DNA from: Bacteroidota bacterium
GTDB lineage: Bacteria > Bacteroidota > Ignavibacteria > Palsa-1295
NCBI GenBank assembly: GCA_030706745.1
Contig: JAUZNX010000002.1
Location: forward strand, 1-64,000
Direction of reading: 5' to 3'
DNA: 64,000 nt
Shown here: in pieces, positions 1 to 64,000 of the stretch
Layout of the letters: each line of letters begins with the position of its first letter
How positions within the stretch are numbered: position 1 is the stretch's first letter
Position numbers and translations under genes: made by a program
Notes under the pieces: model-generated
Seen by the model: only the letters and a program-made list of their open reading frames with translations
Database searches by the model: none
What the model was told of the DNA's origin: nothing

Positions 1-609
1 ACGATCGCTGGCGGTTTGACGGTCAACGGCGGACTGACGCTGGGTACGGCATTGGCGGTCGCGCAGGGCGGCACGGGTCAGACGAGCTACACGGACGGTC
101 AGTTGCTGATCGGTAACTCGACGGGCAACACGCTGACGAAGGCGACGCTGACGGGGACGACGAACGAGATCTCGGTGGCGAATGGCTCCGGCTCGATCAC
201 ACTCTCGACGCCGCAAGCAATTGCGACGACGAGCACTCCGCAGTTCGCCAAGCTGGGCCTCGGCGCGGCGGCGGGTACGGAAGTGCTGGAAGTGACGGGT
301 AACATCAAGACGCTGAGCAGCGGTACGATCACTGCCGCCGGCAACCTCAGCGCTGCGAGCACATTCACGGTCGCCGTGGTAACTGCCACGGTCGCATCCA
401 ATGCGACGACGCTCGATAATACTCACACGTTCTTTATCATCCCCACGAACGGACAAACGGTCGCCGTCACAGCGCCCGCGACCGCAACAGGGAAGATAAT
501 CTACGTCGAAAACTCGAGCGGTTTCATAACGTCTGGTATCGCAGCGGTGCCGAACAATTCGACCTGGCAGCTCATCTACGACGGTGCCCAGTGGGTACAC
601 GCGAACTAA
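1..609 (+). CDS. Fibre-like beta-strand-repeat protein, C-terminal part
   Basis: The frame is open from the first base, so the start lies upstream and only the last ~202 residues are visible. They include the fibre motif AQGGTGQTSY followed by GQLLIGNS, a pattern seen in phage tail fibres and bacterial beta-strand-repeat proteins. Thr/Ser/Gly/Ala-rich repeats follow, then a compact end domain finishing WQLIYDGAQWVHAN. The next gene starts 114 bases downstream on the same strand and is of the same general type, so this is the first visible member of a seven-gene array. The C-terminus is not a recognisable T9SS sorting domain. Secretion and anchoring are unknown. The family assignment rests on motif resemblance only. 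Confidence 0.75.
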   Translation, partial: TIAGGLTVNGGLTLGTALAVAQGGTGQTSYTDGQLLIGNSTGNTLTKATLTGTTNEISVANGSGSITLSTPQAIATTSTPQFAKLGLGAAAGTEVLEVTGNIKTLSSGTITAAGNLSAASTFTVAVVTATVASNATTLDNTHTFFIIPTNGQTVAVTAPATATGKIIYVENSSGFITSGIAAVPNNSTWQLIYDGAQWVHAN

Positions 610-621
610 ACTATCCCATCT

Positions 622-662
622 CCCCGCTCCGCGTCGCTATGAAGCGTCACTGCGGAGCGGGG
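622..662 (+). terminator. Stem-loop after the first fibre gene
   Basis: An 11-bp perfect stem (CCCCGCTCCGC at 622-632 with GCGGAGCGGGG at 652-662) encloses a 19-base loop containing a further short cgct/agcg pairing. It lies 13 bases after the stop codon. It has no T-run, so a classical intrinsic terminator is doubtful; it could instead protect the transcript end or sit in the leader of the next gene. Confidence 0.4.
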
Positions 663-723
663 GTGATACTCGCTCGACAGTCACACAAATTTCGAAGATT
701 TTCACCCTTTAGTACTCACTGTT

Positions 724-3255
724 ATGAAACGCATTCTGCTTTTTGCATCGCTCGCACTGCTTTCGCTCGCGTCAGTGGCCGGCGCCCAGGTCCGACAGAC
801 CGCCCTCTATATCGATAAAGGCGATGGGACGCTGACCACGCTCCAGTCCAACGGCGCTGGTACCATCACGCTGCCGGCCATCACCGGCACGGCGACCATC
901 CAGGGCAACACGTTTAATGGCGCAAGCCAACTCGTGCAGCTCAACGGTTCCACGCAGTATCCCGCCATCGATGGCTCGCTCATCACGCTGCTCAACGGCT
1001 CGGCTGTTGCGAGCGGACTCGTTCCGCTGCAGTGGGGCGGCACGCACACCGATCTGCATTTGACCGGCGGTGCCAGTTTCGTGCTCCGGCAAAACAGCGC
1101 GGGCGCGGACATCACTGTCTCGCAGCTTGCGCAGGCGGATATCAGCGGTCTGACGACGCTCAGCAGCCCGACTTTTGCGGGGCTGACGCTCTCGAGCCCC
1201 CTTACCGTCGCCAACGGCGGCACGGGACTCGCGACGCTGACCGCGCACTCGATCCAGGTTGGTAACACCACCGGCAACGTGACGCAGCTTGCGGTTGGCT
1301 CGACCGGCACCATCCTGACGGGTGTGAGCACTTCGGACCCATCCTTCAGCGCGACGCCGACGCTTGGGGTCGCCGGCACGACTGCCGGGACGCTCGCGCT
1401 TTCCGGCCTCACATCTGGTACAGTCACATTGCAATCCGCGGCAGCGGCCGGCGGTCATGCCGTCACGTTCCCGGATGCCGGCGCCGATGCCAGCGCCGTC
1501 CTTAGTACCTACGCCACCACAGGCGGCCAAACCATCGCGAACACCACGGACAACGCTGGAATTAACAAGGCGCTCACGGTTAGCTTGTCCAACTCGGGAG
1601 TGACCAACGAGCACGTCGGGCTTCAATTTAACGTCATTGGTGGCTCGTCCTCTTATGATGTTCTGGGCACGAGCATCTGGTCCATCACTCCGAACGGCAA
1701 CGGCACCTTTGGGCAACTCACCGCCAGCTCGGCACCGGGTGCGGGCATTGGCGCGCTCAGCGTTACCAATACCTCCGGCTCGGCTGCGCCTGCGGTCGGC
1801 ATCAAGATCACGGCGAACACGGCGAACGCGAGCAATGCCAATGATGGTATCACCTTCAACGTCGCCAATGCTGGCGCGGGCGGCACGGCCAACGATATCG
1901 TCGGCTCGGGTACGACCTGGAAGGTTACCAGCGCGGGTGCAATCACATCCACTAGTCTCGATGCCGGGAGCGGCACGATCACGACCAGTGGTGCGCTCCA
2001 AACGACAAGCACGGGCAACATTACCGCCAGCGGCACAGGCAACATCAACGCCACGGGTGGCGCGTTGCAGACGGCTGGCACGACACGCGTTGATAACAGC
2101 GGCAATCTTTCGAACATCGGCACGATCACCGCAAGCGCGGCACCGGCAACGACAGTCGCAGTGCTGGACGTGACAAACACGTCAGCCCTTGCTTCGGATA
2201 TCGGTGCAAAGCTCACCGTCTCCGGTGCTGGCACGGTAAATTCGGGTCTGACTTTTGCCGTCTCCGGCGCAGGCACGAACAACGATATCGTCGGCACCAC
2301 TAACAGTTGGTCCATCTCCAGCACCGGGGCTGCCTCCGTCGGAAGTCTCAGCTCCTCCAACGATATTATCACCACCTCGGGGAATTTCAAGACCGGTTCG
2401 ACCACCCGCATCTCCAGCACCGGAGCGGGGACGCTTGCGAGCCTCAACAATTCCAGCGGTGGCATCACAAACGCGGGTGCAATCTCCGGAGCGGCGACGA
2501 TTGCCGCAAGTGCGGCTCCGCCGACGGGCTTCGCAGTGCTCGACGTAACAAGCACGTCAGCCCAGTTGTCGGATATCGGTGCAAAGCTCACCGTATCCGG
2601 CGCGGGCACGGTGAATACTGGTTTGACTTTCGCCGTCTCCGGCGCAGGCACAAACAATGACATCCTCGGCTCAAGCAGCACCTGGAAAGTCACGGCGGCA
2701 GGAGCGGGGACGCTCGCAAGCCTTGATGCCGGTAGTGGCACGATCACGACGAGTGGGACGATTCAGACCACGAGCTCGGGTAACATCAACGCAGCCGGAA
2801 ATCTGCAGACGGGAGGGACCACACGCATCTCCAGCGCCGGAGCCGGGACGTTCGCAAGCGTTGATGCCGGTAGTGGCCTCATCCAGACCACTGGCAATGT
2901 GCAGGCCGATCACGCAGTTGCGACGACTTCAAGGGGTACCTCGACGCCAGACGTTGGTGGTTACTACAAGGATAACGCGATTGCAGGTTGGGGAGTCTTC
3001 ACGAGTACTGGAGGAACGACATTTAAGTTTGGCTTCGCCTCTTGCACCAAGAACGCAACGGGGAATTACACAGTCGTGCTTCAGAATTCTCTTTCAGCCT
3101 ATGCCGTAACAGCCACGGTTTCAGGGAGTGGTTCGAACGCTTGGGTGACTGCAACACGAACCAACGGCACTGACATCGAGGTGGATACCTACGATGGTCT
3201 GACAGGTAACGCTGCAGATGAGGATTTCAATATTATCGTCGTCGGTCGACCATAA
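724..3255 (+). CDS. Secreted fibre-like beta-strand-repeat protein (843 aa)
   Basis: The product starts with a typical signal peptide (MKRILLFASLALLSL to about residue 21, ending GAQ). The body is Ser/Thr/Gly/Ala/Asn-rich with almost no charge. It carries the fibre motif ANGGTGLATL near residue 163, then paired blocks with DIGAKLTVSGAGTVN near residues 495 and 618 that are almost identical at DNA level (about 2195-2290 and 2570-2665). The last ~100 residues form a different, less repetitive end domain, like a fibre tip (WGVFTSTGG, ending FNIIVVGRP). No Shine-Dalgarno is visible before the ATG. A strong terminator follows 16 bases after the stop. Role as a surface or extracellular fibre is inferred. 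Confidence 0.85.
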   Translation: MKRILLFASLALLSLASVAGAQVRQTALYIDKGDGTLTTLQSNGAGTITLPAITGTATIQGNTFNGASQLVQLNGSTQYPAIDGSLITLLNGSAVASGLVPLQWGGTHTDLHLTGGASFVLRQNSAGADITVSQLAQADISGLTTLSSPTFAGLTLSSPLTVANGGTGLATLTAHSIQVGNTTGNVTQLAVGSTGTILTGVSTSDPSFSATPTLGVAGTTAGTLALSGLTSGTVTLQSAAAAGGHAVTFPDAGADASAVLSTYATTGGQTIANTTDNAGINKALTVSLSNSGVTNEHVGLQFNVIGGSSSYDVLGTSIWSITPNGNGTFGQLTASSAPGAGIGALSVTNTSGSAAPAVGIKITANTANASNANDGITFNVANAGAGGTANDIVGSGTTWKVTSAGAITSTSLDAGSGTITTSGALQTTSTGNITASGTGNINATGGALQTAGTTRVDNSGNLSNIGTITASAAPATTVAVLDVTNTSALASDIGAKLTVSGAGTVNSGLTFAVSGAGTNNDIVGTTNSWSISSTGAASVGSLSSSNDIITTSGNFKTGSTTRISSTGAGTLASLNNSSGGITNAGAISGAATIAASAAPPTGFAVLDVTSTSAQLSDIGAKLTVSGAGTVNTGLTFAVSGAGTNNDILGSSSTWKVTAAGAGTLASLDAGSGTITTSGTIQTTSSGNINAAGNLQTGGTTRISSAGAGTFASVDAGSGLIQTTGNVQADHAVATTSRGTSTPDVGGYYKDNAIAGWGVFTSTGGTTFKFGFASCTKNATGNYTVVLQNSLSAYAVTATVSGSGSNAWVTATRTNGTDIEVDTYDGLTGNAADEDFNIIVVGRP

Positions 3256-3271
3256 TTGCATTCGTTTCATG

Positions 3272-3304
3272 GCCGCTCGTCCCCTGCCGGGACGAGCGGC
3301 TTTT
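3272..3304 (+). terminator. Rho-independent terminator
   Basis: A 12-bp perfect stem (GCCGCTCGTCCC at 3272-3283, GGGACGAGCGGC at 3289-3300) with a 5-base loop is followed by TTTT. It closes the 724-3255 gene and separates it from the long leader of the collagen-like gene. Confidence 0.85.
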
Positions 3305-3827
3305 GATTGAGAATTATGAATTCGCATTCATAATTGATTGAGGTACTTGCATTGAGGAAATTTTCGTCGTAACTTTGTTTTCAAGGCGGGCGTATCAAGA
3401 AAACTACTGCCGAAGTTCTTGAAAACCTTTCTTGTTGACAGTGAGAAAGGTCGCTCTGTGAAAAGTGAGTCTCGAAGTTTAGAGAAATTCCGTAGGCCGT
3501 CGCCTTTCTGATTTTCTCAGCCACCTGTTCTTTTTTTTTTTTAGGGTTTTAGCGCATGAGCCTATGCGCCTTTGGAAGCGAGTAGAAGCGCATCCGGAGG
3601 GCCAGGGCTTCCTGGCGCCGTTTATTTTCTGTTCTTCTTTCTTTTTTTCGGACTGCCCCCCATGCGGGGGCACGCCGGTAACTGCGGGCCGCTACAAAGT
3701 GACCAGCAACGCGCTTTTAGCTCTTCGGAGCTGGCACGCGGCTGTGGGTCCCAAAAGCGCCCCTGGCGATGGCGGTGGCTATTAGTAGTTCTGTTCTCTT
3801 CTCTGTAGTATCTCTTTCTTAACAATC
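3305..3827 (+). other. Long structured leader before the collagen-like gene
   Basis: No convincing gene lies here. The stretch holds an AATTATGAAT/ATTCATAATT inverted repeat (3312-3335), a run of 12 T ending at 3542, a GCGCAT/ATGCGC hairpin (3552-3569), the AGTAGAAG hairpin listed separately, a GCCAGG/CCTGGC hairpin (3601-3615), a TGCCCCC/GGGGGCA hairpin (about 3654-3672), and an AGCTC-TTCG-GAGCT tetraloop hairpin (3719-3732). So many stems just upstream of one gene suggest a structured 5' untranslated region. Short open frames here look accidental. Confidence 0.5.
3574..3595 (+). ncRNA. AGTAGAAG-loop hairpin, copy A
   Basis: The stem GGAAGCG (3574-3580) pairs with CGCATCC (3589-3595) with one A-A mismatch around the loop AGTAGAAG (3581-3588). 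The same loop with different but self-complementary stems occurs at 7797-7818 and 8106-8131, both in the leader of the other ISYQG-domain gene. It matches no RNA family I know. Confidence 0.5.
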
Positions 3828-6425
3828 ATGAAAACACGAATGACCGCCGGGATGGTGGTATCAGCTCTGTTCTTGACTCTGATCCTGGCACTCATGGTGC
3901 CGGCCCCAGCGCTCCGGGCGCAGCAGGCTTCGAGTATTGAGAGTGTCGATGTTCCACACCTGATCAGCTATCAGGGCATGGTTACCGACCGCGCCGGCTC
4001 ACCGATTGCGGACGGCCATCACGTGGTCACGGTCCGCATCTATGGCGGTGCCGATGCCGCTTTGGGCGCGGGCCATGGCTCACTGCTCTGGGAGGATCAG
4101 TTCGATGTCACGACGGCGAACGGTGTGTTCTCCGTGATGCTCGGCAGCCACACGGCATTGCCGCAGCCACAGGGAATGAACGCTTCGCTCTACCTGACTT
4201 CGACGATCGATGGGACACCGGAGCCAGCCACGCGGCAGCCGATCACGGGCGCCCCGTATGCAATGACCGTCGCCAATGGCGCGATCACTGCCGATAAGAT
4301 GGCGACCGATTACGTCGCCTCGATTACGCTGAACGGCCAAAAGATTTCGGGCAAAGGCTCGAGTGTCAACTTCGTGACCGGCAACGGCATTGCCGCCACC
4401 TATGATGCGGCGACGAACTCGATCGTCATGAGCGGCGCCACCCAAAACGCCAACGCCAAAGGTGCCCAGGTCCAGGACGATGGACATAAGGGCGATAAAG
4501 GTGATAAAGGCGATAAGGGCGACAAAGGAGACAAAGGCGACCACGGTGATAAGGGTGATAAAGGCGACAAAGGGGATAAGGGCGATAAAGGAGATAAAGG
4601 CGATGGCGGTAACACCGGCTCGACCGGCGCGGCCGGCAGCAAGTGGTACTCCGGATCGAGCGCGCCGGCGAGCACGCTTGGCGTCAGCGGCGACTACTAC
4701 CTGAACACCTCGAATGGCAATGTTTATACAAAGACATCGACCGGCTGGGGTTCCGCGATCGAGAATTTGACCGGCCCGATGGGTCCGCAAGGCCCTCAGG
4801 GCGCAACAGGCGCAACAGGCGCAACAGGCGCAACAGGTGCGACTGGAGCAACCGGCGCGACTGGTCCGATGGGACTTACCGGTGCCACTGGTGCACAAGG
4901 TGCAACAGGTCCGCAAGGCCCGCAGGGTAACACCGGTGCCACTGGCCCGCAAGGCTTGACCGGAGCACAGGGCCCGGCCGGCAATGATGGCGCAACTGGT
5001 CCACAAGGTCCGCAAGGTCCGGCCGGTAATGATGGCGCGCAAGGCGTGCAGGGCCCGCAGGGTCCGACAGGCCCGACCGGCCCCACTGGCGCAGTCGGCG
5101 CGACGGGCGCAACCGGCCCGCAGGGTCAGCAGGGCGTGCAAGGCCAACAGGGCCCGCAAGGTCCGCAGGGTCCGGCCGGAGCAAACGGCACCAACGGGAC
5201 CAACGGCGCGACCTGGACGTCCGGCAGCGGTTCGCCATCGGATGCCAATGGCAACAATGGCGATTTCTATCTCAACACGGCCAACGGCTCTGTGTATCAG
5301 AAGACGAGCGGCTCGTGGGGTTCCTCGATCGCGAACATCACCGGACCGCAAGGCCCGACAGGTGCAACCGGAGCGACCGGACCTGCCGGCTCGACAGGAC
5401 CGACGGGACCACAAGGCCCGCAAGGTGTTCAGGGCCTAACTGGCCCGCAAGGCCCGACCGGACCGCAGGGTGTAACTGGAGCGCAAGGTGCAACTGGTCA
5501 GCAGGGTATTGCCGGGACCAATGGCACGAACGGTACCAACGGTACGAACGGCACCAATGGTACGAATGGCGCCACGTGGTACACTGGCACGACCACGCCA
5601 TCGAACAGCACCGGCAACAATGGCGATTATTACATGAATACGTCGAACGGTAACATCTATCAGATGTCCGGAGGCGCATGGTCGCAGACCGGAACGCTCG
5701 CGAGCAGCGGCGGCATGACCAACCCGATGACGACACTCGGCGACATGATGTACAAGAGCTCGACCGCGAATCCCGATCGTCTTCCGATCGGTTCGACTGG
5801 TGCGGTGCTTCAGGTCCGCAATGGCGTGCCGGTGTGGGATACGCTTCCCTCGACAGCATCCATCACGACTCCATCGGGATCGTCGTTGAACATTAACAAC
5901 ACAAATACCACGTCTGGCACGACTGCGATCAACATCAATAATACCGGTAGCGGCAACGTGAACCTCGCTGGTGGTGGTGGTGTGGTTATGATTAATGGTG
6001 GACTAAGTCTGCACAAGATCACAGTTACGAACCTAACGAGTGGCGTCAAGTACTACACAATGGATACTAGCACAAGTGGCTATCCTCGTGACCTTTTCAT
6101 TGAGGTGGATGCAAGCAATAGTGGCGGCTCAACACATGCCATCACTAGCGCTAATAGCGGTGATGTTGTGATCAATCTGCCTCCCGCATCTTCTGTCCCT
6201 GGGCGCGTTATCTTTATCGTGGCTAAGAGTCATCTTTCAACATGGACATCGGGTTCGCGTCCGACTGGAGCCAACTACATCTTTCTGCAAACGGCTTCGG
6301 GAGACGGGATTTCTGGTTCATCTGGGCTTGTTTATACAACTTATATCAATTCGGCCGCCCAATACGGTACCCTCACTCTTGTAAGCGATGGCGGATCGAA
6401 TTGGTATTACCTCGCCCACAACTAA
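3828..6425 (+). CDS. Secreted collagen-like protein with ISYQG head (865 aa)
   Basis: The signal peptide covers residues 1-32 ([15 protein letters not shown]). Residues ~43-160 form the widespread ISYQG head domain ([13 protein letters not shown], then [11 protein letters not shown]). Collagen-like Gly-X-Y blocks follow: a GDK-repeat at ~219-260, mixed GPQ/GAT blocks at ~315-457 and ~504-563, and six GTN units. Three copies of a W-G-D-Y-LNT-NG-Y module interrupt the collagen blocks (near residues 271, 464 and 584). A fibre-type [11 protein letters not shown] motif (~residue 632) leads into a ~200-residue C-terminal end domain. Gly-X-Y blocks are expected to form triple helices, so a trimeric fibre is likely. 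The 9-bp GDK DNA repeats could vary in number without breaking the frame. A strong terminator follows. Confidence 0.88.
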
Positions 6426-6471
6426 ATTTTCATCACGTCAGAGAGAGTTCATGGGATGAGCGATCATCCCG

Positions 6472-6507
6472 AACGCCCCGGCATCGCTTGCCGGGGCGTT
6501 TTTTTTG
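6472..6507 (+). terminator. Rho-independent terminator
   Basis: An 11-bp perfect stem (AACGCCCCGGC at 6472-6482, GCCGGGGCGTT at 6490-6500), a 7-base loop and eight T residues. It ends transcription of the collagen-like gene just before the REP array. Confidence 0.9.
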
Positions 6508-6520
6508 CGCGCGCCGCGCG

Positions 6521-6735
6521 TGTAGGTGCAAGCTCCCGCTTGCACCTTCCTCGAGTAGTTGCGCGATCGCGGGGTGCAAGCAGGAGCTTGCACCTACACG
6601 TCGGTGGTGCAAGCAGGAGCTTGCACCTACACGTCGGTGGTGCAAGCAGGAGCTTGCACCTACACGTCGGGGTGCAAGCAGGAGCTTGCACCTACACGTC
6701 GGGGTGCAAGCAGGAGCTTGCACCTACACAGCGTC
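6521..6735 (+). repeat. REP hairpin array next to the RAYT gene
   Basis: Five direct copies of GTGCAAGCAGGAGCTTGCAC start at 6574, 6607, 6640, 6672 and 6704 (period 33, 33, 32, 32), each followed by CTACACGTCGG or a close variant. One inverted copy lies at 6521-6546. Each forms an 8-bp stem with an AGGA loop. Read on the minus strand each hairpin is preceded by GTAG, the tetranucleotide typical of REP elements recognised by RAYT transposases. The last copy abuts the stop codon of the RAYT gene. Confidence 0.9.
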
Positions 6736-7338
6736 TAAGCCCATTGCTAATCGGCAGTCGGGGGCGAGATACGTGCCGGGCCAGTCCTCCCAGTTTCGGA
6801 CGAGTCCGGCCTTGACCGGATTGAAGATGGTGTACCAGATGGCCGGTCCGAGTCTACCCTTTCGCACGACTCGATCGTATGTCTCCCGCTGCCAGAACTG
6901 CCCCACGGAGCCGAGCACGCTGTTCGCCCTTCGCGCGGTGTAGGTCTTATGGCTCTGCATCACCTCGTAGAGCTTACGGCCAGAGCGCAAGTCGAAGACG
7001 GCATGCACGTGGTTGGGCATGATCGCGTAGGCGTAGAGTTGGATCTCGTTTCGATCGAGATGGGCGAGGGAATCGATCAGTATGTCGCGGATTTCTGCGC
7101 GCTGCAGGTGATAGGGGCCGTTGGTGTGAAGCAACGCGTCGAAGGCATCGAAGAGGCGTTGCTGGTCGAGTTCTGTCTCGGCGGATTTGTGGCGCTCAAT
7201 GAGCGGCTGCAACTGGGCGTTCGGGATCGAGCCATTCAAACGATACGTGACAAAATAGGGGGCGTCCTTCGGATCGAAATGCGGGAGGTGGTTGCGATAG
7301 AAATGATCGGGTACGCTCAGGGAGTCTTCGAATTGCAT
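6724..7338 (-). CDS. REP-associated tyrosine transposase (RAYT, IS200-like Y1)
   Basis: The 204-residue protein is a single-domain Y1 transposase of the TnpA_REP type. It has the metal-binding HUH motif in YAIMPNHVHAVF and the catalytic tyrosine region FWQRETYDRVVR. RAYTs cut and rejoin single-stranded REP hairpins and are usually single-copy domesticated genes. The ATG at 7338 (MQFEDSLSV) is preferred over upstream frame extension, which would read through a REP-like palindrome. REP copies lie on both sides in the same orientation (6521-6735 and 7412-7444). The stop codon TAG lies immediately after the hairpin of the last REP. The family assignment is secure; activity is unknown. Confidence 0.93.
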   Translation of the reverse strand: MQFEDSLSVPDHFYRNHLPHFDPKDAPYFVTYRLNGSIPNAQLQPLIERHKSAETELDQQRLFDAFDALLHTNGPYHLQRAEIRDILIDSLAHLDRNEIQLYAYAIMPNHVHAVFDLRSGRKLYEVMQSHKTYTARRANSVLGSVGQFWQRETYDRVVRKGRLGPAIWYTIFNPVKAGLVRNWEDWPGTYLAPDCRLAMGLDAV

Positions 7339-7411
7339 CGTGCAAAAATACGGTGGTGCAAGTTGCACCTTTCTCGGGTCGGTGGGCAGTGTTGGGGTGA
7401 GGGGGAGATGG

Positions 7412-7444
7412 GGGTGCAAGCTGGAGCTTGCACCTACACGTCCG
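7412..7444 (+). repeat. REP hairpin, RAYT upstream side
   Basis: GTGCAAGCTGGAGCTTGCAC at 7414-7433 followed by CTACACGTCCGG. It is the same element as the array at 6574-6723 with one loop-base change, so the transposase gene is bracketed by direct REP copies. Confidence 0.9.
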
Positions 7445-7796
7445 GAAGAGAAATCGGCAAGTCACGGGGATGTCTGCTGGGAATCGGTGTTCATAGTTTT
7501 CAAGAAAGTGGTGCTTTTATGAAAATTAAACTCAAAAGAGAGAGGCGGAAGGATGAATTTCGTCAAAAACTGACGTTTTGGTAATATTCTAACGAAATGT
7601 TTCCAAAATCGCCTGTTCTTTCCGCAATGGCTTTCACGTTAATAGATATTTGAAACTCACCAAGCGCGTGCGTTGTATAACGGCTCTGAATTCAGGTTAA
7701 TCGATGTGCTTTCGCAACGAAGTGCAATTCCGATCTGGATTACCAAGTTCTTCTTGCATTTGAGTCTCGGATTTAGTAAAGCAAATGGCGGCCTGC

Positions 7797-7818
7797 GCGC
7801 GAGAGTAGAAGCTTGCGC
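7797..7818 (+). ncRNA. AGTAGAAG-loop hairpin, copy B1
   Basis: GCGCGAG (7797-7803) pairs with CTTGCGC (7812-7818), including one G-T pair, around AGTAGAAG (7804-7811). An outer GCCT/AGGC pairing (7791-7794 with 7820-7823) can extend the stem. It lies about 390 bases before the 8207 start codon. Confidence 0.5.
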
Positions 7819-8105
7819 AAGGCCAGAGAAATGACTAGCCGCGTCCCCACACGCGTGCTACGATGTGCGGATCAAAGCCCGGGCTATTGCTCGGAATGGG
7901 GCGTTTCACCACGCTCTTTCCAAACGGGCTGGAAAATAGCGAATTTCGCGAAAACGACTCAAGGGTCGTGTTGGACGAGATGAACCAGGAATATCACTGA
8001 GGTTTTCAAATTGAAATAGTGGCTGGCGACGAATACCAGGCACAATGCTGAATTGAGCATCGCGTCTCCGTTCGGTTCTTCATTCTGAAGCACTCTGAAG
8101 GTGGT

Positions 8106-8131
8106 ATTCGCAAGAGTAGAAGCTTGCGAAT
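8106..8131 (+). ncRNA. AGTAGAAG-loop hairpin, copy B2
   Basis: A perfect 9-bp stem (ATTCGCAAG at 8106-8114, CTTGCGAAT at 8123-8131) closes the loop AGTAGAAG (8115-8122). It lies 76 bases before the 8207 start codon. The stem bases differ from copies A and B1 while pairing is kept, which is what selection for structure would produce. Confidence 0.55.
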
Positions 8132-8206
8132 GCCCGCCGCAACATCATGTGCGGGGATCTGCTGCCAGGGATACTGGCGGCCAGGAAACGGTAGTTGGAC
8201 AATCTA

Positions 8207-9721
8207 ATGCTGATGCGACGGCTTTACGCATCCGCTGCGATTGTGCTTACTCTTGCCTTCGGGTTACCGACGGTGGGAATGGCGCAATTCCAGCAGGATA
8301 CGCAGTTTTTTGATGATGGAACAGGACTCTCAGCAGTCCTGCGCACCATCACATCCGGCGCCGACCTTCCCTCGACGAAAGAAGTCCTCGGTCTGACGTT
8401 ACCCCCCACGCCATCCAGTTCGACAGCGGTTGGCATGTTGACCGAGGCTCTTTTTTCGATTGACAGCGCGAATGCAGTCATTCGCGTACCAGAACCCATG
8501 CTGGCGATGACTTCTCCCAGTTCCCCCCGCACCATTAGTTATCAGGGCATCTTGCGGAATGAGTATGGGACCGAGGTCGCCAATGGTGAGTATGCTGTCA
8601 CGATACGGCTCTATGGAGATTCGAGCGGAAGCCGGGAGTTGTGGCGAGATACTTACCAAGTGCAGGTTTCCAATGGAGTATTCAGTATTCTTCTCGGCTC
8701 TGGCACGCAGCCGCTGCCGGATGCCGCAACACTCGATCGGCCGCTTTGGCTTTCGATGCAGGTCGGCGCCGGAGAAGAAATGCGACCGTTTTCCCCGCTA
8801 TCGGCAGTGCCCTATGCCCTGAACGTTGCGGATAAATCCATCTCGGCCAGCAAGATTTCCGCAGATTATGTACGGTCTCTTTCGATCAACGGCCAGACCG
8901 TTGTCGGTAACGGGGCTGACATCGCAATCCGGACCGGCGATGGTATTGCGGCGACAGTGGATCCTCAAACGGGTTCAATCTTGCTGCAGGCCAACGGCAC
9001 AGGGTCGACAGGCAAGGGCGGCGAGATTCAAGGCAACACTACCATCAGTGGAGCGCTGACTGTGACGGGCTCGACAACGCTCGGAAGCGGATCCAGCACG
9101 CCGATTACTATCAATAGTTTGACCGCCAATTTGCCCGTCAAGTCCAATAGCAACAAGCAACTTGTGAGCGCTGCCATCGATCTGGCGAACACGAGCGAGA
9201 GCGATGTTACTGGCGTCCTCCCTGCGGGACATGGCGGTACGGGCCAGTCCAGCTACGCAACAGGCGATCTACTATACGCTTCGTCTTCGACATCGCTATC
9301 GAAACTCGGAGTCGGCACGAGAAACCAGGTGCTCGGGGTGTCTGGTGGTTTGCCCGCCTACGTCGAGAACGGGGCTACGATCACGAATACGGTCAGTACT
9401 CCAGCGCAGCTCACAGGCAGTGTCGACAACTACACGGTCGATGCTTCGTCCACCTATATCCGCCTGAGTAATACCAGCGGAGGACCCATCGACCTAACAG
9501 GAATTAATAGCACAGGTATTTCAAGTGGTCGCGTCATTACACTTGTGAACATGAGTTCGTCGAGTTCAAACGCGATCGTAATCAAACACCAGGGATCATC
9601 CTCCGCCGGTAATCAATTCGATCTTCCCGGAGCCAGCGACATGATCCTGGGGCCACGCGGCGCGGCGACGTTTATCTACGACGCGACAGCAGGGTTCTGG
9701 GAGTTCTACTCCTCAAATTGA
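8207..9721 (+). CDS. Secreted fibre-like protein with ISYQG head (504 aa)
   Basis: I place the start at ATG 8207 (or 8213), giving a clean signal peptide (MLMRRLYASAAIVLTLAFG to VGMAQ). A longer TTG start at 8195 is possible. After a ~90-residue linker the ISYQG head domain follows (TISYQGILRNEYG, then AVPYALNVADKSISASKIS), paralogous to the head of the collagen-like protein at 3828. The body contains the fibre motif GHGGTGQSSYATGDLLY and ends in a tip domain with ATFIYDATAGFWEFYSSN, which resembles the end of the 9793 protein (ATFIYDGTAG). Two AGTAGAAG hairpins lie in its leader. Likely an extracellular adhesive fibre, by inference. Confidence 0.83.
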   Translation: MLMRRLYASAAIVLTLAFGLPTVGMAQFQQDTQFFDDGTGLSAVLRTITSGADLPSTKEVLGLTLPPTPSSSTAVGMLTEALFSIDSANAVIRVPEPMLAMTSPSSPRTISYQGILRNEYGTEVANGEYAVTIRLYGDSSGSRELWRDTYQVQVSNGVFSILLGSGTQPLPDAATLDRPLWLSMQVGAGEEMRPFSPLSAVPYALNVADKSISASKISADYVRSLSINGQTVVGNGADIAIRTGDGIAATVDPQTGSILLQANGTGSTGKGGEIQGNTTISGALTVTGSTTLGSGSSTPITINSLTANLPVKSNSNKQLVSAAIDLANTSESDVTGVLPAGHGGTGQSSYATGDLLYASSSTSLSKLGVGTRNQVLGVSGGLPAYVENGATITNTVSTPAQLTGSVDNYTVDASSTYIRLSNTSGGPIDLTGINSTGISSGRVITLVNMSSSSSNAIVIKHQGSSSAGNQFDLPGASDMILGPRGAATFIYDATAGFWEFYSSN

Positions 9722-9792
9722 TCAGAAAGTTTTTTGAAATGAACAGTTCTCTTTTTGAAGTCAAACCGTGTGACTTAAACCACAAAACCACA

Positions 9793-11565
9793 ATGAAACA
9801 TCGATTGACGAAAATAATACTTACTGCCCCTATCCTGGCGGCGGTTCTCTTCCTTACCACCCCCGGCTGGTCGCAGACCTACAAACCGGACTGGGCGACG
9901 AAGATCGTACTGGCCGGCGGTCAGAATGATCCAGCAAATCCTGTCAGGCTTCTTGCTCCTGCCAACGCGGCAGGTGGTATTAACTTGACGCTGCCAGCAT
10001 CCCTCGGAACGAACGGCTTCGTTCTCAAAACCGATGGATCCGGCGTCATGTCCTGGGTTGACATCGTGTCGGCGATTAATGCGAGTTCCTCGATCATTAA
10101 CGTCGCGAATGGCGGTACTGGTGTTGCTTCGCTGACGGCCCATGGAGTCGTCATCGGCAACGGAACGTCTGGTGTCAACGTCACGAGCGCCGGCACTGCC
10201 GGGCAATTGTTGGCAAGCGGCGGCGCGTCGGCAGACCCGACTTGGGTCACGACAGTGCCGATCGCCAATGGCGGTACCAACGGCACTGCAACTCCAACTC
10301 TCGGTGCCATTGCATACGGCACGGGAACGGCATACGCGTTTAGTGCAGCCGGAACATCCGGTCAGGTTCTTCTCTCAGGCGGTACGGGTTCGCCGACCTG
10401 GAGTGATGGCGCAGGCAATTTCATCATTAACGGAACCGGAGCCCAGGCGAGCTCAAATTTTAATATCAGTGGGACGGGCAAAGCTGCAACGAGCTTCGTC
10501 GCGCCACTCTTCAACGGCGCAGATAATGGAGCGGGTGCCGGCACAGCTGCAACGTTCCGCGCCGGCAATGGTACGGGTGCTGCTGGTGGTAACTTGGTCC
10601 TTGCATCTGGCTCGGGCACGGCGGCGGGCACGGTGGCCATCAACTATGGATCGAGTACCGGACTCTCCATCAGCAATGCCGGCGTTGTGGCATTACCGGC
10701 CTATTCCACCAATGGTGTTGCGCACTTCACCGGTGCGAACGGGACTGTGGGTTCGAGCCTGATTGTCAATGCGGATGTTGCGAGCAACGCCGCAATCGAC
10801 TTCAGCAAACTCGCCACATTGGCGACCGGCCATATCATTGCCGGTAACGGCGGTACGGCAACAGACGTAACCGTTGGCGGTGATGCCACCATCGGTGCCA
10901 CTGGGGTGCTGACGGTCACCAAGATCAATGGGGTTACGGTCAACAGCACAGCGACCGACAAGAATATTCTGATTGCCGATGGAACACAATGGAATTCCGT
11001 TGCGGCTAGCGGCGATGTCACGATTGCTGCAAATACCGGGACGTTACACGTCGATGCGGTGCAGACCGGCGCAGGTTCTTCCATCGCGACAGCGATAAAC
11101 TCGAGCTCTTCGAATGCGATCAATGGTGACAACATCAAAACGGATGCGACGCTCAAGGTTACGAGCAACAATCTCGGAGTCGATCTATCGCATGCGAACA
11201 CCTGGACTGGCACACAAACGCTGCAGGGTGTAAGCCTCACCTCAGCGACGGTGGCCATTACCGCCAGCCCAACCAATAATTTGGCGCTCGGAACAACAGG
11301 TACCTACTTCTATCTCAATCCCGATGCCGCTCACGATCTGACTGGCATTGCTGGTGGATCCAATGGCAGAATGCTCGTTCTGATCAACAAGACGGCTAAT
11401 GCTGTCACGATCGATCATGACGCCACTTCCACGGCTGCAAATCGGTTCTGGCTTCCTGGCGGCGAGAATATCATTCTTGCGACCGATGGTACTGCCACGT
11501 TTATCTACGATGGGACTGCCGGCGGTGACGGTCTTGGCCGTTGGCGTATGATTTCGGCGCAGTAA
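9793..11565 (+). CDS. Secreted fibre-like beta-strand-repeat protein (590 aa)
   Basis: The ATG at 9793 gives a good signal peptide (MKHRLTKIILTAPILAAVLFL, cleaved after TPGWSQ). The upstream in-frame extension to 9718 overlaps the previous stop and encodes no plausible leader. The head (ATKIVLAGGQNDPANPVRLL then LPASLGTNGFVLKTDGSG) is related to those of the 12001 and 15888 proteins. The body has repeated fibre motifs (ANGGTGVASLTAHGV, IANGGTNGTATPTLG), a Gly-rich stretch near residue 255, and a tip domain ending GLGRWRMISAQ shared in style with the 8207 protein. Only 71 bases separate it from the 8207 gene, so the two may be cotranscribed. Confidence 0.85.
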   Translation: MKHRLTKIILTAPILAAVLFLTTPGWSQTYKPDWATKIVLAGGQNDPANPVRLLAPANAAGGINLTLPASLGTNGFVLKTDGSGVMSWVDIVSAINASSSIINVANGGTGVASLTAHGVVIGNGTSGVNVTSAGTAGQLLASGGASADPTWVTTVPIANGGTNGTATPTLGAIAYGTGTAYAFSAAGTSGQVLLSGGTGSPTWSDGAGNFIINGTGAQASSNFNISGTGKAATSFVAPLFNGADNGAGAGTAATFRAGNGTGAAGGNLVLASGSGTAAGTVAINYGSSTGLSISNAGVVALPAYSTNGVAHFTGANGTVGSSLIVNADVASNAAIDFSKLATLATGHIIAGNGGTATDVTVGGDATIGATGVLTVTKINGVTVNSTATDKNILIADGTQWNSVAASGDVTIAANTGTLHVDAVQTGAGSSIATAINSSSSNAINGDNIKTDATLKVTSNNLGVDLSHANTWTGTQTLQGVSLTSATVAITASPTNNLALGTTGTYFYLNPDAAHDLTGIAGGSNGRMLVLINKTANAVTIDHDATSTAANRFWLPGGENIILATDGTATFIYDGTAGGDGLGRWRMISAQ

Positions 11566-12000
11566 TCGCCGAAATGGCCTCTCTCTGAAAGAGAGAGGGG
11601 CCGAAGGAGAAGCTACCGCACGGTTCGGCAGCGACTCATTCGGTCCTATTCTTCCCGTTATGGGAAGTGCGCGATCGTTCTCTCATTTGTTCGAGGGGTG
11701 GACGGCGCGACTACTGTTTGAACGTCTCGAACGTGACTTTGATGTTTTTGATAGTGGTTGACTACTGACACGGCGGTCCTTAAGTCGAAGGACCGCCGGT
11801 CAGTTGTGGTTTTATCGACCACGATAGAATTTCGAATTGCAACTTCTTTGTGGTGCCATGGAGGGTCTAGTCCATCGCAGTTGTCGGAGGATTAGTGAAT
11901 GTGGGTCATCCGCTCGATTTTGGGCCCGCCAGAGCTTTGGCAGAACACAATGTGAATTGGAATGGCGTGACAAATACGCACGCCACGAGTAGGAGAAAAA
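11566..12000 (+). other. Intergenic leader of the giant Gly-rich gene
   Basis: No supported gene. It contains an imperfect GGCCTCTCTCT/AGAGAGAGGGGCC stem just after the previous stop (about 11576-11602), a TTCCC/GGGAA hairpin near 11650-11664, and a strong 11-bp stem CGGCGGTCCTT/AAGGACCGCCG (11771-11798) without a T-run. An AGGAG Shine-Dalgarno lies a few bases before the ATG at 12001. Confidence 0.5.
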
Positions 12001-15000
12001 ATGAAGACGGTACTACACCGGCATCTTGTTCGGACAATCGCGCTCGTCGCGCTTGTGGGTTGGGCGATCGTGCCGCAAGCTCACTCACAGACGTGGACGA
12101 AAGAGCATGCGCGCGCCCTGATCTTGTCAGGAGGCAATACGGATGTGGTCAATACTCTCACGCTCCAGCTATCAGGCAACACTGCGGGTGGTGTCACATG
12201 GACCCTGCCGGCTTCAAATGGTTCGAACGGTCAAGTGCTCTCGACGAATGGGTCGGGTACGCTTTCGTGGTTGACCGTACTAATCAATCCGATGACGACA
12301 TCGGGTGACCTGCTCTATGAGAATGCTACACCGACTCCCGCTCGACTGGCAGGCAACGCCACGGCGACCAAGAATTTCCTTACGATGACAAACAGCGTGC
12401 CCGCCTGGGGCACGATCGCACAGGCGGATGTCTCTGGCTTGACAACGGCAAGTTCACCAAGCTTTGCAAGTATCGCACTGACAAACACGACGAACCAACT
12501 GGTGCTTGGCACGACGCGGACAGCGACAATCACCGCTCCGACACCTGCGACATCGAGTCGGACGTATACGATTTCGGATCCCGGTGGTGACGCGAGCTTC
12601 ATCATGTCGACAATGGGGAGCGCCCAGTCAATCGCGGGCGGACTGACTTTGACCGGGACAACGACAATCAACAATTTCGGCTCATCGACAACTGAAATCG
12701 GAAATGTCGCAGGCTTCGGCAACGTGACGATTGGTAATACGGGCACGGGAACAGGAACTGTGATAATTCTCGGCGGGGCGACAGGCGCTGTGAACATCAA
12801 CAACTCGGGTGCTGGCACGACTAGCCTTGGAACCGGGACAGGAAACACATCTATTGGCAACCCAACCGGGACAACGGCCATCACCGGCTCGAACTGGAAG
12901 ATCACGACTGCGGGTATATTCCAGGGCGCTGACGCAGCGACAGGCACAAACGCGACTTTCCGAGCAGGAGATGGTAGTGCGAACGGTGGTGGCACGCTGA
13001 CAATTCGCGCGGGTGCCGGCACAGGTGCGAACGCTGGAGGAGCGGCATCACTAACTGGAGGCACTGGCGGCGCAACGGGCAGTGGCGGCAATACGTCGGT
13101 ACAAGCGGGCACGGGTGGGGCAACATCAGGTGCTGCGGGAACGCTGACGTTGCAGGGCGGCTCGGGCGGTGCGAGTGCGACGGCTGGTGGTGCAACCACG
13201 GTCATTGGTGGCACTCCCGGCGCGACAGGAATTGGTGGCAACGCAACGCTGCAAGGGGGACCGGGAGGATCGACGTCTGGCGCTGCTGGTACAGCGTCCG
13301 TTACTGGTGGAACCGGAGGTGCAAGCGCCACCGCTGGTGGAAATGCGACACTTACAGGTGGGACTCCTGGCGCAACAGGACTTGGCGGGAATGCAACGGT
13401 CCAAGGCGGAACGGGTGGCTCGACATCCGGAGCGGCCGGATCAGCATCGCTCATCGGCGGCACGGGTGGTGCCAGTGCAACGGCTGGTGGGACGGTTTCC
13501 GTAATCGGTGGTACGCCGGGAGCGACTGGTATTGGTGGAACTGTCACTGTTGCAGGTGGTGCAGGTGGCGCTACCAGTGGCGCTGGAGGAACCGTCAACG
13601 TGAATGGAGGATCACCGGCTACGACAGGAGCTGGCGGCGCAGTCTCGATCCTTGCTGCCAATGGCCTGCTTGCCGGCGCTGGAGGTAATGTGAGTATCAA
13701 TGCTGGAAATAGCGGCGCAACCTCGGGAGCGGCTGGTACTGCCACACTAACGGCTGGCAATGCTGGAGCAGCCACGGTTGCGGGTGGAGCGGTATCGATA
13801 ACGGGCGGTACCGGCAATACGACAGGTGCCGGTGGTGCAGCGTCTGTTCTGGGTGGCACGGCTGGAGGGACGGGTAATGGCGGGGCGGTAGCTGTGACCG
13901 CCGCCGCCGGAGGCTCAACTTCTGGTAATGGTGGCGCTGTGACAGTCACTGCCGGAGATGCGGTGAGCGGTGTTGGTGGAACGCTGATCGTCCGTGCTGG
14001 CAACAGTGCTGGCAGCAATGCGGGCGTTAACGCGTCGTTTACCGGTGGCAATGCAGGTTCGAGCGGCACTGGCGGTGGCGCGGTAATAGCCGGTGGTACC
14101 GGCGGAACGAGTAATGCAGCGGGAGGTATAGCCTCCGTCACAGGTGGCTTGGGCGGTTCGGGTGGCACGTCCGGGACGGGTGGAGCAGCAAGTCTTGTCG
14201 GTGGTCAGGGAGGTTCTAATGCATCGGGATCGGCGGGCGGCGCAGTTAGCATCACAGGCGGTGCCGGAGGAAGCACGAGCGGCGCGGGTGGGGCAGTAAC
14301 CGTCAGTGGCGGAACACCAACGAGCGGCGCAGGCGGTGCCGTGACTCTGCAAGGGGCAGCCGGCGTGGGGACAAATCAGAATGGAGGAAATGCAACGATC
14401 ACTGCTGGCGCTGCAACGGGTTCTGGTACTCCAGGGACGGCATCGATCACGGCGGGCGCTGGCGGGACTAACACGGCGGGAGCCACAGCCTCTATCACGG
14501 GCGGAAGCGGTAACGGTAGCGGCGCTGGCGGAGCCAGCAACGTTACTGGCGGTGCGGCAGGCACAACGGGTGCTGGTGGTGCGGTCGCGATTGCCGGCGG
14601 TGCTGGTGGTGGTACAAGCGGTGCAGGTGGTGACGTGTCGATTAATGCTGGAGATGCGACGACGACAGGTGCGGGGGGTGCTTTGACAATGACGGGGGGA
14701 ACTGGACTTCTCGCAGGCGCAGGTGGCAATGTCAGTATCACCGCGGGAAACAGCGGGGCAACCTCTGGAGCGGCTGGTACTGCCACACTAACGGCTGGTA
14801 ATGCTGGTGCAGCCACGGTTGCGGGTGGAGCGGTATCGATAACGGGTGGCACAGGCAATACTTCAGGTGCCGGTGGAGCAGCTTCTGTTTTGGGTGGTAC
14901 GGCTGGAGCGACCGGTGCTGGCGGCGCTGTAGTTATTACCGCCGCGAATGGAGGTGCAACGAGTGGTGTGGGCGGTGCCATAACAATCACGACAGGTAAC

Positions 15001-15555
15001 GGAGTAGGTTCCACTGGTACCGGTGGTGCACTCTCGTTAACTGCCGGTGACGCACCGACTGGCCAATCGAATCGTAGCGCCGGGGGCATAACGCTTGATG
15101 CTGGCAACTCTACTGGAACAGGTACCTCAACTATCACCTTTATGGTGGCGCGGGCCGGGTCAAGTGGAACGACGACAAACACCTCTGCTGCGGCAGGAAT
15201 GTACTCAGGCGGTACGCACCTAGTTGCAATGACCGCCACAAGTAAAGGAGCCAATTCTACGATGACCGCGGCAGAGATGACTGGCGGAATGATTAACTAT
15301 ACAGGCGGTGCAGGTACGTTAACCACACCTAGTGCTGCCACAATAATTGCAGGTTTGCCAGGAGTCACTGCGGGTATGGCCTTTGACTTTAGAGTGGTTA
15401 ATACTGGAAGCGGAACCGCAACTCTCACCGCTGGTTCAGGAGTCACCTTAGTCGGCACCGCTACTCTTGCAACCGCCGATATGGCGGGTTCTTGGATGGT
15501 GTTAATCACGAACACCGGAACACCGGCTGTCTCTATCTATAGGACAGCCCGATAA
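12001..15555 (+). CDS. Giant secreted Gly-rich repeat fibre protein (1184 aa)
   Basis: A Shine-Dalgarno (TAGGAG) precedes the ATG. The signal peptide spans residues 1-30 (ending PQAHSQ). Residues ~31-225 form a head (WTKEHARALILSGGN, NPMTTSGDLLYENAT, GTIAQADVSGLT) closely shared with the 15888 protein. From about residue 320 to 1035 the sequence is a glycine/alanine/threonine repeat of roughly 17-residue units such as GGNATVQGGTGGSTSGA, expected to form a long beta-solenoid or flat glycine-rich fibre. A ~125-residue end domain closes it (ending VSIYRTAR). A ~200-bp block is duplicated inside (about 13668-13870 and 14706-14905). There are almost no charged residues and no cysteines in the repeats. 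Function is unknown; an extracellular structural or ice/surface-interaction role is speculation. Confidence 0.87.
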   Translation: MKTVLHRHLVRTIALVALVGWAIVPQAHSQTWTKEHARALILSGGNTDVVNTLTLQLSGNTAGGVTWTLPASNGSNGQVLSTNGSGTLSWLTVLINPMTTSGDLLYENATPTPARLAGNATATKNFLTMTNSVPAWGTIAQADVSGLTTASSPSFASIALTNTTNQLVLGTTRTATITAPTPATSSRTYTISDPGGDASFIMSTMGSAQSIAGGLTLTGTTTINNFGSSTTEIGNVAGFGNVTIGNTGTGTGTVIILGGATGAVNINNSGAGTTSLGTGTGNTSIGNPTGTTAITGSNWKITTAGIFQGADAATGTNATFRAGDGSANGGGTLTIRAGAGTGANAGGAASLTGGTGGATGSGGNTSVQAGTGGATSGAAGTLTLQGGSGGASATAGGATTVIGGTPGATGIGGNATLQGGPGGSTSGAAGTASVTGGTGGASATAGGNATLTGGTPGATGLGGNATVQGGTGGSTSGAAGSASLIGGTGGASATAGGTVSVIGGTPGATGIGGTVTVAGGAGGATSGAGGTVNVNGGSPATTGAGGAVSILAANGLLAGAGGNVSINAGNSGATSGAAGTATLTAGNAGAATVAGGAVSITGGTGNTTGAGGAASVLGGTAGGTGNGGAVAVTAAAGGSTSGNGGAVTVTAGDAVSGVGGTLIVRAGNSAGSNAGVNASFTGGNAGSSGTGGGAVIAGGTGGTSNAAGGIASVTGGLGGSGGTSGTGGAASLVGGQGGSNASGSAGGAVSITGGAGGSTSGAGGAVTVSGGTPTSGAGGAVTLQGAAGVGTNQNGGNATITAGAATGSGTPGTASITAGAGGTNTAGATASITGGSGNGSGAGGASNVTGGAAGTTGAGGAVAIAGGAGGGTSGAGGDVSINAGDATTTGAGGALTMTGGTGLLAGAGGNVSITAGNSGATSGAAGTATLTAGNAGAATVAGGAVSITGGTGNTSGAGGAASVLGGTAGATGAGGAVVITAANGGATSGVGGAITITTGNGVGSTGTGGALSLTAGDAPTGQSNRSAGGITLDAGNSTGTGTSTITFMVARAGSSGTTTNTSAAAGMYSGGTHLVAMTATSKGANSTMTAAEMTGGMINYTGGAGTLTTPSAATIIAGLPGVTAGMAFDFRVVNTGSGTATLTAGSGVTLVGTATLATADMAGSWMVLITNTGTPAVSIYRTAR

Positions 15556-15887
15556 AGGTACGCGTGTTAGGTGTACCCAGGCGCCTGGGTTGCTACCGAA
15601 GATGGCACGACCGACGCGTTTCCGCGGTGCTCCTGGTCAGAACATGAGCTTGCGGGCCCTCCTCTTCTCTTGAGGATCCATGGGGGATCCGCCTGCTGAA
15701 CGGAGGGAGTGCCGGTATCGTTATTAATAGGTAGAGATCGGCTGGAGAGCCGGCTCCTTTGTTCGTCGATGCATTCACAGTTAGTCAAGCGGGACACCGT
15801 CATCGTTCTGCGCTAACACTTGTCGCAACTACCGGCCTTTGCAGCGTTTCGACACGCTGGGATGCAGCGGTAAATTCTTCGCTTATT
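15556..15887 (+). other. Intergenic leader with perfect palindrome
   Basis: No supported gene. A perfect 16-bp palindrome ACCCAGGCGCCTGGGT occupies 15575-15590, 20 bases after the previous stop. An AGGATCC/GGATCC pair lies near 15672-15690. In-frame extension of the next protein up to 15759 is unlikely because it would bury the signal peptide. Confidence 0.45.
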
Positions 15888-17003
15888 ATGAGAACCGATC
15901 GAATTCATTCGAGCCGGCACATTCTCACGCTGGCTATTGCCTTAATGCTGTCGTGTAGCACTGCTCGCGCGCAAACGTGGCAAAGTGCCCACGCGCGGTC
16001 CGTGATACTGCCGGGCAGCGGGTCCGACGTCGCACACACAATCACATTGGAGGCGCCCTCTCTATCGAGTGGGCTCACGCTTACATTTCCGGCTTCCATC
16101 TCGAATGGTGGTGTGTTGATGACCGATGGCAGCGGCAATCTCTCATGGCTGACGGGCGTGCTCGTTAACCCGATGACCGCCTCTGGCGACATTATCTTTG
16201 AGAACTCGACTCCTGCACCCACACGGCTCGCTGGCAACTCATCCGCGACAAAGAACTTCCTGACGATGACAAGCAGCGTGCCCACATGGGGCACGATCGC
16301 GCAGGCCGACGTCAGTGGGCTGACGATTGGCAGTTCTCCCACGTTTGCGGGTTTGTCACTCTCCGGCACTTCAAACCAAATTGTGCTCGGCTCAACGAAT
16401 ACGACGACGCTCAGCGCTCCGGCTCCATCGGCAAGCCGAACCTACACGCTGCCAGATGTTGGTGGAGATGCTACTATTGCTCTCATTTCCGGGACAGAGG
16501 CTCCCGGAGGCGTTCTATATGCATCGTCCGCAAATGCTCAATCAAGTTCGGCTGCCGGGACCTCGGGGCAATTCTTACTTTCCGGGGGTACCGGGGCTCC
16601 GACCTGGGGCAGCGCAATGTCGATGGTGTCCGGTGTGTCAAACGGTAACTTCAACGATGGGGCCTCCGCATTCCCCATGGGGATGGGTCCTGTCGCAAAT
16701 GCAACGATCAGTGTTACTAATGAGAATGTAATGCTCATCACGAGATCCGGGACTATCAGTAATCTTTATGTGGCTGTTCCAACCACCCCTGCCTCAGGCA
16801 AAGACTACAAGCTCGTCATCATGAAGAATGGGTCCGCCTCAAGCGTAGCAGCTGACATAACCAACGGCAATACTACCGCTCAAGACACAGTGAACTCGCT
16901 AACCGTTGCCGCAGGTGACCGTATTAGTATTAAGATGACGCATAGCATTGCCGCTGCAACGAATGGTAAGGCTCTTTGGGCATTCGAACTAACGTATCCT
17001 TAG
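15888..17003 (+). CDS. Secreted fibre-like beta-strand-repeat protein (371 aa)
   Basis: The ATG at 15888 gives a signal peptide (MRTDRIHSSRHILTLAIALMLSC to ARAQ). The head (TWQSAHARSVILPGSGSDV, NPMTASGDIIFENST, TWGTIAQADVSGLT) is a close relative of that in the 12001 protein, at DNA as well as protein level. The long repeat region is missing, and a distinct ~120-residue tip follows, ending KALWAFELTYP. It therefore looks like a short version of the 12001 protein with the solenoid left out. It is the last member of the array; the next gene is unrelated. Confidence 0.85.
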   Translation: MRTDRIHSSRHILTLAIALMLSCSTARAQTWQSAHARSVILPGSGSDVAHTITLEAPSLSSGLTLTFPASISNGGVLMTDGSGNLSWLTGVLVNPMTASGDIIFENSTPAPTRLAGNSSATKNFLTMTSSVPTWGTIAQADVSGLTIGSSPTFAGLSLSGTSNQIVLGSTNTTTLSAPAPSASRTYTLPDVGGDATIALISGTEAPGGVLYASSANAQSSSAAGTSGQFLLSGGTGAPTWGSAMSMVSGVSNGNFNDGASAFPMGMGPVANATISVTNENVMLITRSGTISNLYVAVPTTPASGKDYKLVIMKNGSASSVAADITNGNTTAQDTVNSLTVAAGDRISIKMTHSIAAATNGKALWAFELTYP

Positions 17004-17031
17004 CAAATTGGGCTGTCCGGCGGGCTCGCGC

Positions 17032-17061
17032 TAACATGCCGTATTTTTGCAGGGCATGTTA
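17032..17061 (+). promoter_or_regulatory. Inverted repeat over the hutH start codon
   Basis: TAACATGCC (17032-17040) and GGCATGTTA (17053-17061) form a perfect 9-bp inverted repeat separated by 12 bases. The second arm contains the ATG start codon of the ammonia-lyase. It could be an operator or an RNA hairpin that hides the start codon. Confidence 0.45.
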
Positions 17062-18588
17062 ATACTCGACGGTAATTCTCTCACGATCGAAGATGTCGCG
17101 CTCGTTGCTCACGGCCAGGAGCGGGATATTCGTATCGCTCCGGAAGCTCGCACCCGAATTGAACACTCTCGCAAGCTCGTTGAAGATTGGGTAGCAAACG
17201 GTGAAACGATATACGGCATCACGACTGGCTTCGGTGAGTTTGCGAACATCAGCATTCCACAGGACCAGATTCGTCAGCTCCAGCAGAATCTGCTTCGCTC
17301 GCATAGTGCCGGAGTTGGTGAACCGCTTCCTGCGGAAGTCGTTCGTGCCATGCTATTGCTGCGGGCTAATGCGCTGGCGAAGGGGTGCTCTGGTGTGCGG
17401 TCTCTCGTCATTGAGCAATTGTTGAAAATGCTGGCGGCGGATGCGCTGCCGGTCATTCCCTCGCGCGGTAGTGTTGGCTCGTCTGGCGATCTTGCTCCGC
17501 TGGCGCATCTGGCGCTAGCGATGACGGGGGAGGGTTACATTTCAATGCCGATTCACGGCCAGGATGGGCGCGCTACCCAACCCGCTGCCGAAGCTTTGAG
17601 GTTGATGGGAATTGAGCCGCTCCGGCTCGAAGCCAAGGAAGGTCTTGCGCTGATTAATGGTACACAGATGATGACGGCCATTGGCTGCCTGTCATTGCAT
17701 CGCGCCCAGCAACTGGCCGAATTGGCGGACATTTCGGCTTCCATGTCATTTGAAGCCTTGCGAGCGACCGACCGGCCATTCGATGCACGGATTCATGCGG
17801 CAAGGCCGCACGCCGGCCAGATGCTCGTTGCCGGACGAATGAGGAGGTTGATCGCAGGCAGCGAAATTCGCGAGTCGCATCGCGAACATGACCCTCGAGT
17901 GCAAGATGCTTATTCCATCCGCTGCATTCCGCAAGTACATGGCGCAGTACGGGACACCATCGAGTTTGTTCGTCACACGCTGGAAATAGAAATCAACTCC
18001 GCAACGGATAATCCGCTAATCATTCCTGACGAGGAGAATGGTGCGCATCTCGAAGGAGGCAATTTCCACGGGGAGCCAATTGCGTTTGCTTTAGATTATC
18101 TGGCGATTGCCACCAGCGAACTGGCGAGTATCTCGGAACGCCGTATTGAGCGGCTCGTCAATGGTGCGCTCTCGGGCGGCTTGCCACGGTTTCTCGCGAA
18201 GAATGGTGGGCTCAACTCTGGCTACATGATCGCGCAATACACAGCGGCGGCGCTCGTCAGTGAAAATAAAGTGCTGGCACATCCGGCCAGCGTCGATTCC
18301 ATTCCGACGAGCGGTAATCAGGAAGACCACAACTCGATGGGTTCTGTTGCGGCACTCAAGTTGAGAACGGTGATCGAAAATGTTGAGCGCGTCCTTGCCA
18401 TTGAACTACTGATATCTGCACAGGGAATCGATTTCCTGAAGCCGCTGAGGCCGGGCAAGGGGAGTGGCGAAGCATACGATCTGGTGCGGTCACGTGTGCC
18501 GATGCTGGAGCACGACCGCAACGTTTCGGACGATATTGCGGCGGTGCTGGCGCTTCTGAAGGAGCCAGCTCTCTTTGAAATTCAATAG
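17056..18588 (+). CDS. hutH: Histidine ammonia-lyase (HutH)
   Basis: This 510-residue protein belongs to the MIO-dependent ammonia-lyase family, and HutH removes ammonia from histidine to give urocanate. ATG 17056 sets numbering parallel to well-known HutH: Tyr53 in YGITTGFG, His83 in LLRSHSAGVG, the MIO site at 142-144, GGNFHGEPIAF, and the tail motif SGNQEDHNSMG. The SH pair at 82-83 favours histidine rather than tyrosine or phenylalanine. The MIO triad here is Ser-Ser-Gly instead of the usual Ala-Ser-Gly. No other hut genes are nearby, so it stands alone. Assignment to the family is secure; substrate is inferred. Confidence 0.9.
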   Translation: MLILDGNSLTIEDVALVAHGQERDIRIAPEARTRIEHSRKLVEDWVANGETIYGITTGFGEFANISIPQDQIRQLQQNLLRSHSAGVGEPLPAEVVRAMLLLRANALAKGCSGVRSLVIEQLLKMLAADALPVIPSRGSVGSSGDLAPLAHLALAMTGEGYISMPIHGQDGRATQPAAEALRLMGIEPLRLEAKEGLALINGTQMMTAIGCLSLHRAQQLAELADISASMSFEALRATDRPFDARIHAARPHAGQMLVAGRMRRLIAGSEIRESHREHDPRVQDAYSIRCIPQVHGAVRDTIEFVRHTLEIEINSATDNPLIIPDEENGAHLEGGNFHGEPIAFALDYLAIATSELASISERRIERLVNGALSGGLPRFLAKNGGLNSGYMIAQYTAAALVSENKVLAHPASVDSIPTSGNQEDHNSMGSVAALKLRTVIENVERVLAIELLISAQGIDFLKPLRPGKGSGEAYDLVRSRVPMLEHDRNVSDDIAAVLALLKEPALFEIQ

Positions 18589-18623
18589 ACTCAATTGAAT
18601 CCATTGATTCCATAGAATCTATC

Positions 18624-19049
18624 TCACCCAGTCGGGTAGATCTGGTATAACAAGAAATAGATAATCACGCCCGTTGCGCTGACGTAAAGCCAGATTGGGT
18701 AAGTCCAGCGGGCAATCTTGCGATGTTTCTCATATCGGCCTCGCAAGCCGAAAATGAGAGTGATCGTTGCGAGCACCGGCACTGCAGCAGCTAAGATGGT
18801 GTGAGTTGTGAGCAGGGTGAAGTACATGGGACGGATAATTCCAGTCCCACCAAAATGGAGCACGCCGGCATTGAAATGATAGGTCAGATAAGAAATCAGA
18901 AACAAAATCGAGGTTGTGAATGCCGCGATCATCAGTGAACGATGCTGTTGGATGGCGCCGTGCTTGATGCGATTGTGAGCGACAAGCAGCAGTACCGCGC
19001 TCGTGCCGTTCAGCGTGGCGTTCAGGGCTGGGAGATCACTAATGGTCAT
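18624..19049 (-). CDS. DUF420 membrane protein, cytochrome oxidase assembly (CtaM-like)
   Basis: The 141-residue protein has four or five membrane helices and the DUF420 pattern: LPALNATLNG at the start, a conserved SYLTYHFNAG segment, the HTILAA helix, and HRKIARWTYPIWLYVSATGV near the end. DUF420 proteins (YozB/CtaM) are needed for maturation of haem-copper oxidases in Bacillus and Staphylococcus. Its ATG overlaps the TAA of the SCO1 gene upstream (TAATG), so the two are translationally coupled and very likely act together on the copper centre of cytochrome oxidase. Confidence 0.88.
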   Translation of the reverse strand: MTISDLPALNATLNGTSAVLLLVAHNRIKHGAIQQHRSLMIAAFTTSILFLISYLTYHFNAGVLHFGGTGIIRPMYFTLLTTHTILAAAVPVLATITLIFGLRGRYEKHRKIARWTYPIWLYVSATGVIIYFLLYQIYPTG

Positions 19050-19672
19050 TAAGAGTGTTCGTTCTTCAATGCGTCAATACCGGCAAGCACCTTTTTCGTA
19101 ACGTCCGCTTCCGAACCGAGATAGTATCCTCGAATGTGACCTCGCGCATCGATCAGCACGAAGCGGGTGCTATGGACGATTGGTGGATTTTGGTCGCCGC
19201 CAACACTATCGAGCGGCAGGTGAAAGCCATCCTTTGTGATTGCGTAAATGGCCGAGACAGGGCCGGTCAAGAATTGCCATTGCTTCGGGTTGGCACCATG
19301 CTCAGCGGCGTAGGTCGCGAGCGTCGATATACTATCATTGGTCGGATCGGCGCTAAAGGAAACAAGTCGGATCTCCGGCTGATCTTTGAGGGCCGTCTGC
19401 AGTGTGTGCATCTGCCCTGTCATAATGGGGCAGACCGTGACGCACCGCGTGAAGAAAAGATCGGCGATCCAGATATGGCCTTTGAGGTCATCACGCGAAA
19501 CAGACTGGCCGCGTTCGTTAACAAGCGAAAAATTCGGAATCGTCCCGAAATCATCGAGCGGTGGCGCTGCGTTGCGTTGGCCCAGCCATTTTGATAGCGC
19601 AAAGGCACCAATGGCGATTAGCGCAATGACGAGAACAGTCCATAAAGCACGTTGGGAGTTTCGCAAGTTCAT
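19049..19672 (-). CDS. SCO1/SenC family copper chaperone
   Basis: The 207-residue protein has one N-terminal membrane anchor (residues ~10-30) and a thioredoxin-like periplasmic domain. The copper ligands are visible: CVTVC (Cys77 and Cys81) and His167 in IVHSTRFVLID. SCO proteins deliver copper to the CuA centre of cytochrome oxidase. The start at 19672 (MNLRNSQRAL) is chosen because longer in-frame starts would run into the end of the Omp85 gene and lack a leader. It overlaps the DUF420 gene by one base, forming an oxidase-assembly pair. Confidence 0.92.
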   Translation of the reverse strand: MNLRNSQRALWTVLVIALIAIGAFALSKWLGQRNAAPPLDDFGTIPNFSLVNERGQSVSRDDLKGHIWIADLFFTRCVTVCPIMTGQMHTLQTALKDQPEIRLVSFSADPTNDSISTLATYAAEHGANPKQWQFLTGPVSAIYAITKDGFHLPLDSVGGDQNPPIVHSTRFVLIDARGHIRGYYLGSEADVTKKVLAGIDALKNEHS

Positions 19673-19719
19673 CGAGGAGTGCCAACAGAATTGCCGGTAA
19701 GAGAGTGGCAGGCTGAAAT

Positions 19720-21954
19720 TTAGAATGCTTGTCCGACACCAAAATGCCAATTGCTCGTACCGAGCCCGAACAGGTGATGCCCAAAGATCCACGCGCCGGA
19801 TGAAGATGGAGTGATGGGAGTTGTATTGGTTGAGAACTCACCACTCGGATCATAGAGCTTCAAACCCCAGTCAGCTCGTAGTGCACCGAAAAAGGTATTG
19901 TATCGAAAGCCGAGTCCAATCGTTTGTGCCATAAAGTGTAACGAAAGAGTCTTCGGGTAGTCCCACAAGATATTATCCCAGACATTTCCCGCATCATAAA
20001 AGAGCACGAAGCGAACCGGACTCGATAATTTTTGCCATGACGTGAATTCCTGCGCATATCGAAACGGAGCGTAGCGATATTCAAGATTAAATTCGAGATC
20101 GTTGTATCCACCTTGATTGACTGGAGCGTTCGAATCCGCAGAAACCAGCAACGCCTGATCCGTCCATCCGCGATTCGAACTTGCTCCTCCGCCAAAGAAC
20201 CGGTGATTATATGATGGGAATTGCCCGTTGCGAATTACTCGCGACCCACCCACCCGCAAACGCGCAGCGATAACATCTCCGCCAGTGGTACCGAGATCGT
20301 GATAGAATTTGATCTGTGGCACGAGTTTCAAGTAAGCAGAACTGGAGTGTCCTCCGATCTTAATGTCAGGCCATCCTAATTCAGCAGAGAAGGAGATCAG
20401 GTTTCCTTCCGTTGGATTGATCGGGTCGTTGGTCCGATCGTCTTGATACGAAATCGAGGGCAACAGATTGTACTGCTTATGCGGCAACAGTCCTTTGGCC
20501 TCGATCAGCGAATCACCCTTTCCGGTAATGAATTCGAACAGAAGATCTGGCGTGAGTGCAGTGCGATTATCGATTTGGCTGATGATGATGTTCGAGCCAA
20601 TGTGGAATGAGGCGCTCGTATCGGTAAACGCGTGAATATTCGTATCGGAGACTTCCCGTTGGATGTCCCGGCTCAGCCCGAGACCTGTGATGAGGGGAAT
20701 TCGTCCGAGCCCAATGTATGGCAAGAGATAGTCAAGACTGGCGCTGAACCGTTGTTGTGTATAAGGGATCGGTTGATAGGAGACTTGAAAATTGAAATTA
20801 TCGGCGGTCTGCGAAAGATTCCGATTGGTGTATCCAATGCCACCGCCAAACACGGTGCCTTGCGAACCTGTCCCCGCATAGACATTGAGTGGGACCTCCT
20901 GCCGCCGCCGCATGCGAAGTAAGACTTGCAACGGTATTGCTGCACCATCGCGGAGTGAATCCGGAAGCCTCCTAATGTATCCGGTATCGAGCGATACACG
21001 CGCAAGATCGAATGTACCGAGCTTCATGAGGTTCGCCTCCGTCCGTTGAATATCGGAGAGTTTGTACCACGCACCACTATCGGTCATCAGTTGTGCCTTG
21101 ATGACGGGAATCGCGACGTGAGTGGGCTCGGCCGTGTTCGTGTCATAGATAATACTCACGGCGCCATAGCGATAGCGATGGCCGGGCGTGAAATAGATGC
21201 TGACGTTTACGGTCGTTCGTCCTTCGAGATTTTCCACCACGACTGTGTCGTATCGGAAATTCGGATAACCATTCTCGATCATGATGCCGGTCAGCCGGTC
21301 GATCTCTTTGGCGGCGGCTGCGCGAGACCACTGTTGCCCAGTCTTGATCGTTACGTGCTCGGTAAGTTCAGGCTGGAATTGGTTTGGAAGGGTCTCGAGT
21401 CCTGCCAGCGCCACGCGGGAAATGGTAAAGGGCGGCCCTTCGTGAATATGAAATGTGACCGTATCCGCAACGCTGGGTGGGCCATTGCTCTTCTTTTCGT
21501 TTGGATTCCGCATGAGCTTCTCATGCCGAAGATAATCGTTGAAGAGTTTCAAGTCATTGCTGTTCTGGCCAATGGTAAAGGTGCTCCGCGCCAGCAGAAA
21601 CCCGTGATCGCGGTAGTAGAGGTTGAGTGCTGCCGTATCTCTCGTGAGGGTGCTCATTTCGAGCTTCTGACGCGGAGCGCCGAATAATTTCAACGTCCAA
21701 CGATAGAGGCGTGTGCTCCAAATGCCGCTCGCCTTCGTCGCGATGACCGTCGCAAGTTCGTCGGAAGAGAGTGCCTGATTGCCTTCAAACTTTATGGCAT
21801 CGACCTCTCCTGGCGCCGCACCAGGGAATTCCCGTTCCGGCGGCGCGGTGAATTGCGCTCGCACAATGCCGCTCTGGACCGCGAGGAGCGTTACCAAAAG
21901 CAACATGACTCGCCACAGTGGGCGCGCTGAAAGGAATCGTGAGAGAAGTCGCAT
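19720..21954 (-). CDS. Omp85 family outer-membrane protein (BamA/TamA-like)
   Basis: The 744-residue protein begins with a signal peptide (MRLLSRFL to IVRAQ). Residues ~40-330 contain POTRA-like repeats (VDAIKFEGNQALSSDEL; FTISRVALAGLETLPNQF; KLSDIQRTEANLMKLG), followed by a C-terminal 16-strand-type barrel. The family loop motif (V/I)RGF appears here as SNRGW. The last residue is Phe (WHFGVGQAF), as expected for an outer-membrane barrel. Omp85 proteins insert or translocate proteins at the outer membrane. Whether this is the essential BamA or a specialised paralogue cannot be decided; its place beside oxidase genes is not the typical bamA context. Confidence 0.88.
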   Translation of the reverse strand: MRLLSRFLSARPLWRVMLLLVTLLAVQSGIVRAQFTAPPEREFPGAAPGEVDAIKFEGNQALSSDELATVIATKASGIWSTRLYRWTLKLFGAPRQKLEMSTLTRDTAALNLYYRDHGFLLARSTFTIGQNSNDLKLFNDYLRHEKLMRNPNEKKSNGPPSVADTVTFHIHEGPPFTISRVALAGLETLPNQFQPELTEHVTIKTGQQWSRAAAAKEIDRLTGIMIENGYPNFRYDTVVVENLEGRTTVNVSIYFTPGHRYRYGAVSIIYDTNTAEPTHVAIPVIKAQLMTDSGAWYKLSDIQRTEANLMKLGTFDLARVSLDTGYIRRLPDSLRDGAAIPLQVLLRMRRRQEVPLNVYAGTGSQGTVFGGGIGYTNRNLSQTADNFNFQVSYQPIPYTQQRFSASLDYLLPYIGLGRIPLITGLGLSRDIQREVSDTNIHAFTDTSASFHIGSNIIISQIDNRTALTPDLLFEFITGKGDSLIEAKGLLPHKQYNLLPSISYQDDRTNDPINPTEGNLISFSAELGWPDIKIGGHSSSAYLKLVPQIKFYHDLGTTGGDVIAARLRVGGSRVIRNGQFPSYNHRFFGGGASSNRGWTDQALLVSADSNAPVNQGGYNDLEFNLEYRYAPFRYAQEFTSWQKLSSPVRFVLFYDAGNVWDNILWDYPKTLSLHFMAQTIGLGFRYNTFFGALRADWGLKLYDPSGEFSTNTTPITPSSSGAWIFGHHLFGLGTSNWHFGVGQAF

Positions 21955-22103
21955 CACGGATATCGGCAAGAATTCTTTGCAAGCAACATGCCGCGTCCGG
22001 CTATAATCACGCAAAAGCGCCGTTCGCTTCCACAGGAAGTAACGGCGCCTGCCTAAATGCCATAGATACCACTCACCATTGCATGCTGTGTGAGCGGGCG
22101 AGT

Positions 22104-22334
22104 TCAATACTCGTTGAGTTCGTCGTCGTAATAAAACTCGTCGTCTTCCGGCGAGTAGTCGGGCCAAACCTCGCCGATCGACTCAAACTGCTCATCTTCG
22201 TCCTCGATTTCTTCGAGGTTCCGAATGACGGCGGGCGGCGCGCCAATCCGCTCGCAATAGTCGATCAATTCCGACTTATTGGCCGGCCAAGGAGCGTCGT
22301 CGAGGTATTGCGCTAATTCTGAAGTCCAAAGCAT
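22104..22334 (-). CDS. Small acidic DUF2795-like protein (76 aa)
   Basis: The first half (SELAQYLDDAPWPANKSELIDYCERIGAPPAVIRNLEEI) resembles the small DUF2795 fold, which has a helix and a PA-K-EL motif. The C-terminal half is very acidic (EDEDEQFES..DDEFYYDDELNEY). It lies between the permease genes and the Omp85 gene on the same strand. Function is unknown. Confidence 0.7.
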   Translation of the reverse strand: MLWTSELAQYLDDAPWPANKSELIDYCERIGAPPAVIRNLEEIEDEDEQFESIGEVWPDYSPEDDEFYYDDELNEY

Positions 22335-22423
22335 GTCAAAAGTTGCAGTTACGGGTTTCTCAAAAACTGTTAAACAAAGATGTGATCGGCGTGTGAAGTT
22401 CCCACAGTCTCGGCTTCCAATGG

Positions 22424-23656
22424 CTAATCTCGCAGCCGCGGATCAAGTGCATCGCGGAGGCCATCGCCAACAAGATTGTAGGAAACGACCGCCAGGAAGA
22501 TGGCAAAGCCTGGAAATACAGCAAGCCACCAAGCGTGAATATCGTTTCGCGCATCATTGAGAACGCTACCCCAGGTGACGACAGTGGGCGGCACGCCCAA
22601 ACCCAAGAATGAAAGCCCTGCCTCCAGTAGAATTGCTCCTGCGATCCCAAATGCGGCGGTTACCATAACCGGCGCGAGCGCGTTGGGCAATACATGCCGG
22701 AACACGATGCGGGAATCCTTGAAGCCCAGCGCCGTAGCGGCGGAAACGAAATCCATGTTGCGTACTCGTAGGAACTCGCCACGGGTGAACCGGGCAATCC
22801 CAGGCCAACTCGTTACGCCGATCAGCACCATAATCAGCCAGATTGATCCATGCTGGACCATCGCCACGACTGTAATAATGAGAAAGAAGGTCGGGAGTGT
22901 AATGACCACCTCGATCAATCGAGAGATCAGAATATCGATCCATCCACCATAAAAGCCAGCAATCGCCCCCAGGATAATACCAATTACGAGCGCGAATGAC
23001 ATGGATACAAAGCCGATTGTCAACGCGATCCGCGAACCATGGACCATTCCGCTAAGTACGTCACGACCAATGCCATCCGTACCCAGAAGGTGGTGACCAC
23101 CCGGTGCGGCAAGGACATTTACGAGATCTTCGTCAGATTCGGAATAACGAATTGGCGGCCAAATACTGGTCGAAAGCTTTCCGGCATCATCCAATTCCTT
23201 CCAATCGGCGAGTACAAGGTCCGCAGACCACCGATCGATGCCCAAATCGACCAAATACTGTTTGAATACTGGAAAGTATAGCGTGCCATTGTAACTTGTC
23301 ATCAACGGTTTATCGTTGGCAAGCACGTCCGCAAAGATCGCTAAGGCAAAAAGGAAGTAGACAACCCAAAGCGCGTACACTGCGACGCGATTCTTCTTGA
23401 ATTGATGCCGGACCAACGACCAAAAGGTCTGCGTAACAGCAGCACGGGCAGCAACGCGCTTTGCTTCGGCAGCGGATTCAACTCCGGACGGAATTTCCTC
23501 TGGAAGTGAGCCAGCCTGACTGGTTTGTTGTCCAACAAGGTACTCGTTGCCGACCGAAATGCCTACGGAAAGATCGCCATCCAGCGTTGGCTTGGATGCG
23601 GCCATCGGTGCGCTATATTCCGGAGAGTTGACTTTCTTATCCTTTGGGTCTGCCAT
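22424..23656 (-). CDS. Peptide-type ABC transporter permease (OppC/DppC family)
   Basis: The 410-residue inner-membrane protein has a long ~90-residue cytoplasmic N-terminus, a first helix near residue 95, then a ~90-residue periplasmic loop and five further helices. The binding-protein-dependent permease (EAA) motif is visible in AATALGFKDSRIVFRHVLPNA. GTDGIGRDVLSGMVHGSR and GLSFLGLGV are typical of OppC. The ATG at 23656 follows the OppB stop by one base, so they are coupled. The binding protein and ATPases are not in the window. Substrate is probably oligopeptides, but that is inferred from family only. Confidence 0.92.
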   Translation of the reverse strand: MADPKDKKVNSPEYSAPMAASKPTLDGDLSVGISVGNEYLVGQQTSQAGSLPEEIPSGVESAAEAKRVAARAAVTQTFWSLVRHQFKKNRVAVYALWVVYFLFALAIFADVLANDKPLMTSYNGTLYFPVFKQYLVDLGIDRWSADLVLADWKELDDAGKLSTSIWPPIRYSESDEDLVNVLAAPGGHHLLGTDGIGRDVLSGMVHGSRIALTIGFVSMSFALVIGIILGAIAGFYGGWIDILISRLIEVVITLPTFFLIITVVAMVQHGSIWLIMVLIGVTSWPGIARFTRGEFLRVRNMDFVSAATALGFKDSRIVFRHVLPNALAPVMVTAAFGIAGAILLEAGLSFLGLGVPPTVVTWGSVLNDARNDIHAWWLAVFPGFAIFLAVVSYNLVGDGLRDALDPRLRD

Positions 23657-23657
23657 A

Positions 23658-24767
23658 TTATCCAGTTCGCTTGGAAAATGCGATCCGAGGATCGACAACT
23701 GAATAGAGGATGTCGGCCAGGAGAATTCCAGCGAGCACGAGCACTGAGGAAATTACGAAATCTGCGAGCACGATCGGATAGTCACGAGCGAAAACCGCGC
23801 TGACTCCCAATAGTCCTAATCCGGGGATTGAGAAGATCGTCTCGATGATGAACGATCCGCCGATCAGCGCGGGCAACGTACCAGCGATAATGGTAATGAT
23901 CGGAATGAGCGAATTGCGAAGCGCGTGCTTATAGACTACGATCTTCTCCGAAAGTCCCTTGGCTCTGGCGGTGCGAATGTAGTCCTGACGGATAACATCG
24001 AGCATCGATGCGCGCATAAAGCGGGAGAGACTTGCCAAACTCGCGTAGGTATAGCATACGATCGGAAGCGCGATGTGCCAGAGCAAGTCGCCGGTGTTTG
24101 CCCACCAGGTCGGGTAGGGATAGTCCATGCCGTGGATTCCGTTGTTAGGGAACCACGCAAGGAAATCACCCCCGCCGAAAAAGATAATCAGCATCGTTGC
24201 GACCCAGAAGCCTGGCAACGAATAGAGGATGAAGAGAATCGTAGATATGGATTTATCGACCTTGCCCCCTTCGCGCTGTTTTGCTGCGGAGTATATTCCA
24301 ATCGGAATGGCGATAATGAACGCCAGGAATTCGGAGATCAGCGCGAGCGTCGCCGTGATCGGCAGGCGCTCCATGATCTTATCGATCACAGGACGCTGGT
24401 CCTGAAATGACTTTCCGAAATTCAAGTGCAGGAGATCACCCATCCAGAGGTGGTATTGGTTGTTGGTACCATTCCAGGCGAAGTGAATTCGATCGCGAAG
24501 CGGCTTAAGCTCGCCGGTCGAATCCTTTGCGTCCGAAAAAATGGACCAGTACCAAATTGGCTTATCGAGGTGCCACTGGGCGCGGATTTGCTTGATGATC
24601 TGCTCATTAAGCTGCTGGTTTCCACGCTGCGCACCTTCGGAGCCAACCCCAGCTTTTAGCTCTGCGGGATCCCCCGGAGCCATCTGGATGATGCCGAAAC
24701 TAATAACGGTGACGAAGAAGAGCGTCGGGATAAACAGGAGTACCCGGCGTACGATGTATTGAAACAT
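23658..24767 (-). CDS. Peptide-type ABC transporter permease (OppB/DppB family)
   Basis: The 369-residue protein opens with the OppB hallmark MFQYIVRRVLLFIPTLF and MAPGDP. It has six membrane helices and the EAA loop ARAKGLSEKIVVYKHALRNSLIP, and it ends with the DPRIAF tail typical of the family. A periplasmic insert of about 60 residues follows the first helix. It forms a heterodimeric channel with the product of the next gene, whose ATG comes directly after this stop codon. Confidence 0.93.
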   Translation of the reverse strand: MFQYIVRRVLLFIPTLFFVTVISFGIIQMAPGDPAELKAGVGSEGAQRGNQQLNEQIIKQIRAQWHLDKPIWYWSIFSDAKDSTGELKPLRDRIHFAWNGTNNQYHLWMGDLLHLNFGKSFQDQRPVIDKIMERLPITATLALISEFLAFIIAIPIGIYSAAKQREGGKVDKSISTILFILYSLPGFWVATMLIIFFGGGDFLAWFPNNGIHGMDYPYPTWWANTGDLLWHIALPIVCYTYASLASLSRFMRASMLDVIRQDYIRTARAKGLSEKIVVYKHALRNSLIPIITIIAGTLPALIGGSFIIETIFSIPGLGLLGVSAVFARDYPIVLADFVISSVLVLAGILLADILYSVVDPRIAFSKRTG

Positions 24768-24827
24768 GCGCCAGACAGACGTTGAAATACGACCGAACGG
24801 TTCCGGCGCAATGAAGAAAGTCGCCAG

Positions 24828-25388
24828 TTATCTTACCGGAGGCTTATAATTCGGGTCGGTAATCGTCTGCGGATTCTTGTCATCTTCATCATTTAGGCGG
24901 ATCGGAGGCCGGTTGGTCTTGACCGTTTGCCGGGGTTGAGCAGTTGTCGGCGAGATTGGTGGTGGTTGGGCGGGCTTAGCCACTATGACCACTGGAGCTA
25001 TGGGAGTATCTGTTGGTCGCGGGATCGAGACTGCGGGAGCGTTCGAACGCTGAGTGGCACTCGGACGCTGGATCGCATTCGGAATCAGGTAGGCTGCCGT
25101 GCCGAGGAGTGCTGCGCCACCAGCCAGCAGCGCGAATTTGGTCCACAGGAGTCCGGAAACAGATTTCGCCGGTGTCTGTGTCGCGAGTTTGCTGAGAAGC
25201 GTTGTGTTCGGGAGGCTCGCGAACGCTGGAAATGCTGCCGCATCTCGGGTAAGTGTTTCGTGGACAGCCCGATCCCATCCGAGATTTTCGGAAAAAGATG
25301 GATCGTGTCCTGCAGTATTAAATGCTTGCGCTTCGTCGCTGGTCAGATCGCCACTCAGATGCTTCGAAATCAGCAGTTCGTTATCCAT
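24828..25388 (-). CDS. Putative membrane-bound anti-sigma factor
   Basis: The 186-residue protein has a cytoplasmic N-terminus of about 85 residues that starts MDNELLISKHLSGDLTSDEAQ, like the helical sigma-binding segment of anti-sigma factors without a zinc motif. One membrane helix lies near residues 88-107 (FALLAGGAALLGTAAYLI). The periplasmic tail is Pro-rich. Its ATG overlaps the end of the ECF sigma gene by 8 bases (ATGGATAA), which is the usual sigma/anti-sigma coupling. The role is inferred from this context; there is no diagnostic domain. Confidence 0.75.
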   Translation of the reverse strand: MDNELLISKHLSGDLTSDEAQAFNTAGHDPSFSENLGWDRAVHETLTRDAAAFPAFASLPNTTLLSKLATQTPAKSVSGLLWTKFALLAGGAALLGTAAYLIPNAIQRPSATQRSNAPAVSIPRPTDTPIAPVVIVAKPAQPPPISPTTAQPRQTVKTNRPPIRLNDEDDKNPQTITDPNYKPPVR

Positions 25389-26010
25389 ACACTATTTCTT
25401 TCTTTGAATCTCCCCGAGGGTTGCCAGCGGGGAGCGATGGAGGATGATCGGGCAATCCAACCCCGAGACGTCTCGCTTCTGCTCTGACGATCTCCCTTAA
25501 GTGAATTCGCGCGCGCGATGCTCGCGCCCAAATAGCATCGACAGATTTCCCCTGCATCTCGGCGATCTCGCCAAATTTATAGCCGCTATAAATATTTAGC
25601 ACCAGAACTTCGCGGTCCTCGAACGATAATTTTTCGAGCGCATCGAGAATGATGCATTCGAGGTCTGTTGCCTCCTCGCATTCGGCAACATGGGACAAAT
25701 GGGTCGCATCGGACCTGTGAGTCACATCAGTCCCATCCTCATCGAATGGAATTTCATTTTTTCTTTTGCGATGCTCGTCGATAATAAGGTTTCGCGCGGT
25801 CACAAAGAGAAAGCCGACACCGCGTGGCGCGTTCATCTTTGGTCGAGTTCTTAGCTCGATCACGCGCTCCCAAACGCTTTGCACGATGTCCGCAGCATGG
25901 TCCCGAGCGAGTTTATGGCAATACGCTGCCAGCCGCGGATTCAGTTCGCGGTATAGCTCGGAGAAGGCACTGTCATCGCCCGCTATGAATGCCTGAAAGG
26001 TCTCGCGCAT
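25381..26010 (-). CDS. ECF-type RNA polymerase sigma factor
   Basis: The 209-residue protein has sigma region 2 (AFSELYRELNPRLAAYCHKLA..DIVQSVWERVIE) and region 4 (LEKLSFEDREVLVLNIYSGYKFGEIAEMQGKSVDAIWARASRAR split over ~residues 130-180). There is no region 1 or 3, as expected for ECF factors. The next gene overlaps it and is a membrane protein in the anti-sigma position. The divergent LamG lipoprotein gene (26153) may be a target, because the shared intergenic space holds an 18-bp palindrome. Confidence 0.9.
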   Translation of the reverse strand: MRETFQAFIAGDDSAFSELYRELNPRLAAYCHKLARDHAADIVQSVWERVIELRTRPKMNAPRGVGFLFVTARNLIIDEHRKRKNEIPFDEDGTDVTHRSDATHLSHVAECEEATDLECIILDALEKLSFEDREVLVLNIYSGYKFGEIAEMQGKSVDAIWARASRARIHLREIVRAEARRLGVGLPDHPPSLPAGNPRGDSKKEIVYG

Positions 26011-26030
26011 TGGAAATTGGAACGTGCAGC

Positions 26031-26052
26031 CGCCGGGAGTAAACTCCCGGCG
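26031..26052. promoter_or_regulatory. Stem-loop before the sigma gene
   Basis: CGCCGGGAGTAAACTCCCGGCG is self-complementary apart from the central bases (7- to 10-bp arms). It lies 21 bases before the sigma-factor start in the divergent intergenic space and could be a leader hairpin of that gene. Confidence 0.4.
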
Positions 26053-26083
26053 CCATACAACAGAAGACGCACAAAACCTCCAA

Positions 26084-26101
26084 AACCTGACATGTCAGGT
26101 T
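26084..26101. promoter_or_regulatory. 18-bp perfect palindrome, candidate operator
   Basis: AACCTGACATGTCAGGTT is a perfect 18-bp palindrome, followed directly by the shorter palindrome GTGCGCAC (26102-26109). It lies 52 bases before the LamG lipoprotein start and 74 bases before the ECF sigma start, so a dimeric regulator bound here could act on both genes. Confidence 0.5.
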
Positions 26102-26152
26102 GTGCGCACGCAATCCGTCTTCCTTTCGTCTTAACTCTGCAATCCAACGATC

Positions 26153-28246
26153 ATGAAACTACGACTGCTGCTGGTCTCCGTTCTTGCGATTTCGCTTCTT
26201 TCGAGTTGCCGCGATAAATTACCGCCCGAGCCGGGAGGCTCGACGAGTGGTTCCGATACGATCGCGTACTACTCGTTCCAGGGCAACCTTACCGATGTTA
26301 CGGGGCACGGTCATAATGGCAGTGCGCAAGGCCAGATCATTTTCACCTCAGACCGATTTGGTAATCCTTCCGGGGCTATCCAATTCGGTGGGGCAACGTA
26401 CATTCCGCTTGCGGATAAGGACGGACTCGAGTTTACCAAGAATAGCTCATTTACGATCACGGCATGGGTGAAGACCGGAAACACCGAAGAGCCGATCTTG
26501 ACGAATAGTCCCGCCGATAACTCGTATCCAGGTTATCAAGTCAACATTTCGAAGAGTTCGGTCTCTGCCAGTTTCACGGGGTGGCAGGATGAGCAGATCC
26601 CGCAACCGAGAACGACCCTCGTGATGACCGGACACACGAAGGTCGATGACATTAAGTGGCATTTCGTAGCGGTCTCCGTATCTGAGCAGCAGTCTTCCGG
26701 CGGGTCTTCAAGCAGCACCATTTGCCTCTACGTGGATGGCGTTCTCGAGACGGATACGACTGTCCCACAACTCAGCCCCGATTTCAACAACCCGGGCAAC
26801 CCCATGATCGCGAAGAATGCGCTCGGTCAACTTTACGATGGCGATCTCGGTGAAATGGCGATCTACGGTCGCGCGCTCACGCTGCAAGACATCCAAGCCC
26901 GCTTCCACGAAGGCGGATGGTCGGGAGGGAATGCATCTTCCGACCTCGTGTGGACTAAGAGCACGTCGGGAGATTTCGGTACTGCGCCAGTGGGCGGGAG
27001 TGTGGTTAAGGAGCTGAGCGCTCTCGATACCGTCAGTTCCGCTTGCACAATCCAGAGTGTCACCGTCACGGGTCCTAATGCATTGGAGTTTTCATTAGGG
27101 ATGTTGACGCTACCAGCTACAGTTTCTCATCTTGACTCGATCGACATTCCGGTTACCTGGCAACCAGCGGGATCGACTGGATCACATACGGCGATGCTAA
27201 CGATTACATATCGTGGTCAATCGGGGACACAAACATTGACACTGGCGATCGAGCTCGATGGTACGGTAGCGCCGCCATCGGATACCGGGAGCGCCTTCCA
27301 GCTTGTCAAGGGCACTGCTCCGGCATTGATGTCGACAATCCTCGGAATGCGATGGGCACTCGCCCCTACCGGGGCTCCTGGAACAATCGATGGCGCCGAT
27401 GGATATGCTTGTGGGCTATACGGTATCCTGTTCGCGACCACCGATAGCGGGGCAACCTGGCAGCAACTGCAGCAAGGACTCACCGTGAATGACCTGTTCG
27501 CCGTGGCCTTTCAGAACAAGCAATTAGGGGTGGCAGTAGGCTATTGCACCACGTGTCCAATAGCTCCGCGAGCGGTCATCATTCAAACAACGGATCAGGG
27601 CGCGCATTGGATACGTGCCACGATCCCAGCGAGCATCGCAACACTGCGCGATGTGATCGCGCTACCCGCTCCGCATAGCTTTATCGCGGTCGGCAGTGAT
27701 TCTTCCGGCAACGGGGTCATCCTGTCGTCCGCCGATTTTGGCCGGACGTGGCAAATCGCCATGACAACGCCGAAACCGCTATACTCCATCGCCTTCGTTG
27801 TTGACCTATCATTTGGCAGTCCGATCATCGCTGTTGGCGATGGAGGTCAGATTTTTGTGTCGCAAGACGCCGGAGCAACATGGGGAGATCGATCGACTGG
27901 CTCGAGTAACCTGCGCAGAATCTCGATGGCCTCGAACACAGCGATGCTGAATGGCACGTTCGAAGCTCTCGTAACGACCGACAACAATTCCACTCTGTTG
28001 TCAACCGATGCAGGCAAGGCATGGACCGAAAGTCCCGGGCTCGGCGATCCTAATCTCGTCTATGCAGCAGGAGGACTTGAAGCCTGGGCCTCGAGTGATC
28101 GTCTTCATCGCACACTCGATGGCGGAAAGACGTGGAGAGATGAAGGAGGTGCGCTATGGGGCCAAACGCGAGCGCTGACTCCCCGCGACGCCCATCATAT
28201 CGCGCTGATGACCGATCGGGGATTCTATTACTGGATAACAAGATAG
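26153..28246 (+). CDS. Lipoprotein with LamG domain and Ycf48-like propeller (697 aa)
   Basis: A lipoprotein signal peptide ends in the lipobox LLSSC (Cys ~23). Residues ~35-250 form a LamG/concanavalin-like domain (IAYYSFQGNLTDVTGHGHNG, FTITAWVKTG). Residues ~265-375 look like an ASH/choice-of-anchor domain (FGTAPVGGSVVKELSA, VTWQPAGSTGSH). The rest is a beta-propeller with Ycf48/Asp-box repeats (TTDSGATWQQL, VGDGGQIFVSQDAGATW). The end is HHIALMTDRGFYYWITR. It is paralogous to the next gene, which lacks the ASH domain. A carbohydrate- or matrix-binding surface role is inferred from LamG. Confidence 0.87.
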   Translation: MKLRLLLVSVLAISLLSSCRDKLPPEPGGSTSGSDTIAYYSFQGNLTDVTGHGHNGSAQGQIIFTSDRFGNPSGAIQFGGATYIPLADKDGLEFTKNSSFTITAWVKTGNTEEPILTNSPADNSYPGYQVNISKSSVSASFTGWQDEQIPQPRTTLVMTGHTKVDDIKWHFVAVSVSEQQSSGGSSSSTICLYVDGVLETDTTVPQLSPDFNNPGNPMIAKNALGQLYDGDLGEMAIYGRALTLQDIQARFHEGGWSGGNASSDLVWTKSTSGDFGTAPVGGSVVKELSALDTVSSACTIQSVTVTGPNALEFSLGMLTLPATVSHLDSIDIPVTWQPAGSTGSHTAMLTITYRGQSGTQTLTLAIELDGTVAPPSDTGSAFQLVKGTAPALMSTILGMRWALAPTGAPGTIDGADGYACGLYGILFATTDSGATWQQLQQGLTVNDLFAVAFQNKQLGVAVGYCTTCPIAPRAVIIQTTDQGAHWIRATIPASIATLRDVIALPAPHSFIAVGSDSSGNGVILSSADFGRTWQIAMTTPKPLYSIAFVVDLSFGSPIIAVGDGGQIFVSQDAGATWGDRSTGSSNLRRISMASNTAMLNGTFEALVTTDNNSTLLSTDAGKAWTESPGLGDPNLVYAAGGLEAWASSDRLHRTLDGGKTWRDEGGALWGQTRALTPRDAHHIALMTDRGFYYWITR

Positions 28247-28267
28247 GTGTTTTCGAAAGGAGAAGGA

Positions 28268-28294
28268 AGCCCGCGCTCCTGGCGCGGGCTTTTT
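28268..28294 (+). terminator. Rho-independent terminator
   Basis: The 9-bp stem AGCCCGCGC (28268-28276) and GCGCGGGCT (28282-28290) with a TCCTG loop is followed by T residues. It lies 21 bases after the 697-residue lipoprotein gene. A very similar hairpin follows the paralogous gene at 30151. Confidence 0.88.
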
Positions 28295-28382
28295 GTTTCG
28301 GGATGTGAAGCTGCGATCTGTAACTTTGGGTCTTCGGATGGGTTCTATCATCGAGGTTCTCATTTCTCAACCAAAAGAATCG

Positions 28383-30050
28383 ATGAAAAGAATCTGGATT
28401 TCTCTCGCATGCGCTCTCTTCCTCCTGACGATCGCGAGCTGTCATAGCGCTCTACAGCCCAATCTGATCGCAACGGGTAGCTCGGACACGATCGCTCACT
28501 GGTCCTTCGATGGCAACACGAGGGACGTAAGCGGAAATGGACATGACGGGGTGCTTACCGGAACCACGAATTATATTGTAGATCGATTTGGACACGCCGG
28601 GAAAGCGATAGAATTGATCAGTATCAGCGGCGGGATGCATGTCCCAAGTATTCTTGATTTCGATAGCAATGATTCCTACACCATCTCGGCATGGGCTAAC
28701 GTTTCTGCGCGGGGCGGGTGGGGTATCGCATCAGGAATTTATGGATTTGGTGGTGACACCTCAGGATTCCAGGCTGACTTAATGGGCTGCGGCATCGTCA
28801 GGTCAGGTCGGACTATTTCCGCGGATGCGTGGCGGATGTTCACACTTGTGGTGGTCGCACATACGAGCGCAACGCTTTACCGCGATAGCCTCTTGGTAGC
28901 CACGAAGACCTACGGTGATTTTGCTGGCTCGCCAGGACTTACTCAACTGGATATCAGAACTGGTACATGGAGAGAGTATACCAACGATTCCTCCAGACTT
29001 GATGACATTATCATTTTGCACCGTGCAATGTCCGCTGCCGAAGTCAGCAGTCGATACCATGAAGGCGGATGGTATGCGCGTCAGGTAGATTCCTCCCCAT
29101 CTACTCCTACTTCCCGCTGGACTCAGGGTGGCACGCTCCCAGCGGGAGGCATTCAGGACATTTGCTGGATCGATACCGGACGGGTCGGAATTGCGTGTGG
29201 CCTCCACGGAGCAATTTGGCGATCCGCTGACAGTGGCAGGACCTGGCAGCAGATTCAACAGAATGCGACTCAGAAGGACCTTTACGCAGTATGCTTCGAA
29301 TCGAACGGGAACGGCGAAGTTGACGCCAGAGGAATCGTCGTAGGTGACGATGGGGCGGGCGCTGGTATCCTTTACACGACGGACTATGGATTGACCTGGA
29401 TGCCAGCCACATTGCCATCCGGCATTGCGACGCTTCGCGGAGCGATCATCAGCTTACTGAACCGCTCGGCGGTCGGTTCGGATGTTGCGGGTAACGGCGT
29501 TATTCTTTTCTCCTCGGACCCGCTGGGTGGAAAACTTTGGAAGCTCGAACGCCATACGCCAAAGCCCCTGTACGGTGTTGTAGCTTCCGGTGTGGACATT
29601 ATGCCCGGTTATCCGCTGATTGCTGTTGGCGATGGGGGACAGATCTTTGTCGCTGATTCATTGGCGATTAATGGCGATAGTAGCCGATGGAAAGACCGAT
29701 CGACTGGCACTGGCAATTGGCGTCGAGTTTCAATTTCGTCAACCTCTTTCCCCTACGAGGCCATCGCGATTTCCGACCAGGGCGCGATTCTTCGGTCCGC
29801 ACAAAGCTTGAAGGGGTATATCGGAGAAGTTTGGACGCCGGGAGGCGGGGTCAACGCGCCTGGTTCGATTTATGATGTGGGTAGCAATAAGGCTTGGGTG
29901 GCGGGGGAACGGCTACTGTTCACAATGGATGGCGGCATGACGTGGAACGATCAATCACCGACATCCGGAACATGGCTTTGCATCTCACACGGTGACGGAC
30001 CGCTCGCAATTCTCAATCAATCGGGCCAGCTCTACTTCCTGAAGAAGTAA
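28383..30050 (+). CDS. Lipoprotein with LamG domain and Ycf48-like propeller, paralogue (555 aa)
   Basis: The ATG at 28383 gives a lipoprotein leader with lipobox TIASC (Cys ~21). The longer frame upstream crosses the previous gene's terminator and is rejected. The LamG domain spans ~35-245 (IAHWSFDGNTRDVSGNGHDG), and the shared sequence RYHEGGW marks its end in both paralogues. The propeller follows after a short linker, without the ASH domain of its neighbour (RSADSGRTWQQIQQNATQKDL, VGDGGQIFV). The end differs from the neighbour's end, but a sequence matching that end follows the stop codon (see the fragment at 30050). Confidence 0.86.
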   Translation: MKRIWISLACALFLLTIASCHSALQPNLIATGSSDTIAHWSFDGNTRDVSGNGHDGVLTGTTNYIVDRFGHAGKAIELISISGGMHVPSILDFDSNDSYTISAWANVSARGGWGIASGIYGFGGDTSGFQADLMGCGIVRSGRTISADAWRMFTLVVVAHTSATLYRDSLLVATKTYGDFAGSPGLTQLDIRTGTWREYTNDSSRLDDIIILHRAMSAAEVSSRYHEGGWYARQVDSSPSTPTSRWTQGGTLPAGGIQDICWIDTGRVGIACGLHGAIWRSADSGRTWQQIQQNATQKDLYAVCFESNGNGEVDARGIVVGDDGAGAGILYTTDYGLTWMPATLPSGIATLRGAIISLLNRSAVGSDVAGNGVILFSSDPLGGKLWKLERHTPKPLYGVVASGVDIMPGYPLIAVGDGGQIFVADSLAINGDSSRWKDRSTGTGNWRRVSISSTSFPYEAIAISDQGAILRSAQSLKGYIGEVWTPGGGVNAPGSIYDVGSNKAWVAGERLLFTMDGGMTWNDQSPTSGTWLCISHGDGPLAILNQSGQLYFLKK

Positions 30051-30127
30051 TGTGGCGCATCGCCGCTCGAGACGAGCATCATATTGCCTTACTTGGCCGC
30101 TCTGTCTTGTATTGGCTCGTCCGATAA
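30050..30127 (+). pseudogene. 3' fragment of a third LamG/propeller paralogue
   Basis: Starting in the stop codon of the previous gene (TAATG), 25 codons read MWRIAARDEHHIALLGRSV and on to LYWLVR before TAA. This matches the end of the 26153 protein (TPRDAHHIALMTDRGFYYWITR). A terminator like that of the first paralogue follows at 30151. It looks like the tail of a deleted third copy, left by recombination between tandem paralogues. Confidence 0.65.
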
Positions 30128-30150
30128 TCCATTGGGTCTTCGATGCAAAG

Positions 30151-30177
30151 GCCCGCGCGATTTCGCGCGGGCTTTTT
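30151..30177 (+). terminator. Rho-independent terminator
   Basis: GCCCGCGCG (30151-30159) pairs with CGCGCGGGC (30164-30172) around ATTT and is followed by TTTTT. It terminates the second lipoprotein gene or the lost third copy. Confidence 0.9.
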
Positions 30178-30226
30178 CGCGGTGTGATGCCACCCTTTAC
30201 GCGAGCATACGTGTTATGTTCGGTGC

Positions 30227-31588
30227 GTGAGAGCCGCATCCCTAATCCTATTTTCGTTCTTGTTCGTAGGGCTGGCTGAAGCACAGTCAGTCTCTCCCGT
30301 CGCGTCATTCGAATTCGGTTCACCGCTGTTTATTAGCCGCGCACCGGGTGCATATAACCATGCGAAATTAGCGGACACTGGAGTCAGTTCGGCATTCTCG
30401 GTAGGATTGGGTGTTCAGGCAACAATGCGACTCATGGGTCCTATTGGACTCATCGGTCGCATCGAGGGTGTCTACACAACCGGAGAGTTTCTTTCGATTG
30501 CGGGTGGCGATACGATTTCTGGTCACGAATGGAAGCTTGTCGCTGAGGCGTTGGCCGAGTGGAGTGCTTCGGGGATTTCATTGCGACTTGGTCCGTGGGT
30601 TTCGGAGCGAGTACTCGGCAAGGTCAATCGCAATGGCGTCGATGTTGCCACAATGTCTGCTCCTTTCCACTTTGGCGCGATCTCCGGCTTCGCAATAGGG
30701 CCCGCTGGCTGGGCGATTCAACCCGAACTCACAGCCCGCGTTGATCTCTCGCAACTTCAGGATGCGGGAGCGAATGCCTGGAGTATTGGAATCTCTCTGG
30801 CCTATCCTATAACGGCATCTGAGCCTTCCGTGACTGCCCCTGAACGAACGGTCGAGCCCACCGCTGCTGAACCGATTGTGAAATTTCTGGTCAATCGCGC
30901 ACTGGTCAAACGTGAGGTGCCTCTCGAGCGGGTCAAACAATTTGTCAAGCAGTATACCATGAGCGATTCTGCGAACGATGCTCCCATAGTGAAGCAATGG
31001 GTTGTTGAATCCTACCATCTTCCTCAACTCGCGGTCTTGGTTGAAATGGAGGGCGGAGTCTCTGGAGACTTGACCATTTCCAAAGATACGCTCAAATTGA
31101 TGCAGACATCAATGACCGCATTCAATCGCGCGGGAGTTGCACGCGATACCACAGAACTCGACACCGATCCGGGTTTCCTCGAAGCTCTCGCTCATCTGAA
31201 CATCGGGGCCTGGAATACGTTGGTTGCAGAGTTTCGAAGTAGTCGCGGCTCCGCAGTCGTTCGGGATACGCTGATACTACCGCCAGTCGATACGAATGGC
31301 AAAGTCCGAACCGTTGAGAAAAAACAATTGCGGTTCGAATTCTCGCTCAATTATGCTGCACATGAAGGAGGAAATGAGACACTGGGGCTCCTGCTGGACC
31401 GTATGAAGTCTCTGGCCCAACCGAGCGATCGCATTACGATACTCAAACCACGAACCGCCGAGCTTGCCGAACAACAACGCGACCTGACGAAGCGCATAAC
31501 AGATGCGCTTGGCGACTATGCTAAGAATGCGGAATACCAGCTCACCGATAGTAATCCCGGGCGAATCATCGTGGTGCTCGATTCGTGA
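30227..31588 (+). CDS. Exported envelope protein of unknown function (453 aa)
   Basis: The GTG at 30227 begins a good signal peptide (MRAASLILFSFLFVGLAEAQ). Residues ~25-195 have the alternating, glycine-turn pattern of a small outer-membrane barrel (FSVGLGVQATMRLMGPIGLIGRIEGVY, WAIQPELTARVDLS). After a Pro/Glu/Thr linker, residues ~215-453 are a mixed domain with two PIVKxxV-type repeats and an end (DRITILKPRTAELAEQQRDL..GRIIVVLDS) faintly like an OmpA-type peptidoglycan-binding domain. I do not recognise the family. Its stop is eight bases from the convergent FkbM gene's stop. Confidence 0.75.
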   Translation: MRAASLILFSFLFVGLAEAQSVSPVASFEFGSPLFISRAPGAYNHAKLADTGVSSAFSVGLGVQATMRLMGPIGLIGRIEGVYTTGEFLSIAGGDTISGHEWKLVAEALAEWSASGISLRLGPWVSERVLGKVNRNGVDVATMSAPFHFGAISGFAIGPAGWAIQPELTARVDLSQLQDAGANAWSIGISLAYPITASEPSVTAPERTVEPTAAEPIVKFLVNRALVKREVPLERVKQFVKQYTMSDSANDAPIVKQWVVESYHLPQLAVLVEMEGGVSGDLTISKDTLKLMQTSMTAFNRAGVARDTTELDTDPGFLEALAHLNIGAWNTLVAEFRSSRGSAVVRDTLILPPVDTNGKVRTVEKKQLRFEFSLNYAAHEGGNETLGLLLDRMKSLAQPSDRITILKPRTAELAEQQRDLTKRITDALGDYAKNAEYQLTDSNPGRIIVVLDS

Positions 31589-31596
31589 TGATAGTG

Positions 31597-32499
31597 CTAT
31601 GATTTCGTCCGCACGCAGAGCAAATTCACTTCGCCTTCGAAATCAGTTTGTCCGGTTTTACTCTGAGGTAATTCTCTCAGTCGCTTGTGTTTTGCATCGA
31701 TGATCCGGATGGAGAAGCCGGCTTCGAGTAATGTGTTAAGATATGTCGCTCCGCCGTTTGGGTGCCGCGCATCGAGGCCTCGAGGCCAATATTCCGTCAT
31801 CAAAAATTCTGGCGGATGGAGATCGATGAGTCCTTTCATGCCGATGAGAACATCGAGTTCCGAGCCTTGCACATCCATGATGATTGCATCCGGCCTGGGA
31901 AGCCCTGCGCCGATCAGAGAGTCGATCGATCGAACCGGAACGACCACACCTTCTCGATGTGTATCTCCACGCAATTGATGATCGCCGGAGTTCGTCGGAC
32001 TCAGCGCAAGTGTGGCCATGCCATCCTCCGCACCCACCGCGCACTCGACGATCGTCACGTTATCCAGATGATTCTCGGTGACGGTCCGCCGGAGCAATTC
32101 CAGATTTTCCGGAGCCGGCTCGAAGGCTATGACACGACCGGTTTCGCCAACACAGATTGATGCAAGCGTTACGTAGTAGCCGATATTCGCGCCAATATCG
32201 AAGACGGTCATTCCCGGTTTTAGGCGCTCGCGGACAATCTCAGTTTCGAATGGCTCATACTCGCGGTACATGATGAACTGATGTCCGACGCCGCCATCTT
32301 CGGCACGCACGTAAAGATGGCGGCCATCAAGCGCGGGCGGGGCGACCTTCTGCAGCCCGACGATTCCAAATTGCGGCAAACGCCGGTGGAGACGGTACGC
32401 GAGTTTGTGATGCAACGTGTTTACCCGGTCCGAACGATCGTAACCGCGGCCGGTGCAGGCGACGAGCAGCCATCGAAAGAAGCCAAAAAGCAAGCGCAT
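31597..32499 (-). CDS. FkbM family methyltransferase
   Basis: The 300-residue protein has the SAM-binding motif I VFDIGANIGYYVTLAS, motif II VIAFEPAPENLELLRR, and the FkbM-type sequence DAIIMDVQGSELDVLIGMKG. FkbM enzymes methylate hydroxyl groups on polyketides, glycans or lipids; the target here is unknown. The ATG at 32499 is chosen over an upstream TTG at 32514. It is divergent from lgt (44 bases between starts). Confidence 0.88.
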   Translation of the reverse strand: MRLLFGFFRWLLVACTGRGYDRSDRVNTLHHKLAYRLHRRLPQFGIVGLQKVAPPALDGRHLYVRAEDGGVGHQFIMYREYEPFETEIVRERLKPGMTVFDIGANIGYYVTLASICVGETGRVIAFEPAPENLELLRRTVTENHLDNVTIVECAVGAEDGMATLALSPTNSGDHQLRGDTHREGVVVPVRSIDSLIGAGLPRPDAIIMDVQGSELDVLIGMKGLIDLHPPEFLMTEYWPRGLDARHPNGGATYLNTLLEAGFSIRIIDAKHKRLRELPQSKTGQTDFEGEVNLLCVRTKS

Positions 32500-32543
32500 G
32501 CAATACGTAACCAAACGGCAAAGCCAACCGTTTAACGGTTCGA

Positions 32544-33428
32544 ATGCACCCAGTACTCTTTCATCTCGGCCCCATTACCTTGTATAGCTTCGGTCTCATG
32601 ATGGCCGTGGCATTCCTCACTGCGAATTATTTTTTCACGAAGGAGCTCGCGCGGCGCGGCCTCGATGTCCGGATCGCCGGGCAGATCACCATCATCGCGC
32701 TGATCGGTGGAGTTGCAGGGAGTAAGATATTCTCCATTCTCGAAAATTGGCAGGACTTTGTCCATGATCCCATCGGACAGCTTTTCTCGCCTGCCGGACT
32801 TACATTCTATGGCGGGTTCCTCGTTGCGATGGCGTGGATCTATTTTTACGTCAAGCGCAAACGGCTTCGCTTTTCGCTCTTTGCCGATATTCTTGCGCCC
32901 GTCGTATTGCTTGCGTATGGTATTGGCCGGATCGGTTGCCAGCTTGCCGGTGATGGCGATTATGGAATTCCATCGCACGCGCCGTGGGCCATGTCCTATC
33001 CGCAAGGGACGGCAAAGCCGACCGTGACCGAGATCGATTATTTTCGGATGCATCCCGATGAGCGGGCCGCATGGCATTACGATTCGCTCGCCTCGATCAC
33101 GGTGGGCAAGGATGAACTTGGTCAGCGGATCAGCCGATTCGATGAAGTGGTAACCGTGCATCCCGCACCGGTCTATGAGACGATCTTCTGTCTGATTGCC
33201 TTCGCGCTGATTTGGAGGTATCGAGTGAAGTACGAGACCCAATATGGAAAGCTTTTTTCGATTACCTTAGTCGTGATGGGAGTCGAGCGTCTGCTCATCG
33301 AATTCATTCGTATCAATCCGCTCTATGCCGGGCTTTCAATGGCCCAGTGGATTTCGATTGCGATGATCCTCGCCGGTGGCGTAGCGCTGGCCCTGCGGCG
33401 TCCGCCGAGCGCGTCAGCAGCGAAGTAG
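32544..33428 (+). CDS. lgt: Prolipoprotein diacylglyceryl transferase (Lgt)
   Basis: The 294-residue inner-membrane enzyme transfers diacylglycerol from phosphatidylglycerol to the lipobox cysteine of prolipoproteins, the first step of lipoprotein maturation. Seven helices are visible. TFYGGFL is the conserved YGG segment. The Lgt signature appears as AYGIGRIGCQLAGDGDYG, with Cys-Gln in place of the usual Asn-Phe, a variant seen outside Proteobacteria. The C-terminal ERLLIEFIRIN matches the conserved E-F-R segment. An insert of about 55 residues lies between the signature and HPAPVYE. Several lipoproteins in this window are likely substrates. Confidence 0.95.
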   Translation: MHPVLFHLGPITLYSFGLMMAVAFLTANYFFTKELARRGLDVRIAGQITIIALIGGVAGSKIFSILENWQDFVHDPIGQLFSPAGLTFYGGFLVAMAWIYFYVKRKRLRFSLFADILAPVVLLAYGIGRIGCQLAGDGDYGIPSHAPWAMSYPQGTAKPTVTEIDYFRMHPDERAAWHYDSLASITVGKDELGQRISRFDEVVTVHPAPVYETIFCLIAFALIWRYRVKYETQYGKLFSITLVVMGVERLLIEFIRINPLYAGLSMAQWISIAMILAGGVALALRRPPSASAAK

Positions 33429-33555
33429 GAGCGGGTTGGCCGCCGAATTTGCGCATTCAGGGATCAGATCTGAATGCCTTCCTAACAGCTATTCCAACAA
33501 ACCAGAGAGAGCGTTTACCGGGGTACTGCAAAGATTTCACGATCATATACTTGAC

Positions 33556-34080
33556 TCACCTGACTCTATTTCGCAGATATAGAGGATTCGGCGGCATCTT
33601 AGCAACAGAAGGGGGTTCGGGGTCTGGTTCGGTTCTAGCCCGCTTCATGTATATCTTTGGTTCTCCATACCTCTCGCCGGCAAGAACGGCGGCTTCAACG
33701 TGGGTCATATCCAAATCTTCAAACCCTAGCTTACTTGTCCATTGCCCGTTTGAAAGCTGTCGCGCGGCGTGCGTAACCTCATCATCCGCGACGAAGAGCA
33801 CGATCTTCTGAAACCCATCTTCAAGTTGTCCATCGTCACACTTTTCGAATTCGAATCGCCTATATAATTCGATAAACGTGTCTTTCGAATAATTGCGAGA
33901 CAATCCTGCGGGCCAAAAGACATTCCCGTAAGCATACTCATCGGGCGGATTAGGATCTATGCGAAGCTCAATGCTACACATTGCCCATCCGAAGCAATTA
34001 TACGCCCGATCTGGCGGGCTTGTAGGGGTATGGTTCTTCTCAGTTAGTGGTTGAGATAGCCTCAACCGAACCCTGAGCAT
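33556..34080 (-). CDS. Uncharacterised protein with YNCxxWA motif (174 aa)
   Basis: The ATG at 34080 is preceded by GAGAAGG at a good distance. The protein has DRAYNCFGWAM near its N-terminus, FWPAG, then VLFVADDEVTHAARQLSNG and WTSKLGFEDLDMTHVE. This set of motifs recurs in a bacterial family of unknown function (I associate it with DUF7689, from memory). The Cys in YNC and a later His-Ala-Ala-Arg resemble a possible catalytic Cys/His pair, but that is speculation. It overlaps the end of the preceding gene by 41 bases and is the third gene of a tight cassette. Confidence 0.75.
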   Translation of the reverse strand: MLRVRLRLSQPLTEKNHTPTSPPDRAYNCFGWAMCSIELRIDPNPPDEYAYGNVFWPAGLSRNYSKDTFIELYRRFEFEKCDDGQLEDGFQKIVLFVADDEVTHAARQLSNGQWTSKLGFEDLDMTHVEAAVLAGERYGEPKIYMKRARTEPDPEPPSVAKMPPNPLYLRNRVR

Positions 34081-34531
34081 GTCGGGGACCTTCTCGGTCG
34101 TCACGCAGATATTTCTCCTTGTATCCCCATTCCCTCCAGCGACCAACAACTTTCCTAAAATCTTGTCGTTCTTCTGGTGGAACAGGATTGATTCGATTAA
34201 TGTCGAACAGAAGCGTAGCCCAAATAGGGGATGGGTCAAGTGCAAGCTCTCGAAGAAGAATCGGAACAAGCGGCTCCCCTAAGCTAACCATCCAGCGATA
34301 ATGCTGATTTATCAGTATATCCCGAAAGCGTGACGTGCCAGCAGTTTCTTCGAAAAGTTTTTGCTGGAATTCGATAAATAGATTTTCAGTAGTGATGTCA
34401 ATTTCAGACTTATCAAAACTGAAAAACACCATCGCTTCAAATGGATTATGTTTTCCGGGTGTTTGAATTCCATAGTAGTTGCGCCTCGCAACCCTGAAAG
34501 CGGTCTTTGCTCTTAGAGTCGAATGAATCAT
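34040..34531 (-). CDS. Uncharacterised protein, middle gene of cassette (163 aa)
   Basis: The core SLGEPLVPILLRELALDPSPIW followed by INPVPPEERQDFRKVVGRWREWGY matches a common family of small bacterial proteins of unknown function with the same PLLLREL and NPVPPE landmarks. That family is, to my memory, often found beside YNCxxWA proteins as here. No signal peptide or membrane segment. It starts one base after the stop of the upstream 231-residue gene (TAATATG) and overlaps the next by 41 bases, so all three are translationally linked. Confidence 0.75.
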   Translation of the reverse strand: MIHSTLRAKTAFRVARRNYYGIQTPGKHNPFEAMVFFSFDKSEIDITTENLFIEFQQKLFEETAGTSRFRDILINQHYRWMVSLGEPLVPILLRELALDPSPIWATLLFDINRINPVPPEERQDFRKVVGRWREWGYKEKYLRDDREGPRHAQGSVEAISTTN

Positions 34532-34532
34532 A

Positions 34533-35228
34533 TTAGGCCTCTACCTCGTCAGGTGTTAGGTAATCCAATTTGAAACCCCTGATTTTATTTATCAGAATCT
34601 TCTGTTTTGTTGTTGCACGTTCGATCGCCGCCTGCATTGCTCTTAAATCGGCTGTATCGAGGGCAACATAAATATCGTCCTCAATATCTTTACCAAGATT
34701 GCAGCGTAGATGCAGGGTGTGGTAGAGCATCCATGCGTGCGGCTCTTCAGCAGGGTCCTCCCCAAAAATCGGACGTAAATCAGTTATTATTCGGACCGTT
34801 CCGAATGTGCGGTTATGATCGGTAAGAACGTTTAGCGCTTTTGAAGAAAGTACAAGCTGCGGATTGTTTAAGAAAACCGATAATCGTGACTCGTATTTTT
34901 CCGCATCTTCGCGCTTGAGGGTCGTCAGGCCTTGCTGTAAAGATTGTCCGACAATGTCCCTGCTTGCATCCGCTGCTTTAATCCGGTATCTATCCATAGC
35001 GGATAAGAGACTCTTAATAGATACGATTAGAGTCTTAAGCGTCTCGCGTGGAATCACATTCGTCAGCTTGGCGATATGCTCAATGATCGCCAACGCCTTA
35101 AGATCCTTCGGAGCAGAATTTAAGGCAGTCTGAATTTCGCCGAAGGCTTTATCGTCGGCAACGAAAATCGCTTCAAATGCAGCTAAATCCTCGGGGGGTA
35201 TCCCTTGAAATCTCAGTCCCTCTGCCAC
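34533..35228 (-). CDS. Uncharacterised soluble protein, first gene of cassette (231 aa)
   Basis: The protein is mostly helical in appearance, with no signal peptide, cysteine cluster or membrane segment. Landmarks are FQGIPPEDLAAFEAIFVADD at the start, TDLRPIFGEDPAEEPHAWMLYHTLHLRC near residue 150, and a lysine-rich end. The middle-to-C-terminal part (TVRIITDLRPIFG..) resembles segments seen in uncharacterised genes of accessory regions. I cannot name a family. It begins the three-gene cassette and is divergent from an XRE regulator about 500 bases away. Confidence 0.7.
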   Translation of the reverse strand: MAEGLRFQGIPPEDLAAFEAIFVADDKAFGEIQTALNSAPKDLKALAIIEHIAKLTNVIPRETLKTLIVSIKSLLSAMDRYRIKAADASRDIVGQSLQQGLTTLKREDAEKYESRLSVFLNNPQLVLSSKALNVLTDHNRTFGTVRIITDLRPIFGEDPAEEPHAWMLYHTLHLRCNLGKDIEDDIYVALDTADLRAMQAAIERATTKQKILINKIRGFKLDYLTPDEVEA

Positions 35229-35730
35229 TGTGCTTTTTGAAATTGTGTTCTGAAAAGTACTTAGACATACAAATATACGGCAATCGGCAAGCCAAAGTTG
35301 CTTAAAGGCTCAGGCAAAGAGTCAGTTGTCGCGTTTTTGTGGCCTCTTTCGCAATCTTTTTTGCTTCTCCAATATTTTAGACCTTCTCTGGCGACAAGGA
35401 GATGAGACGCTTCAGGAACGATTCGAAACGCTGATGTGGAGCCGCGCCCTCGTCCTATTCAACATTTATCTATGCGCTTTCTGCTTTCAGCCAAGATTCA
35501 GGAGTTGTTCGTGCGTGAGTCTGCGTCCCGCTATTGTTTGAAGAACCAGCATGAAACGGGTTGCCGTCATCAGTCTTGCGATTGTTGAACCTAAAGGAAC
35601 GGACGCCTTTAGAAGTGTACTTGGCTGAGTCTGATGGCTTCGCATATATGTAAAACAGCGAATTTGGCGAGATGCTGAGGAATTCGCTTTTATGTGAAAT
35701 TGTTTTTGAGCCAAACCGGTTCTTAGAGTC
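35229..35730. other. AT-rich divergent intergenic region
   Basis: It contains no supported gene. The composition is more AT-rich than the flanks, consistent with promoters for the minus-strand cassette and the plus-strand XRE pair. A short minus-strand frame around 35487-35732 lacks family resemblance and is probably accidental. Confidence 0.4.
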
Positions 35731-35955
35731 ATGGCACCAGCGGCGAGACTATTCCAGAAAAAACGGGGGGCTGTAATTGATCGGATTCGGAAGCTTTTGG
35801 AAGAAAAGAAGATGAATCAGCGCGAGCTCGCCAACAAAGCGGGAATGCGCGATTCCGTTGTAAGCCGAATCCTTGAGGGCCAAACGAACCTCACACTGAA
35901 GACAATTGCGCGGATTGAGCACGCGTTAGGGGCCAGCCTGATTAACGTCCCCTGA
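35731..35955 (+). CDS. XRE-family HTH regulator (74 aa)
   Basis: Almost the whole protein is one helix-turn-helix domain of the Cro/C1 type: MNQRELANKAGMRDSVVSRILEGQTNLTLKTIARIEHALG. It lacks a partner domain. The next gene starts five bases after its stop, so both are in one operon. It may regulate that operon and possibly the divergent three-gene cassette. Confidence 0.88.
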   Translation: MAPAARLFQKKRGAVIDRIRKLLEEKKMNQRELANKAGMRDSVVSRILEGQTNLTLKTIARIEHALGASLINVP

Positions 35956-35959
35956 AAGC

Positions 35960-36718
35960 ATGGATTGGCTTCTTCGTCCCATTATTAGCGCCTATCAGTC
36001 GGTTGTCAATTCCCTGACCGGCCCTAATGCAGTAAGCAATTCGAACGCCGTCATTGCGGTGGCTATGGTCCTCAACTTTGGAGCATCCATCTTATTGTGG
36101 TGGGCGAACAGGCGCACTGCCACGACCACACGAATGATATTTCTAAATCAGTTCAAACCGATAATCGGAGTACAGCAAGAGATTGAATGGGGGCCGGGCA
36201 AAGGGCAGCATCTTGAAAAAATGATTATGCTGGGTACGACACTTAAGAATTCAGGCCAAACTGCCGCCAGTATATTCGACGTTGCCTTCCATCTATTGCT
36301 AACGATTAAGGGGTCACCGCCAATGAAGGACGAATGGCTTCACTTTGGTCCGACAGACGCCCGATTTACTCTTCCTCCTGGCGAGACGAAAAAGTTTGAT
36401 GTGCCGGTCTTTTTCATCGGGCCGGTAGAAGATACCATTGCTGGACACAATCCACTTAAATATCGCATAGAAATAAGTTATCATGGTATGGCAAACGATT
36501 ATTATTGCCATATCGAAGAAAGAGAGTATGATTATGTACGAGAGAGATTCGTGGTTCGTGCCAATTACACCGTGGAGTATAGCCGCTTCCAGCGTGCTTA
36601 TGGAGGCGGTCGAAAGCGCATTGGCAAACTCTTCAGAAGGGTCAGATCGTATTATCGCCGCAAGCGCGCTGAAAAGGAAAATGAGATGAAGGCAACTCCA
36701 ATAGCCAGTGAGAAGTAA
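35960..36718 (+). CDS. Membrane-anchored protein of unknown function (252 aa)
   Basis: One membrane helix lies near residues 28-48 (NAVIAVAMVLNFGASILLWWANRR). The following ~150 residues look like a beta-sandwich (GTTLKNSGQTAASIFDVAFHLLL, FTLPPGETKKFDVPVFF, YRIEISYHGMANDYYC). The tail is strongly basic (GGGRKRIGKLFRRVRSYYRRKRAEKE). It is cotranscribed with the XRE regulator. The family is not recognised. Confidence 0.72.
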   Translation: MDWLLRPIISAYQSVVNSLTGPNAVSNSNAVIAVAMVLNFGASILLWWANRRTATTTRMIFLNQFKPIIGVQQEIEWGPGKGQHLEKMIMLGTTLKNSGQTAASIFDVAFHLLLTIKGSPPMKDEWLHFGPTDARFTLPPGETKKFDVPVFFIGPVEDTIAGHNPLKYRIEISYHGMANDYYCHIEEREYDYVRERFVVRANYTVEYSRFQRAYGGGRKRIGKLFRRVRSYYRRKRAEKENEMKATPIASEK

Positions 36719-37640
36719 GAAGAGTCCAAAAACCTAGTAGCAAACGGGAGTTCACTCTCCGTCCCGCCTTTCCCTCTGGTGAGCAAAGTACATAATTCCG
36801 AAATATTTGCGAAATTCATCGCGTCCCTACCAGGACTCTGCTCCTCATTTCAATCGCTATCCGGTGACTGGCGTCACCGGCTACCAATCCGCCGCGGCGG
36901 TCGTGCCTGCCGGCGCTGGTGCCCAAGCGAGGGCGCGAACTGGCCGTAGGGACGTGCTGCGCACGTCCTTTCTCGGAATACCACAGACACTCGGGTCCAG
37001 CCGTAGGGACGTGCTGCGCGCGTCCTTTCTCGGACTACCTCAGACATTCGGGTACTACCAGCAGTCAGGACGTGCGCGGCACGTCCCTACAATAATATTC
37101 AAAAATTCATCGAAAAATTGAGTTGCCGCGGGTGTCGAACCTTGTTATAATAGGGGGAAGGGGTCCACTTCAATTACGAGTTACGAATGACGAATTACGA
37201 ATAGGACGCAAATATCGGCATTTTTGCAATGGGCCAAACATGGCGGGCTAAGGGACACCGTGATTCATGAAAAACAAACAAAAAAGATACTCAAAATTCT
37301 TTGCGGTGTCTCGGGGCAAGCGGTGAAGGTAGGAAGTGTCACCTACCGAATGCGAGGATGAACGACCGCTTGTTCGAGAGCCAATTTTGCCAATGGTCCC
37401 AAGGTCGCGCTACTGAAAGCGGTGTCGTGTCAAAGTGGTACTGGATAAAGTGAATGGCTGAGTTAAATCGAAATGGAATCAGGCACAATGGTTGTGACGA
37501 ACCAATCGCCTATCCATCGGATGCGCGTCGTCGCTGGCGGCCGCCTGGCAGCCGCCAGGCAGCCGCGCCTTGCAGCCGCATGGAAAAGGCGAGAATTTGT
37601 ATTTCAACCATTTTCCAACCCCAATCAACTCATAATCATC
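36719..37640. other. Long non-coding stretch with REP-like repeats
   Basis: No convincing gene is present. Contents: a half REP copy GCGTCCCTAC (36821-36830), a CCGGTGAC/GTCACCGG hairpin (36861-36880), the REP-like cluster at 36946-37090, a short-period TACGAATGACGAATTACGAA tract near 37183-37202, and a GCCTGGC/GCCAGGC hairpin near 37545-37562. Frames such as 36807-37121 translate repeats and are not genes. Confidence 0.5.
36946..37090. repeat. Second REP family: GTAG-GGACGTGC hairpins
   Basis: Two direct copies at 36946-36968 and 37003-37025 and one inverted copy at 37068-37090. Each is GTAG followed by the stem GGACGTGC, a 3-base loop and GCACGTCC (or GCGCGTCC in copy 2). The direct copies sit in a 57-base unit that includes a shared TTTCTCGGA tail. 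The GTAG head and hairpin match REP architecture, but no transposase is nearby. Confidence 0.75.
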
Positions 37641-37889
37641 ATGGCACAAAATCAACCGAATCAGAATCCATCACGTGACAATCGCAGCAATTCTTCGAAT
37701 CAGATTCCCTCGCGCAGCGGCTCTCAGAGTGGCACGAAGGACACCTCCCGAAGTGGCTCGCAGAGCGGCTCGCAAAGCAGCTCGCAAAGCGGACGGCAAG
37801 GTTCACAGCAGAGCAATCCAAACCGTGGATCCCAGTCGAACCCATCTCAAACGAACAAGACCTCTCAGGGTAGTTCAATGAACGAGTAA
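37641..37889 (+). CDS. Ser/Gln/Asn-rich disordered protein (82 aa)
   Basis: Starting at ATG 37641 (MAQNQPNQNPSRDN), the protein is nearly all Ser, Gln, Asn, Gly and Arg, with repeats such as SGSQSGSQSSSQSG. It has no hydrophobic core. It is followed at once by a KGG-domain gene, so it may be part of a stress-protein cluster. A real gene is likely because it is clean, in-frame and clustered, but function is unknown. Confidence 0.6.
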   Translation: MAQNQPNQNPSRDNRSNSSNQIPSRSGSQSGTKDTSRSGSQSGSQSSSQSGRQGSQQSNPNRGSQSNPSQTNKTSQGSSMNE

Positions 37890-37933
37890 TGTTCGCGATT
37901 CGCGCGGTCCTCACTAACGAAATGGAGAACACT

Positions 37934-38332
37934 ATGGCCAATACGAGTAAACGTGGATTTGCATCAATGAACCAGGAGAAACAGCGGTGGATCGCATCGA
38001 AAGGCGGCCGCGCGGCGCATGCCAAAGGCAAGGCGCACGAGTGGTCGCCCGAGGAAGCGCGAGCTGCTGGACGTAAGGGAGGCGAGAGCCGTGGAAGTCG
38101 TAACGCTCCACGCATGAACTATGTATCAGAATCCGGCGCAAGCCATACTGGTATTGGTGAAGGAGTGCTTGGTAGTGCCAACGTGATAGGAGGTCTTGCT
38201 TCAGCATTTCTGGTGGACGCCGGAAGTTCGCTGAGGGGACAGACGTCTAATCAGGCACAACCAAACCAGTCGCCACTGGCACGGCTTAGTCCACTTGCAT
38301 CGGCAACCTCACCAGCCAATACCGTTCGGTGA
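37934..38332 (+). CDS. KGG-domain stress-type protein (132 aa)
   Basis: A GGAG Shine-Dalgarno precedes ATG 37934. The N-terminal half is the KGG repeat domain: RGFASMNQEKQRWIASKGG, then AAHAKGKAHEWSPEEARAAG and RKGG. Such domains occur in general-stress proteins (YciG-like/GsiB-like) that are small, hydrophilic and disordered. The C-terminal half is Ser/Ala/Gln-rich without known domain. Its stop overlaps the next gene's frame. Confidence 0.82.
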   Translation: MANTSKRGFASMNQEKQRWIASKGGRAAHAKGKAHEWSPEEARAAGRKGGESRGSRNAPRMNYVSESGASHTGIGEGVLGSANVIGGLASAFLVDAGSSLRGQTSNQAQPNQSPLARLSPLASATSPANTVR

Positions 38333-38334
38333 GC

Positions 38335-38592
38335 ATGCCAATGGATCGTGAACGCTCAAGAGGCATCGCGCAACGGGAAAGTGCACCGGTCGAGTCACAA
38401 TCTGATTCGGCACGTCGCACCCCGGTAAGTGATCAGGCGGTTGACCGTGAGGTTGATGGCGCGGTTGACCGAAAGGTCACTTCCGAACCTTCGCGTCGCG
38501 GGGCGCCTCCGGCCGGGCTACAGGGCAAGGTGCGAACACTGTCAACGCCACCCGGTGAACCCTATAACGATCCAGCATTAGGCCGGACGTAG
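38335..38592 (+). CDS. Small hydrophilic protein (85 aa)
   Basis: The start may be ATG 38335 or 38341, or a GTG at 38329 that overlaps the KGG gene's stop. The product is charged and disordered (SDQAVDREVDGAVDRKVTSE) with no known domain. Its position directly after two disordered stress-type proteins supports a three-gene unit. Confidence is limited by length. Confidence 0.5.
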   Translation: MPMDRERSRGIAQRESAPVESQSDSARRTPVSDQAVDREVDGAVDRKVTSEPSRRGAPPAGLQGKVRTLSTPPGEPYNDPALGRT

Positions 38593-38687
38593 TGGGCGTC
38601 TGGCTCACCGGTTTCATTTCTTGGTGTCGGATTGCGAAGACTTGCGTCCGCCTATGATTCCAACGGGATCAAAGGCGGGCGCTTCAT

Positions 38688-39380
38688 TTATGTCTTCAGA
38701 CCATATCCCACGCCGCGCTCGCTGATGATCAAGCGATCCTTCTCTTCCTGGCCGGAATCGATTTTTTCTCGAAGCCGCTTGATGTAGACATCGATGACGT
38801 TCGAACCCATGGTGAAGGAATAGCCCCACACATGCTGCGTGATAACCGAGCGCGAAAGGATCCGGCCCTTGTTCCGCATCAGATATTCGAGCAACTCATA
38901 TTCTTTTACGGTAAGCGGGATGTGCTGCTCCTCCTCGCTACCGGGCTTCTTCCGGCGCGCCGTGTGTGTCACGGTGTCGAGCACGAGATCGCGAGAGACG
39001 AGTTGTGTTTTCTTCTCGATATCCGAACGACGTAGCAGGGAACGCACTCTGGCGGAAAGCTCTTCGAAAAGAAATGGCTTGGTCAGGTAATCGTCGGCCC
39101 CGGCATCGAGACCTTCAACCTTTTCACCAATCTCGGTTTTGGCGGTCAGACAGAGAATAGGAACATTGCGCTTAGCTGCGCGAACCTCCTTGATGACCTC
39201 GATGCCCGATTTTTTCGGCATCATGATGTCTGTAATGATCAGATCATATGCTTCCGAAAGGGCTCGCTGTAGCCCTTCTTCGCCATCGAGCGCGACATCG
39301 ACGTCGTACTTCTCTTCGCGAAGTCCCTGTTCTAGAAAGCGAGCGACTTTTTTTTCGTCCTCAATTACGAGTATGCGCAT
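38688..39380 (-). CDS. OmpR/PhoB-type response regulator
   Basis: The receiver domain has acidic pocket residues EDE (7-9), the phospho-acceptor Asp51 in DLIITDIMMP, and the LTKPF lysine. A winged-helix DNA-binding domain follows (HIPLTVKEYELLEYLMRNKGRI, VIDVYIKRLREKID, SERGVGYGL). It is full length at 230 residues. No sensor kinase gene is adjacent, so the partner must be encoded elsewhere. Confidence 0.94.
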   Translation of the reverse strand: MRILVIEDEKKVARFLEQGLREEKYDVDVALDGEEGLQRALSEAYDLIITDIMMPKKSGIEVIKEVRAAKRNVPILCLTAKTEIGEKVEGLDAGADDYLTKPFLFEELSARVRSLLRRSDIEKKTQLVSRDLVLDTVTHTARRKKPGSEEEQHIPLTVKEYELLEYLMRNKGRILSRSVITQHVWGYSFTMGSNVIDVYIKRLREKIDSGQEEKDRLIISERGVGYGLKT

Positions 39381-39660
39381 AGCTGCGAAAATTAATTAGT
39401 AAGAGAAGAAAACAACCCCGGTAAGGCAACGCGCAAGCTCCGGAAGTAGTTTGCCATTACGAAGCCGATGTTGATTCTCATTGAAACAATGCAAAAACCG
39501 TGCTTCCTGCAAGATTCGCACTATTCGGCTAGGCCTTTAGGCCCGGCCGGAAGATTTCTTTAAGCTATGGAGTGATTTTTAGTACCTTTTAAGCTTCCCT
39601 CAGCAAACGCACGAACAACTTGATGAAGCTTACTACCGCTACAAAAATAATCAAAGATCG

Positions 39661-40674
39661 GTGGCTACCAACGAAATTATGAGATCCTTCATGAATGACG
39701 GTTCCGACTCGCTGCATGAAATGGAATGGCAGCTTCTATCGCTCGTGCCTGCCACCCCGGAATCACTTTATGTCCCGATCGGCGACGTTCTTCGCGCCGG
39801 TGGCAAACGAGCGCGGCCCATGCTCACGCTACTCACGTCAGACATTGCCTCTGCGAATTCAAAATCGCGCGAAGTAACGAATGCGACCCTCAATGCAGCT
39901 TGCGCCGTCGAATTGCTCCACACCTTTACGCTGGTCCATGATGACATCATGGACAATGCCAGTACACGAAGAGGTCTTCCTACATTACACACCACGTATG
40001 GGGTCAGCACGGCAATTCTAGCCGGCGATGGGCTCATGGCATTGGCAAACCAAGCTCTGGCAATGATCCAGTCACCATTGTTAGGCCGCATTGTTACCGA
40101 ATTCGCGCTGGGCTTCCGCGCCGTTTGCGAGGGGCAGGCACTCGATGAGGAATTCGAAGGGCGAAAGACTATCGCGATTAGTGAGTATATCGACATGATC
40201 GATCTCAAGACCTCTAAGGTTTTTGAGCTTGCGGCTGTGCTCGGTGCTCTCGCCGGAGGGGGGCAGTATGTTGAAGAAGTACGAGGATTTGCGCATCATT
40301 TGGGACTTGCATTCCAGATCATGGATGATCTGCTCGATCTGACTGCGAATGAACGCACCTTCGGAAAGACACCCGGTGGCGATATTCTCGAAGGCAAAAG
40401 GACATTTCTTTTTGCAGCTGCTATGGAGCAATATTCCTCGCTTGCTGGAGAAGATCTTGCGCTGCTGGAGAAGGTTCGGGACCGACGGGCAACACCAAGA
40501 GATATTCCGTTGATGCAAGGGCTATTAGAGCGACTCGGAGTGTTGGAGCGTGCACGAGCTGCCGCACTGGGTGAAACTCAGAAGGCCGAGGCATCACTGA
40601 ATGCCATCCCGGAATCCGAGGCTCGGGAGCGCCTTCATGCATTTGGCCGTTCATTCCTGGGACGTGATCACTAG
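39661..40674 (+). CDS. Trans-polyprenyl diphosphate synthase
   Basis: The protein has both aspartate-rich motifs: DDIMD (94-98) and DDLLD (222-226), plus GGKRARPMLTLL, which are the binding sites for allylic and isopentenyl diphosphates. It makes a C15-C40-type chain for quinones, carotenoids or carrier lipids. The product length cannot be read from sequence. GTG 39661 gives 337 residues; ATG 39679 is an alternative start. Confidence 0.93.
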   Translation: MATNEIMRSFMNDGSDSLHEMEWQLLSLVPATPESLYVPIGDVLRAGGKRARPMLTLLTSDIASANSKSREVTNATLNAACAVELLHTFTLVHDDIMDNASTRRGLPTLHTTYGVSTAILAGDGLMALANQALAMIQSPLLGRIVTEFALGFRAVCEGQALDEEFEGRKTIAISEYIDMIDLKTSKVFELAAVLGALAGGGQYVEEVRGFAHHLGLAFQIMDDLLDLTANERTFGKTPGGDILEGKRTFLFAAAMEQYSSLAGEDLALLEKVRDRRATPRDIPLMQGLLERLGVLERARAAALGETQKAEASLNAIPESEARERLHAFGRSFLGRDH

Positions 40675-40731
40675 GGCTCGACTGCCTGCTCGCGATTTGC
40701 TTTCAATTTTTAGTACTGGATACGCTTACGA

Positions 40732-40998
40732 GTGATACGAAGGACCGTCACAATTCGAAACCGGGCTGGTTTACATACCCGGCCTGCCGCTGCGATCGTC
40801 AAGCTCGCGAGCAAGTTCAATTCGGAGTTCTTTATTATCAAGGATGGATTCCGGATTAATGGTAAGTCGATCATCGGTGTCATGACACTTGCGGCCGCGC
40901 AAGGTTCCGAACTGGAACTCGAACTCGATGGCCCAGACGAGGATGTCGCCGCAGAAGAAATAGTCAGCTACTTCGATAAGGGATTTGAAGAGGAATAG
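40732..40998 (+). CDS. ptsH: HPr phosphocarrier protein
   Basis: The 88-residue protein starts with GTG and has the phosphorylated His15 in GLHTRPAA and the regulatory Ser46 in GKSIIGVM. It takes phosphate from enzyme I, whose gene follows 71 bases downstream. No PTS permease lies in the window. Ser46 in this context often means HPr kinase control of metabolism rather than sugar uptake. Confidence 0.95.
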   Translation: MIRRTVTIRNRAGLHTRPAAAIVKLASKFNSEFFIIKDGFRINGKSIIGVMTLAAAQGSELELELDGPDEDVAAEEIVSYFDKGFEEE

Positions 40999-41069
40999 TC
41001 AGTTACGCATTATAGTCACCTATGGACGCCGCTGCATGGAGTGCTTTACTTAGAACTCAGCATTGATCT

Positions 41070-42932
41070 GTGATCGACACGCGAAATAGTGAACCTCGAC
41101 AGCTCCTGCGATTCAGTGGAATCGCGGCGAGTCGAGGTATTGCCATCGGTCCGGCATACCGCTATCACCGGACCTTGCTCTACGCCGAAGATCGCAAGTT
41201 GGATGTGGCTGAGGTTGGTCGCGAGATCGAGCGGTTTGATGCAGCCGTCGTCAAGGCCAGACAGGAGATTGAAAAAGTCCGAAGAGTCGCCGAGCAAAAG
41301 GTCGGCACTCCCGCGAGTGCAATCTTTGAGGCACAAATGATGATGGTCTCGGACGAGTTTATCCTGAGTAAGATTCGACAGCGGATAAAGAACGAACTGA
41401 AGCCCGCGGCCTTCGTAGTCGATCGAGAGTTTTCCGAACATCAGCATATGTTCGAGACTGGCGAGAACGTGTTGATGCGAGAACGTGTCGATGACGTTGA
41501 AGACATTAAGCAACGTTTGCTTCGCTATTTGCTCGATCGAAAGAAATGGCTCTCGAAGATCGAAGTGCCTTCCGTACTTGTGGCGGACAGTCTGACTCCG
41601 GCGGATGCGATCCTGTTCGCGCGTTCGAGTGTGCTCGGATTTGCAATTGATGGAGGAGGCGTAACAAGTCATGTAGCGATCTTAGCTCGTTCGCTTGGAT
41701 TGCCGGCACTCGTTGCATTGCACTCTGCAGCCGAGCGGATCGAGACAGGTGACCTTCTGATCCTGGATGGCGAACGAGGCGAGCTCATCGTGAATCCTGA
41801 TCTGGAGACGCTGCGAGGATACGAGCAGGAGCAGAGCTTTGTCCTGGGCACTGGAGCAGAGCTGGAGACGCCCAATTTTGAACCCGATTTTGCTGGCGCG
41901 CGAACAGCAGATGGTCATGCGGTTCGTGTTCTGATGAATTTGGAATTTGGCAGTGAAATTGCCATCTCTGAGGCGGAACGCCTCAGCAAGAGTGCTGCCT
42001 CCGCCGGATCCCAGGCGATCGGACTTGGGTTGGTACGCACCGAGCACTTCTTACTGCTCCATGATGATTTCCCAACCGAAGAAGAGCAGACGATCTTATA
42101 TCGGGATCTTGTCGAACGATTCCACCCGGCCTATATTACACTTCGCACTTTCGATGTGGGCGGTGATAAGGTATTGAGTGGGTCATACCGCGAGGATAAT
42201 CCATTTCTGGGCTGGCGCGGCCTTCGAATCTCCCTCGATGAACCAGAATTATTTTTGGCACAGCTTCGTGCCATTCTACGTGCTTCGGCGCGTGGAAATG
42301 TTCGGGTCATGTTCCCGATGGTTACGACATCCGAGGAATTAGTCCGTGCACTTGAATTTCTCGAACAAGCCAGGCATGATCTCCGGATAAAGGAAGAGCC
42401 ATTCGATGAGAAGATGCCAATCGGCATTATGATCGAGGTTCCGAGCGCCGCAATCATGGCCGAATCATTCTTGCCAATGGTTGACTACCTTTCGATCGGC
42501 TCGAACGATTTGACGCAATATACATTGGCCGTAGACCGGGGGAATGATCTCATTGCTGGGTTGTATCAAGATCTGCATCCCGCCGTGCTGCGCCTCATTC
42601 AGATGACCGCAGACGCTGCACGCCGTGGAGGCAAGCCAGTCTCGATTTGTGGCGAGCTGGGCAGCAATCCACTTGCGACGCCAATCCTCATCGGCATGGG
42701 GATTTCCGAAATGTCAGTTGTACCGACTGATGTTCGTTCGCTGGCCACTCGCGTTCGGTTGCTGCGATATGACGAATGCCGGCCGCTCGTCGATAAGATC
42801 CTTGAAAGTTCAGTGTCCGCCGAGGAAGTGAAGCGTCAGATCCTTCACTTCCTGCACGAGCGAGAACTCATTGATCGCTTCAGTCAATCCGCGCTGCGTC
42901 CAGGATTTGGTGCCCGGCTCATTAAGCGATAG
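41070..42932 (+). CDS. ptsI: Phosphoenolpyruvate-protein phosphotransferase (PTS enzyme I)
   Basis: The 620-residue enzyme takes phosphate from PEP onto His201 in GGGVTSHVAILARSLGLPA and passes it to HPr. The C-terminal PEP-binding TIM barrel has RTFDVGGDK, SIGSNDLTQY and the active cysteine in SICGELGSNP. Start is GTG 41070. There is a ~40-residue C-terminal tail after the usual end. It forms a pair with ptsH. Confidence 0.95.
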   Translation: MIDTRNSEPRQLLRFSGIAASRGIAIGPAYRYHRTLLYAEDRKLDVAEVGREIERFDAAVVKARQEIEKVRRVAEQKVGTPASAIFEAQMMMVSDEFILSKIRQRIKNELKPAAFVVDREFSEHQHMFETGENVLMRERVDDVEDIKQRLLRYLLDRKKWLSKIEVPSVLVADSLTPADAILFARSSVLGFAIDGGGVTSHVAILARSLGLPALVALHSAAERIETGDLLILDGERGELIVNPDLETLRGYEQEQSFVLGTGAELETPNFEPDFAGARTADGHAVRVLMNLEFGSEIAISEAERLSKSAASAGSQAIGLGLVRTEHFLLLHDDFPTEEEQTILYRDLVERFHPAYITLRTFDVGGDKVLSGSYREDNPFLGWRGLRISLDEPELFLAQLRAILRASARGNVRVMFPMVTTSEELVRALEFLEQARHDLRIKEEPFDEKMPIGIMIEVPSAAIMAESFLPMVDYLSIGSNDLTQYTLAVDRGNDLIAGLYQDLHPAVLRLIQMTADAARRGGKPVSICGELGSNPLATPILIGMGISEMSVVPTDVRSLATRVRLLRYDECRPLVDKILESSVSAEEVKRQILHFLHERELIDRFSQSALRPGFGARLIKR

Positions 42933-42953
42933 AGGACTATTTTGAGTGAGCGA

Positions 42954-43448
42954 TCAAAAGAACCACTCACCTCCAGCCTTTACATTCGAGAATCCAAATT
43001 CGATTCCGCCACCGTTCGTGAAGGCAACGCCAAGTAAACTCATGTCAAAGTTGATACTGAACGCAGGGCTGATGGCATAAGCCAGCCCTCCGCCAAAGCC
43101 CAGGCCGACATTTGTCCCTCCGCCTAACGAGAGAATCAATAAGTCAGCTTGGACGAATGGTTTGACTGAGCCATAAAAGAGGTAGCGAACATAAGGCTCA
43201 AGCTCGAATGTCGTGCTCGAGCTGCCACCGCCACTTAAGACCAGCAATCCGAGATAAGAGCCCACCTGCATTTCGGGAGTGGCTGCATACGTGAGGGATA
43301 TTCCTCCGGGTGCATCGAGACCCGTCGGACTTTGAACATACAGCCCTAAAGCAAATTGTCCACTTGGCGCTTTTTTGCCTTGCGCGAAAGCCATAGCGGA
43401 ACAAATGAAAAGGAAGACGAAAAGAAGAAGGCTAACTTGTTTGGTCAT
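42954..43448 (-). CDS. Small outer-membrane beta-barrel protein (164 aa)
   Basis: A TAGGAAA site precedes ATG 43448. The signal peptide is MTKQVSLLLFVFLFIC to AFAQ. The mature part has alternating strands and Gly/aromatic turns (QFALGLYVQSPTGLDAPGG, GGGTNVGLGFGGGLAYAIS) and ends in KAGGEWFF with terminal Phe, typical of an eight-strand-type barrel. Function is unknown. It follows another barrel gene on the same strand. Confidence 0.8.
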   Translation of the reverse strand: MTKQVSLLLFVFLFICSAMAFAQGKKAPSGQFALGLYVQSPTGLDAPGGISLTYAATPEMQVGSYLGLLVLSGGGSSSTTFELEPYVRYLFYGSVKPFVQADLLILSLGGGTNVGLGFGGGLAYAISPAFSINFDMSLLGVAFTNGGGIEFGFSNVKAGGEWFF

Positions 43449-43557
43449 AATTTTCCTACAGAGTGAAGATACAGTCACTTCCGGTCTGGCCGGTTCTGCA
43501 ATACAGACGGACATGTTCGTATTGCGCGTCACAAACATACTACTTTCCCGATACGAT

Positions 43558-44355
43558 TCAAAATCGCCAGACAAAATTCGCAACTGGAGCGATGAGTGGC
43601 AGTGTGAAGTACATAAAGCCAAAGTCACTTGAGAAACGATCACTCTCGACTCGTAATGCTCCGATGATCCCGAGCTTGTTGGGTGATGACAAGTCGTGAT
43701 TCCAGATCTCTGCTACAAACCGAACGTTCGGGTTTCCTGGCAGTGGAGTATCGAAGCCAAGCCCCCCACCGAGTCCGCTATTATAGATAAAAGAGAATGA
43801 GCCATACGGGAAGACATTCACAAGAATCAAAGGATTGTCCGGACCTTCTGGCGTCCATGATGTCATCTTGTAGAACAACATTCCCGAGAAGCGAGATGCC
43901 GAGGGCGTTTCATAGGTCAGCACTCCAAAGAGATGAAGAAAGGTGTTATCGCTCGTAAGCCGAAGGAAGTTGAGTCCACCGGCGAGGGAAAATCCTTGAT
44001 CGTCGAAGAACGTCAACTTGCCTTGCACGAATCCGATTTGCGATCGAAACGCCACCGTTGGCATGATCGTGAATCCCGCACTTATCGAGAACACATCGCC
44101 AACACCATACCCCGCCTGCAAAAAGGCCAACTCCCAAAATCCCAAATAGCCACCTTCAATTGGCTTGCCCGTCGGCATGATGAAGTGCCGGAAACTATCA
44201 CGCACCGAGTCCGTCGGGCTGGCAATGCTCGTTGTTGTTGCGAGGAGCAGGAAAAGAATGGAATGACAAATGACAAATGACAAATGACGAATGCTGGCAT
44301 TCGCTCCTCGTGAAGCCGACTTCAAAATCCCAATCTTCAATTTGTCATTCGTCAT
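43558..44355 (-). CDS. Outer-membrane beta-barrel protein with heptamer repeats in leader (265 aa)
   Basis: ATG 44355 follows the VWA gene's TGA by two bases, which supports this start. The first ~35 residues (MTNDKLKIGILKSASRGANA..) are unusual for a leader; a hydrophobic segment (FVICHSILFLLLATTTSIAS) then ends the signal. The mature part is a barrel (GGLNFLRLTSDNTFLHLFGVLTYET, FIYNSGLGGGLGFDTPLPGN) ending VANFVWRF with terminal Phe. The leader is encoded by 7-bp TGACAAA repeats (about 44264-44287), a frame-altering unit. Function unknown. Confidence 0.78.
   Translation of the reverse strand: MTNDKLKIGILKSASRGANASIRHLSFVICHSILFLLLATTTSIASPTDSVRDSFRHFIMPTGKPIEGGYLGFWELAFLQAGYGVGDVFSISAGFTIMPTVAFRSQIGFVQGKLTFFDDQGFSLAGGLNFLRLTSDNTFLHLFGVLTYETPSASRFSGMLFYKMTSWTPEGPDNPLILVNVFPYGSFSFIYNSGLGGGLGFDTPLPGNPNVRFVAEIWNHDLSSPNKLGIIGALRVESDRFSSDFGFMYFTLPLIAPVANFVWRF
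44264..44290. repeat. Heptanucleotide tandem repeat (TGACAAA)
   Basis: Three to four copies of TGACAAA (the last one TGACGAA) lie inside the 5' coding part of the outer-membrane protein gene. The unit of seven bases is not a multiple of three, so copy-number change would shift the frame. A related AATGACGAATGACAAA stretch covers the start codon about 75 bases away in inverted arrangement. Confidence 0.65.
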
Positions 44356-44357
44356 TA

Positions 44358-46607
44358 TCAAAGCATTCCGAGTCGCTTCCGAATGAACCATTCAGTGCTG
44401 AAAAATAATAAAGCCAGTGCAAGTAACGGCCAGCTATTCCACAACTCGAAGTCTCGCGTATTCGTAATCGTTTTTGCCGCGAAGCGTGAACTCGCATAGA
44501 GATCATGCAGTAGATTACCGGCAGTCTCCGGTGTATAGAATTTACCTCCAGTCCGATCAGCGATAGCACGTAAGATGTCGCTTCGCATTCGAGGCTCCGC
44601 CAGTTCGATATTGAAATCGCCAACATTGAAGCGGCCATCATCCCCACCAATGGCGCGGCCATCCTTGGTGGCCGTTCCAGTATAAGAGTAATCGCCCTTT
44701 GGAAGACCTTCAGGGATGTTGGCAATAAATCGCCCATTCCCCGTGGCTTCGAATGCCAAGTCGATCGGCTTTGTTAGCGAGCCACCGCTGACGCGTGCTG
44801 TCACATCAGCATGCTCAATCGGAACATAGCTTTCGTCATAGACTTGTGCGAGGAAATCGATTCGTTCGCCGGCCTGATAGACTTTGCGGTTCGGCTCGAT
44901 TCGCAAACGTTTATTAACTTCTTCGGTCGTGAGCCACCGCGTCGAGTTCGAAAGGAACAGATCGAGTGCACTCATCGCGCCAGCGGTTGTGTCTCCCTTC
45001 TTTGTATATGCCTTCTCACGGCCGAAGGAGGTTAGCTTCCATTGCCAGAGGCCGTAACCCGTGACGGCGAGTTGCCGTGCATGACCGATATGTCTTGCAA
45101 TAATAAGGGGTTCTCCGAGTTTGACCCCTTGCACGGTTGCCTCCGCCAACGTTTGGCTCTCAGGACGTGCTTGGAAATGCGTCTCAGTTTTGAAGAGTGG
45201 TGCAAGGCCTTCCCAAGTAATCTTGCCTCGTTCTTGTGGCGGCAGGTGGAGGACCGGCTGATCGGAAGATGCCGGAGTGAGGCTCATGCCGACTTTGATC
45301 TCTGCTTGGGAAGCGCTTTGCGAACTGACGCTGAAGGGAAGTGCATCGCCAAGCATTCCGAGCTTTCCGAGATCAAGTGTGTGGGAAGAAAGGAACAGCA
45401 ATGACCGATTTTCCTGCGTCAGAAGTTGCCGGACCAATGCAAGTGAAGCATCAGATGTCGATGCGACTGGCCAACCGGCAAGCACGACAAGATCGACGTT
45501 GCCGAGCTTTTCACGAGTCGGAGTCCCTTCGTAATATTCTGCACCTTGCTTTTGGACGTAAGTGGAAAGCTCGAGCGACGGATTTTCGGAGAAGTACTGC
45601 CTTAGGAAGCCGACATCGCTGGAGGGTGCACCGGCGAATAGAATGACGTGGAATTTATTCTTCAGAACACGGACATACGCAATTCGAAGATTGTTCTTCT
45701 CCGTCGCTTCATTCGAAAGTAGTGAGACTCGGGCCGTCAGTTTCTTTACGCCTTCCGAGGTCGGAGTATACTGAAAGCTCACCGCTTCATCGCCGCTTGC
45801 TTGGGTCAACTCAATAGGTCGCTCGCCAATCTTTTGCGATTCCTCGTAAAGCTCGACGGTAACATGCTCACCCGGCTTAATACCTCCATGATGGATCGTA
45901 ATGTCCACGGGCTGTGGCGCGCCAACCGTTGCGACCTCGTTCGTAAAGATCTCTGTCACCGCAACATCTCGTGGCTCTGTGGAATCTCCCATGCCGACAG
46001 CATAGACCGGCACGCCAAGCTCTTCAGCGAGATGGATCGGATTCTCGCCGGCGGTGAATGCGCCATCAGTATAGAGGACGATCGCTTCAATATTCTTGGT
46101 TGCTCGAGCTTCTTTGATGGAGCTGAACAGACTCGCCAAATCGGTTGCGGAGGCTGTTGCACGCAAGCTATCGATCGGAGTCTTATTTGGAAATGGTACC
46201 GTCCGATCGCCGACCGTATATAGACTGGTCTTGCTGGCATCGCTGAGGATGGAGCTTCCGATGGCATCATGTGCACTTCGCAGCATCACATCACGCCTGG
46301 TTTCTGCGGCCGGTTCGATCGTATGACCTTTCTCCGGCAGCATCATCGACTGAGAATTATCCAATACCACCGCGATGCTTGGGGTGATCTTTTCCGAACT
46401 CGTCGAGCTAATGATAGGCTGAAAAATTGCCAGCAATAGCGCCGAGAGTCCCGCGGAGCGCAGTGCGATCAACCAGTTCCGCCGGTAGCGGGTCGTCCGA
46501 GGAATCGTATTTCGATACGACCAGATAGCAAGCAGGACGCTGACGGCCAGCAGTCCGACATACATCCACCATGGACCGGCGTTGAAATTGAGAGAAATGT
46601 TTATCAA
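44358..46607 (-). CDS. VWA-domain membrane protein (749 aa)
   Basis: Two N-terminal membrane helices (residues ~12-30 and ~45-63) precede a von Willebrand A domain with the MIDAS motif DNSQSM (from ~Asp82) and IVLYTDGAFTAGEN. The middle has Ig-like and glutamine amidotransferase-like segments (FHVILFAGAPSSDVGFLRQYF), as in large BatA-like or CARDB-like membrane proteins. A last helix lies near residues 725-742 with a basic tail. Such proteins often act in membrane stress or aerotolerance clusters, though Bat genes are not nearby. It is coupled to the outer-membrane protein gene downstream. Confidence 0.8.
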   Translation of the reverse strand: MINISLNFNAGPWWMYVGLLAVSVLLAIWSYRNTIPRTTRYRRNWLIALRSAGLSALLLAIFQPIISSTSSEKITPSIAVVLDNSQSMMLPEKGHTIEPAAETRRDVMLRSAHDAIGSSILSDASKTSLYTVGDRTVPFPNKTPIDSLRATASATDLASLFSSIKEARATKNIEAIVLYTDGAFTAGENPIHLAEELGVPVYAVGMGDSTEPRDVAVTEIFTNEVATVGAPQPVDITIHHGGIKPGEHVTVELYEESQKIGERPIELTQASGDEAVSFQYTPTSEGVKKLTARVSLLSNEATEKNNLRIAYVRVLKNKFHVILFAGAPSSDVGFLRQYFSENPSLELSTYVQKQGAEYYEGTPTREKLGNVDLVVLAGWPVASTSDASLALVRQLLTQENRSLLFLSSHTLDLGKLGMLGDALPFSVSSQSASQAEIKVGMSLTPASSDQPVLHLPPQERGKITWEGLAPLFKTETHFQARPESQTLAEATVQGVKLGEPLIIARHIGHARQLAVTGYGLWQWKLTSFGREKAYTKKGDTTAGAMSALDLFLSNSTRWLTTEEVNKRLRIEPNRKVYQAGERIDFLAQVYDESYVPIEHADVTARVSGGSLTKPIDLAFEATGNGRFIANIPEGLPKGDYSYTGTATKDGRAIGGDDGRFNVGDFNIELAEPRMRSDILRAIADRTGGKFYTPETAGNLLHDLYASSRFAAKTITNTRDFELWNSWPLLALALLFFSTEWFIRKRLGML

Positions 46608-46724
46608 GAAAGCGGGTAGTTGATAATGGATAACGGATCATGGAGAACGGGGAGGAGCATAGTGCTGGGGTACTAAACAGCGATCAGTGCTATTCTACCT
46701 TGACTCTCCACTTTCAGCCATCCA

Positions 46725-47315
46725 CTACTTCAGTTGCCATTCGAGCCTCTTCGAACGGAGTGCCTCCGGCGAAAGTTGCGGTGCGCGATACAGACCGCCT
46801 TCGTTCCGTTGCCGCAGTGCCTCGAACAAACACACCGCGCTTGCCACCGAGACGTTCAAGCTTTCGGCCATGCCCATCATCGGAATATAGACGAGGCTGT
46901 CTGCCATCTCACTGACCTCTTTAGAAATTCCCCGGTGTTCGTTGCCCAGAACAATGGCGGTACTTTTCGTCAGATCGAAATCATACAACGACCGCGCCGT
47001 GGCATCGAGCTCGGTCGCCAGAATCTGGAAGCCCTCGTCTCGAAGACCCGCGAAGCAACCCTCGACACTCGTATGTCGCTCGTACTCGAGCCATTTGTCA
47101 GCGCCGCTTGCCGATGTCAATTCGAGTCGCGGGAAGCTCTCGATTGTATAGAGCAAATGGACCTTCAGCACGCCTACCGCATCGCATGACCTGAGGATCG
47201 CATTCACGTTATGCGCATCGTGAATATTCTCGAGCACCACAGTCAGTGCCGGCTGTCTGCGTGCTAAAGCAAAATCGATTTTCGCGGTTCTGGCGGGAGA
47301 TTTCAGATCGATCAT
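46725..47315 (-). CDS. trmH: SpoU/TrmH family RNA 2'-O-methyltransferase
   Basis: The 196-residue enzyme has the three SPOUT motifs: NIHDAHNVNAILRSCDAVG, IVLGNEHRGIS, and IPMMGMAESLNVSVASAVCLF. This set and the length fit tRNA (Gm18) methyltransferase TrmH, although other SpoU enzymes are possible. Its ATG follows directly on the alpha/beta hydrolase stop (TAAATG), so the two are cotranscribed. Confidence 0.9.
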   Translation of the reverse strand: MIDLKSPARTAKIDFALARRQPALTVVLENIHDAHNVNAILRSCDAVGVLKVHLLYTIESFPRLELTSASGADKWLEYERHTSVEGCFAGLRDEGFQILATELDATARSLYDFDLTKSTAIVLGNEHRGISKEVSEMADSLVYIPMMGMAESLNVSVASAVCLFEALRQRNEGGLYRAPQLSPEALRSKRLEWQLK

Positions 47316-48095
47316 TTATGTCACACGTTCCAAAAAACTTGCGAGTGCCTCGGCCCATTCTTTAGGCCGCTCGACGGCCGAAAGATGCGCCGCATCGAAT
47401 TCGATAAACGTCGAGTCCCGAAGTTGCATTGCCATCGCGCGCATCTCTTCGGCCGGGATCACCGCGTCATGCGAGCTTGCGATCACAAGCGATGGCACGA
47501 TTGCAAGCGGAAGCAGATCCGTGGAGTCCTGCCGCGAAGCCATCGCCCGGAGCGCATCGGCGATGGCTTCGCCAGAGCCGTCGGACATCCACTGGCGGAT
47601 TTCGATCGCAATTTTCGGATCGGTCGATTCGCTAACGAAGCCAGGATAGAGCCGCTCGATGCCCGCTTCCGAGCGCCGCTTCAGCGCATCTTTCGCGAAG
47701 ATCTCTCTGGCGCGTTTTGCTGCTTCCGTATCGGCGGCGGCGCGTGTGTTCGATAGCACCAGTCCACGGACCGATCCCGGAAATTGGCGGTAGAATTCGA
47801 GCGCGGCGTAGCCGCCCATGCTAAGACCCGCCACGACTATTCTTCTGTTGCCCTCGCCCTTGCGGGAGAGGAGTGCTTCGATTGCGTTCGCCAGCCCCGC
47901 CATCGTCCAGCCTTCCTCGCGGGGGGCCTCGCCAAAGCCGGGGAAGTCGAGCGTGACGATGGTGGTGTCATCGCGCAGGTTTTGGAATTCTGCAATCATC
48001 GCGTCCCACATCGCGCTCGATAGTGGAAAGGCATGAAGCAGCAACACGCGAAATTGCTCGTCGCGCTCCGATGGATATTCTTTTGAACTCAGCAT
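47316..48095 (-). CDS. Alpha/beta hydrolase
   Basis: The 259-residue protein has the oxyanion region LLLHAFPLSSAMWDA, the nucleophile elbow GLSMGG (Ser), the acid in SSHDAVIP and the catalytic His in AAHLSAVERP. It belongs to the broad fold-family with 3-oxoadipate enol-lactonase and similar esterases. The substrate cannot be told. No signal peptide. First gene of the run hydrolase-trmH. Confidence 0.88.
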   Translation of the reverse strand: MLSSKEYPSERDEQFRVLLLHAFPLSSAMWDAMIAEFQNLRDDTTIVTLDFPGFGEAPREEGWTMAGLANAIEALLSRKGEGNRRIVVAGLSMGGYAALEFYRQFPGSVRGLVLSNTRAAADTEAAKRAREIFAKDALKRRSEAGIERLYPGFVSESTDPKIAIEIRQWMSDGSGEAIADALRAMASRQDSTDLLPLAIVPSLVIASSHDAVIPAEEMRAMAMQLRDSTFIEFDAAHLSAVERPKEWAEALASFLERVT

Positions 48096-48510
48096 AGCCT
48101 TTTACCTGTCTCCTTGAATGTAAATTATGAATTAATTTCTCTCTTATGTTTGATTTTAATGAATTATGCCTCTCCTGACTCGATTTGCCGCTTTTCTAAA
48201 TTCATCGTTTCTCTCTTTTGAATTGTCATTTAATGAACGCCCGGCCCACACTTGAGATTCGAAATATCATCTTTTTTCAATGAGCATGGGTGCCTATAAT
48301 CTTGATTATAAATATAAGATGGATTTCTGAGATCGGTACTCAATCCCAAAAATAATGATTCTAAATTCATCCGATAAGGCTTGACTTTCGCCCACTTCAT
48401 CGCTATATTGAGTCGACGACTCTCTCGAACCCGACTGATTGAGCTCTCGAAGGGGACTGAAAGCCGAAGATTTCGGTAACCATTTCTATCAAACATAACA
48501 GCTCAATCCT
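48096..48510. other. AT-rich divergent intergenic region
   Basis: It contains no supported gene. It is clearly more AT-rich than the surroundings, with stretches such as TATAATCTTGATTATA near 48294-48309. It probably holds divergent promoters for the hydrolase-trmH operon and the 48511 gene. A short minus-strand frame here has no family resemblance. Confidence 0.45.
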
Positions 48511-48759
48511 ATGAATGCACAATCATGGTTCGATCTCGCCACGATGGATACGCTTGACCCGCGCAGCCTGATCAGCACCGCGACGCTCCAGGACAATACC
48601 GGCGCGACGCAGACAGCGACATTTCTTCGAAGCATCAATTGGCTCCAGGCGGTCACGTGGGGTCGCGCCGCCGATGAAGGTGAGTCCGCGCGTAGTCGCG
48701 ACGACATCTTTCCTCACCGCGACGAACGTGCAGGACTTCGCATCTGTCGAATTCGCTAA
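48511..48759 (+). CDS. N-terminal part of a probably frameshifted protein
   Basis: From ATG 48511 the frame reads MNAQSWFDLATMDTL and ATLQDNTGATQTATFLRSIN, then WLQAVTWG. After the GGGG run at 48659-48662 it becomes an Arg/Asp-rich sequence (RAADEGESARSRDDIF) unlike the earlier part and stops at 48759. Removing one G joins it to the open frame of the next entry, giving one protein of 204 residues. No signal peptide. No known domain. Confidence 0.55.
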   Translation: MNAQSWFDLATMDTLDPRSLISTATLQDNTGATQTATFLRSINWLQAVTWGRAADEGESARSRDDIFPHRDERAGLRICRIR

Positions 48760-49126
48760 CAACTGGAATGGAACCCATGCCATGACGACCAACAACCCGC
48801 AATTGCCTTTGGTCGTCGAAGGATTGATGTATCTCAAATCCGGGCCGTTTACCAATAATATTTTTCTTGACTTCACCGGCGGCGCAACAAGCACTGACGT
48901 GCAATTGGGCTTCCGCGATAACTCCTACACGAGCGGGGACTTTACGGCAGGTGCAACCGGCACGATTCCCGTCTTTGCGTTTCCGGGCGCACCGGTGACC
49001 TACGGCGGCACCGGCCACATTCTTTCGGTCACACTCCTCAAACCCGGACGATACTCGATGGGAATCCGCATCGTCGATAATGTCGGCAACTACAGTCTGT
49101 TTCCAATGGAGTGGATCGTCGCCTAA
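48674..49126 (+). CDS. C-terminal part of the same protein (150 aa as annotated)
   Basis: The ATG at 48674 has no ribosome site and lies inside the 48511 frame. The sequence is beta-rich (TSFLTATNVQDFASVEFANNW, then LKPGRYSMGIRIVDNVGNYS) and ends MEWIVA. It may be a real separate gene, but joining to the previous frame by a one-base shift at 48659-48662 looks better. It lies 12 bases before the PQQ-like propeller gene. Function unknown. Confidence 0.6.
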   Translation: MKVSPRVVATTSFLTATNVQDFASVEFANNWNGTHAMTTNNPQLPLVVEGLMYLKSGPFTNNIFLDFTGGATSTDVQLGFRDNSYTSGDFTAGATGTIPVFAFPGAPVTYGGTGHILSVTLLKPGRYSMGIRIVDNVGNYSLFPMEWIVA

Positions 49127-49138
49127 CTGTCACGCGCT

Positions 49139-51655
49139 ATGCCGATCATCGACGGAATACTTTCGCAGAGTCACGAGATCCCGCAGCCCGGGACCGCGGT
49201 GGGAAATGCCGGTTTCCCAGCGTATCAGCAACCATCGCACCAGGACTCGGTGTACACGCCGCCGAATACACCGTATACGCCGCTCACGCCACCGACTGAA
49301 CCTCCAGGGCCACCAACCCAGCCGCCGCCGGTCACGGCACCGGTCTTAGTCGGCCCGGTTGACGATTGCATGAGAAGCGTTACGGTGAATGGCGCGGAAG
49401 GAGGGATCGTCGATGTTTACGTTAATGGGGTGTGGCGAGGTTCTGGTATTGTCCCAAATCACGAATGCCTTCCTGACCTGGAGGTGGCTGCCGCTACCAT
49501 CCTGCCTCCGCTGCCAATGCTCTTTGACGCGACAGGAGGTGCGACACCGACTTCTCCTTGTCCACCCGGTTTCTATCCAGTCTATCCGCCAGCGGAAATT
49601 CCACTGGCTGTTTGTTCGCTGAAGGTTGGCGATCTGATTCAAGCGACCGTTACAACGACTGCTGGAACCAGCCCGCTTAGTCCGGCGGTGACGGTTGTGA
49701 GCCACGTCCCATATTCGGTCTTGACACAACATTACAATAACGGACGAACGGGATGGAACCCATACGAGACGCAGTTAACCGTCGCTAACGTGTCACAGCT
49801 CAGGCAGTTATTTACATTGATGGATGCGGACCTCAAGCCGCCACATCATCCGAAGCCGCTCGATGGTCCGATTTATGCTCAGCCGCTTTACATGCACCAT
49901 CAGTATTTTCCTGAAAAGGGCAAAGCATATAACGTCTTGTTCATCGCGACTGAAATGGACACAGTGTATGCGTTCGACGCCGATGAACCACATCATGGCG
50001 AGCTGGGCGGAATGCCGTATCTATGGAAGACTTCATTGCTACCGGCAGCGGATGTCCCGGCAGTTCCAAGCGATTTCGATTCCCGTGACTGGACAGGATC
50101 TCCCCAAACATATGAGAATATAGCACCATACATAGGTATTACAGGGACTCCAGTAATCGATTGCGGATGTAATTGCGGATGCGGATGCCCTCGTTGCTCA
50201 ACGCCAACGATGTATGTGGTTTCGAAGAGCAAGCGTACGTTTGGCGCAAATGTGACATTTCACTTTTATCTTCATGCTCTTGATGTCATAACTGGCAAAG
50301 AGCGTCCAAACAGCCCCATTGAAATAGCTGGGTCTGTGCCTGGAACTTCAGGAGTACTGCCAGACCCAAATCCGAACCAATGGGTCGGAAGTGGCGATGG
50401 GAAGAACGTTACATTTCTTCCGCAGTGGCAATTGCAGCGTCCAGGGCTGCTCCTTCTCGACGGCGTCGTTTATGTGGCATTTGGCGCTCAAGATGATGCT
50501 AACAAATTAGCGTACCACGGCTGGATCATGTCGTATGATGCCTTTACACTGCAACAAAAGAACATCTTTTGCACTTCCCCTGCTTCCGATCCTCTCGAGT
50601 ATAATTATGGAGGTGGATCGATTTGGATGGGTGGGATGGGCCTTGCGAGTGATGGTGAGGCAATCTATTGCACCACTGGCAATGGTATCTATAATGCAAA
50701 TATCGGAGGCCCAAATTACGGAAACTCTGTGCTGAAGCTCTCTAAGGAACTTCAAGTGATCTCTTGGTTTACTCCAAGCTATCAAGACACACTCAATTCG
50801 AATGACATTGATCTCGGATCGGGTGGGATTATGATTATTCCTGGCGTCCCAAGTCTCTTGGTTACTTGCGGGAAGGATGGAAATGTGCTCTTGTTGAGTA
50901 GGGATGACTTAGGGGGCTATGTTGAAATTAGCGGTAATAACTGGCCGCCATGTCCCAAATCGGGTTCTACCGCTGGCATGAATCCAGAGGCTTTGGGAGG
51001 TGACCAAAATCCCGGACCTGTATCTAATCCAAATGCAGTTGATAGCATTCTGTTGCCTCCAGGTTATTATACATCCGAGGATCCCGGACATGACCCAGGT
51101 GTCTGGGGTGGACCTGCTTTTTTTAATGGACCAGGTGGTCAAACGATATTTTATTGCGGGAATGGCCGTGGAGCTGCAAAAAATTTGCCGTCGGCATTGG
51201 GTAAGCTGAGAGCTTTAGCGCTACACGACGGAAAGCTCAGCGTAAATGGACCTCCTTCAAATGACAGCTTCACTGGAGAGGGTGGCGCAACGCCGGTGGT
51301 TTCTTCGAACCAACAGATATCGGGAACTGGCATTGTGTGGGCCGTTCGGCGAAGTGATCCTTCGATCAGTGGTAGCATGAATCAGTTTGGTCTAACTTTG
51401 AGGGCTTTTGACGCAGCAAACTTAGCGAGTGACCCTAATGACATTCCTGCTCATTGCCTTTTCGAGGGGGATTGTGGCTCATGGGATACGCTCTATGCTC
51501 ACTACAAGACGGACAATCCTCCACCTCAATTTTCAGGTTATCCTAACACTTCAGAGGGCTACCCTAATGCTGGTATGGCCTTCATCGAACCGACAGTGAT
51601 TAACGGAAAGGTCTATGTTGGGTGCGATGATCGAATAACCGTGTTCGGGTTATGA
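49139..51655 (+). CDS. PQQ-like beta-propeller protein with Cys cluster (838 aa)
   Basis: The N-terminal ~60 residues are Pro/Thr-rich (MPIIDGILSQSHEIPQPG; PYTPLTPPTEPPGPP) without a signal peptide. An Ig-like segment follows (~70-195). From ~198 it matches PQQ-like repeat proteins: LTQHYNNGRTGWNPYETQL, IYAQPLYMHHQYFPEKGKAYNVLFIATEMDTVYAFDAD split over residues ~198-285, then GITGTPVID. Where the family usually has a short turn after GTPVID, this protein has CGCNCGCGCPRC, a possible metal site. It continues as a propeller to GCDDRITVFGL. Function unknown. Confidence 0.83.
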   Translation: MPIIDGILSQSHEIPQPGTAVGNAGFPAYQQPSHQDSVYTPPNTPYTPLTPPTEPPGPPTQPPPVTAPVLVGPVDDCMRSVTVNGAEGGIVDVYVNGVWRGSGIVPNHECLPDLEVAAATILPPLPMLFDATGGATPTSPCPPGFYPVYPPAEIPLAVCSLKVGDLIQATVTTTAGTSPLSPAVTVVSHVPYSVLTQHYNNGRTGWNPYETQLTVANVSQLRQLFTLMDADLKPPHHPKPLDGPIYAQPLYMHHQYFPEKGKAYNVLFIATEMDTVYAFDADEPHHGELGGMPYLWKTSLLPAADVPAVPSDFDSRDWTGSPQTYENIAPYIGITGTPVIDCGCNCGCGCPRCSTPTMYVVSKSKRTFGANVTFHFYLHALDVITGKERPNSPIEIAGSVPGTSGVLPDPNPNQWVGSGDGKNVTFLPQWQLQRPGLLLLDGVVYVAFGAQDDANKLAYHGWIMSYDAFTLQQKNIFCTSPASDPLEYNYGGGSIWMGGMGLASDGEAIYCTTGNGIYNANIGGPNYGNSVLKLSKELQVISWFTPSYQDTLNSNDIDLGSGGIMIIPGVPSLLVTCGKDGNVLLLSRDDLGGYVEISGNNWPPCPKSGSTAGMNPEALGGDQNPGPVSNPNAVDSILLPPGYYTSEDPGHDPGVWGGPAFFNGPGGQTIFYCGNGRGAAKNLPSALGKLRALALHDGKLSVNGPPSNDSFTGEGGATPVVSSNQQISGTGIVWAVRRSDPSISGSMNQFGLTLRAFDAANLASDPNDIPAHCLFEGDCGSWDTLYAHYKTDNPPPQFSGYPNTSEGYPNAGMAFIEPTVINGKVYVGCDDRITVFGL

Positions 51656-51677
51656 TCGTTGGAATTGAGGAGTGATT

Positions 51678-52970
51678 ATGACAAAGTTGTTGCGAATATT
51701 TATTGTTGCTGGGCTCATCTTACCGCTCTCCTCGCGAGCGATTTTAGCGCAATGGGTTGCATCCAATCTTCATTGGGGAGGGGGAGTATATGCCCATATT
51801 GCATCGAATGGCACTAACGTATATTTTACGGATATAGGCAGCATGTTTTATTCGAGCAACGATGGGATAACCTGGATCAATATCAGTAGCGGACTAGGAA
51901 CCAATGGTATTGGTCCAATTCTCGCAGATGAATCACATCTATTCGCGGTAGCTGGAGATAGCGGTTTTGTTTTCAGATCTTCAGATAATGGTACTACTTG
52001 GGATTCCGTTAGCAGTGGTTTACCAGCAAATGCCATAGCGATCAACCTTAACACCGGCGCTCTTGTTGGGGCCGCTACCAACTTGTATGCTGGTGGAGCA
52101 GGCATCTTCTATTCTTCAAACTTTGGTGCTAGTTGGGTTAAGAGAAGTGATGGCTTACCTTCGGACGCTTTAATCAAGGCTCTTGTCGTTTCTGGTTCGA
52201 ACGTTTATGCCGCGACATCTTCATACGGAGTTTTTCGTTCGACCGACAGCGGGTTGAGTTGGACGACCGTTAATAAGGGATTGCCTTCCAATTATTACAA
52301 CATTTCTCTCCCCGCGCAAGTCATTTCTCTCACCACCCTTGGTACCTGTCTATTTGCCGGGACGATCGGGCACGATGGAGACACGAGCTACGGTGTTTAT
52401 CGTTCAACCGATAGTGGGACAACTTGGTACCACAGCGACAATGGTCTTGGCTTGCATAATATTGGTACTGGGTTACTAGAATGCGATAGCGCGGTGGAGT
52501 TTGCCGTTACTGGAACAAGAATATTTGCTGTGCTGGATGCGGGTGGAGTCTACTGTTCCGCGGATAGCGGCCAAACCTGGAGTAATTATAATCAATGGGA
52601 TTGGGGTCCATACGGAGAGCCTCTGACACGAGCGATCACTGTGACAAACCAAACCGCTTTCGTCGTCACTTATCTACGCGGTCTTTGGCAACGCCCGCTT
52701 TCGGATTTCAAGGCGGGTGTCACTCCCGTCACGAGTGCTGCGGCGGTTGAAATTTCTCCAAATCCTACGGATGGTCTCGTCAGCATCCACGCCGGTAAGG
52801 TAGTGCATCTTGTTGTAGAGAACCTTCTCGGCGAGAGCGTCCTCGAACAGGCTGCTACGCGCTCGACCGATTTCACGCTCGATCTCTCGCAGCAACCGGC
52901 AGGCGTGTATTATCTGCGTATAACTCTCGGCACTGGGGAAGTGCGGACGATTAAGTTAGTGAAAGAATAG
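51678..52970 (+). CDS. Asp-box repeat protein with T9SS sorting domain (430 aa)
   Basis: A GAGGAG Shine-Dalgarno precedes ATG 51678. Signal peptide: MTKLLRIFIVAGLILPLSSRAILAQ. The body has Asp-box/Ycf48-like repeats (SSNDGITWINISSG, SSDNGTTWDSVSSG, STDSGLSWTTVNKG, STDSGTTWYHSDNG, SADSGQTWSNYNQW) typical of a beta-propeller. The last ~75 residues (VEISPNPTDGLVSIHAG to YLRITLGTGEVRTIKLVKE) match a T9SS type A sorting domain. It is therefore expected to be exported by the type IX system and attached to the surface or released. Confidence 0.9.
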   Translation: MTKLLRIFIVAGLILPLSSRAILAQWVASNLHWGGGVYAHIASNGTNVYFTDIGSMFYSSNDGITWINISSGLGTNGIGPILADESHLFAVAGDSGFVFRSSDNGTTWDSVSSGLPANAIAINLNTGALVGAATNLYAGGAGIFYSSNFGASWVKRSDGLPSDALIKALVVSGSNVYAATSSYGVFRSTDSGLSWTTVNKGLPSNYYNISLPAQVISLTTLGTCLFAGTIGHDGDTSYGVYRSTDSGTTWYHSDNGLGLHNIGTGLLECDSAVEFAVTGTRIFAVLDAGGVYCSADSGQTWSNYNQWDWGPYGEPLTRAITVTNQTAFVVTYLRGLWQRPLSDFKAGVTPVTSAAAVEISPNPTDGLVSIHAGKVVHLVVENLLGESVLEQAATRSTDFTLDLSQQPAGVYYLRITLGTGEVRTIKLVKE

Positions 52971-52996
52971 CCGCTCCGCGGCAACTAAGAACGGGA

Positions 52997-53719
52997 CTAC
53001 TTCCGCCACAACACCGCTTGCGATTGCAGGTTATGTGGCTTCATGCTATTGGAGAAGCCGCTGGTATCCGAATACTCTTCGATGAGGACCGGTCCGACTG
53101 AGCGCGCAAAATAGACTTGCCAGTAAATCGGAAAGCTTGGGGACATCTGGCCGCTGGCGTCATCATGCGTGTAACGAATGACATAGGACTCTCCATACGA
53201 GACGGAAGCAACGGGTCCGATGGCCGCCGGCACGAGCAGCGTATCGAAGTGATCGAGAATATGCGCGGTGATCGTGATACCCGCTCCGAGCCCAGGCCCT
53301 TGAAGCAAACCGGCCGGCCAGGAGCCGCTATCATGTAGTCCGGTGCGCTCCAGCAATTTGAGATCGCCGGGACGACGTCCGGCGGAATCGCCAAAGTAAT
53401 ATCCGGCCGGCAGACTGAAGATCGAGTTCATACCGATGCTGTCAATCGAAATTGTATCACGCCACGAACTGATATGAAACGCATCGTGGCGTAATGTCTG
53501 ATCATAGACAGTGCTGCCGTCGTTCGAAATGAGGAAGTGATCGTTGGAGTCACTTGTCGGCGACATATAGTAGTGCATCCCCGATTCCAGCGCGGAGAGC
53601 GTCCAAAAGAAGTCCACCGGTTGACTTGACGGGGGAGTATTCATTGTCGGCGGAAGCGACTGCGAACACCCCGCGCCAAGTGCGACAAACGCGATCAGCA
53701 GAAAAGAGCGTACGATCAT
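52997..53719 (-). CDS. Lipoprotein in the anti-sigma operon (240 aa)
   Basis: ATG 53719 overlaps the stop of the anti-sigma/barrel gene (ATGA), giving translational coupling. The leader MIVRSFLLIAFVALGAGC has the lipobox GAGC. The mature part is mostly beta with a Ser/Thr/Pro-rich start and no known domain. As third gene after sigma and anti-sigma, it may be a periplasmic or outer-leaflet partner of the anti-sigma protein. Confidence 0.8.
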   Translation of the reverse strand: MIVRSFLLIAFVALGAGCSQSLPPTMNTPPSSQPVDFFWTLSALESGMHYYMSPTSDSNDHFLISNDGSTVYDQTLRHDAFHISSWRDTISIDSIGMNSIFSLPAGYYFGDSAGRRPGDLKLLERTGLHDSGSWPAGLLQGPGLGAGITITAHILDHFDTLLVPAAIGPVASVSYGESYVIRYTHDDASGQMSPSFPIYWQVYFARSVGPVLIEEYSDTSGFSNSMKPHNLQSQAVLWRK

Positions 53720-55131
53720 GGGCGGTATCGAAATCCGGCGCGAAGTCCGACTGCCGAAGTAAACGTTCGTTGTGCCGACGTCTCGGCATGGACGATACCG
53801 GTAACGCCCGCAGGTATCTGCGACGCGGCATCGACCGCTGCCACTCCCCAAATGCCACTCGCGACCAGACCGAAATCGAGTGTCAAATCATCCGAAAGCA
53901 CGCGTGAGACACCGGCGGAAAGAGTCGCGCAGGGCTCCGCGCTCCCTTCGAACGCGAATCCGCCCGATAGGCCCAGCCGCACCGGGTAGTCGCTCGTCGG
54001 AGCAAGCGTCACATGCGTGGATGCGCGGACGTAGTAGGCTTGCGTGCCTTGAATATCGCTCAAGTAAGTCCCGCGAGCGTAATTCGAATTATTGAGCGAC
54101 GGATCGAGCACAAAATGCGTCCCCAATTTTCCATACCACCCAATTCCTGCTTCCATCCCGAACGCGAAAGACTCCGTCAGATCATAGTCTACCGTAATTT
54201 CAGGAGCGTAATTCCGTATCGGCGAAGTAGTACTCGACGGACCAAACGTGGGCAGATAATAACCGCTCGCCGCCATATTCAAGCCGACGGAGAACGGGTG
54301 CACACGATCGCGCGATAAACCGAATGTAATCTCATGCAACGTGCGCGGCATTCGCACCGTGGGAAATGGAATGGCAGCGTCGGCATACATAGTCGGTTGC
54401 CCAACGATGAAAATCGATGCGTCCTGTGGGCCAAGCGCCGGTTGTGCCGATGCTTCGGATGAAGAGCGAGCGACCATCTCGGCTCGACGATGTGTGATAG
54501 ATGGTGCGTGTGCGATAACGGATGCTGGGCGCGCAGTCATCGAGGCAGAGTGCGCGATCGCTGACGATGGTTGACCGAATCTCGAAGAAGAACGCGCAAT
54601 CGCGGGCGACGAATGAGGGGCCATCGAGGACGGTTGATTGATTGCCGACGTCGGATGCTGGCCGCGAACAGTTGATCCAACTTCGGACTTCGTAGCCATC
54701 TGGTTGGGAAGCGATACCACCGGCGAGTTGGAGCTTGCCGGTAGGCTTATAGGAGGATCAATGCGACTGGCATTCCACCAGAGTCCGCCGGCAGTGGCCA
54801 GTATGCCGGCGGCGGATGCCGCGATGATGGCATGATCGCTGAAGAACGATTGGACGGCGCGGAATCCTGAGCCAATGAATCCGGTGGGACGCAGGATCGT
54901 GCGCTCGATGGCGCTGCCGAGTGCAGGCAACCGCGTGGCAAGTTGACGTTCGGCGCTCGCGGGTACGGCAAATGGCCTCCGGCCAGCGGCAAGCAGATCG
55001 TTCATACGCAAGTGCTCATCGAGCACCGCGCGCTTCTCCGGACTTGTCGAAAGCGTGTGAAGCAGCTCGGCACTCGATGACTCATCGAGCGAGCCATCCA
55101 AATAGGCAAGTACATTTTCTTCGAGTGTCAT
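53716..55131 (-). CDS. Dual-membrane anti-sigma / outer-membrane barrel fusion (471 aa)
   Basis: The start ATG 55131 has AAGAGGAAG in the right place. Residues 1-~95 are a helical anti-sigma-type domain (MTLEENVLAYLDGSLDESSS). One membrane helix lies at ~100-119 (HAIIAASAAGILATAGGLWW). A ~130-residue Ser/Pro/Ala/His-rich linker follows (~120-250). The C-terminal ~220 residues form an outer-membrane barrel (FGLSRDRVHPFSVGLNMAASGYYLP; LTLDFGLVASGIWGV; GLRAGFRYRP). One chain thus should span both membranes. This matches the layout of dual-membrane-spanning anti-sigma factors (Dma) described in Bacteroides thetaiotaomicron. It follows the ECF sigma gene and precedes the lipoprotein. Confidence 0.85.
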   Translation of the reverse strand: MTLEENVLAYLDGSLDESSSAELLHTLSTSPEKRAVLDEHLRMNDLLAAGRRPFAVPASAERQLATRLPALGSAIERTILRPTGFIGSGFRAVQSFFSDHAIIAASAAGILATAGGLWWNASRIDPPISLPASSNSPVVSLPNQMATKSEVGSTVRGQHPTSAINQPSSMAPHSSPAIARSSSRFGQPSSAIAHSASMTARPASVIAHAPSITHRRAEMVARSSSEASAQPALGPQDASIFIVGQPTMYADAAIPFPTVRMPRTLHEITFGLSRDRVHPFSVGLNMAASGYYLPTFGPSSTTSPIRNYAPEITVDYDLTESFAFGMEAGIGWYGKLGTHFVLDPSLNNSNYARGTYLSDIQGTQAYYVRASTHVTLAPTSDYPVRLGLSGGFAFEGSAEPCATLSAGVSRVLSDDLTLDFGLVASGIWGVAAVDAASQIPAGVTGIVHAETSAQRTFTSAVGLRAGFRYRP

Positions 55132-55141
55132 ATCTTCCTCT

Positions 55142-55882
55142 TCATTCTGCAAGATAAGGTTGGAGCAGTGTTCGGAGTTTCTCCTTCGCGCGCCAGATCC
55201 GGACTTTGGTAACGGAAAGCGACGTGCCCGTCATCTGCGCGATCTGGGCATAACTAAATCCATCGAACTCGCGGAGTACAAACGCTTCGCGGAATTCCTC
55301 GGGTAGCGTGGCGACCGCATTCTCTATTCGGTCTCGCAAAAAGTGCTGCTCTTCATCGTATTCGGGTGCAAGGCTGCGATCTCGGCTTGCGAGCATCGGA
55401 TGCAGTTCGAGCGAATCCACCGCTTGCCGGCACCGTAATGCATTCAAACAGAGATTGCGCGCGATCGTATACAGCCAGCCCCGAACATTCGAGCCGCTTC
55501 GGAATTGATCCGCACGCTCGTAGGCACGAATAAACACGTCCTGAAACAAATCGCTGGCCCGGTCGGCATCGCGGCCCATCATCCGAAGGCAATAGGTATA
55601 AACATCATTCTTGTAGCGCTTGTACAGCTCCGCGAAAGCCCGATCCGCCGCCGCGCGGTCGCGAGGTTCTGCCGTCGCAGTAACCAACAGATCGAGATCC
55701 GATGCTGTGGCAAGGAATGATTCGAATTGGCTGGTTGCTGCAGCGGGAGGATCTGTGGGCCCAACTGAACCTGTGGAAGAAGCAATCTCAAACGTTCTTT
55801 TTTTCGCGGATGCACGATGTCCTGAGATGCGAATGCTCGCACCGGTTGCCACCCGCCCCAGGACTGTTGGACTGACCGCCAT
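55142..55882 (-). CDS. ECF-type RNA polymerase sigma factor, cognate of the fused anti-sigma
   Basis: The protein has an extra ~60-residue N-terminal tail, then sigma region 2 (FAELYKRYKNDVYTYCLRMMG, DLFQDVFIRAYERADQF, GWLYTIARNLCLNAL) and region 4 (LPEEFREAFVLREFDGFSYAQIAQMTG, SVTKVRIWRAKEKLR). An internal start (e.g. near the LATASDL region) is possible. Its stop lies ten bases before the anti-sigma ATG. First gene of the sigma/anti-sigma-barrel/lipoprotein operon. Confidence 0.92.
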   Translation of the reverse strand: MAVSPTVLGRVATGASIRISGHRASAKKRTFEIASSTGSVGPTDPPAAATSQFESFLATASDLDLLVTATAEPRDRAAADRAFAELYKRYKNDVYTYCLRMMGRDADRASDLFQDVFIRAYERADQFRSGSNVRGWLYTIARNLCLNALRCRQAVDSLELHPMLASRDRSLAPEYDEEQHFLRDRIENAVATLPEEFREAFVLREFDGFSYAQIAQMTGTSLSVTKVRIWRAKEKLRTLLQPYLAE

Positions 55883-55924
55883 ATTGTAAAAACACTTCCC
55901 GAGGCCCGAAGTTACAGCAACGGC

Positions 55925-58855
55925 TCACCGAAGTATGACGACTTTTCGGGTTGCACGCCCACTAAGACCCTCAATTCGCAGAAGATAGGTGCCCGAGGCG
56001 ATATCGTTTAGCAGTAGATGCACCGTTTGCTCGCCCGGCGAACCTTGCACGATTTCACCCAAAGCGGAATGCCCGAGCACGTCCGAAACCGAAACTGTCA
56101 GTGCTTGTGCCAGTGGCATGGAGAGTGTGACATCCAGCGCTCCATCCTGTGTTTGCTCCGCGCGCTGGATTAAGATGCTGCCTGTTCGCATAAAGCCACG
56201 CAGAAGACTATCGCCACACAGGTCTCTGCCGGTGAATGTCGTGAAGACGGCACGTGATGAATACAGAATCTCGCAGCCGGCCCCAGGCCCGGACATGATC
56301 TGCGCGGGCAGTGTGCTTTGCACGCCAATCGGAGATGATGTCGGGTTCGCGACAAAAGTCTGGAAGAGCAAATTTGTCAGCGTGCCCGAAATCCCGAGCG
56401 GACCATTCGTCGATGTAAAGCGGAGTGTGTCGGTAGCGACTCCAGTCAGAAGCGTGCTTCCCCAGCCGGAGGTTAGCGTTCCTTGAGTCCCGGCGCCAGT
56501 GCACCGGAGCAGGCCGTGATCGTATGTCACGAACAGCATAAACTGAGTCACGCTGACACCGATGGGCAAGCCTGTCAACATGACTGTCGCTGAAGCCTGA
56601 TTGCCAAAGCTAACGGGAGCTGTCATAATGCTGAGCCTGGTCGTAGTGGTATCCACATTTACGACTACACTGAATGGCAGCGTGATATCCTTTGTGTGCA
56701 ATTGGTCGCACACCAAATACGTGAGCCGTGCATGAATCGGAGTGTTGTTCGCTTCAGCTCGGGGGAGCAGGGTAAGAAGTAACAACGAGTCGTTTCCGTT
56801 GACCGTGAGGCTGGTGTCGATCGTGACGATTAATTCGCCGTTTGCCCCGCCTGTGGTCGTAACCGGCAGCGTTCGGAGCAATCCGGTCGTTGTGACACTC
56901 TTGAATTCGAAACGTGACGTGTCAAACGTGATTTCGATTTTGTTTGGCAAAAAGCTCTCGTTCGCACCCAGTATAGAATCGAGCAGCAGGTGAAGCTCAA
57001 GTGGCTTGCATAGGATTGCCGCCGAGGAATCCATCGTGAGCGCATGCCGGAGTGTATCAGTCGCGGCGAGTACCGGGAATTGGGCCGGGGTTGTTTCGAG
57101 CAATTCGATGGCGTCGGCACATAGAGTTGCGCCGGGTGTCAGCACTGCGAGCGCGGCGGTCCGCTCGCCATGGAAGATTAGCCGGAAGAGCGGGCTATCG
57201 ATTATGCTCGGTTCAGCAATGATGTTCACCGTTATGAATCCCGGTGTCGTGGAATCGATCGAGATCGAGGCACTCTCTGGAGGTAATAGCGACTGGAATC
57301 CGGAGAACGACGTGATGAGCGGGTCCAACGCAACCGTGACAGTCAGGCTCATGACACCTTCGCTATCCGCGAATGGCGGGCTGACTGAGAACGTCGCTCG
57401 AAAATCGTGACACGCCATCGCTGAATCCACTTTAACGTTCAGCGTGTGCTTAATCGTATCGCGGCGTACTTCAGGAGATATCGTCCCCGGAAGGAAAGTA
57501 TATGCATCCGCCGACTGCCAACCGGCAGCGACAGCAAAAACCGGTACGGGTGATGTGAGGCTGTGGACTCCTGGTGAAATGGGAGTAACAAGCGTCGATT
57601 GCGCGCTCCTGTAAATCTGTGACCGGGTCCCCGCAAGAGAGCCGATCAACTGATTGTCCAGACGGATCTGGCCTTCCGAAGGAGTTGGGTAAATCATGGA
57701 GACATAGTGCCGGAACGGGTATGGCGACTCAGCGAAGAGAGGCGCATTCCAAAGCAAAGTGTCTGCCCAGAGTGAACTGTCAAGAATACTGACCAGCGTT
57801 GGATCGCTTTGACCGTTGAGTACCTGTGAGTTGCCGACCGCCAGCTCATGAAGCGATATTGGCGTACTCGCGGTGATATCGGCTGCACCCCGAAACGAGA
57901 GCGCAATACGGCCTGGTGCAAATCCCGGAGATCCATTGACCGAAAAATTAAACGGACGGTCGCTCGTCAGAAGAGCTCGCACATTGGCCGTATCGGTACC
58001 GTCCGCATTGCCGAGCGGAGAAATATAATAATGCTGACTCCAGTGGCGCTTCCCAAGGATCTCATCCATCAATTCATTGCAGGACTCGACCGTTAGCGGG
58101 ACATAACCGCACGTTGTCCCAACGATCACACTGACTGGTTTCGAGGAAACAACAGTGGAGTTCGAAAGCGATGATCTTGTAGGAACACCGAATGAGTCGG
58201 CTTTGACAATGTAACACTCACCGGCATTCAAGGTGACGGTAAACGGGACATTCGCCGGCTGCTTTAGCATCGTCAACACCGAAGGGGTGATCGTGACCAC
58301 CGTGTTGTCCTGCGGAGCCGTTACGAGAATCTCGGAATGATTGGGTTCGAGCCTGCCAATTGTCGTGTCTTGGCTAAGAATCGCGTCATCCCACTCACCC
58401 CACTCGGCGACCATGTAATCCGTGTCGAGCGATTCGTCTGGATAAAGTTGAGTCGCATCGCCTGCTTCGAGGATGAAGTCATGCAGCGTAAGGTTCACCG
58501 GCTCGTTTGTCCGGACAATCAAGCCCTTGGATGTTTTGCCAAGATCATTCAGGTGAATCAGTTTCGTCGGAAGCGAAATGACTGTCGCCTGCATGGCCGT
58601 GAACGAAAAATCCTGGGCGTATCCACTTGGCGAAGTGATCGTGCCGCATCCATCGTACGGGCTGAGCACGGTCAAGATCAGCGATAATGAAGAGAGGTCG
58701 GCGCCTGGAAGATTCTCGGGGCCTTCAATGATACCGAAAGTGAAATGCCGGCCTGAGCGCTGGAGCGAATTCTGCCCAATGCCTGCGGTCACGCCGAGTG
58801 TCGCTAGGAGCACGGTGACGACCGATGCAATTCGTAGGAACGAAAAAAATCGCAT
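55925..58855 (-). CDS. T9SS-exported protein with IgGFc-binding domain (976 aa)
   Basis: ATG 58855 starts a signal peptide (MRFFSFLRIASVVTVLLATL). The N-terminal ~430 residues (FTFGIIEGPENLPGAD; ITSPSGYAQDF; VIVGTTCGYVPLTVESCNELMDEILG) match the IgGFc-binding N-terminal domain. Two or three cohesin-like beta domains follow (~480-890). The last ~85 residues (VSVSDVLGHSALGE; ASGTYLLRIEG; RKVVILR) are a T9SS type A sorting domain. A closely related but shorter paralogue lies at 61416-63059. Probably a secreted adhesin or surface protein. Confidence 0.9.
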   Translation of the reverse strand: MRFFSFLRIASVVTVLLATLGVTAGIGQNSLQRSGRHFTFGIIEGPENLPGADLSSLSLILTVLSPYDGCGTITSPSGYAQDFSFTAMQATVISLPTKLIHLNDLGKTSKGLIVRTNEPVNLTLHDFILEAGDATQLYPDESLDTDYMVAEWGEWDDAILSQDTTIGRLEPNHSEILVTAPQDNTVVTITPSVLTMLKQPANVPFTVTLNAGECYIVKADSFGVPTRSSLSNSTVVSSKPVSVIVGTTCGYVPLTVESCNELMDEILGKRHWSQHYYISPLGNADGTDTANVRALLTSDRPFNFSVNGSPGFAPGRIALSFRGAADITASTPISLHELAVGNSQVLNGQSDPTLVSILDSSLWADTLLWNAPLFAESPYPFRHYVSMIYPTPSEGQIRLDNQLIGSLAGTRSQIYRSAQSTLVTPISPGVHSLTSPVPVFAVAAGWQSADAYTFLPGTISPEVRRDTIKHTLNVKVDSAMACHDFRATFSVSPPFADSEGVMSLTVTVALDPLITSFSGFQSLLPPESASISIDSTTPGFITVNIIAEPSIIDSPLFRLIFHGERTAALAVLTPGATLCADAIELLETTPAQFPVLAATDTLRHALTMDSSAAILCKPLELHLLLDSILGANESFLPNKIEITFDTSRFEFKSVTTTGLLRTLPVTTTGGANGELIVTIDTSLTVNGNDSLLLLTLLPRAEANNTPIHARLTYLVCDQLHTKDITLPFSVVVNVDTTTTRLSIMTAPVSFGNQASATVMLTGLPIGVSVTQFMLFVTYDHGLLRCTGAGTQGTLTSGWGSTLLTGVATDTLRFTSTNGPLGISGTLTNLLFQTFVANPTSSPIGVQSTLPAQIMSGPGAGCEILYSSRAVFTTFTGRDLCGDSLLRGFMRTGSILIQRAEQTQDGALDVTLSMPLAQALTVSVSDVLGHSALGEIVQGSPGEQTVHLLLNDIASGTYLLRIEGLSGRATRKVVILR

Positions 58856-58983
58856 ACTACAGGAACACGAATCGGCACGCATGGTTGCCGAGGAACTTCA
58901 AATATGAGCCAGCTGCCGGGTATGAGGCTTCGCCGGATTCCCAGGACACCCGAGACCGCTAGAATGCGGGAATGGTAGTTGAA

Positions 58984-60537
58984 CTACCGGAAGTCCTCAC
59001 GATTTCTGCCACGGTTACGACTCTTAGCCTGGCCCTGGCCTTGTGAGCGTTCTTGTTGGTTTGGCCGCTCGGGTCGACCAGCGTTTGGTCTTCCCGAGTT
59101 GGGCCTTCCCTGAGCGGGTTTTCCGTTTTGCGGCCGGGCTCCTTGGGGCTTCCCATTTTGAGGCTTTCCACCTTGCGGCTTTCCGCCGTGAGGCCTTCCA
59201 TTCTGTGGTCTGCCGCCCTGCGGTCTTGCGTTCTGTGATCTTCCGTTCTGCTGACGTTCGCCTTGCAATCTTCCATCTTGAGGTCGTCCGCCTTGCGGAG
59301 CATGCGAGCGGGGTTGCGATGGCCTCAATTGAATACTCGGGGATTCCGTGGGACGGCCACGGTCATCCTCGCGAGATCCCCCAGCCGATTGGTTGGGTCG
59401 TTCCGACTTTGCGAAGCCATGATCGTGAGCGACAGGAATCCGCTTGTTCGTCAGTTTCTCAATGTCCTTGAGATATGGCTTCTCATCCGGTGCGCAGAAA
59501 GAAATCGCCGTCCCTGATGCACCAGCGCGTCCCGTCCGTCCGATTCGATGAACATACGTCTCCGGGACGTTTGGAATTTCGTAGTTGATCACGTATTCGA
59601 GATCGTCAACATCGATACCACGAGCGGCGATGTCTGTGGCGACCAGCACGCGAATTTGTTTCGCTTTGAAGTTCGTGAGTGAACGCTGCCGGGCGTTTTG
59701 CGCCTTGTTACCGTGGATCGCTTCGGCGTAAATGTGATTTCTCTCGAGCGTGCGGGCCACGACATCCGCGCCACGCTTGGTGCGCGTGAATACGAGCGCG
59801 TGGCGAATTGATTTGTCTTCCAACAGGTGAAGCAAGAGATCGGGCTTCTTCGATTTCTCGACAAAGTAAACTGACTGCTGAATCAGGTCGACCGTTGAGG
59901 CCGGCGGTGTTACGGCGACTTTCACCGGCTGATACAGAATATCGCTTGCCAGCGAGACGATCGCAGCCGGCATCGTTGCGGAAAAGAAAAGCGTCTGACG
60001 ATCGTTTGGTAGCTCCGCGATAATATCCTTCACATCTCGGACGAAGCCCATGTCCAGCATTCGGTCGGCTTCATCGAGCACAAAAATTTCGACCTGTCGG
60101 AGATTGATATGACCCTGGTCCATCAGGTCGAGCAAGCGGCCGGGAGTCGCAATCACGATATCCACTCCAGCATGCAATGCCCGCGTTTGCGCGCCTTGCT
60201 TGACGCCGCCAAAGATCACAACGCTTGTCAGTCCCGAGTGGCGACCATAAGCCATAAAGCTCTCCTCGATCTGCACGGCCAATTCGCGCGTCGGCGTGAG
60301 GATTAAACTACGGATCGGTCGTTTCTTGCCATGGGGCTTGTTTGCACTCAGAAGTTGAATGATCGGCACCGCGAACGCGGCTGTCTTGCCGGTTCCGGTC
60401 TGCGCGACACCCAGTAGGTCCTTGCCTTGCAGGACGATCGGAATCGCTTGCTGCTGAATCGGCGTGGGAGTGCGGTATCCTTCTTCGTGCAGCGAGCGCA
60501 GGATTGGCTCGCTAATTCCTAATGCTTTGAATGGCAT
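58984..60537 (-). CDS. DEAD-box RNA helicase (RhlE-like) with QN/RG-rich tail
   Basis: All motifs are present in order: Q motif (YRTPTPIQQQAIP), I (AQTGTGKT), Ia (PTRELAVQ), Ib (TPGRLLDL), II (DEAD), III (SAT), IV (LVFTRTKRGADV), V (ATDIAARGID), VI (HRIGRTGRAG). The C-terminal ~120 residues are a low-complexity tail of repeated Gly/Gln/Arg/Pro units (GRPQGGKPQNGKPQG) ending in an Arg-rich stretch, common for RNA-binding helicases. It likely unwinds structured RNA, for example in ribosome assembly or cold growth. Confidence 0.95.
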   Translation of the reverse strand: MPFKALGISEPILRSLHEEGYRTPTPIQQQAIPIVLQGKDLLGVAQTGTGKTAAFAVPIIQLLSANKPHGKKRPIRSLILTPTRELAVQIEESFMAYGRHSGLTSVVIFGGVKQGAQTRALHAGVDIVIATPGRLLDLMDQGHINLRQVEIFVLDEADRMLDMGFVRDVKDIIAELPNDRQTLFFSATMPAAIVSLASDILYQPVKVAVTPPASTVDLIQQSVYFVEKSKKPDLLLHLLEDKSIRHALVFTRTKRGADVVARTLERNHIYAEAIHGNKAQNARQRSLTNFKAKQIRVLVATDIAARGIDVDDLEYVINYEIPNVPETYVHRIGRTGRAGASGTAISFCAPDEKPYLKDIEKLTNKRIPVAHDHGFAKSERPNQSAGGSREDDRGRPTESPSIQLRPSQPRSHAPQGGRPQDGRLQGERQQNGRSQNARPQGGRPQNGRPHGGKPQGGKPQNGKPQGARPQNGKPAQGRPNSGRPNAGRPERPNQQERSQGQGQAKSRNRGRNREDFR

Positions 60538-60802
60538 AAATTACTCTTTGGTATGTATAAAAATAAGATGAGAAGCCATAGAATATGGCGATAATGAGAC
60601 ATGGAGCACAGCGCCCAACATAAAACACTCGAGAATCATCTGTGGCTTTGAACTGAGAAATAGTTAACAGCCAAAGCGGTGAATCGCTAATCATGGGCGC
60701 TGCATCGCTATGCCGCATACATCAGGCACGGTTCTTGGCCCAATAGGTATGATGTTAACTGTAAACGACAGAATATTAAACCTCACTCATTCATAAAGAA
60801 TA

Positions 60803-61312
60803 ATGAAATACTTAGCGCCCAAGAATTTTGGATTCTCGCTCATGCTTGTTCTTCTCGTGACCGGATGCTCGGCATCGACTTCGCCAACTGGTGTCACGAC
60901 GACCGATGGGAGCATGGTAGCGATGGTCGATGGCTACAGTTGGTCGTCCACCGTGATTCCGCCTGGTATTTCCGGTGGTGCTTCTGCCAAGCGTAGTGAT
61001 GCCGGTGCCCTGACACTCACCGGAGTTTCGACCAATCACGGCTCGATCATTCTGGTATTGTTACATCCGAAGATCGGAATGGACACGCTCGGCCTTGGAA
61101 ATTCCGGATCCTATATTGACGATGGGAAACAGGTCTATATCACGGCCGGAGTCAACAAGGGGCTAGTGAGCCTCACAACTTACGATAGCATCCATCACCT
61201 GGTCAGCGGAACATTCAACTTCCAGGCAAGCCGGACCGATTCCGTTTCAACACCTGCGACGGTGACGGTCACAAACGGTTCATTCTATAATCTGGAATGG
61301 GGTAAGAATTAA
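60803..61312 (+). CDS. Lipoprotein, DUF6252-like (169 aa)
   Basis: The leader has lipobox LVTGC. The mature part is a small beta domain (MVAMVDGYSWSS; ALTLTGVSTNHGSIILVLL; LVSGTFNFQASRTDSVS; VTVTNGSFYNLEW). This G-F-F pattern matches small lipoproteins of the DUF6252 type common in Bacteroidota. Function unknown. An imperfect terminator lies after it. Confidence 0.8.
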   Translation: MKYLAPKNFGFSLMLVLLVTGCSASTSPTGVTTTDGSMVAMVDGYSWSSTVIPPGISGGASAKRSDAGALTLTGVSTNHGSIILVLLHPKIGMDTLGLGNSGSYIDDGKQVYITAGVNKGLVSLTTYDSIHHLVSGTFNFQASRTDSVSTPATVTVTNGSFYNLEWGKN

Positions 61313-61343
61313 CCGCATCGGCGGGTAATTGAGCGGATAAGAT

Positions 61344-61375
61344 AATGGGTGCCATATGCGCCCATTTCTTCTTAT
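61344..61375. terminator. Terminator-like hairpin between convergent genes
   Basis: AATGGGTGC (61344-61352) and GCGCCCATT (61358-61366) form a 9-bp stem with one G-T pair and a 5-base loop, followed by TCTTCTT. It lies between the convergent lipoprotein and T9SS genes and may serve both. Confidence 0.65.
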
Positions 61376-61415
61376 GTAGATTTGAGAATGTGAGTTGCCA
61401 TACCTGCAGCCATGA

Positions 61416-63059
61416 TTACCGCTCCAGCAAAAGGGATTTATAATACGTGTGCTTATTGATCCGAACAATGCACTCATATATCCCAGACGGCATTTGAGTC
61501 GCATCCCACGTGAAGCTGTGTTCGCCAGGATTCAATTCGCCAGAGAATAAGTGAGCGACTTCGATGCCGAGTATATTTACGATAGAAACATCCACGGTCG
61601 AACGGTCGTCACTCGAAAGATAGACGGCAACTGAACCGAATGCCGGATTGGGACTGACATTCACGCGCGAATGGACCGGGTGATCACTGGAAACAGACTG
61701 GGTCGGTTGGACATACGTGCCGAGCGTGCCGGGAAGGAATGAATAGGAATCCGCACTTTGCCAGCCAGACGCTATCGCAAAGATGGGAACAGGGGCGCTC
61801 AGGATATGCATGCCCGGACTGACCGAAGCCACCATCGCTGTCATGCTGCTTCCCCCGATCGTAGCCCGTGATCCAGTAAGAGCAGTGATCGGTTGCCCAT
61901 CGAGACGAATCATACTCTCTGATGCACTGGGATAGATGATGGATGCATAGTGGAAGAATGGGTACGAGGAAACAAAGACGGGAGCGTTCCAAAGTAGCAT
62001 AGTGGACCACAGTGTCGTATCGAGCACTGTGACGAGCGTGGGATCACTAATCCCATTCGCGACTTGCGAAGAACCAGCGGCCAATTCATGCAACTCTGCT
62101 GGGAATGCCGTCGTGATTTCGGCTGGTCCCGAAAATGAAAGCACGGCGCGATTGCCGGGTGCAAACCCTGGGATGCCATTGACTGTGTAGTTAAACGGGC
62201 GGTCGCTTGTCAGCATCGCCCGGACATTATCCGCAACGATTCCATCGTCATTCCCAAGCGGTGCGATAAAGAAGTGAGTGCCCCAATGGCTTTTGCCAAG
62301 GATCTCGTCCATCAATTCATTGCAGGACTCTGCGGCAAGCGGAACATACGCGCACGTCGTGCCGACGATAACGCTGACCGGATTCGAAGCTTCAACGATC
62401 GAGTTTGCCAAAGATGACGGGAAGGGTTGGCCCGACGTATCGGCCTTGACGATATAACATTCGCCAGCATTCAGTTGTATCGAGAAGGGAACGCCTGCAG
62501 GCTGCCCCAACATGGTTTCGACGCTTGGTGTGATCGTAACGCGAGTCCCTTCGGCCAGCGAGGTCACGAGGATTTCATTGTGATTCTGCTCGCCAACGTC
62601 ATCCCATAATCCCCATTCAGCAACCACATAACTTGTATCGAGGACCTCGTCCGGGTACAGTTGGGTGGCATCTCCAGCTTCGAGGACGTAATCATGCAGC
62701 GTAAGGCTGACTGGTTCACTCGTATGGACACGAAGGCCCTTAAAGGTCCTCCCTAAATCCAAACTATGCTTGAGATTTTCGGGTAGCGTGAGAATAGTGG
62801 GAGCCACCGCCGAGAAAGTAAAATCCTGTCGGTAACCGCTCGGTGAAGCGATCGTCCCGCTGCCACTAAATGGGCTTACGATCGTCAGCGTAAGCGCAGA
62901 TGACGTGGTGTCGGCACCGGGGAGATTCTCCGGCCCTTCGATAATGCCGAACGTAAAACTCTGTCCCGCGAGTGGCAACGGTTTCTGTGCAGATGCAGAC
63001 TCATAACTCCACCCGAGCGCGACAATTGACAGACCGAGAATTAGCGGAAGAGATCGCAT
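61416..63059 (-). CDS. T9SS-exported protein with IgGFc-binding domain, short paralogue (547 aa)
   Basis: ATG 63059 gives a signal peptide (MRSLPLILGLSIVALGWSYESASAQ). The IgGFc-binding N-terminal domain is very close to that of the 976-residue protein (FTFGIIEGPENLPGAD; VIVGTTCAYVPLAAESCNELMDEILG). It then goes directly to a T9SS sorting domain (VNVSPNPAFGSVAVYLSS; VSIVNILGIEVAHL; GIYECIVRINK; LLLER), lacking the middle cohesin-like domains. The two paralogues flank the helicase gene. Confidence 0.91.
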   Translation of the reverse strand: MRSLPLILGLSIVALGWSYESASAQKPLPLAGQSFTFGIIEGPENLPGADTTSSALTLTIVSPFSGSGTIASPSGYRQDFTFSAVAPTILTLPENLKHSLDLGRTFKGLRVHTSEPVSLTLHDYVLEAGDATQLYPDEVLDTSYVVAEWGLWDDVGEQNHNEILVTSLAEGTRVTITPSVETMLGQPAGVPFSIQLNAGECYIVKADTSGQPFPSSLANSIVEASNPVSVIVGTTCAYVPLAAESCNELMDEILGKSHWGTHFFIAPLGNDDGIVADNVRAMLTSDRPFNYTVNGIPGFAPGNRAVLSFSGPAEITTAFPAELHELAAGSSQVANGISDPTLVTVLDTTLWSTMLLWNAPVFVSSYPFFHYASIIYPSASESMIRLDGQPITALTGSRATIGGSSMTAMVASVSPGMHILSAPVPIFAIASGWQSADSYSFLPGTLGTYVQPTQSVSSDHPVHSRVNVSPNPAFGSVAVYLSSDDRSTVDVSIVNILGIEVAHLFSGELNPGEHSFTWDATQMPSGIYECIVRINKHTYYKSLLLER

Positions 63060-63238
63060 GCCTTCAGAACACCATTTGATGCGCTTGGTTGCGGGAATAT
63101 CACGGCAATCGCCACGCTCTTCGATCTCCCGAGATATTTCCGGAAAGATGAAGTCAGTGAAATGGCACTCTTTGCCGTTGCGTCGTTTGGTGGGGTGTTT
63201 TGCGAACGTCCCGTGCGCCAGAGCCGTTTGCAGGTGCA

Positions 63239-64000
63239 ATGAAGCAATACAAACGCGCGCTGGTGATCGGCGCATCTTCGGGAATTGGTCGCGCACTGAC
63301 AGAACAGTTGCTCGCAGAGGGGGCATTCGTCGCATTGGTTGGTCGCAACAGGACAGCAATGGAGGCGATTGAGGAGAATCTCAAACACCCCGCATCCAGT
63401 CCAGCTGCTAAGGGAGAAAGGGGCAAGGCCTTCATTTATCCACACGACGTTCGCAATTATTCCGAAGTCCCGGCGCTATTCCAACAAGTTACACACGATC
63501 TCGGTGGCCTCGACCTCGTGATTTACAACTCTGGCGTAATGTTCACATTGGATGAGCATGAGTACTCATTCGAGAAGGACCGCGAAGTCATTGAAGTAAA
63601 CGTGCTTGGTGCATTCGCATGGTTTGATGAAGCCGCAAAGCGATTCGAGCAAACCAGGGGCGGGACGATTGTTGGAATTTCTTCCGTCGCAGGCGATCGT
63701 GGTCGTCGCGGAAATCCCGCTTACGGTACATCGAAAGCCGCACTCACGACGTTCCTAGAATCGCTTCGAAATCGGCTCTCGCGGTTTGGCGTGAAAGTCG
63801 TGACGATCAAACCTGGTTTTATCGATACGGAGATGACTCGCGGCAAGCCCGGACTCTTCTGGCTCATTACGCCGGACGAAGCGGCAAAGCAAATCCTCCA
63901 CGCTGCACGCAGCGGGAAATCGACGGCGTATATTCCCGGTCGGTGGCGTGCTGTCTCCTTCGTGCTTCGCAGCATTCCATCATTCATTTTCAAGCATTTG
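63239..64000 (+). CDS. Short-chain dehydrogenase/reductase, cut by window end
   Basis: From ATG 63239 the frame stays open to the last base (254 codons). The Rossmann motif is GASSGIG, the NNAG-type segment is YNSG, and the catalytic set is SSVAG (Ser) and YGTSK (Tyr and Lys). PGFIDTEM is the usual NAD(P)-side motif after the active site. The substrate is unknown. It is divergent from the T9SS gene, with a ~180-base intergenic space. Confidence 0.93.
   Translation, partial: MKQYKRALVIGASSGIGRALTEQLLAEGAFVALVGRNRTAMEAIEENLKHPASSPAAKGERGKAFIYPHDVRNYSEVPALFQQVTHDLGGLDLVIYNSGVMFTLDEHEYSFEKDREVIEVNVLGAFAWFDEAAKRFEQTRGGTIVGISSVAGDRGRRGNPAYGTSKAALTTFLESLRNRLSRFGVKVVTIKPGFIDTEMTRGKPGLFWLITPDEAAKQILHAARSGKSTAYIPGRWRAVSFVLRSIPSFIFKHL

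Follow-up and report, generated by a model that had tools for sequence, protein, structure and literature searches.

The window, meaning the whole 64,000-nucleotide stretch of DNA analysed here, carries a compact cassette of three open reading frames on the minus strand (Table 1). Genes 1 and 2 are separated by a single base, 34532, and genes 2 and 3 overlap by 41 bases, 34040-34080, in agreement with the one-base gap and overlap reported by a first-pass annotation of this DNA. If gene 3 began instead at a TTG at 34269, its N-terminus would be longer. All three frames are homologous to proteins found in the same order elsewhere, which takes the arrangement beyond chance, and the 41-base overlap of two small genes matches the layout of a type II toxin-antitoxin pair. 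The last protein contains both motifs originally assigned to it, YNCxxWA (here YNCFGWA) and THAARQL. In the middle protein, referred to below as MID, the expected NPVPPE is present, and the second motif reads PILLREL, not PLLLREL.

Table 1. Features of the three-gene cassette in the window, and examples of a second gene pair at other loci
Feature	Position	Strand	Remarks
Gene 1, COMMD-like; helical N-terminal domain and three-strand/helix COMM-like domain	34533-35228	-	231 aa, GTG start
Gene 2 (MID); variable N-terminus, conserved C-terminal ~100 aa	34040-34531	-	163 aa, ATG start
Gene 3, DUF7689 (PF24738); predicted papain/NlpC-P60-like fold	33556-34080	-	174 aa from ATG at 34080
Cys29 codon (YNC), proposed nucleophile	33994-33996	-	Alignment and model; start of helix 29-33
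His104 codon (THAARQL), proposed catalytic base	33769-33771	-	Alignment and model; strand 101-108
His127 codon (DMTH), possible third residue of the active site	33700-33702	-	27/27 aligned proteins; putative role
Low-GC stretch with cassette and neighbouring XRE/membrane pair	33450-36750		47.0% vs 54.4% in the window
Pair B examples	L025 6327-7222; L027 6676-7765; L032 3154-4025; L102 2255-3411		

The cassette has a GC content of 46.8%, compared with 54.4% for the window, and 10 of 623 sliding windows of cassette length are equally low or lower. In the sister genome G164, from the same genus, the stretch around lgt aligns to window 28-43 kb only at lgt itself, indicating either that the cassette was inserted as accessory DNA or that the region around it has been rearranged. 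On the opposite strand, upstream of the cassette, an XRE gene (35731-35955, plus strand; Pfam HTH_3, E 1.9e-12) is followed by a plus-strand gene at 35960-36718 whose product has a hydrophobic segment at its N-terminus. REP-like arms (36943-37090) lie past this pair, ~1.7 kb from the cassette. The XRE protein of the 35731-36718 pair, which shares the low-GC stretch, matches PADLOC PDC-M64C at 6.6e-18; together with the membrane-anchored protein it may form a separate accessory module. The inverted REP-like arms downstream of this pair contain GTAGGGACGTGCTGCGCACGTCC, and a window ORF at 6724-7419 resembles a REP-associated transposase. Two further window regions, 3828-6425 and 12001-15555, encode long repeat proteins, collagen-like (GxT/GPQ repeats) and glycine-rich, that may belong to a surface-structure cluster. 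Rfam gives no match in window positions 30000-40000, and promoter and terminator scans show no excess over shuffles.

Gene 1 encodes a bacterial member of the COMMD-like proteins. It exceeds the cut-off of no Pfam family; a PDB sequence search with the protein alone finds 9q6a_A, 'COMMD-like protein MBK5214510' (E 9e-7, residues 10-211), and a profile of 17 relatives matches 9q6a with E 2.3e-39, the similarity to MBK5214510 extending over most of its length. In the AlphaFold model, built from 17 sequences (pLDDT 90.3, pTM 0.76), seven helices within residues 12-141 precede strands at 142-154, 165-177 and 183-190 and a helix at 192-218, that is, a helical N-terminal domain followed by the three strands and helix of a COMM domain. 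Foldseek places 9q6a first (9q6a_B, E 3.9e-10, TM 0.71/0.77), followed by chains of the human CCC and Commander complexes, such as 8f2r_G (E 1.1e-5, probability 1.00, TM ~0.3). VIA gives 9q6a_B a Z of 14.7 (rmsd 3.4, 210 residues), 8f2r_J a Z of 7.1 (rmsd 10.2, 188 residues) and the COMM domain of COMMD9, 6bp6_A, a Z of 6.9 (rmsd 4.1, 77 residues); the last two values fall within a range that unrelated folds also reach, yet ranks 1 to 6 are all COMMD chains. The model thus has the fold of eukaryotic COMMD proteins, with a whole-chain TM of ~0.3 and domains that are differently oriented or have diverged. Apart from 9q6a, the one entry that the profile finds among PDB sequences is 9za1 ('COMM domain-containing protein', E 0.54), and kinship with the eukaryotic COMMD family would accordingly rest on the modelled fold. 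One candidate COMMD-like locus, L017 (E 8.4e-4), was dropped after it gave no match to the COMMD-like profile.

Gene 3 belongs to DUF7689 (PF24738), with a Pfam E of 2.1e-26 and 93.4 bits against a curated cut-off of 22.6. Its AlphaFold model (22 sequences, pLDDT 84.8) has a papain-like fold in which Cys29 opens a helix and His104 sits in a strand of the sheet, which is the Cys-His site that the first-pass annotation had proposed seeking by structure prediction. The top Foldseek matches are NlpC/P60 peptidases, weak at E 0.07 and up, and papain-like enzymes fill nearly all of the 50 VIA rows, at low Z (best 5.7, rmsd 3.4 over 93 residues). Across 27 aligned proteins, Asn28, His104, Ser116, Lys117, Gly119 and His127 are invariant, and Cys29 is kept in 26 and replaced by Ser in L064. 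No papain, NlpC/P60 or CHAP family of Pfam matches window gene 3 up to E 1, and L011, a distant DUF7689 relative, shows weak CHAP similarity (0.0034, below the cut-off). The model and the conserved residues suggest that gene 3 is a papain-like cysteine enzyme with a corresponding putative activity.

MID matches no Pfam family, including no DNA-binding domain in the window protein, and its comparison with PDB sequences gives nothing convincing. In the searches with cassette proteins, a candidate match to CyaF 9k2f (E 0.054) was absent from the profile search. The closeness of MID to DUF7689 is nearly constant. The two genes adjoin on the same strand at 43 of 48 deduplicated DUF7689 loci, several of which are near relatives, so that these counts are not independent events. 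The loci come from the window's own phylum, the Nostoc phylum, the Rhodocyclaceae phylum and viral contigs; duplicates were removed from the set, as were L009 and L010, which are interrupted. MID also adjoins DUF7689 at the two additional loci, L093 and L094. The co-occurrence of the two families given in the first reading holds, and the opposite outcome, families mostly apart in core-genome contexts, was looked for in the gene neighbourhoods and not encountered. MID is missing at L004, L006, L007, L008 and L011. The copies in L006 and L008 (737-1345) are shortened, and their AbiEi/AbiEii-like neighbours hint at defence islands in these genomes. Some relatives carry interrupted copies, as decayed or chance neighbours without function might; reading frames, gene order and catalytic residues conserved across phyla contradict such an origin for the cassette, which is highly improbable.

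Within MID, the C-terminal part is constant and the front is variable. The MID of L059 has DUF433 fused at its N-terminus (E 2.6e-22), the one such case among 10 MID proteins scanned; this is presumably an antitoxin-type domain. The MID of L069 is fused to a stretch of the COMMD helical domain (profile positions 56-133, E 9.7e-7). A signal-peptide-like N-terminus appears at 7/7 TIGR04255-headed loci and 0/7 COMMD-headed loci, in a scan in which the L061 row was out of frame. At L040, L041, L046, L078, L080, L081 and L082, the TIGR04255 gene overlaps MID and the signal-peptide-like N-terminus ends near an AxA motif; if this segment is real, the TIGR04255-class MID would be exported or membrane-bound. 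The general idea that the MID N-terminus is matched to the first gene was tried and holds for the TIGR04255 class only, where 11 of 15 pairs are alike at a Z of at least 4. At the same threshold, none of 15 pairs are alike within the COMMD class and 1 of 187 between classes, so a matched interface is indicated only in the TIGR04255 class; this comparison was made without L061, L029, L062, L069 and pieces shorter than 20 residues (L040, L073). The N-termini of L061, L062, L067 and L058 look RHH-like and Phd-like, an identity that was set aside, with no Pfam support where scanned and empty plasmid searches.

An exported product would also be expected of an effector-immunity pair, in which DUF7689 is a peptidoglycan hydrolase used against rivals and MID is its immunity protein. 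The signal-peptide-like front of every TIGR04255-class MID fits this scheme, as do the nearest folds of gene 3, those of NlpC/P60 proteins and of the amidase effectors of type VI systems, Tse1 and Tae3 among them. It is nevertheless very unlikely: no COMMD-class MID has such a front, secretion-marker genes were not noticed beside the loci read, and the DUF433 fusion argues that MID is cytosolic.

The first position of the cassette is exchangeable. A recognised first gene precedes MID and DUF7689 in 20 of the 43 pairs: TIGR04255 in seven, a COMMD-like gene in five, a ~95-aa family in four, a DUF3467-like gene in three (a weak assignment, 0.019) and DUF6941 in one. No head is recognised in the other 23, and the MID-DUF7689 pair can therefore stand without a COMMD-like partner. 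TIGR04255 genes also head pair-B-like genes (L087 gene 2, E 3e-5; L089 gene 3, E 7e-5) and others. Since different heads precede one pair and different pairs follow one head, head and pair are combinable. A HEPN assignment in L085 was weak (0.0043), below the cut-off, and was rejected.

These counts bear on a simpler explanation, in which MID and DUF7689 make up a simple toxin-antitoxin pair of two genes and the COMMD-like, TIGR04255 and other heads are independent passengers or transcription neighbours that take no part in controlling it. The unheaded pairs agree with it, and so do cyanobacterial MID proteins with an N-terminal domain of their own, such as DUF433, and the unlike N-termini of COMMD-class MID proteins. 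It remains unlikely given that a COMMD-like gene stands directly before MID at seven loci spread over several phyla, the two genes being -4 to 60 bases apart, that COMMD-like and TIGR04255 genes each recur as heads of several different pairs, and that the L069 MID is fused to part of a COMMD domain.

COMMD-like genes were found at 22 loci: seven with MID and DUF7689, nine with a second pair termed pair B, four with other partners, one alone (L028) and one cut by a contig end (L036). The COMMD-headed MID-DUF7689 cassettes are those of the window, Nostoc (L029), a cyanobacterium (L031), Chlorobium ferrooxidans (L037), a viral contig (L044), L093, where the third gene is interrupted, and L094. 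Pair B, the commonest partner, consists of a 'DWDGEGS ... PDGSIDLxW' protein and a ~130-aa 'GMSxNWxKY ... NRAHSDVxG' protein (Table 1); the pair B of L032 has no Pfam match. The other partners are co-directional with the COMMD-like gene. In L026 they are two small proteins with hydrophobic segments (membrane proteins by eye), and in L092 they are unnamed genes, for which a retropepsin or DUF5678 identity found no support. On the viral contig L051 (4947-6762), a COMMD-like gene is accompanied by genes for a 151-aa protein and for a Fic protein (HPFLNGNGRMGR, Pfam 8.8e-8). In Schlesneria (L034, 5623-8367), the COMMD-like gene is followed by a 315-aa protein and then an MBL-fold protein with weak likeness to the Avs1a and 6A-MBL anti-phage proteins.

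In the window's own phylum, DUF7689 occurs in 11 of 296 genomes; the counts are 11/214 in the Nostoc phylum, 2/249 in the Rhodocyclaceae phylum and 0/140 in the Polyangium phylum. The families had been described as widespread, and their distribution is instead sporadic. COMMD-like genes are rare, in 4/296 genomes of the own phylum by single-sequence search, 3/223 by profile, and 4/119 in the phylum that includes the Acidobacteria record L032; on viral contigs, a repeat scan with a larger alignment returned the same three COMMD-like loci. The expected accessory-type settings are borne out, as DUF7689 cassettes are often phage-borne. On the viral contigs L041, L042, L043, L074, L076, L078 and L082 they lie among terminase, portal and neck/tail-completion genes, and the COMMD-headed cassette of L044 stands beside a phage DNA polymerase gene, settings assigned by a scan of 10 flanking proteins chosen from these contigs. 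In L102 (G120), a COMMD-like gene and pair B adjoin integrase-, excisionase- and replication-protein-like ORFs, as judged by eye. The three window proteins have no PHROGs match and match 0 PADLOC 2.0.0 families up to E 1. Plasmid and phage records searched with the window proteins and those of L016, L058 and L041 also gave no match; the queries were single distant sequences, and the result is not evidence of absence.

Copies among phage packaging genes, together with the deubiquitinases and processing proteases included in the papain-like VIA rows, could mean that DUF7689 serves phages as an accessory enzyme or is a protease for processing or deconjugation without toxicity, and that MID is its maturation partner. 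This is quite unlikely in view of the sporadic distribution, the interrupted copies in relatives, the copies that, judged by eye, seem to belong to a chromosome and not to a phage, and the Fic and MBL proteins that take the place of DUF7689 behind the same head gene.

The preferred reading, to which we give an even chance, is that the cassette represents a modular three-gene conflict operon, resembling toxin-antitoxin-chaperone (TAC) systems without SecB and serving in toxin-antitoxin control or abortive infection. It draws on the small overlapping genes, the near-constant MID partner, the putative enzyme, the exchangeable parts, the DUF433-type fusion of a single MID, the COMMD helical stretch in the L069 MID and the phage-borne cargo positions. 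In such a module, DUF7689 would be the effector, or toxin, acting as a papain/NlpC-P60-like cysteine enzyme, and MID would be the antitoxin or adaptor that binds and silences it through the conserved C-terminal domain. The COMMD-like protein would serve as an oligomeric scaffold that stabilises or controls the MID-DUF7689 pair, and it may sense a trigger, for example phage infection. The three genes with their predicted folds, the near-constant MID-DUF7689 pairing, the exchangeable first gene, COMMD-like genes at the head of other pairs and the phage or mobile-element settings are observed, whereas toxicity, neutralisation, sensing and an anti-phage role are what we infer. Several results count against the tripartite reading: the modest fold scores of DUF7689 (best Z and best Foldseek E alike), the 5 loci without MID, the 23 pairs without a recognised head, the lack of resemblance among COMMD-class MID N-termini, the restriction of DUF433 to one MID and the empty PADLOC comparison.

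That the head gene recurs in front of other pairs points to a modular system, for toxin-antitoxin or anti-phage action, that is so far undescribed. Taken further, the COMMD-like protein could be the interchangeable sensor-scaffold of combinatorial bacterial and phage-borne immune operons (head x adaptor x effector), ancestral to the COMMD ring of the eukaryotic Commander complex, a proposal that is rather unlikely. The COMMD-like nature of gene 1 and the exchangeable first slot had both been missed by the first-pass annotation, which is otherwise partly upheld. COMMD-like genes head exchangeable pairs whose third members include a protein with a predicted papain-like fold, a Fic protein and an MBL protein, and some of these sets lie on viral contigs. 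Should they be conflict modules, growth and plaque assays of a simple kind could test what COMMD-like proteins do in bacteria, a role would emerge for DUF7689 and for MID, the partner without a name, and TIGR04255, DUF6941 and DUF3467-like proteins would share a common context.

In the open-licence literature searched, the modular operon is undescribed, and no mention was found of DUF7689, TIGR04255, DUF6941 or 6A-MBL; DUF3467 is named in one paper. A 2023 structural paper in Cell gives COMMD proteins no homologues in Bacteria or Archaea, hence an origin in the eukaryotic stem, and calls the CCC complex 'of enigmatic function' (PMC10187114). It was the only source in point for bacterial or prokaryotic COMMD in the open-licence texts available, and a description outside them may exist; the structure of a COMMD-like protein from a bacterium entered the PDB in 2025, and bacterial COMMD-like proteins are therefore not new in themselves. 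That protein, MBK5214510 from Flavobacteriaceae (PDB 9q6a, 9q6c and 9q6d, released 2025-10-01), is like gene 1 in fold and in near-full-length sequence, at about 20% identity; it is octameric, whereas gene 1 is known here from a monomer model. The eukaryotic COMMD proteins of Commander and CCC (8f2r, 8p0w, 6bp6) have the same helical N-terminal and COMM domains and are the next-best fold matches behind 9q6a, but give no convincing profile sequence match.

NlpC/P60, CHAP and papain-like cysteine peptidases share the fold of the gene 3 model, in which the Cys begins a helix and the His lies in the sheet that comes after it; in contrast to them, gene 3 stays below the Pfam thresholds, and no signal peptide or cell-wall domain was noticed. 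For the cassette as a whole, the closest working precedent is, by analogy, TAC. TAC systems are described with exchangeable toxin and antitoxin families, a variable antitoxin extension and a SecB-like chaperone that protects the antitoxin; in CmdTAC, the toxin is released when the chaperone is bound by a capsid protein of the phage (PMC5105189, PMC11618068). Gene 1 has no SecB match and a COMMD fold instead, and TIGR04255 and DUF3467-like profiles give no SecB match among PDB sequences, so SecB kinship was rejected; lacking SecB, the cassette is not a TAC member. The 22 COMMD-like loci carry several kinds of pair, which would parallel the third gene shared by different TAC toxin and antitoxin families if these pairs are toxins and antitoxins. 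TAC/CmdTAC resembles the cassette in its three genes and exchangeable families and includes an anti-phage example, while its third partner is SecB-like; in the present cassettes, that position is held by a COMMD-like protein or another family (PMC11618068, PMC5105189).

Follow-up and report, generated by a model that had tools for sequence, protein, structure and literature searches.

Our analysis suggests that three genes at positions 52997 to 55882 of the window (the whole 64,000-nucleotide stretch of Bacteroidota bacterium DNA analysed here, from contig JAUZNX010000002.1 of assembly GCA_030706745.1), all on the minus strand, form a cell-surface sensing switch, in which an anti-sigma factor ending in an outer-membrane barrel holds an ECF sigma factor until the outer membrane changes. 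We give this reading a probability of roughly 70%. Computation supports the domain order, the barrel fold, the conservation of the operon, the promoter and the predicted targets; sigma binding, the signal, proteolysis and the exact role of the lipoprotein encoded by the third gene are the parts that we infer. In the resting state, the ECF sigma would be held in the cytoplasm by the N-terminal part of the barrel protein, a single chain that would continue through the inner membrane and the periplasm and end in the outer membrane as an 8-stranded barrel. The signal would be an outer-membrane change, for example in the occupancy of the barrel or lipoprotein, or a stress on lipids or surface proteins. 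The tether would then be lost; regulated proteolysis with RseP as its last step is the most likely route, and a protease of the RseP type was found. The freed sigma would transcribe its own operon from TGTAACTTC-N12-GTGTTTTT and would also use the same promoter before genes for exported proteins, most of them lipoproteins. The lipoprotein of the operon is coupled to the barrel in translation, and at the outer membrane it would most likely act next to the barrel, as a partner or as a feedback ligand.

The preliminary description of this DNA had placed the ECF sigma, anti-sigma/barrel and lipoprotein genes in one operon, and all three genes were confirmed there (Table 1). It was also right about the ATGA overlap of the lipoprotein start with the barrel stop: the lipoprotein gene runs from 53719 to 52997 and the barrel gene ends at 53716. 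The ATG of the barrel gene, at 55131, lies 10 nt past the sigma stop; an alternative TTG at 55152 is possible and would overlap the sigma gene. On the same strand, 42 nt upstream of the sigma gene, ends a gene for an IgGFc-binding-domain protein with a T9SS tail, which is syntenic in genome G001 (67% identity); its membership of the operon is uncertain. The closest named loci come from Candidatus Kapaibacterium sp. (61% identity for the barrel protein; NCBI places Kapaibacterium in the phylum Bacteroidota), several Bacteroidetes MAGs and one Ignavibacteriae MAG. We assign the genome carrying the window to the Kapabacteria. It has 24 matches to sigma70 region 2 and six paralogs of the barrel anti-sigma, relatives of which occur across the class.

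Table 1. Positions of the features discussed (window coordinates, except the last row, which gives contig:position in genome G000).
Feature	Position	Strand	Basis
ECF sigma factor, 246 aa	55142..55882	-	Pfam; PDB relatives
Single-chain dual-membrane anti-sigma factor (predicted), 471 aa	53716..55131	-	NCBIfam match, AlphaFold, VIA-align
Anti-sigma domain, residues 3-77, four helices, no Hx3Cx2C zinc motif	54901..55125	-	NCBIfam, AlphaFold
Inner-membrane helix, residues 101-122	54766..54831	-	AlphaFold; hydrophobic stretch
Disordered periplasmic tether, residues 123-276, S/A/P-rich	54304..54765	-	Low pLDDT; composition
C-terminal 8-stranded outer-membrane beta-barrel, residues 277-471	53719..54303	-	AlphaFold; VIA-align
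Lipoprotein, 240 aa, ATGA overlap with barrel gene	52997..53719	-	Lipobox Cys18; orthologs
IgGFc-binding-domain protein with T9SS tail	55925..58882	-	Pfam; synteny
Predicted autoregulatory ECF promoter, TGTAACTTC-N12-GTGTTTTT	55888..55916	-	Upstream alignment, 5 species
Group-e promoter sites, G000	C1:262145, C2:418139, C3:134213, C3:182012, C3:314735, C16:1686		Exact match

The first of the three genes encodes a sigma factor, with Pfam matches to Sigma70_r2 (E 1.4e-18) and r4_2 (E 6.5e-14), sigma2 and sigma4 occupying residues 86-153 and 184-236, and with matches to solved ECF sigma factors in the PDB. When the DNA upstream of the sigma genes was aligned within each paralog group, conserved blocks emerged that were specific to the group and had fixed or nearly fixed spacing. 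Upstream of the group-a sigma, to which the window locus belongs, 17 bases of the predicted promoter are invariant, with fixed spacing, in 5 species. Group b has CGCAACTTTG followed by GTGTTC, group c1 has TGTGACTCTT followed by GTGTT, and group e has TTGTAACCG-N13-GCGTTTT; in groups c2 and d a clear common block was harder to see. Blocks of this kind are what would be expected if each sigma factor transcribes its own operon, and their position upstream of the sigma genes implies autoregulation and separate channels. In agreement with the autoregulation predicted for the window locus, the operon of dma2, which encodes an anti-sigma factor of Bacteroides thetaiotaomicron, is itself among the most upregulated genes in the dma2 mutant (PMC13088901). 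Note that at the window locus the sigma ATG lies 5 nt past the -10 element (about 5-9 nt across five orthologs), and that the ATG of target genes is often within about 20 nt of the motif; the group-a transcript is likely to be leaderless and to be translated as such.

Pattern searches in seven congeners were used to predict the regulon. The exact motif TGTAACTTC-N12-GTGTTT occurred nine times in the five congeners with a group-a module, before their own operons and at four other sites, and was absent from G002 and G003, where no close group-a ortholog was found; by our own arithmetic, about 0.007 exact matches per genome would be expected by chance. The four sites outside the module lie 13-28 nt before genes for exported proteins, three of which are lipoproteins. 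In both G000 and G006 the site is followed by one and the same pair of LVIVD-repeat lipoproteins (51% and 49% identity), which none of the other five genomes was found to have. When up to one mismatch was allowed, 9 of the 17 non-self sites in the five genomes preceded lipoproteins and 13 preceded exported proteins, compared with 0.45% and 4.5% at random positions. Both counts were obtained by reading the sequences, the nine lipoproteins including a target on G000:C1 counted for its LLLSAC lipobox, and a strict rule gave eight lipoproteins; some sites with one mismatch may be those of a different sigma paralog. From these sites, the sigma of the window locus appears to control surface lipoproteins. 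Group e shows a similar pattern with a different set of targets. Its exact promoter was found six times in the window genome (Table 1), while G001 has nine copies; the spacers are often almost the same. The targets in the window genome, where a start was found, are mostly exported and include several propeller-type proteins of 480-500 aa, plus the group's own sigma.

We compared the neighbourhoods of 73 loci, drawn from the same genus, family and class and related by descent. The sigma gene lies directly upstream of the barrel gene in 65 of them. The gene following the barrel carries a strict lipoprotein signal in 48/73 loci, compared with 20/347 of the other genes of the same loci (Fisher p 1e-28, a value that the common ancestry of the loci makes an overstatement). 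The lipoprotein is thus a recurrent component of the barrel anti-sigma operons. Its position and lipidation signal recur while its family differs between clades: proteins like the operon lipoprotein (P0003), the same with a beta-propeller insert, Ig-like, TIG and others, among which no common family was found. In a few operons, such as those of group e and L167, the barrel has no lipoprotein behind it. In one paralog group the barrel anti-sigma has a different neighbourhood, lying in L059:2494-7862 (G000:C16) directly upstream of yceD, plsX, fabH and fabD, a fatty-acid/phospholipid synthesis cluster, and likewise in L071, L076, L082, L086 and L094; this assignment comes from Pfam in L059 and partly in L094, and from similar gene sizes and order in the others. 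A link of a dual-membrane sensor to lipid supply is possible. L087:3434-5497 encodes a 687-aa variant with no adjoining sigma; Pfam matched nothing in its N-terminal extension.

The lipoprotein had been suggested as a possible new component here. Its recurrence strengthens the idea that it is a component, but it is not unique to this locus, since the Dma2 operon has one too. In genomes that gene content labels as Phocaeicola/Bacteroides-like, this operon reads das2 - dma2 - DUF4943 - DUF4858 - NMO, the order of BT_1559 to BT_1555 in B. thetaiotaomicron, DUF4943 being the family of BT_1557 (PMC13088901). The DUF4943 third gene has a clear lipobox in L159 (4394-5986), and in L158 (4139-5764) its signal peptide contains a Cys; the lipoprotein of the Dma2 operon has been described only as a protein of unknown function (PMC13088901). 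The 240-aa lipoprotein of the window matched nothing in Pfam (E <= 1) or NCBIfam. This includes the MucB/RseB domains, as well as NigD_N and NigD_C, both of which the same search found in Phocaeicola-type neighbours. Its structural model (pLDDT 52) had no Foldseek match at E <= 0.001, and the top VIA-align matches, all with Z < 8, were 4fvs (Z 7.2), 2in5 (Z 6.7) and 3fzx (Z 6.3). An iterated profile of the lipoprotein also matched a neighbouring 432-aa gene; this match was attributed to the propeller repeats of long family members and set aside.

What the lipoprotein does can be read in two ways, as output or as sensor, which we rate nearly equal. It could be only an output of the sigma factor, like NigD or BT_1557, with no part in sensing, and to this we give somewhat less than an even chance. 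The predicted trans targets are also lipoproteins, and the lipoproteins of different clades lack a common family, as this reading would have it; however, the gene lies directly behind the barrel gene in most clades, often overlapping it, as would be expected of a stoichiometric partner rather than of one target among many. Deletion of BT_1557 in the B. thetaiotaomicron dma2 mutant left vesiculation unchanged (PMC13088901), a result that does not decide about sensing because sensing would act upstream of the dma2 mutant. The second reading, to which we give about the same chance, makes the lipoprotein a dedicated co-sensor, bound to the barrel or threaded through it, in a role like that of RseB on RseA or RcsF on OmpA. 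The ATGA coupling and the preserved gene order point this way, as do the lipobox Cys18, invariant among the five short orthologs, and the propeller-like insert inside the same lipoprotein domain in the long lipoproteins of other paralog groups (L060:6023-7516, L101:5422-7068 and similar). The structural matches are consistent with a tentative YmcC/GfcB-like fold, which would also suit a co-sensor, but the low confidence of the model and the absence of an RseB-family match in Pfam weigh against the co-sensor reading.

The 471-aa protein is predicted to reach, in a single chain, from the cytoplasm across both membranes to the cell surface. The whole-family alignment was too diverse for a scan of the sequence collection, which was made with seven closer sequences, and the AlphaFold model was computed on seven homologs. 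In this model four helices lie at the N-terminus, another covers residues 101-122, and strands dominate from residue 280 to the end; pLDDT is below 50 over residues 69-273 and mostly 63-92 in the C-terminal domain. The anti-sigma domain that had been described is supported by these four helices, by a weak match of residues 5-82 to the anti-sigmaE model NCBIfam PRK13920 (E 2.4e-4, under its cut-off) and by weak RseA_N or zf-HC2 matches in relatives. The inner-membrane helix was likewise recovered, a hydrophobic stretch being found in all 73 relatives. The linker, given before as ~130 residues, is present and slightly longer, at about 150. As for the barrel, the proposed AlphaFold check was favourable: residues 277-471 match the NspA barrel with Z 16.2 over 141 aligned residues and OmpA with Z 16.2 (VIA-align), PagL and OmpW following close behind. 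The chain ends in F, W or Y in 55/73 barrel proteins, compared with 9% of other proteins (our own summed counts), which fits the expectation for outer-membrane barrels; together with the adjacency of the sigma gene, this indicates that the arrangement is not due to chance. An OmpA-type barrel on a long linker might suggest a protein whose main task is to tie the two membranes together and whose anti-sigma domain is vestigial. This is very improbable, given that the N-terminal domain holds the best-conserved stretch of the family (DGxL, with G13 invariant), that a sigma gene adjoins in most loci and that the promoter is conserved to the base. Equally improbable is a soluble periplasmic beta domain in place of the barrel: the window copy does end in YRP, with no terminal aromatic, but the aromatic ends of its relatives and Z scores of 15-17 to NspA/OmpA barrels argue against it.

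A switch of this kind resembles Dma1, Dma2 and Dma3 with their Das sigmas in B. thetaiotaomicron, which have the order anti-sigma domain, helix, disordered tether and C-terminal barrel with an adjoining ECF gene (PMC13088901), and the Dma2 operon also has a lipoprotein as its third gene. The match to Dma claimed earlier held for this architecture, sigma adjacency included. Sequence comparison did not establish membership of the Dma family: with hhalign, the kapabacterial profile gave a probability of 5.9% against four Phocaeicola-type Dma1/Dma2 proteins, a Dma profile of only 4 sequences, and a single profile match to a Dma1 (E 2e-6) came from a tiny database. Unlike Dma, the window genome has six paralogs and a different lipoprotein family. 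The Das sigmas form their own clade, separate from the kapabacterial sigma, and joining them was not rejected (AU p 0.18), so that an ECF21 affiliation of the kapabacterial sigma is possible. Since a single clade was not rejected whether the Bacteroides Das proteins were included or left out, these tests are uninformative. Since architecture, adjacency and phylum agree with Dma but sequence homology is not established, we describe the locus as a Dma-like variant and not as a proven Dma. A Dma3-like arrangement was seen in L210:3422-4914, where a sigma domain and then a membrane helix are followed by an overlapping 269-aa ORF.

In Phocaeicola vulgatus, the EcfO/Reo system, known also from Bacteroides fragilis, follows the same logic by experiment: it drives nigD surface lipoproteins (PMC13114119) and responds to envelope-damaging toxins (PMC9308784). 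It shares with the window locus a span from cytoplasm to surface, predicted here, and a regulon led by surface lipoproteins. It differs in that the lipoproteins predicted as targets at the window locus belong to LVIVD, CarboxypepD_reg or other types, and that NigD models do not match the lipoprotein of the operon. At L208:4422-7195 and L209:4490-7200, in Phocaeicola-type genomes, a gene for a nigD lipoprotein is divergently oriented to Dma1. As in TonB-dependent transducer/FecR signalling, the state of the outer membrane would be relayed to an ECF sigma, but here one chain would do the work of two proteins, and Pfam found no FecR or TonB-receptor match. In the RpoE-RseA-RseB system of E. coli the gene order is sigma, membrane anti-sigma and envelope protein; RseB is a soluble periplasmic protein and RseA has no outer-membrane domain. 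The window locus has the same gene order, and two family members show the weak RseA_N match, but it adds a predicted outer-membrane domain and its lipoprotein does not match the RseB family.

What is new here are the six barrel anti-sigma paralogs, their class-wide relatives, the recurrent lipoprotein, the group-specific promoters and the predicted targets. A broader reading, which we consider rather unlikely, would make the dual-membrane anti-sigma a general signalling architecture of deep-branching Bacteroidota, of separate origin or very early split from the gut Dma, with up to six parallel channels that have distinct promoters. In each channel a barrel would use its own co-encoded lipoprotein as a co-sensor for a particular ligand, and each would rewrite its own share of the surface proteome. 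While the descriptions of Dma factors come from gut Bacteroides, the same architecture is now found in a distant class of Bacteroidota. The conserved promoters of the paralogs make their regulons predictable, and the recurrent lipoprotein offers a definite candidate for the partner that is missing, be it a sensor or an output.
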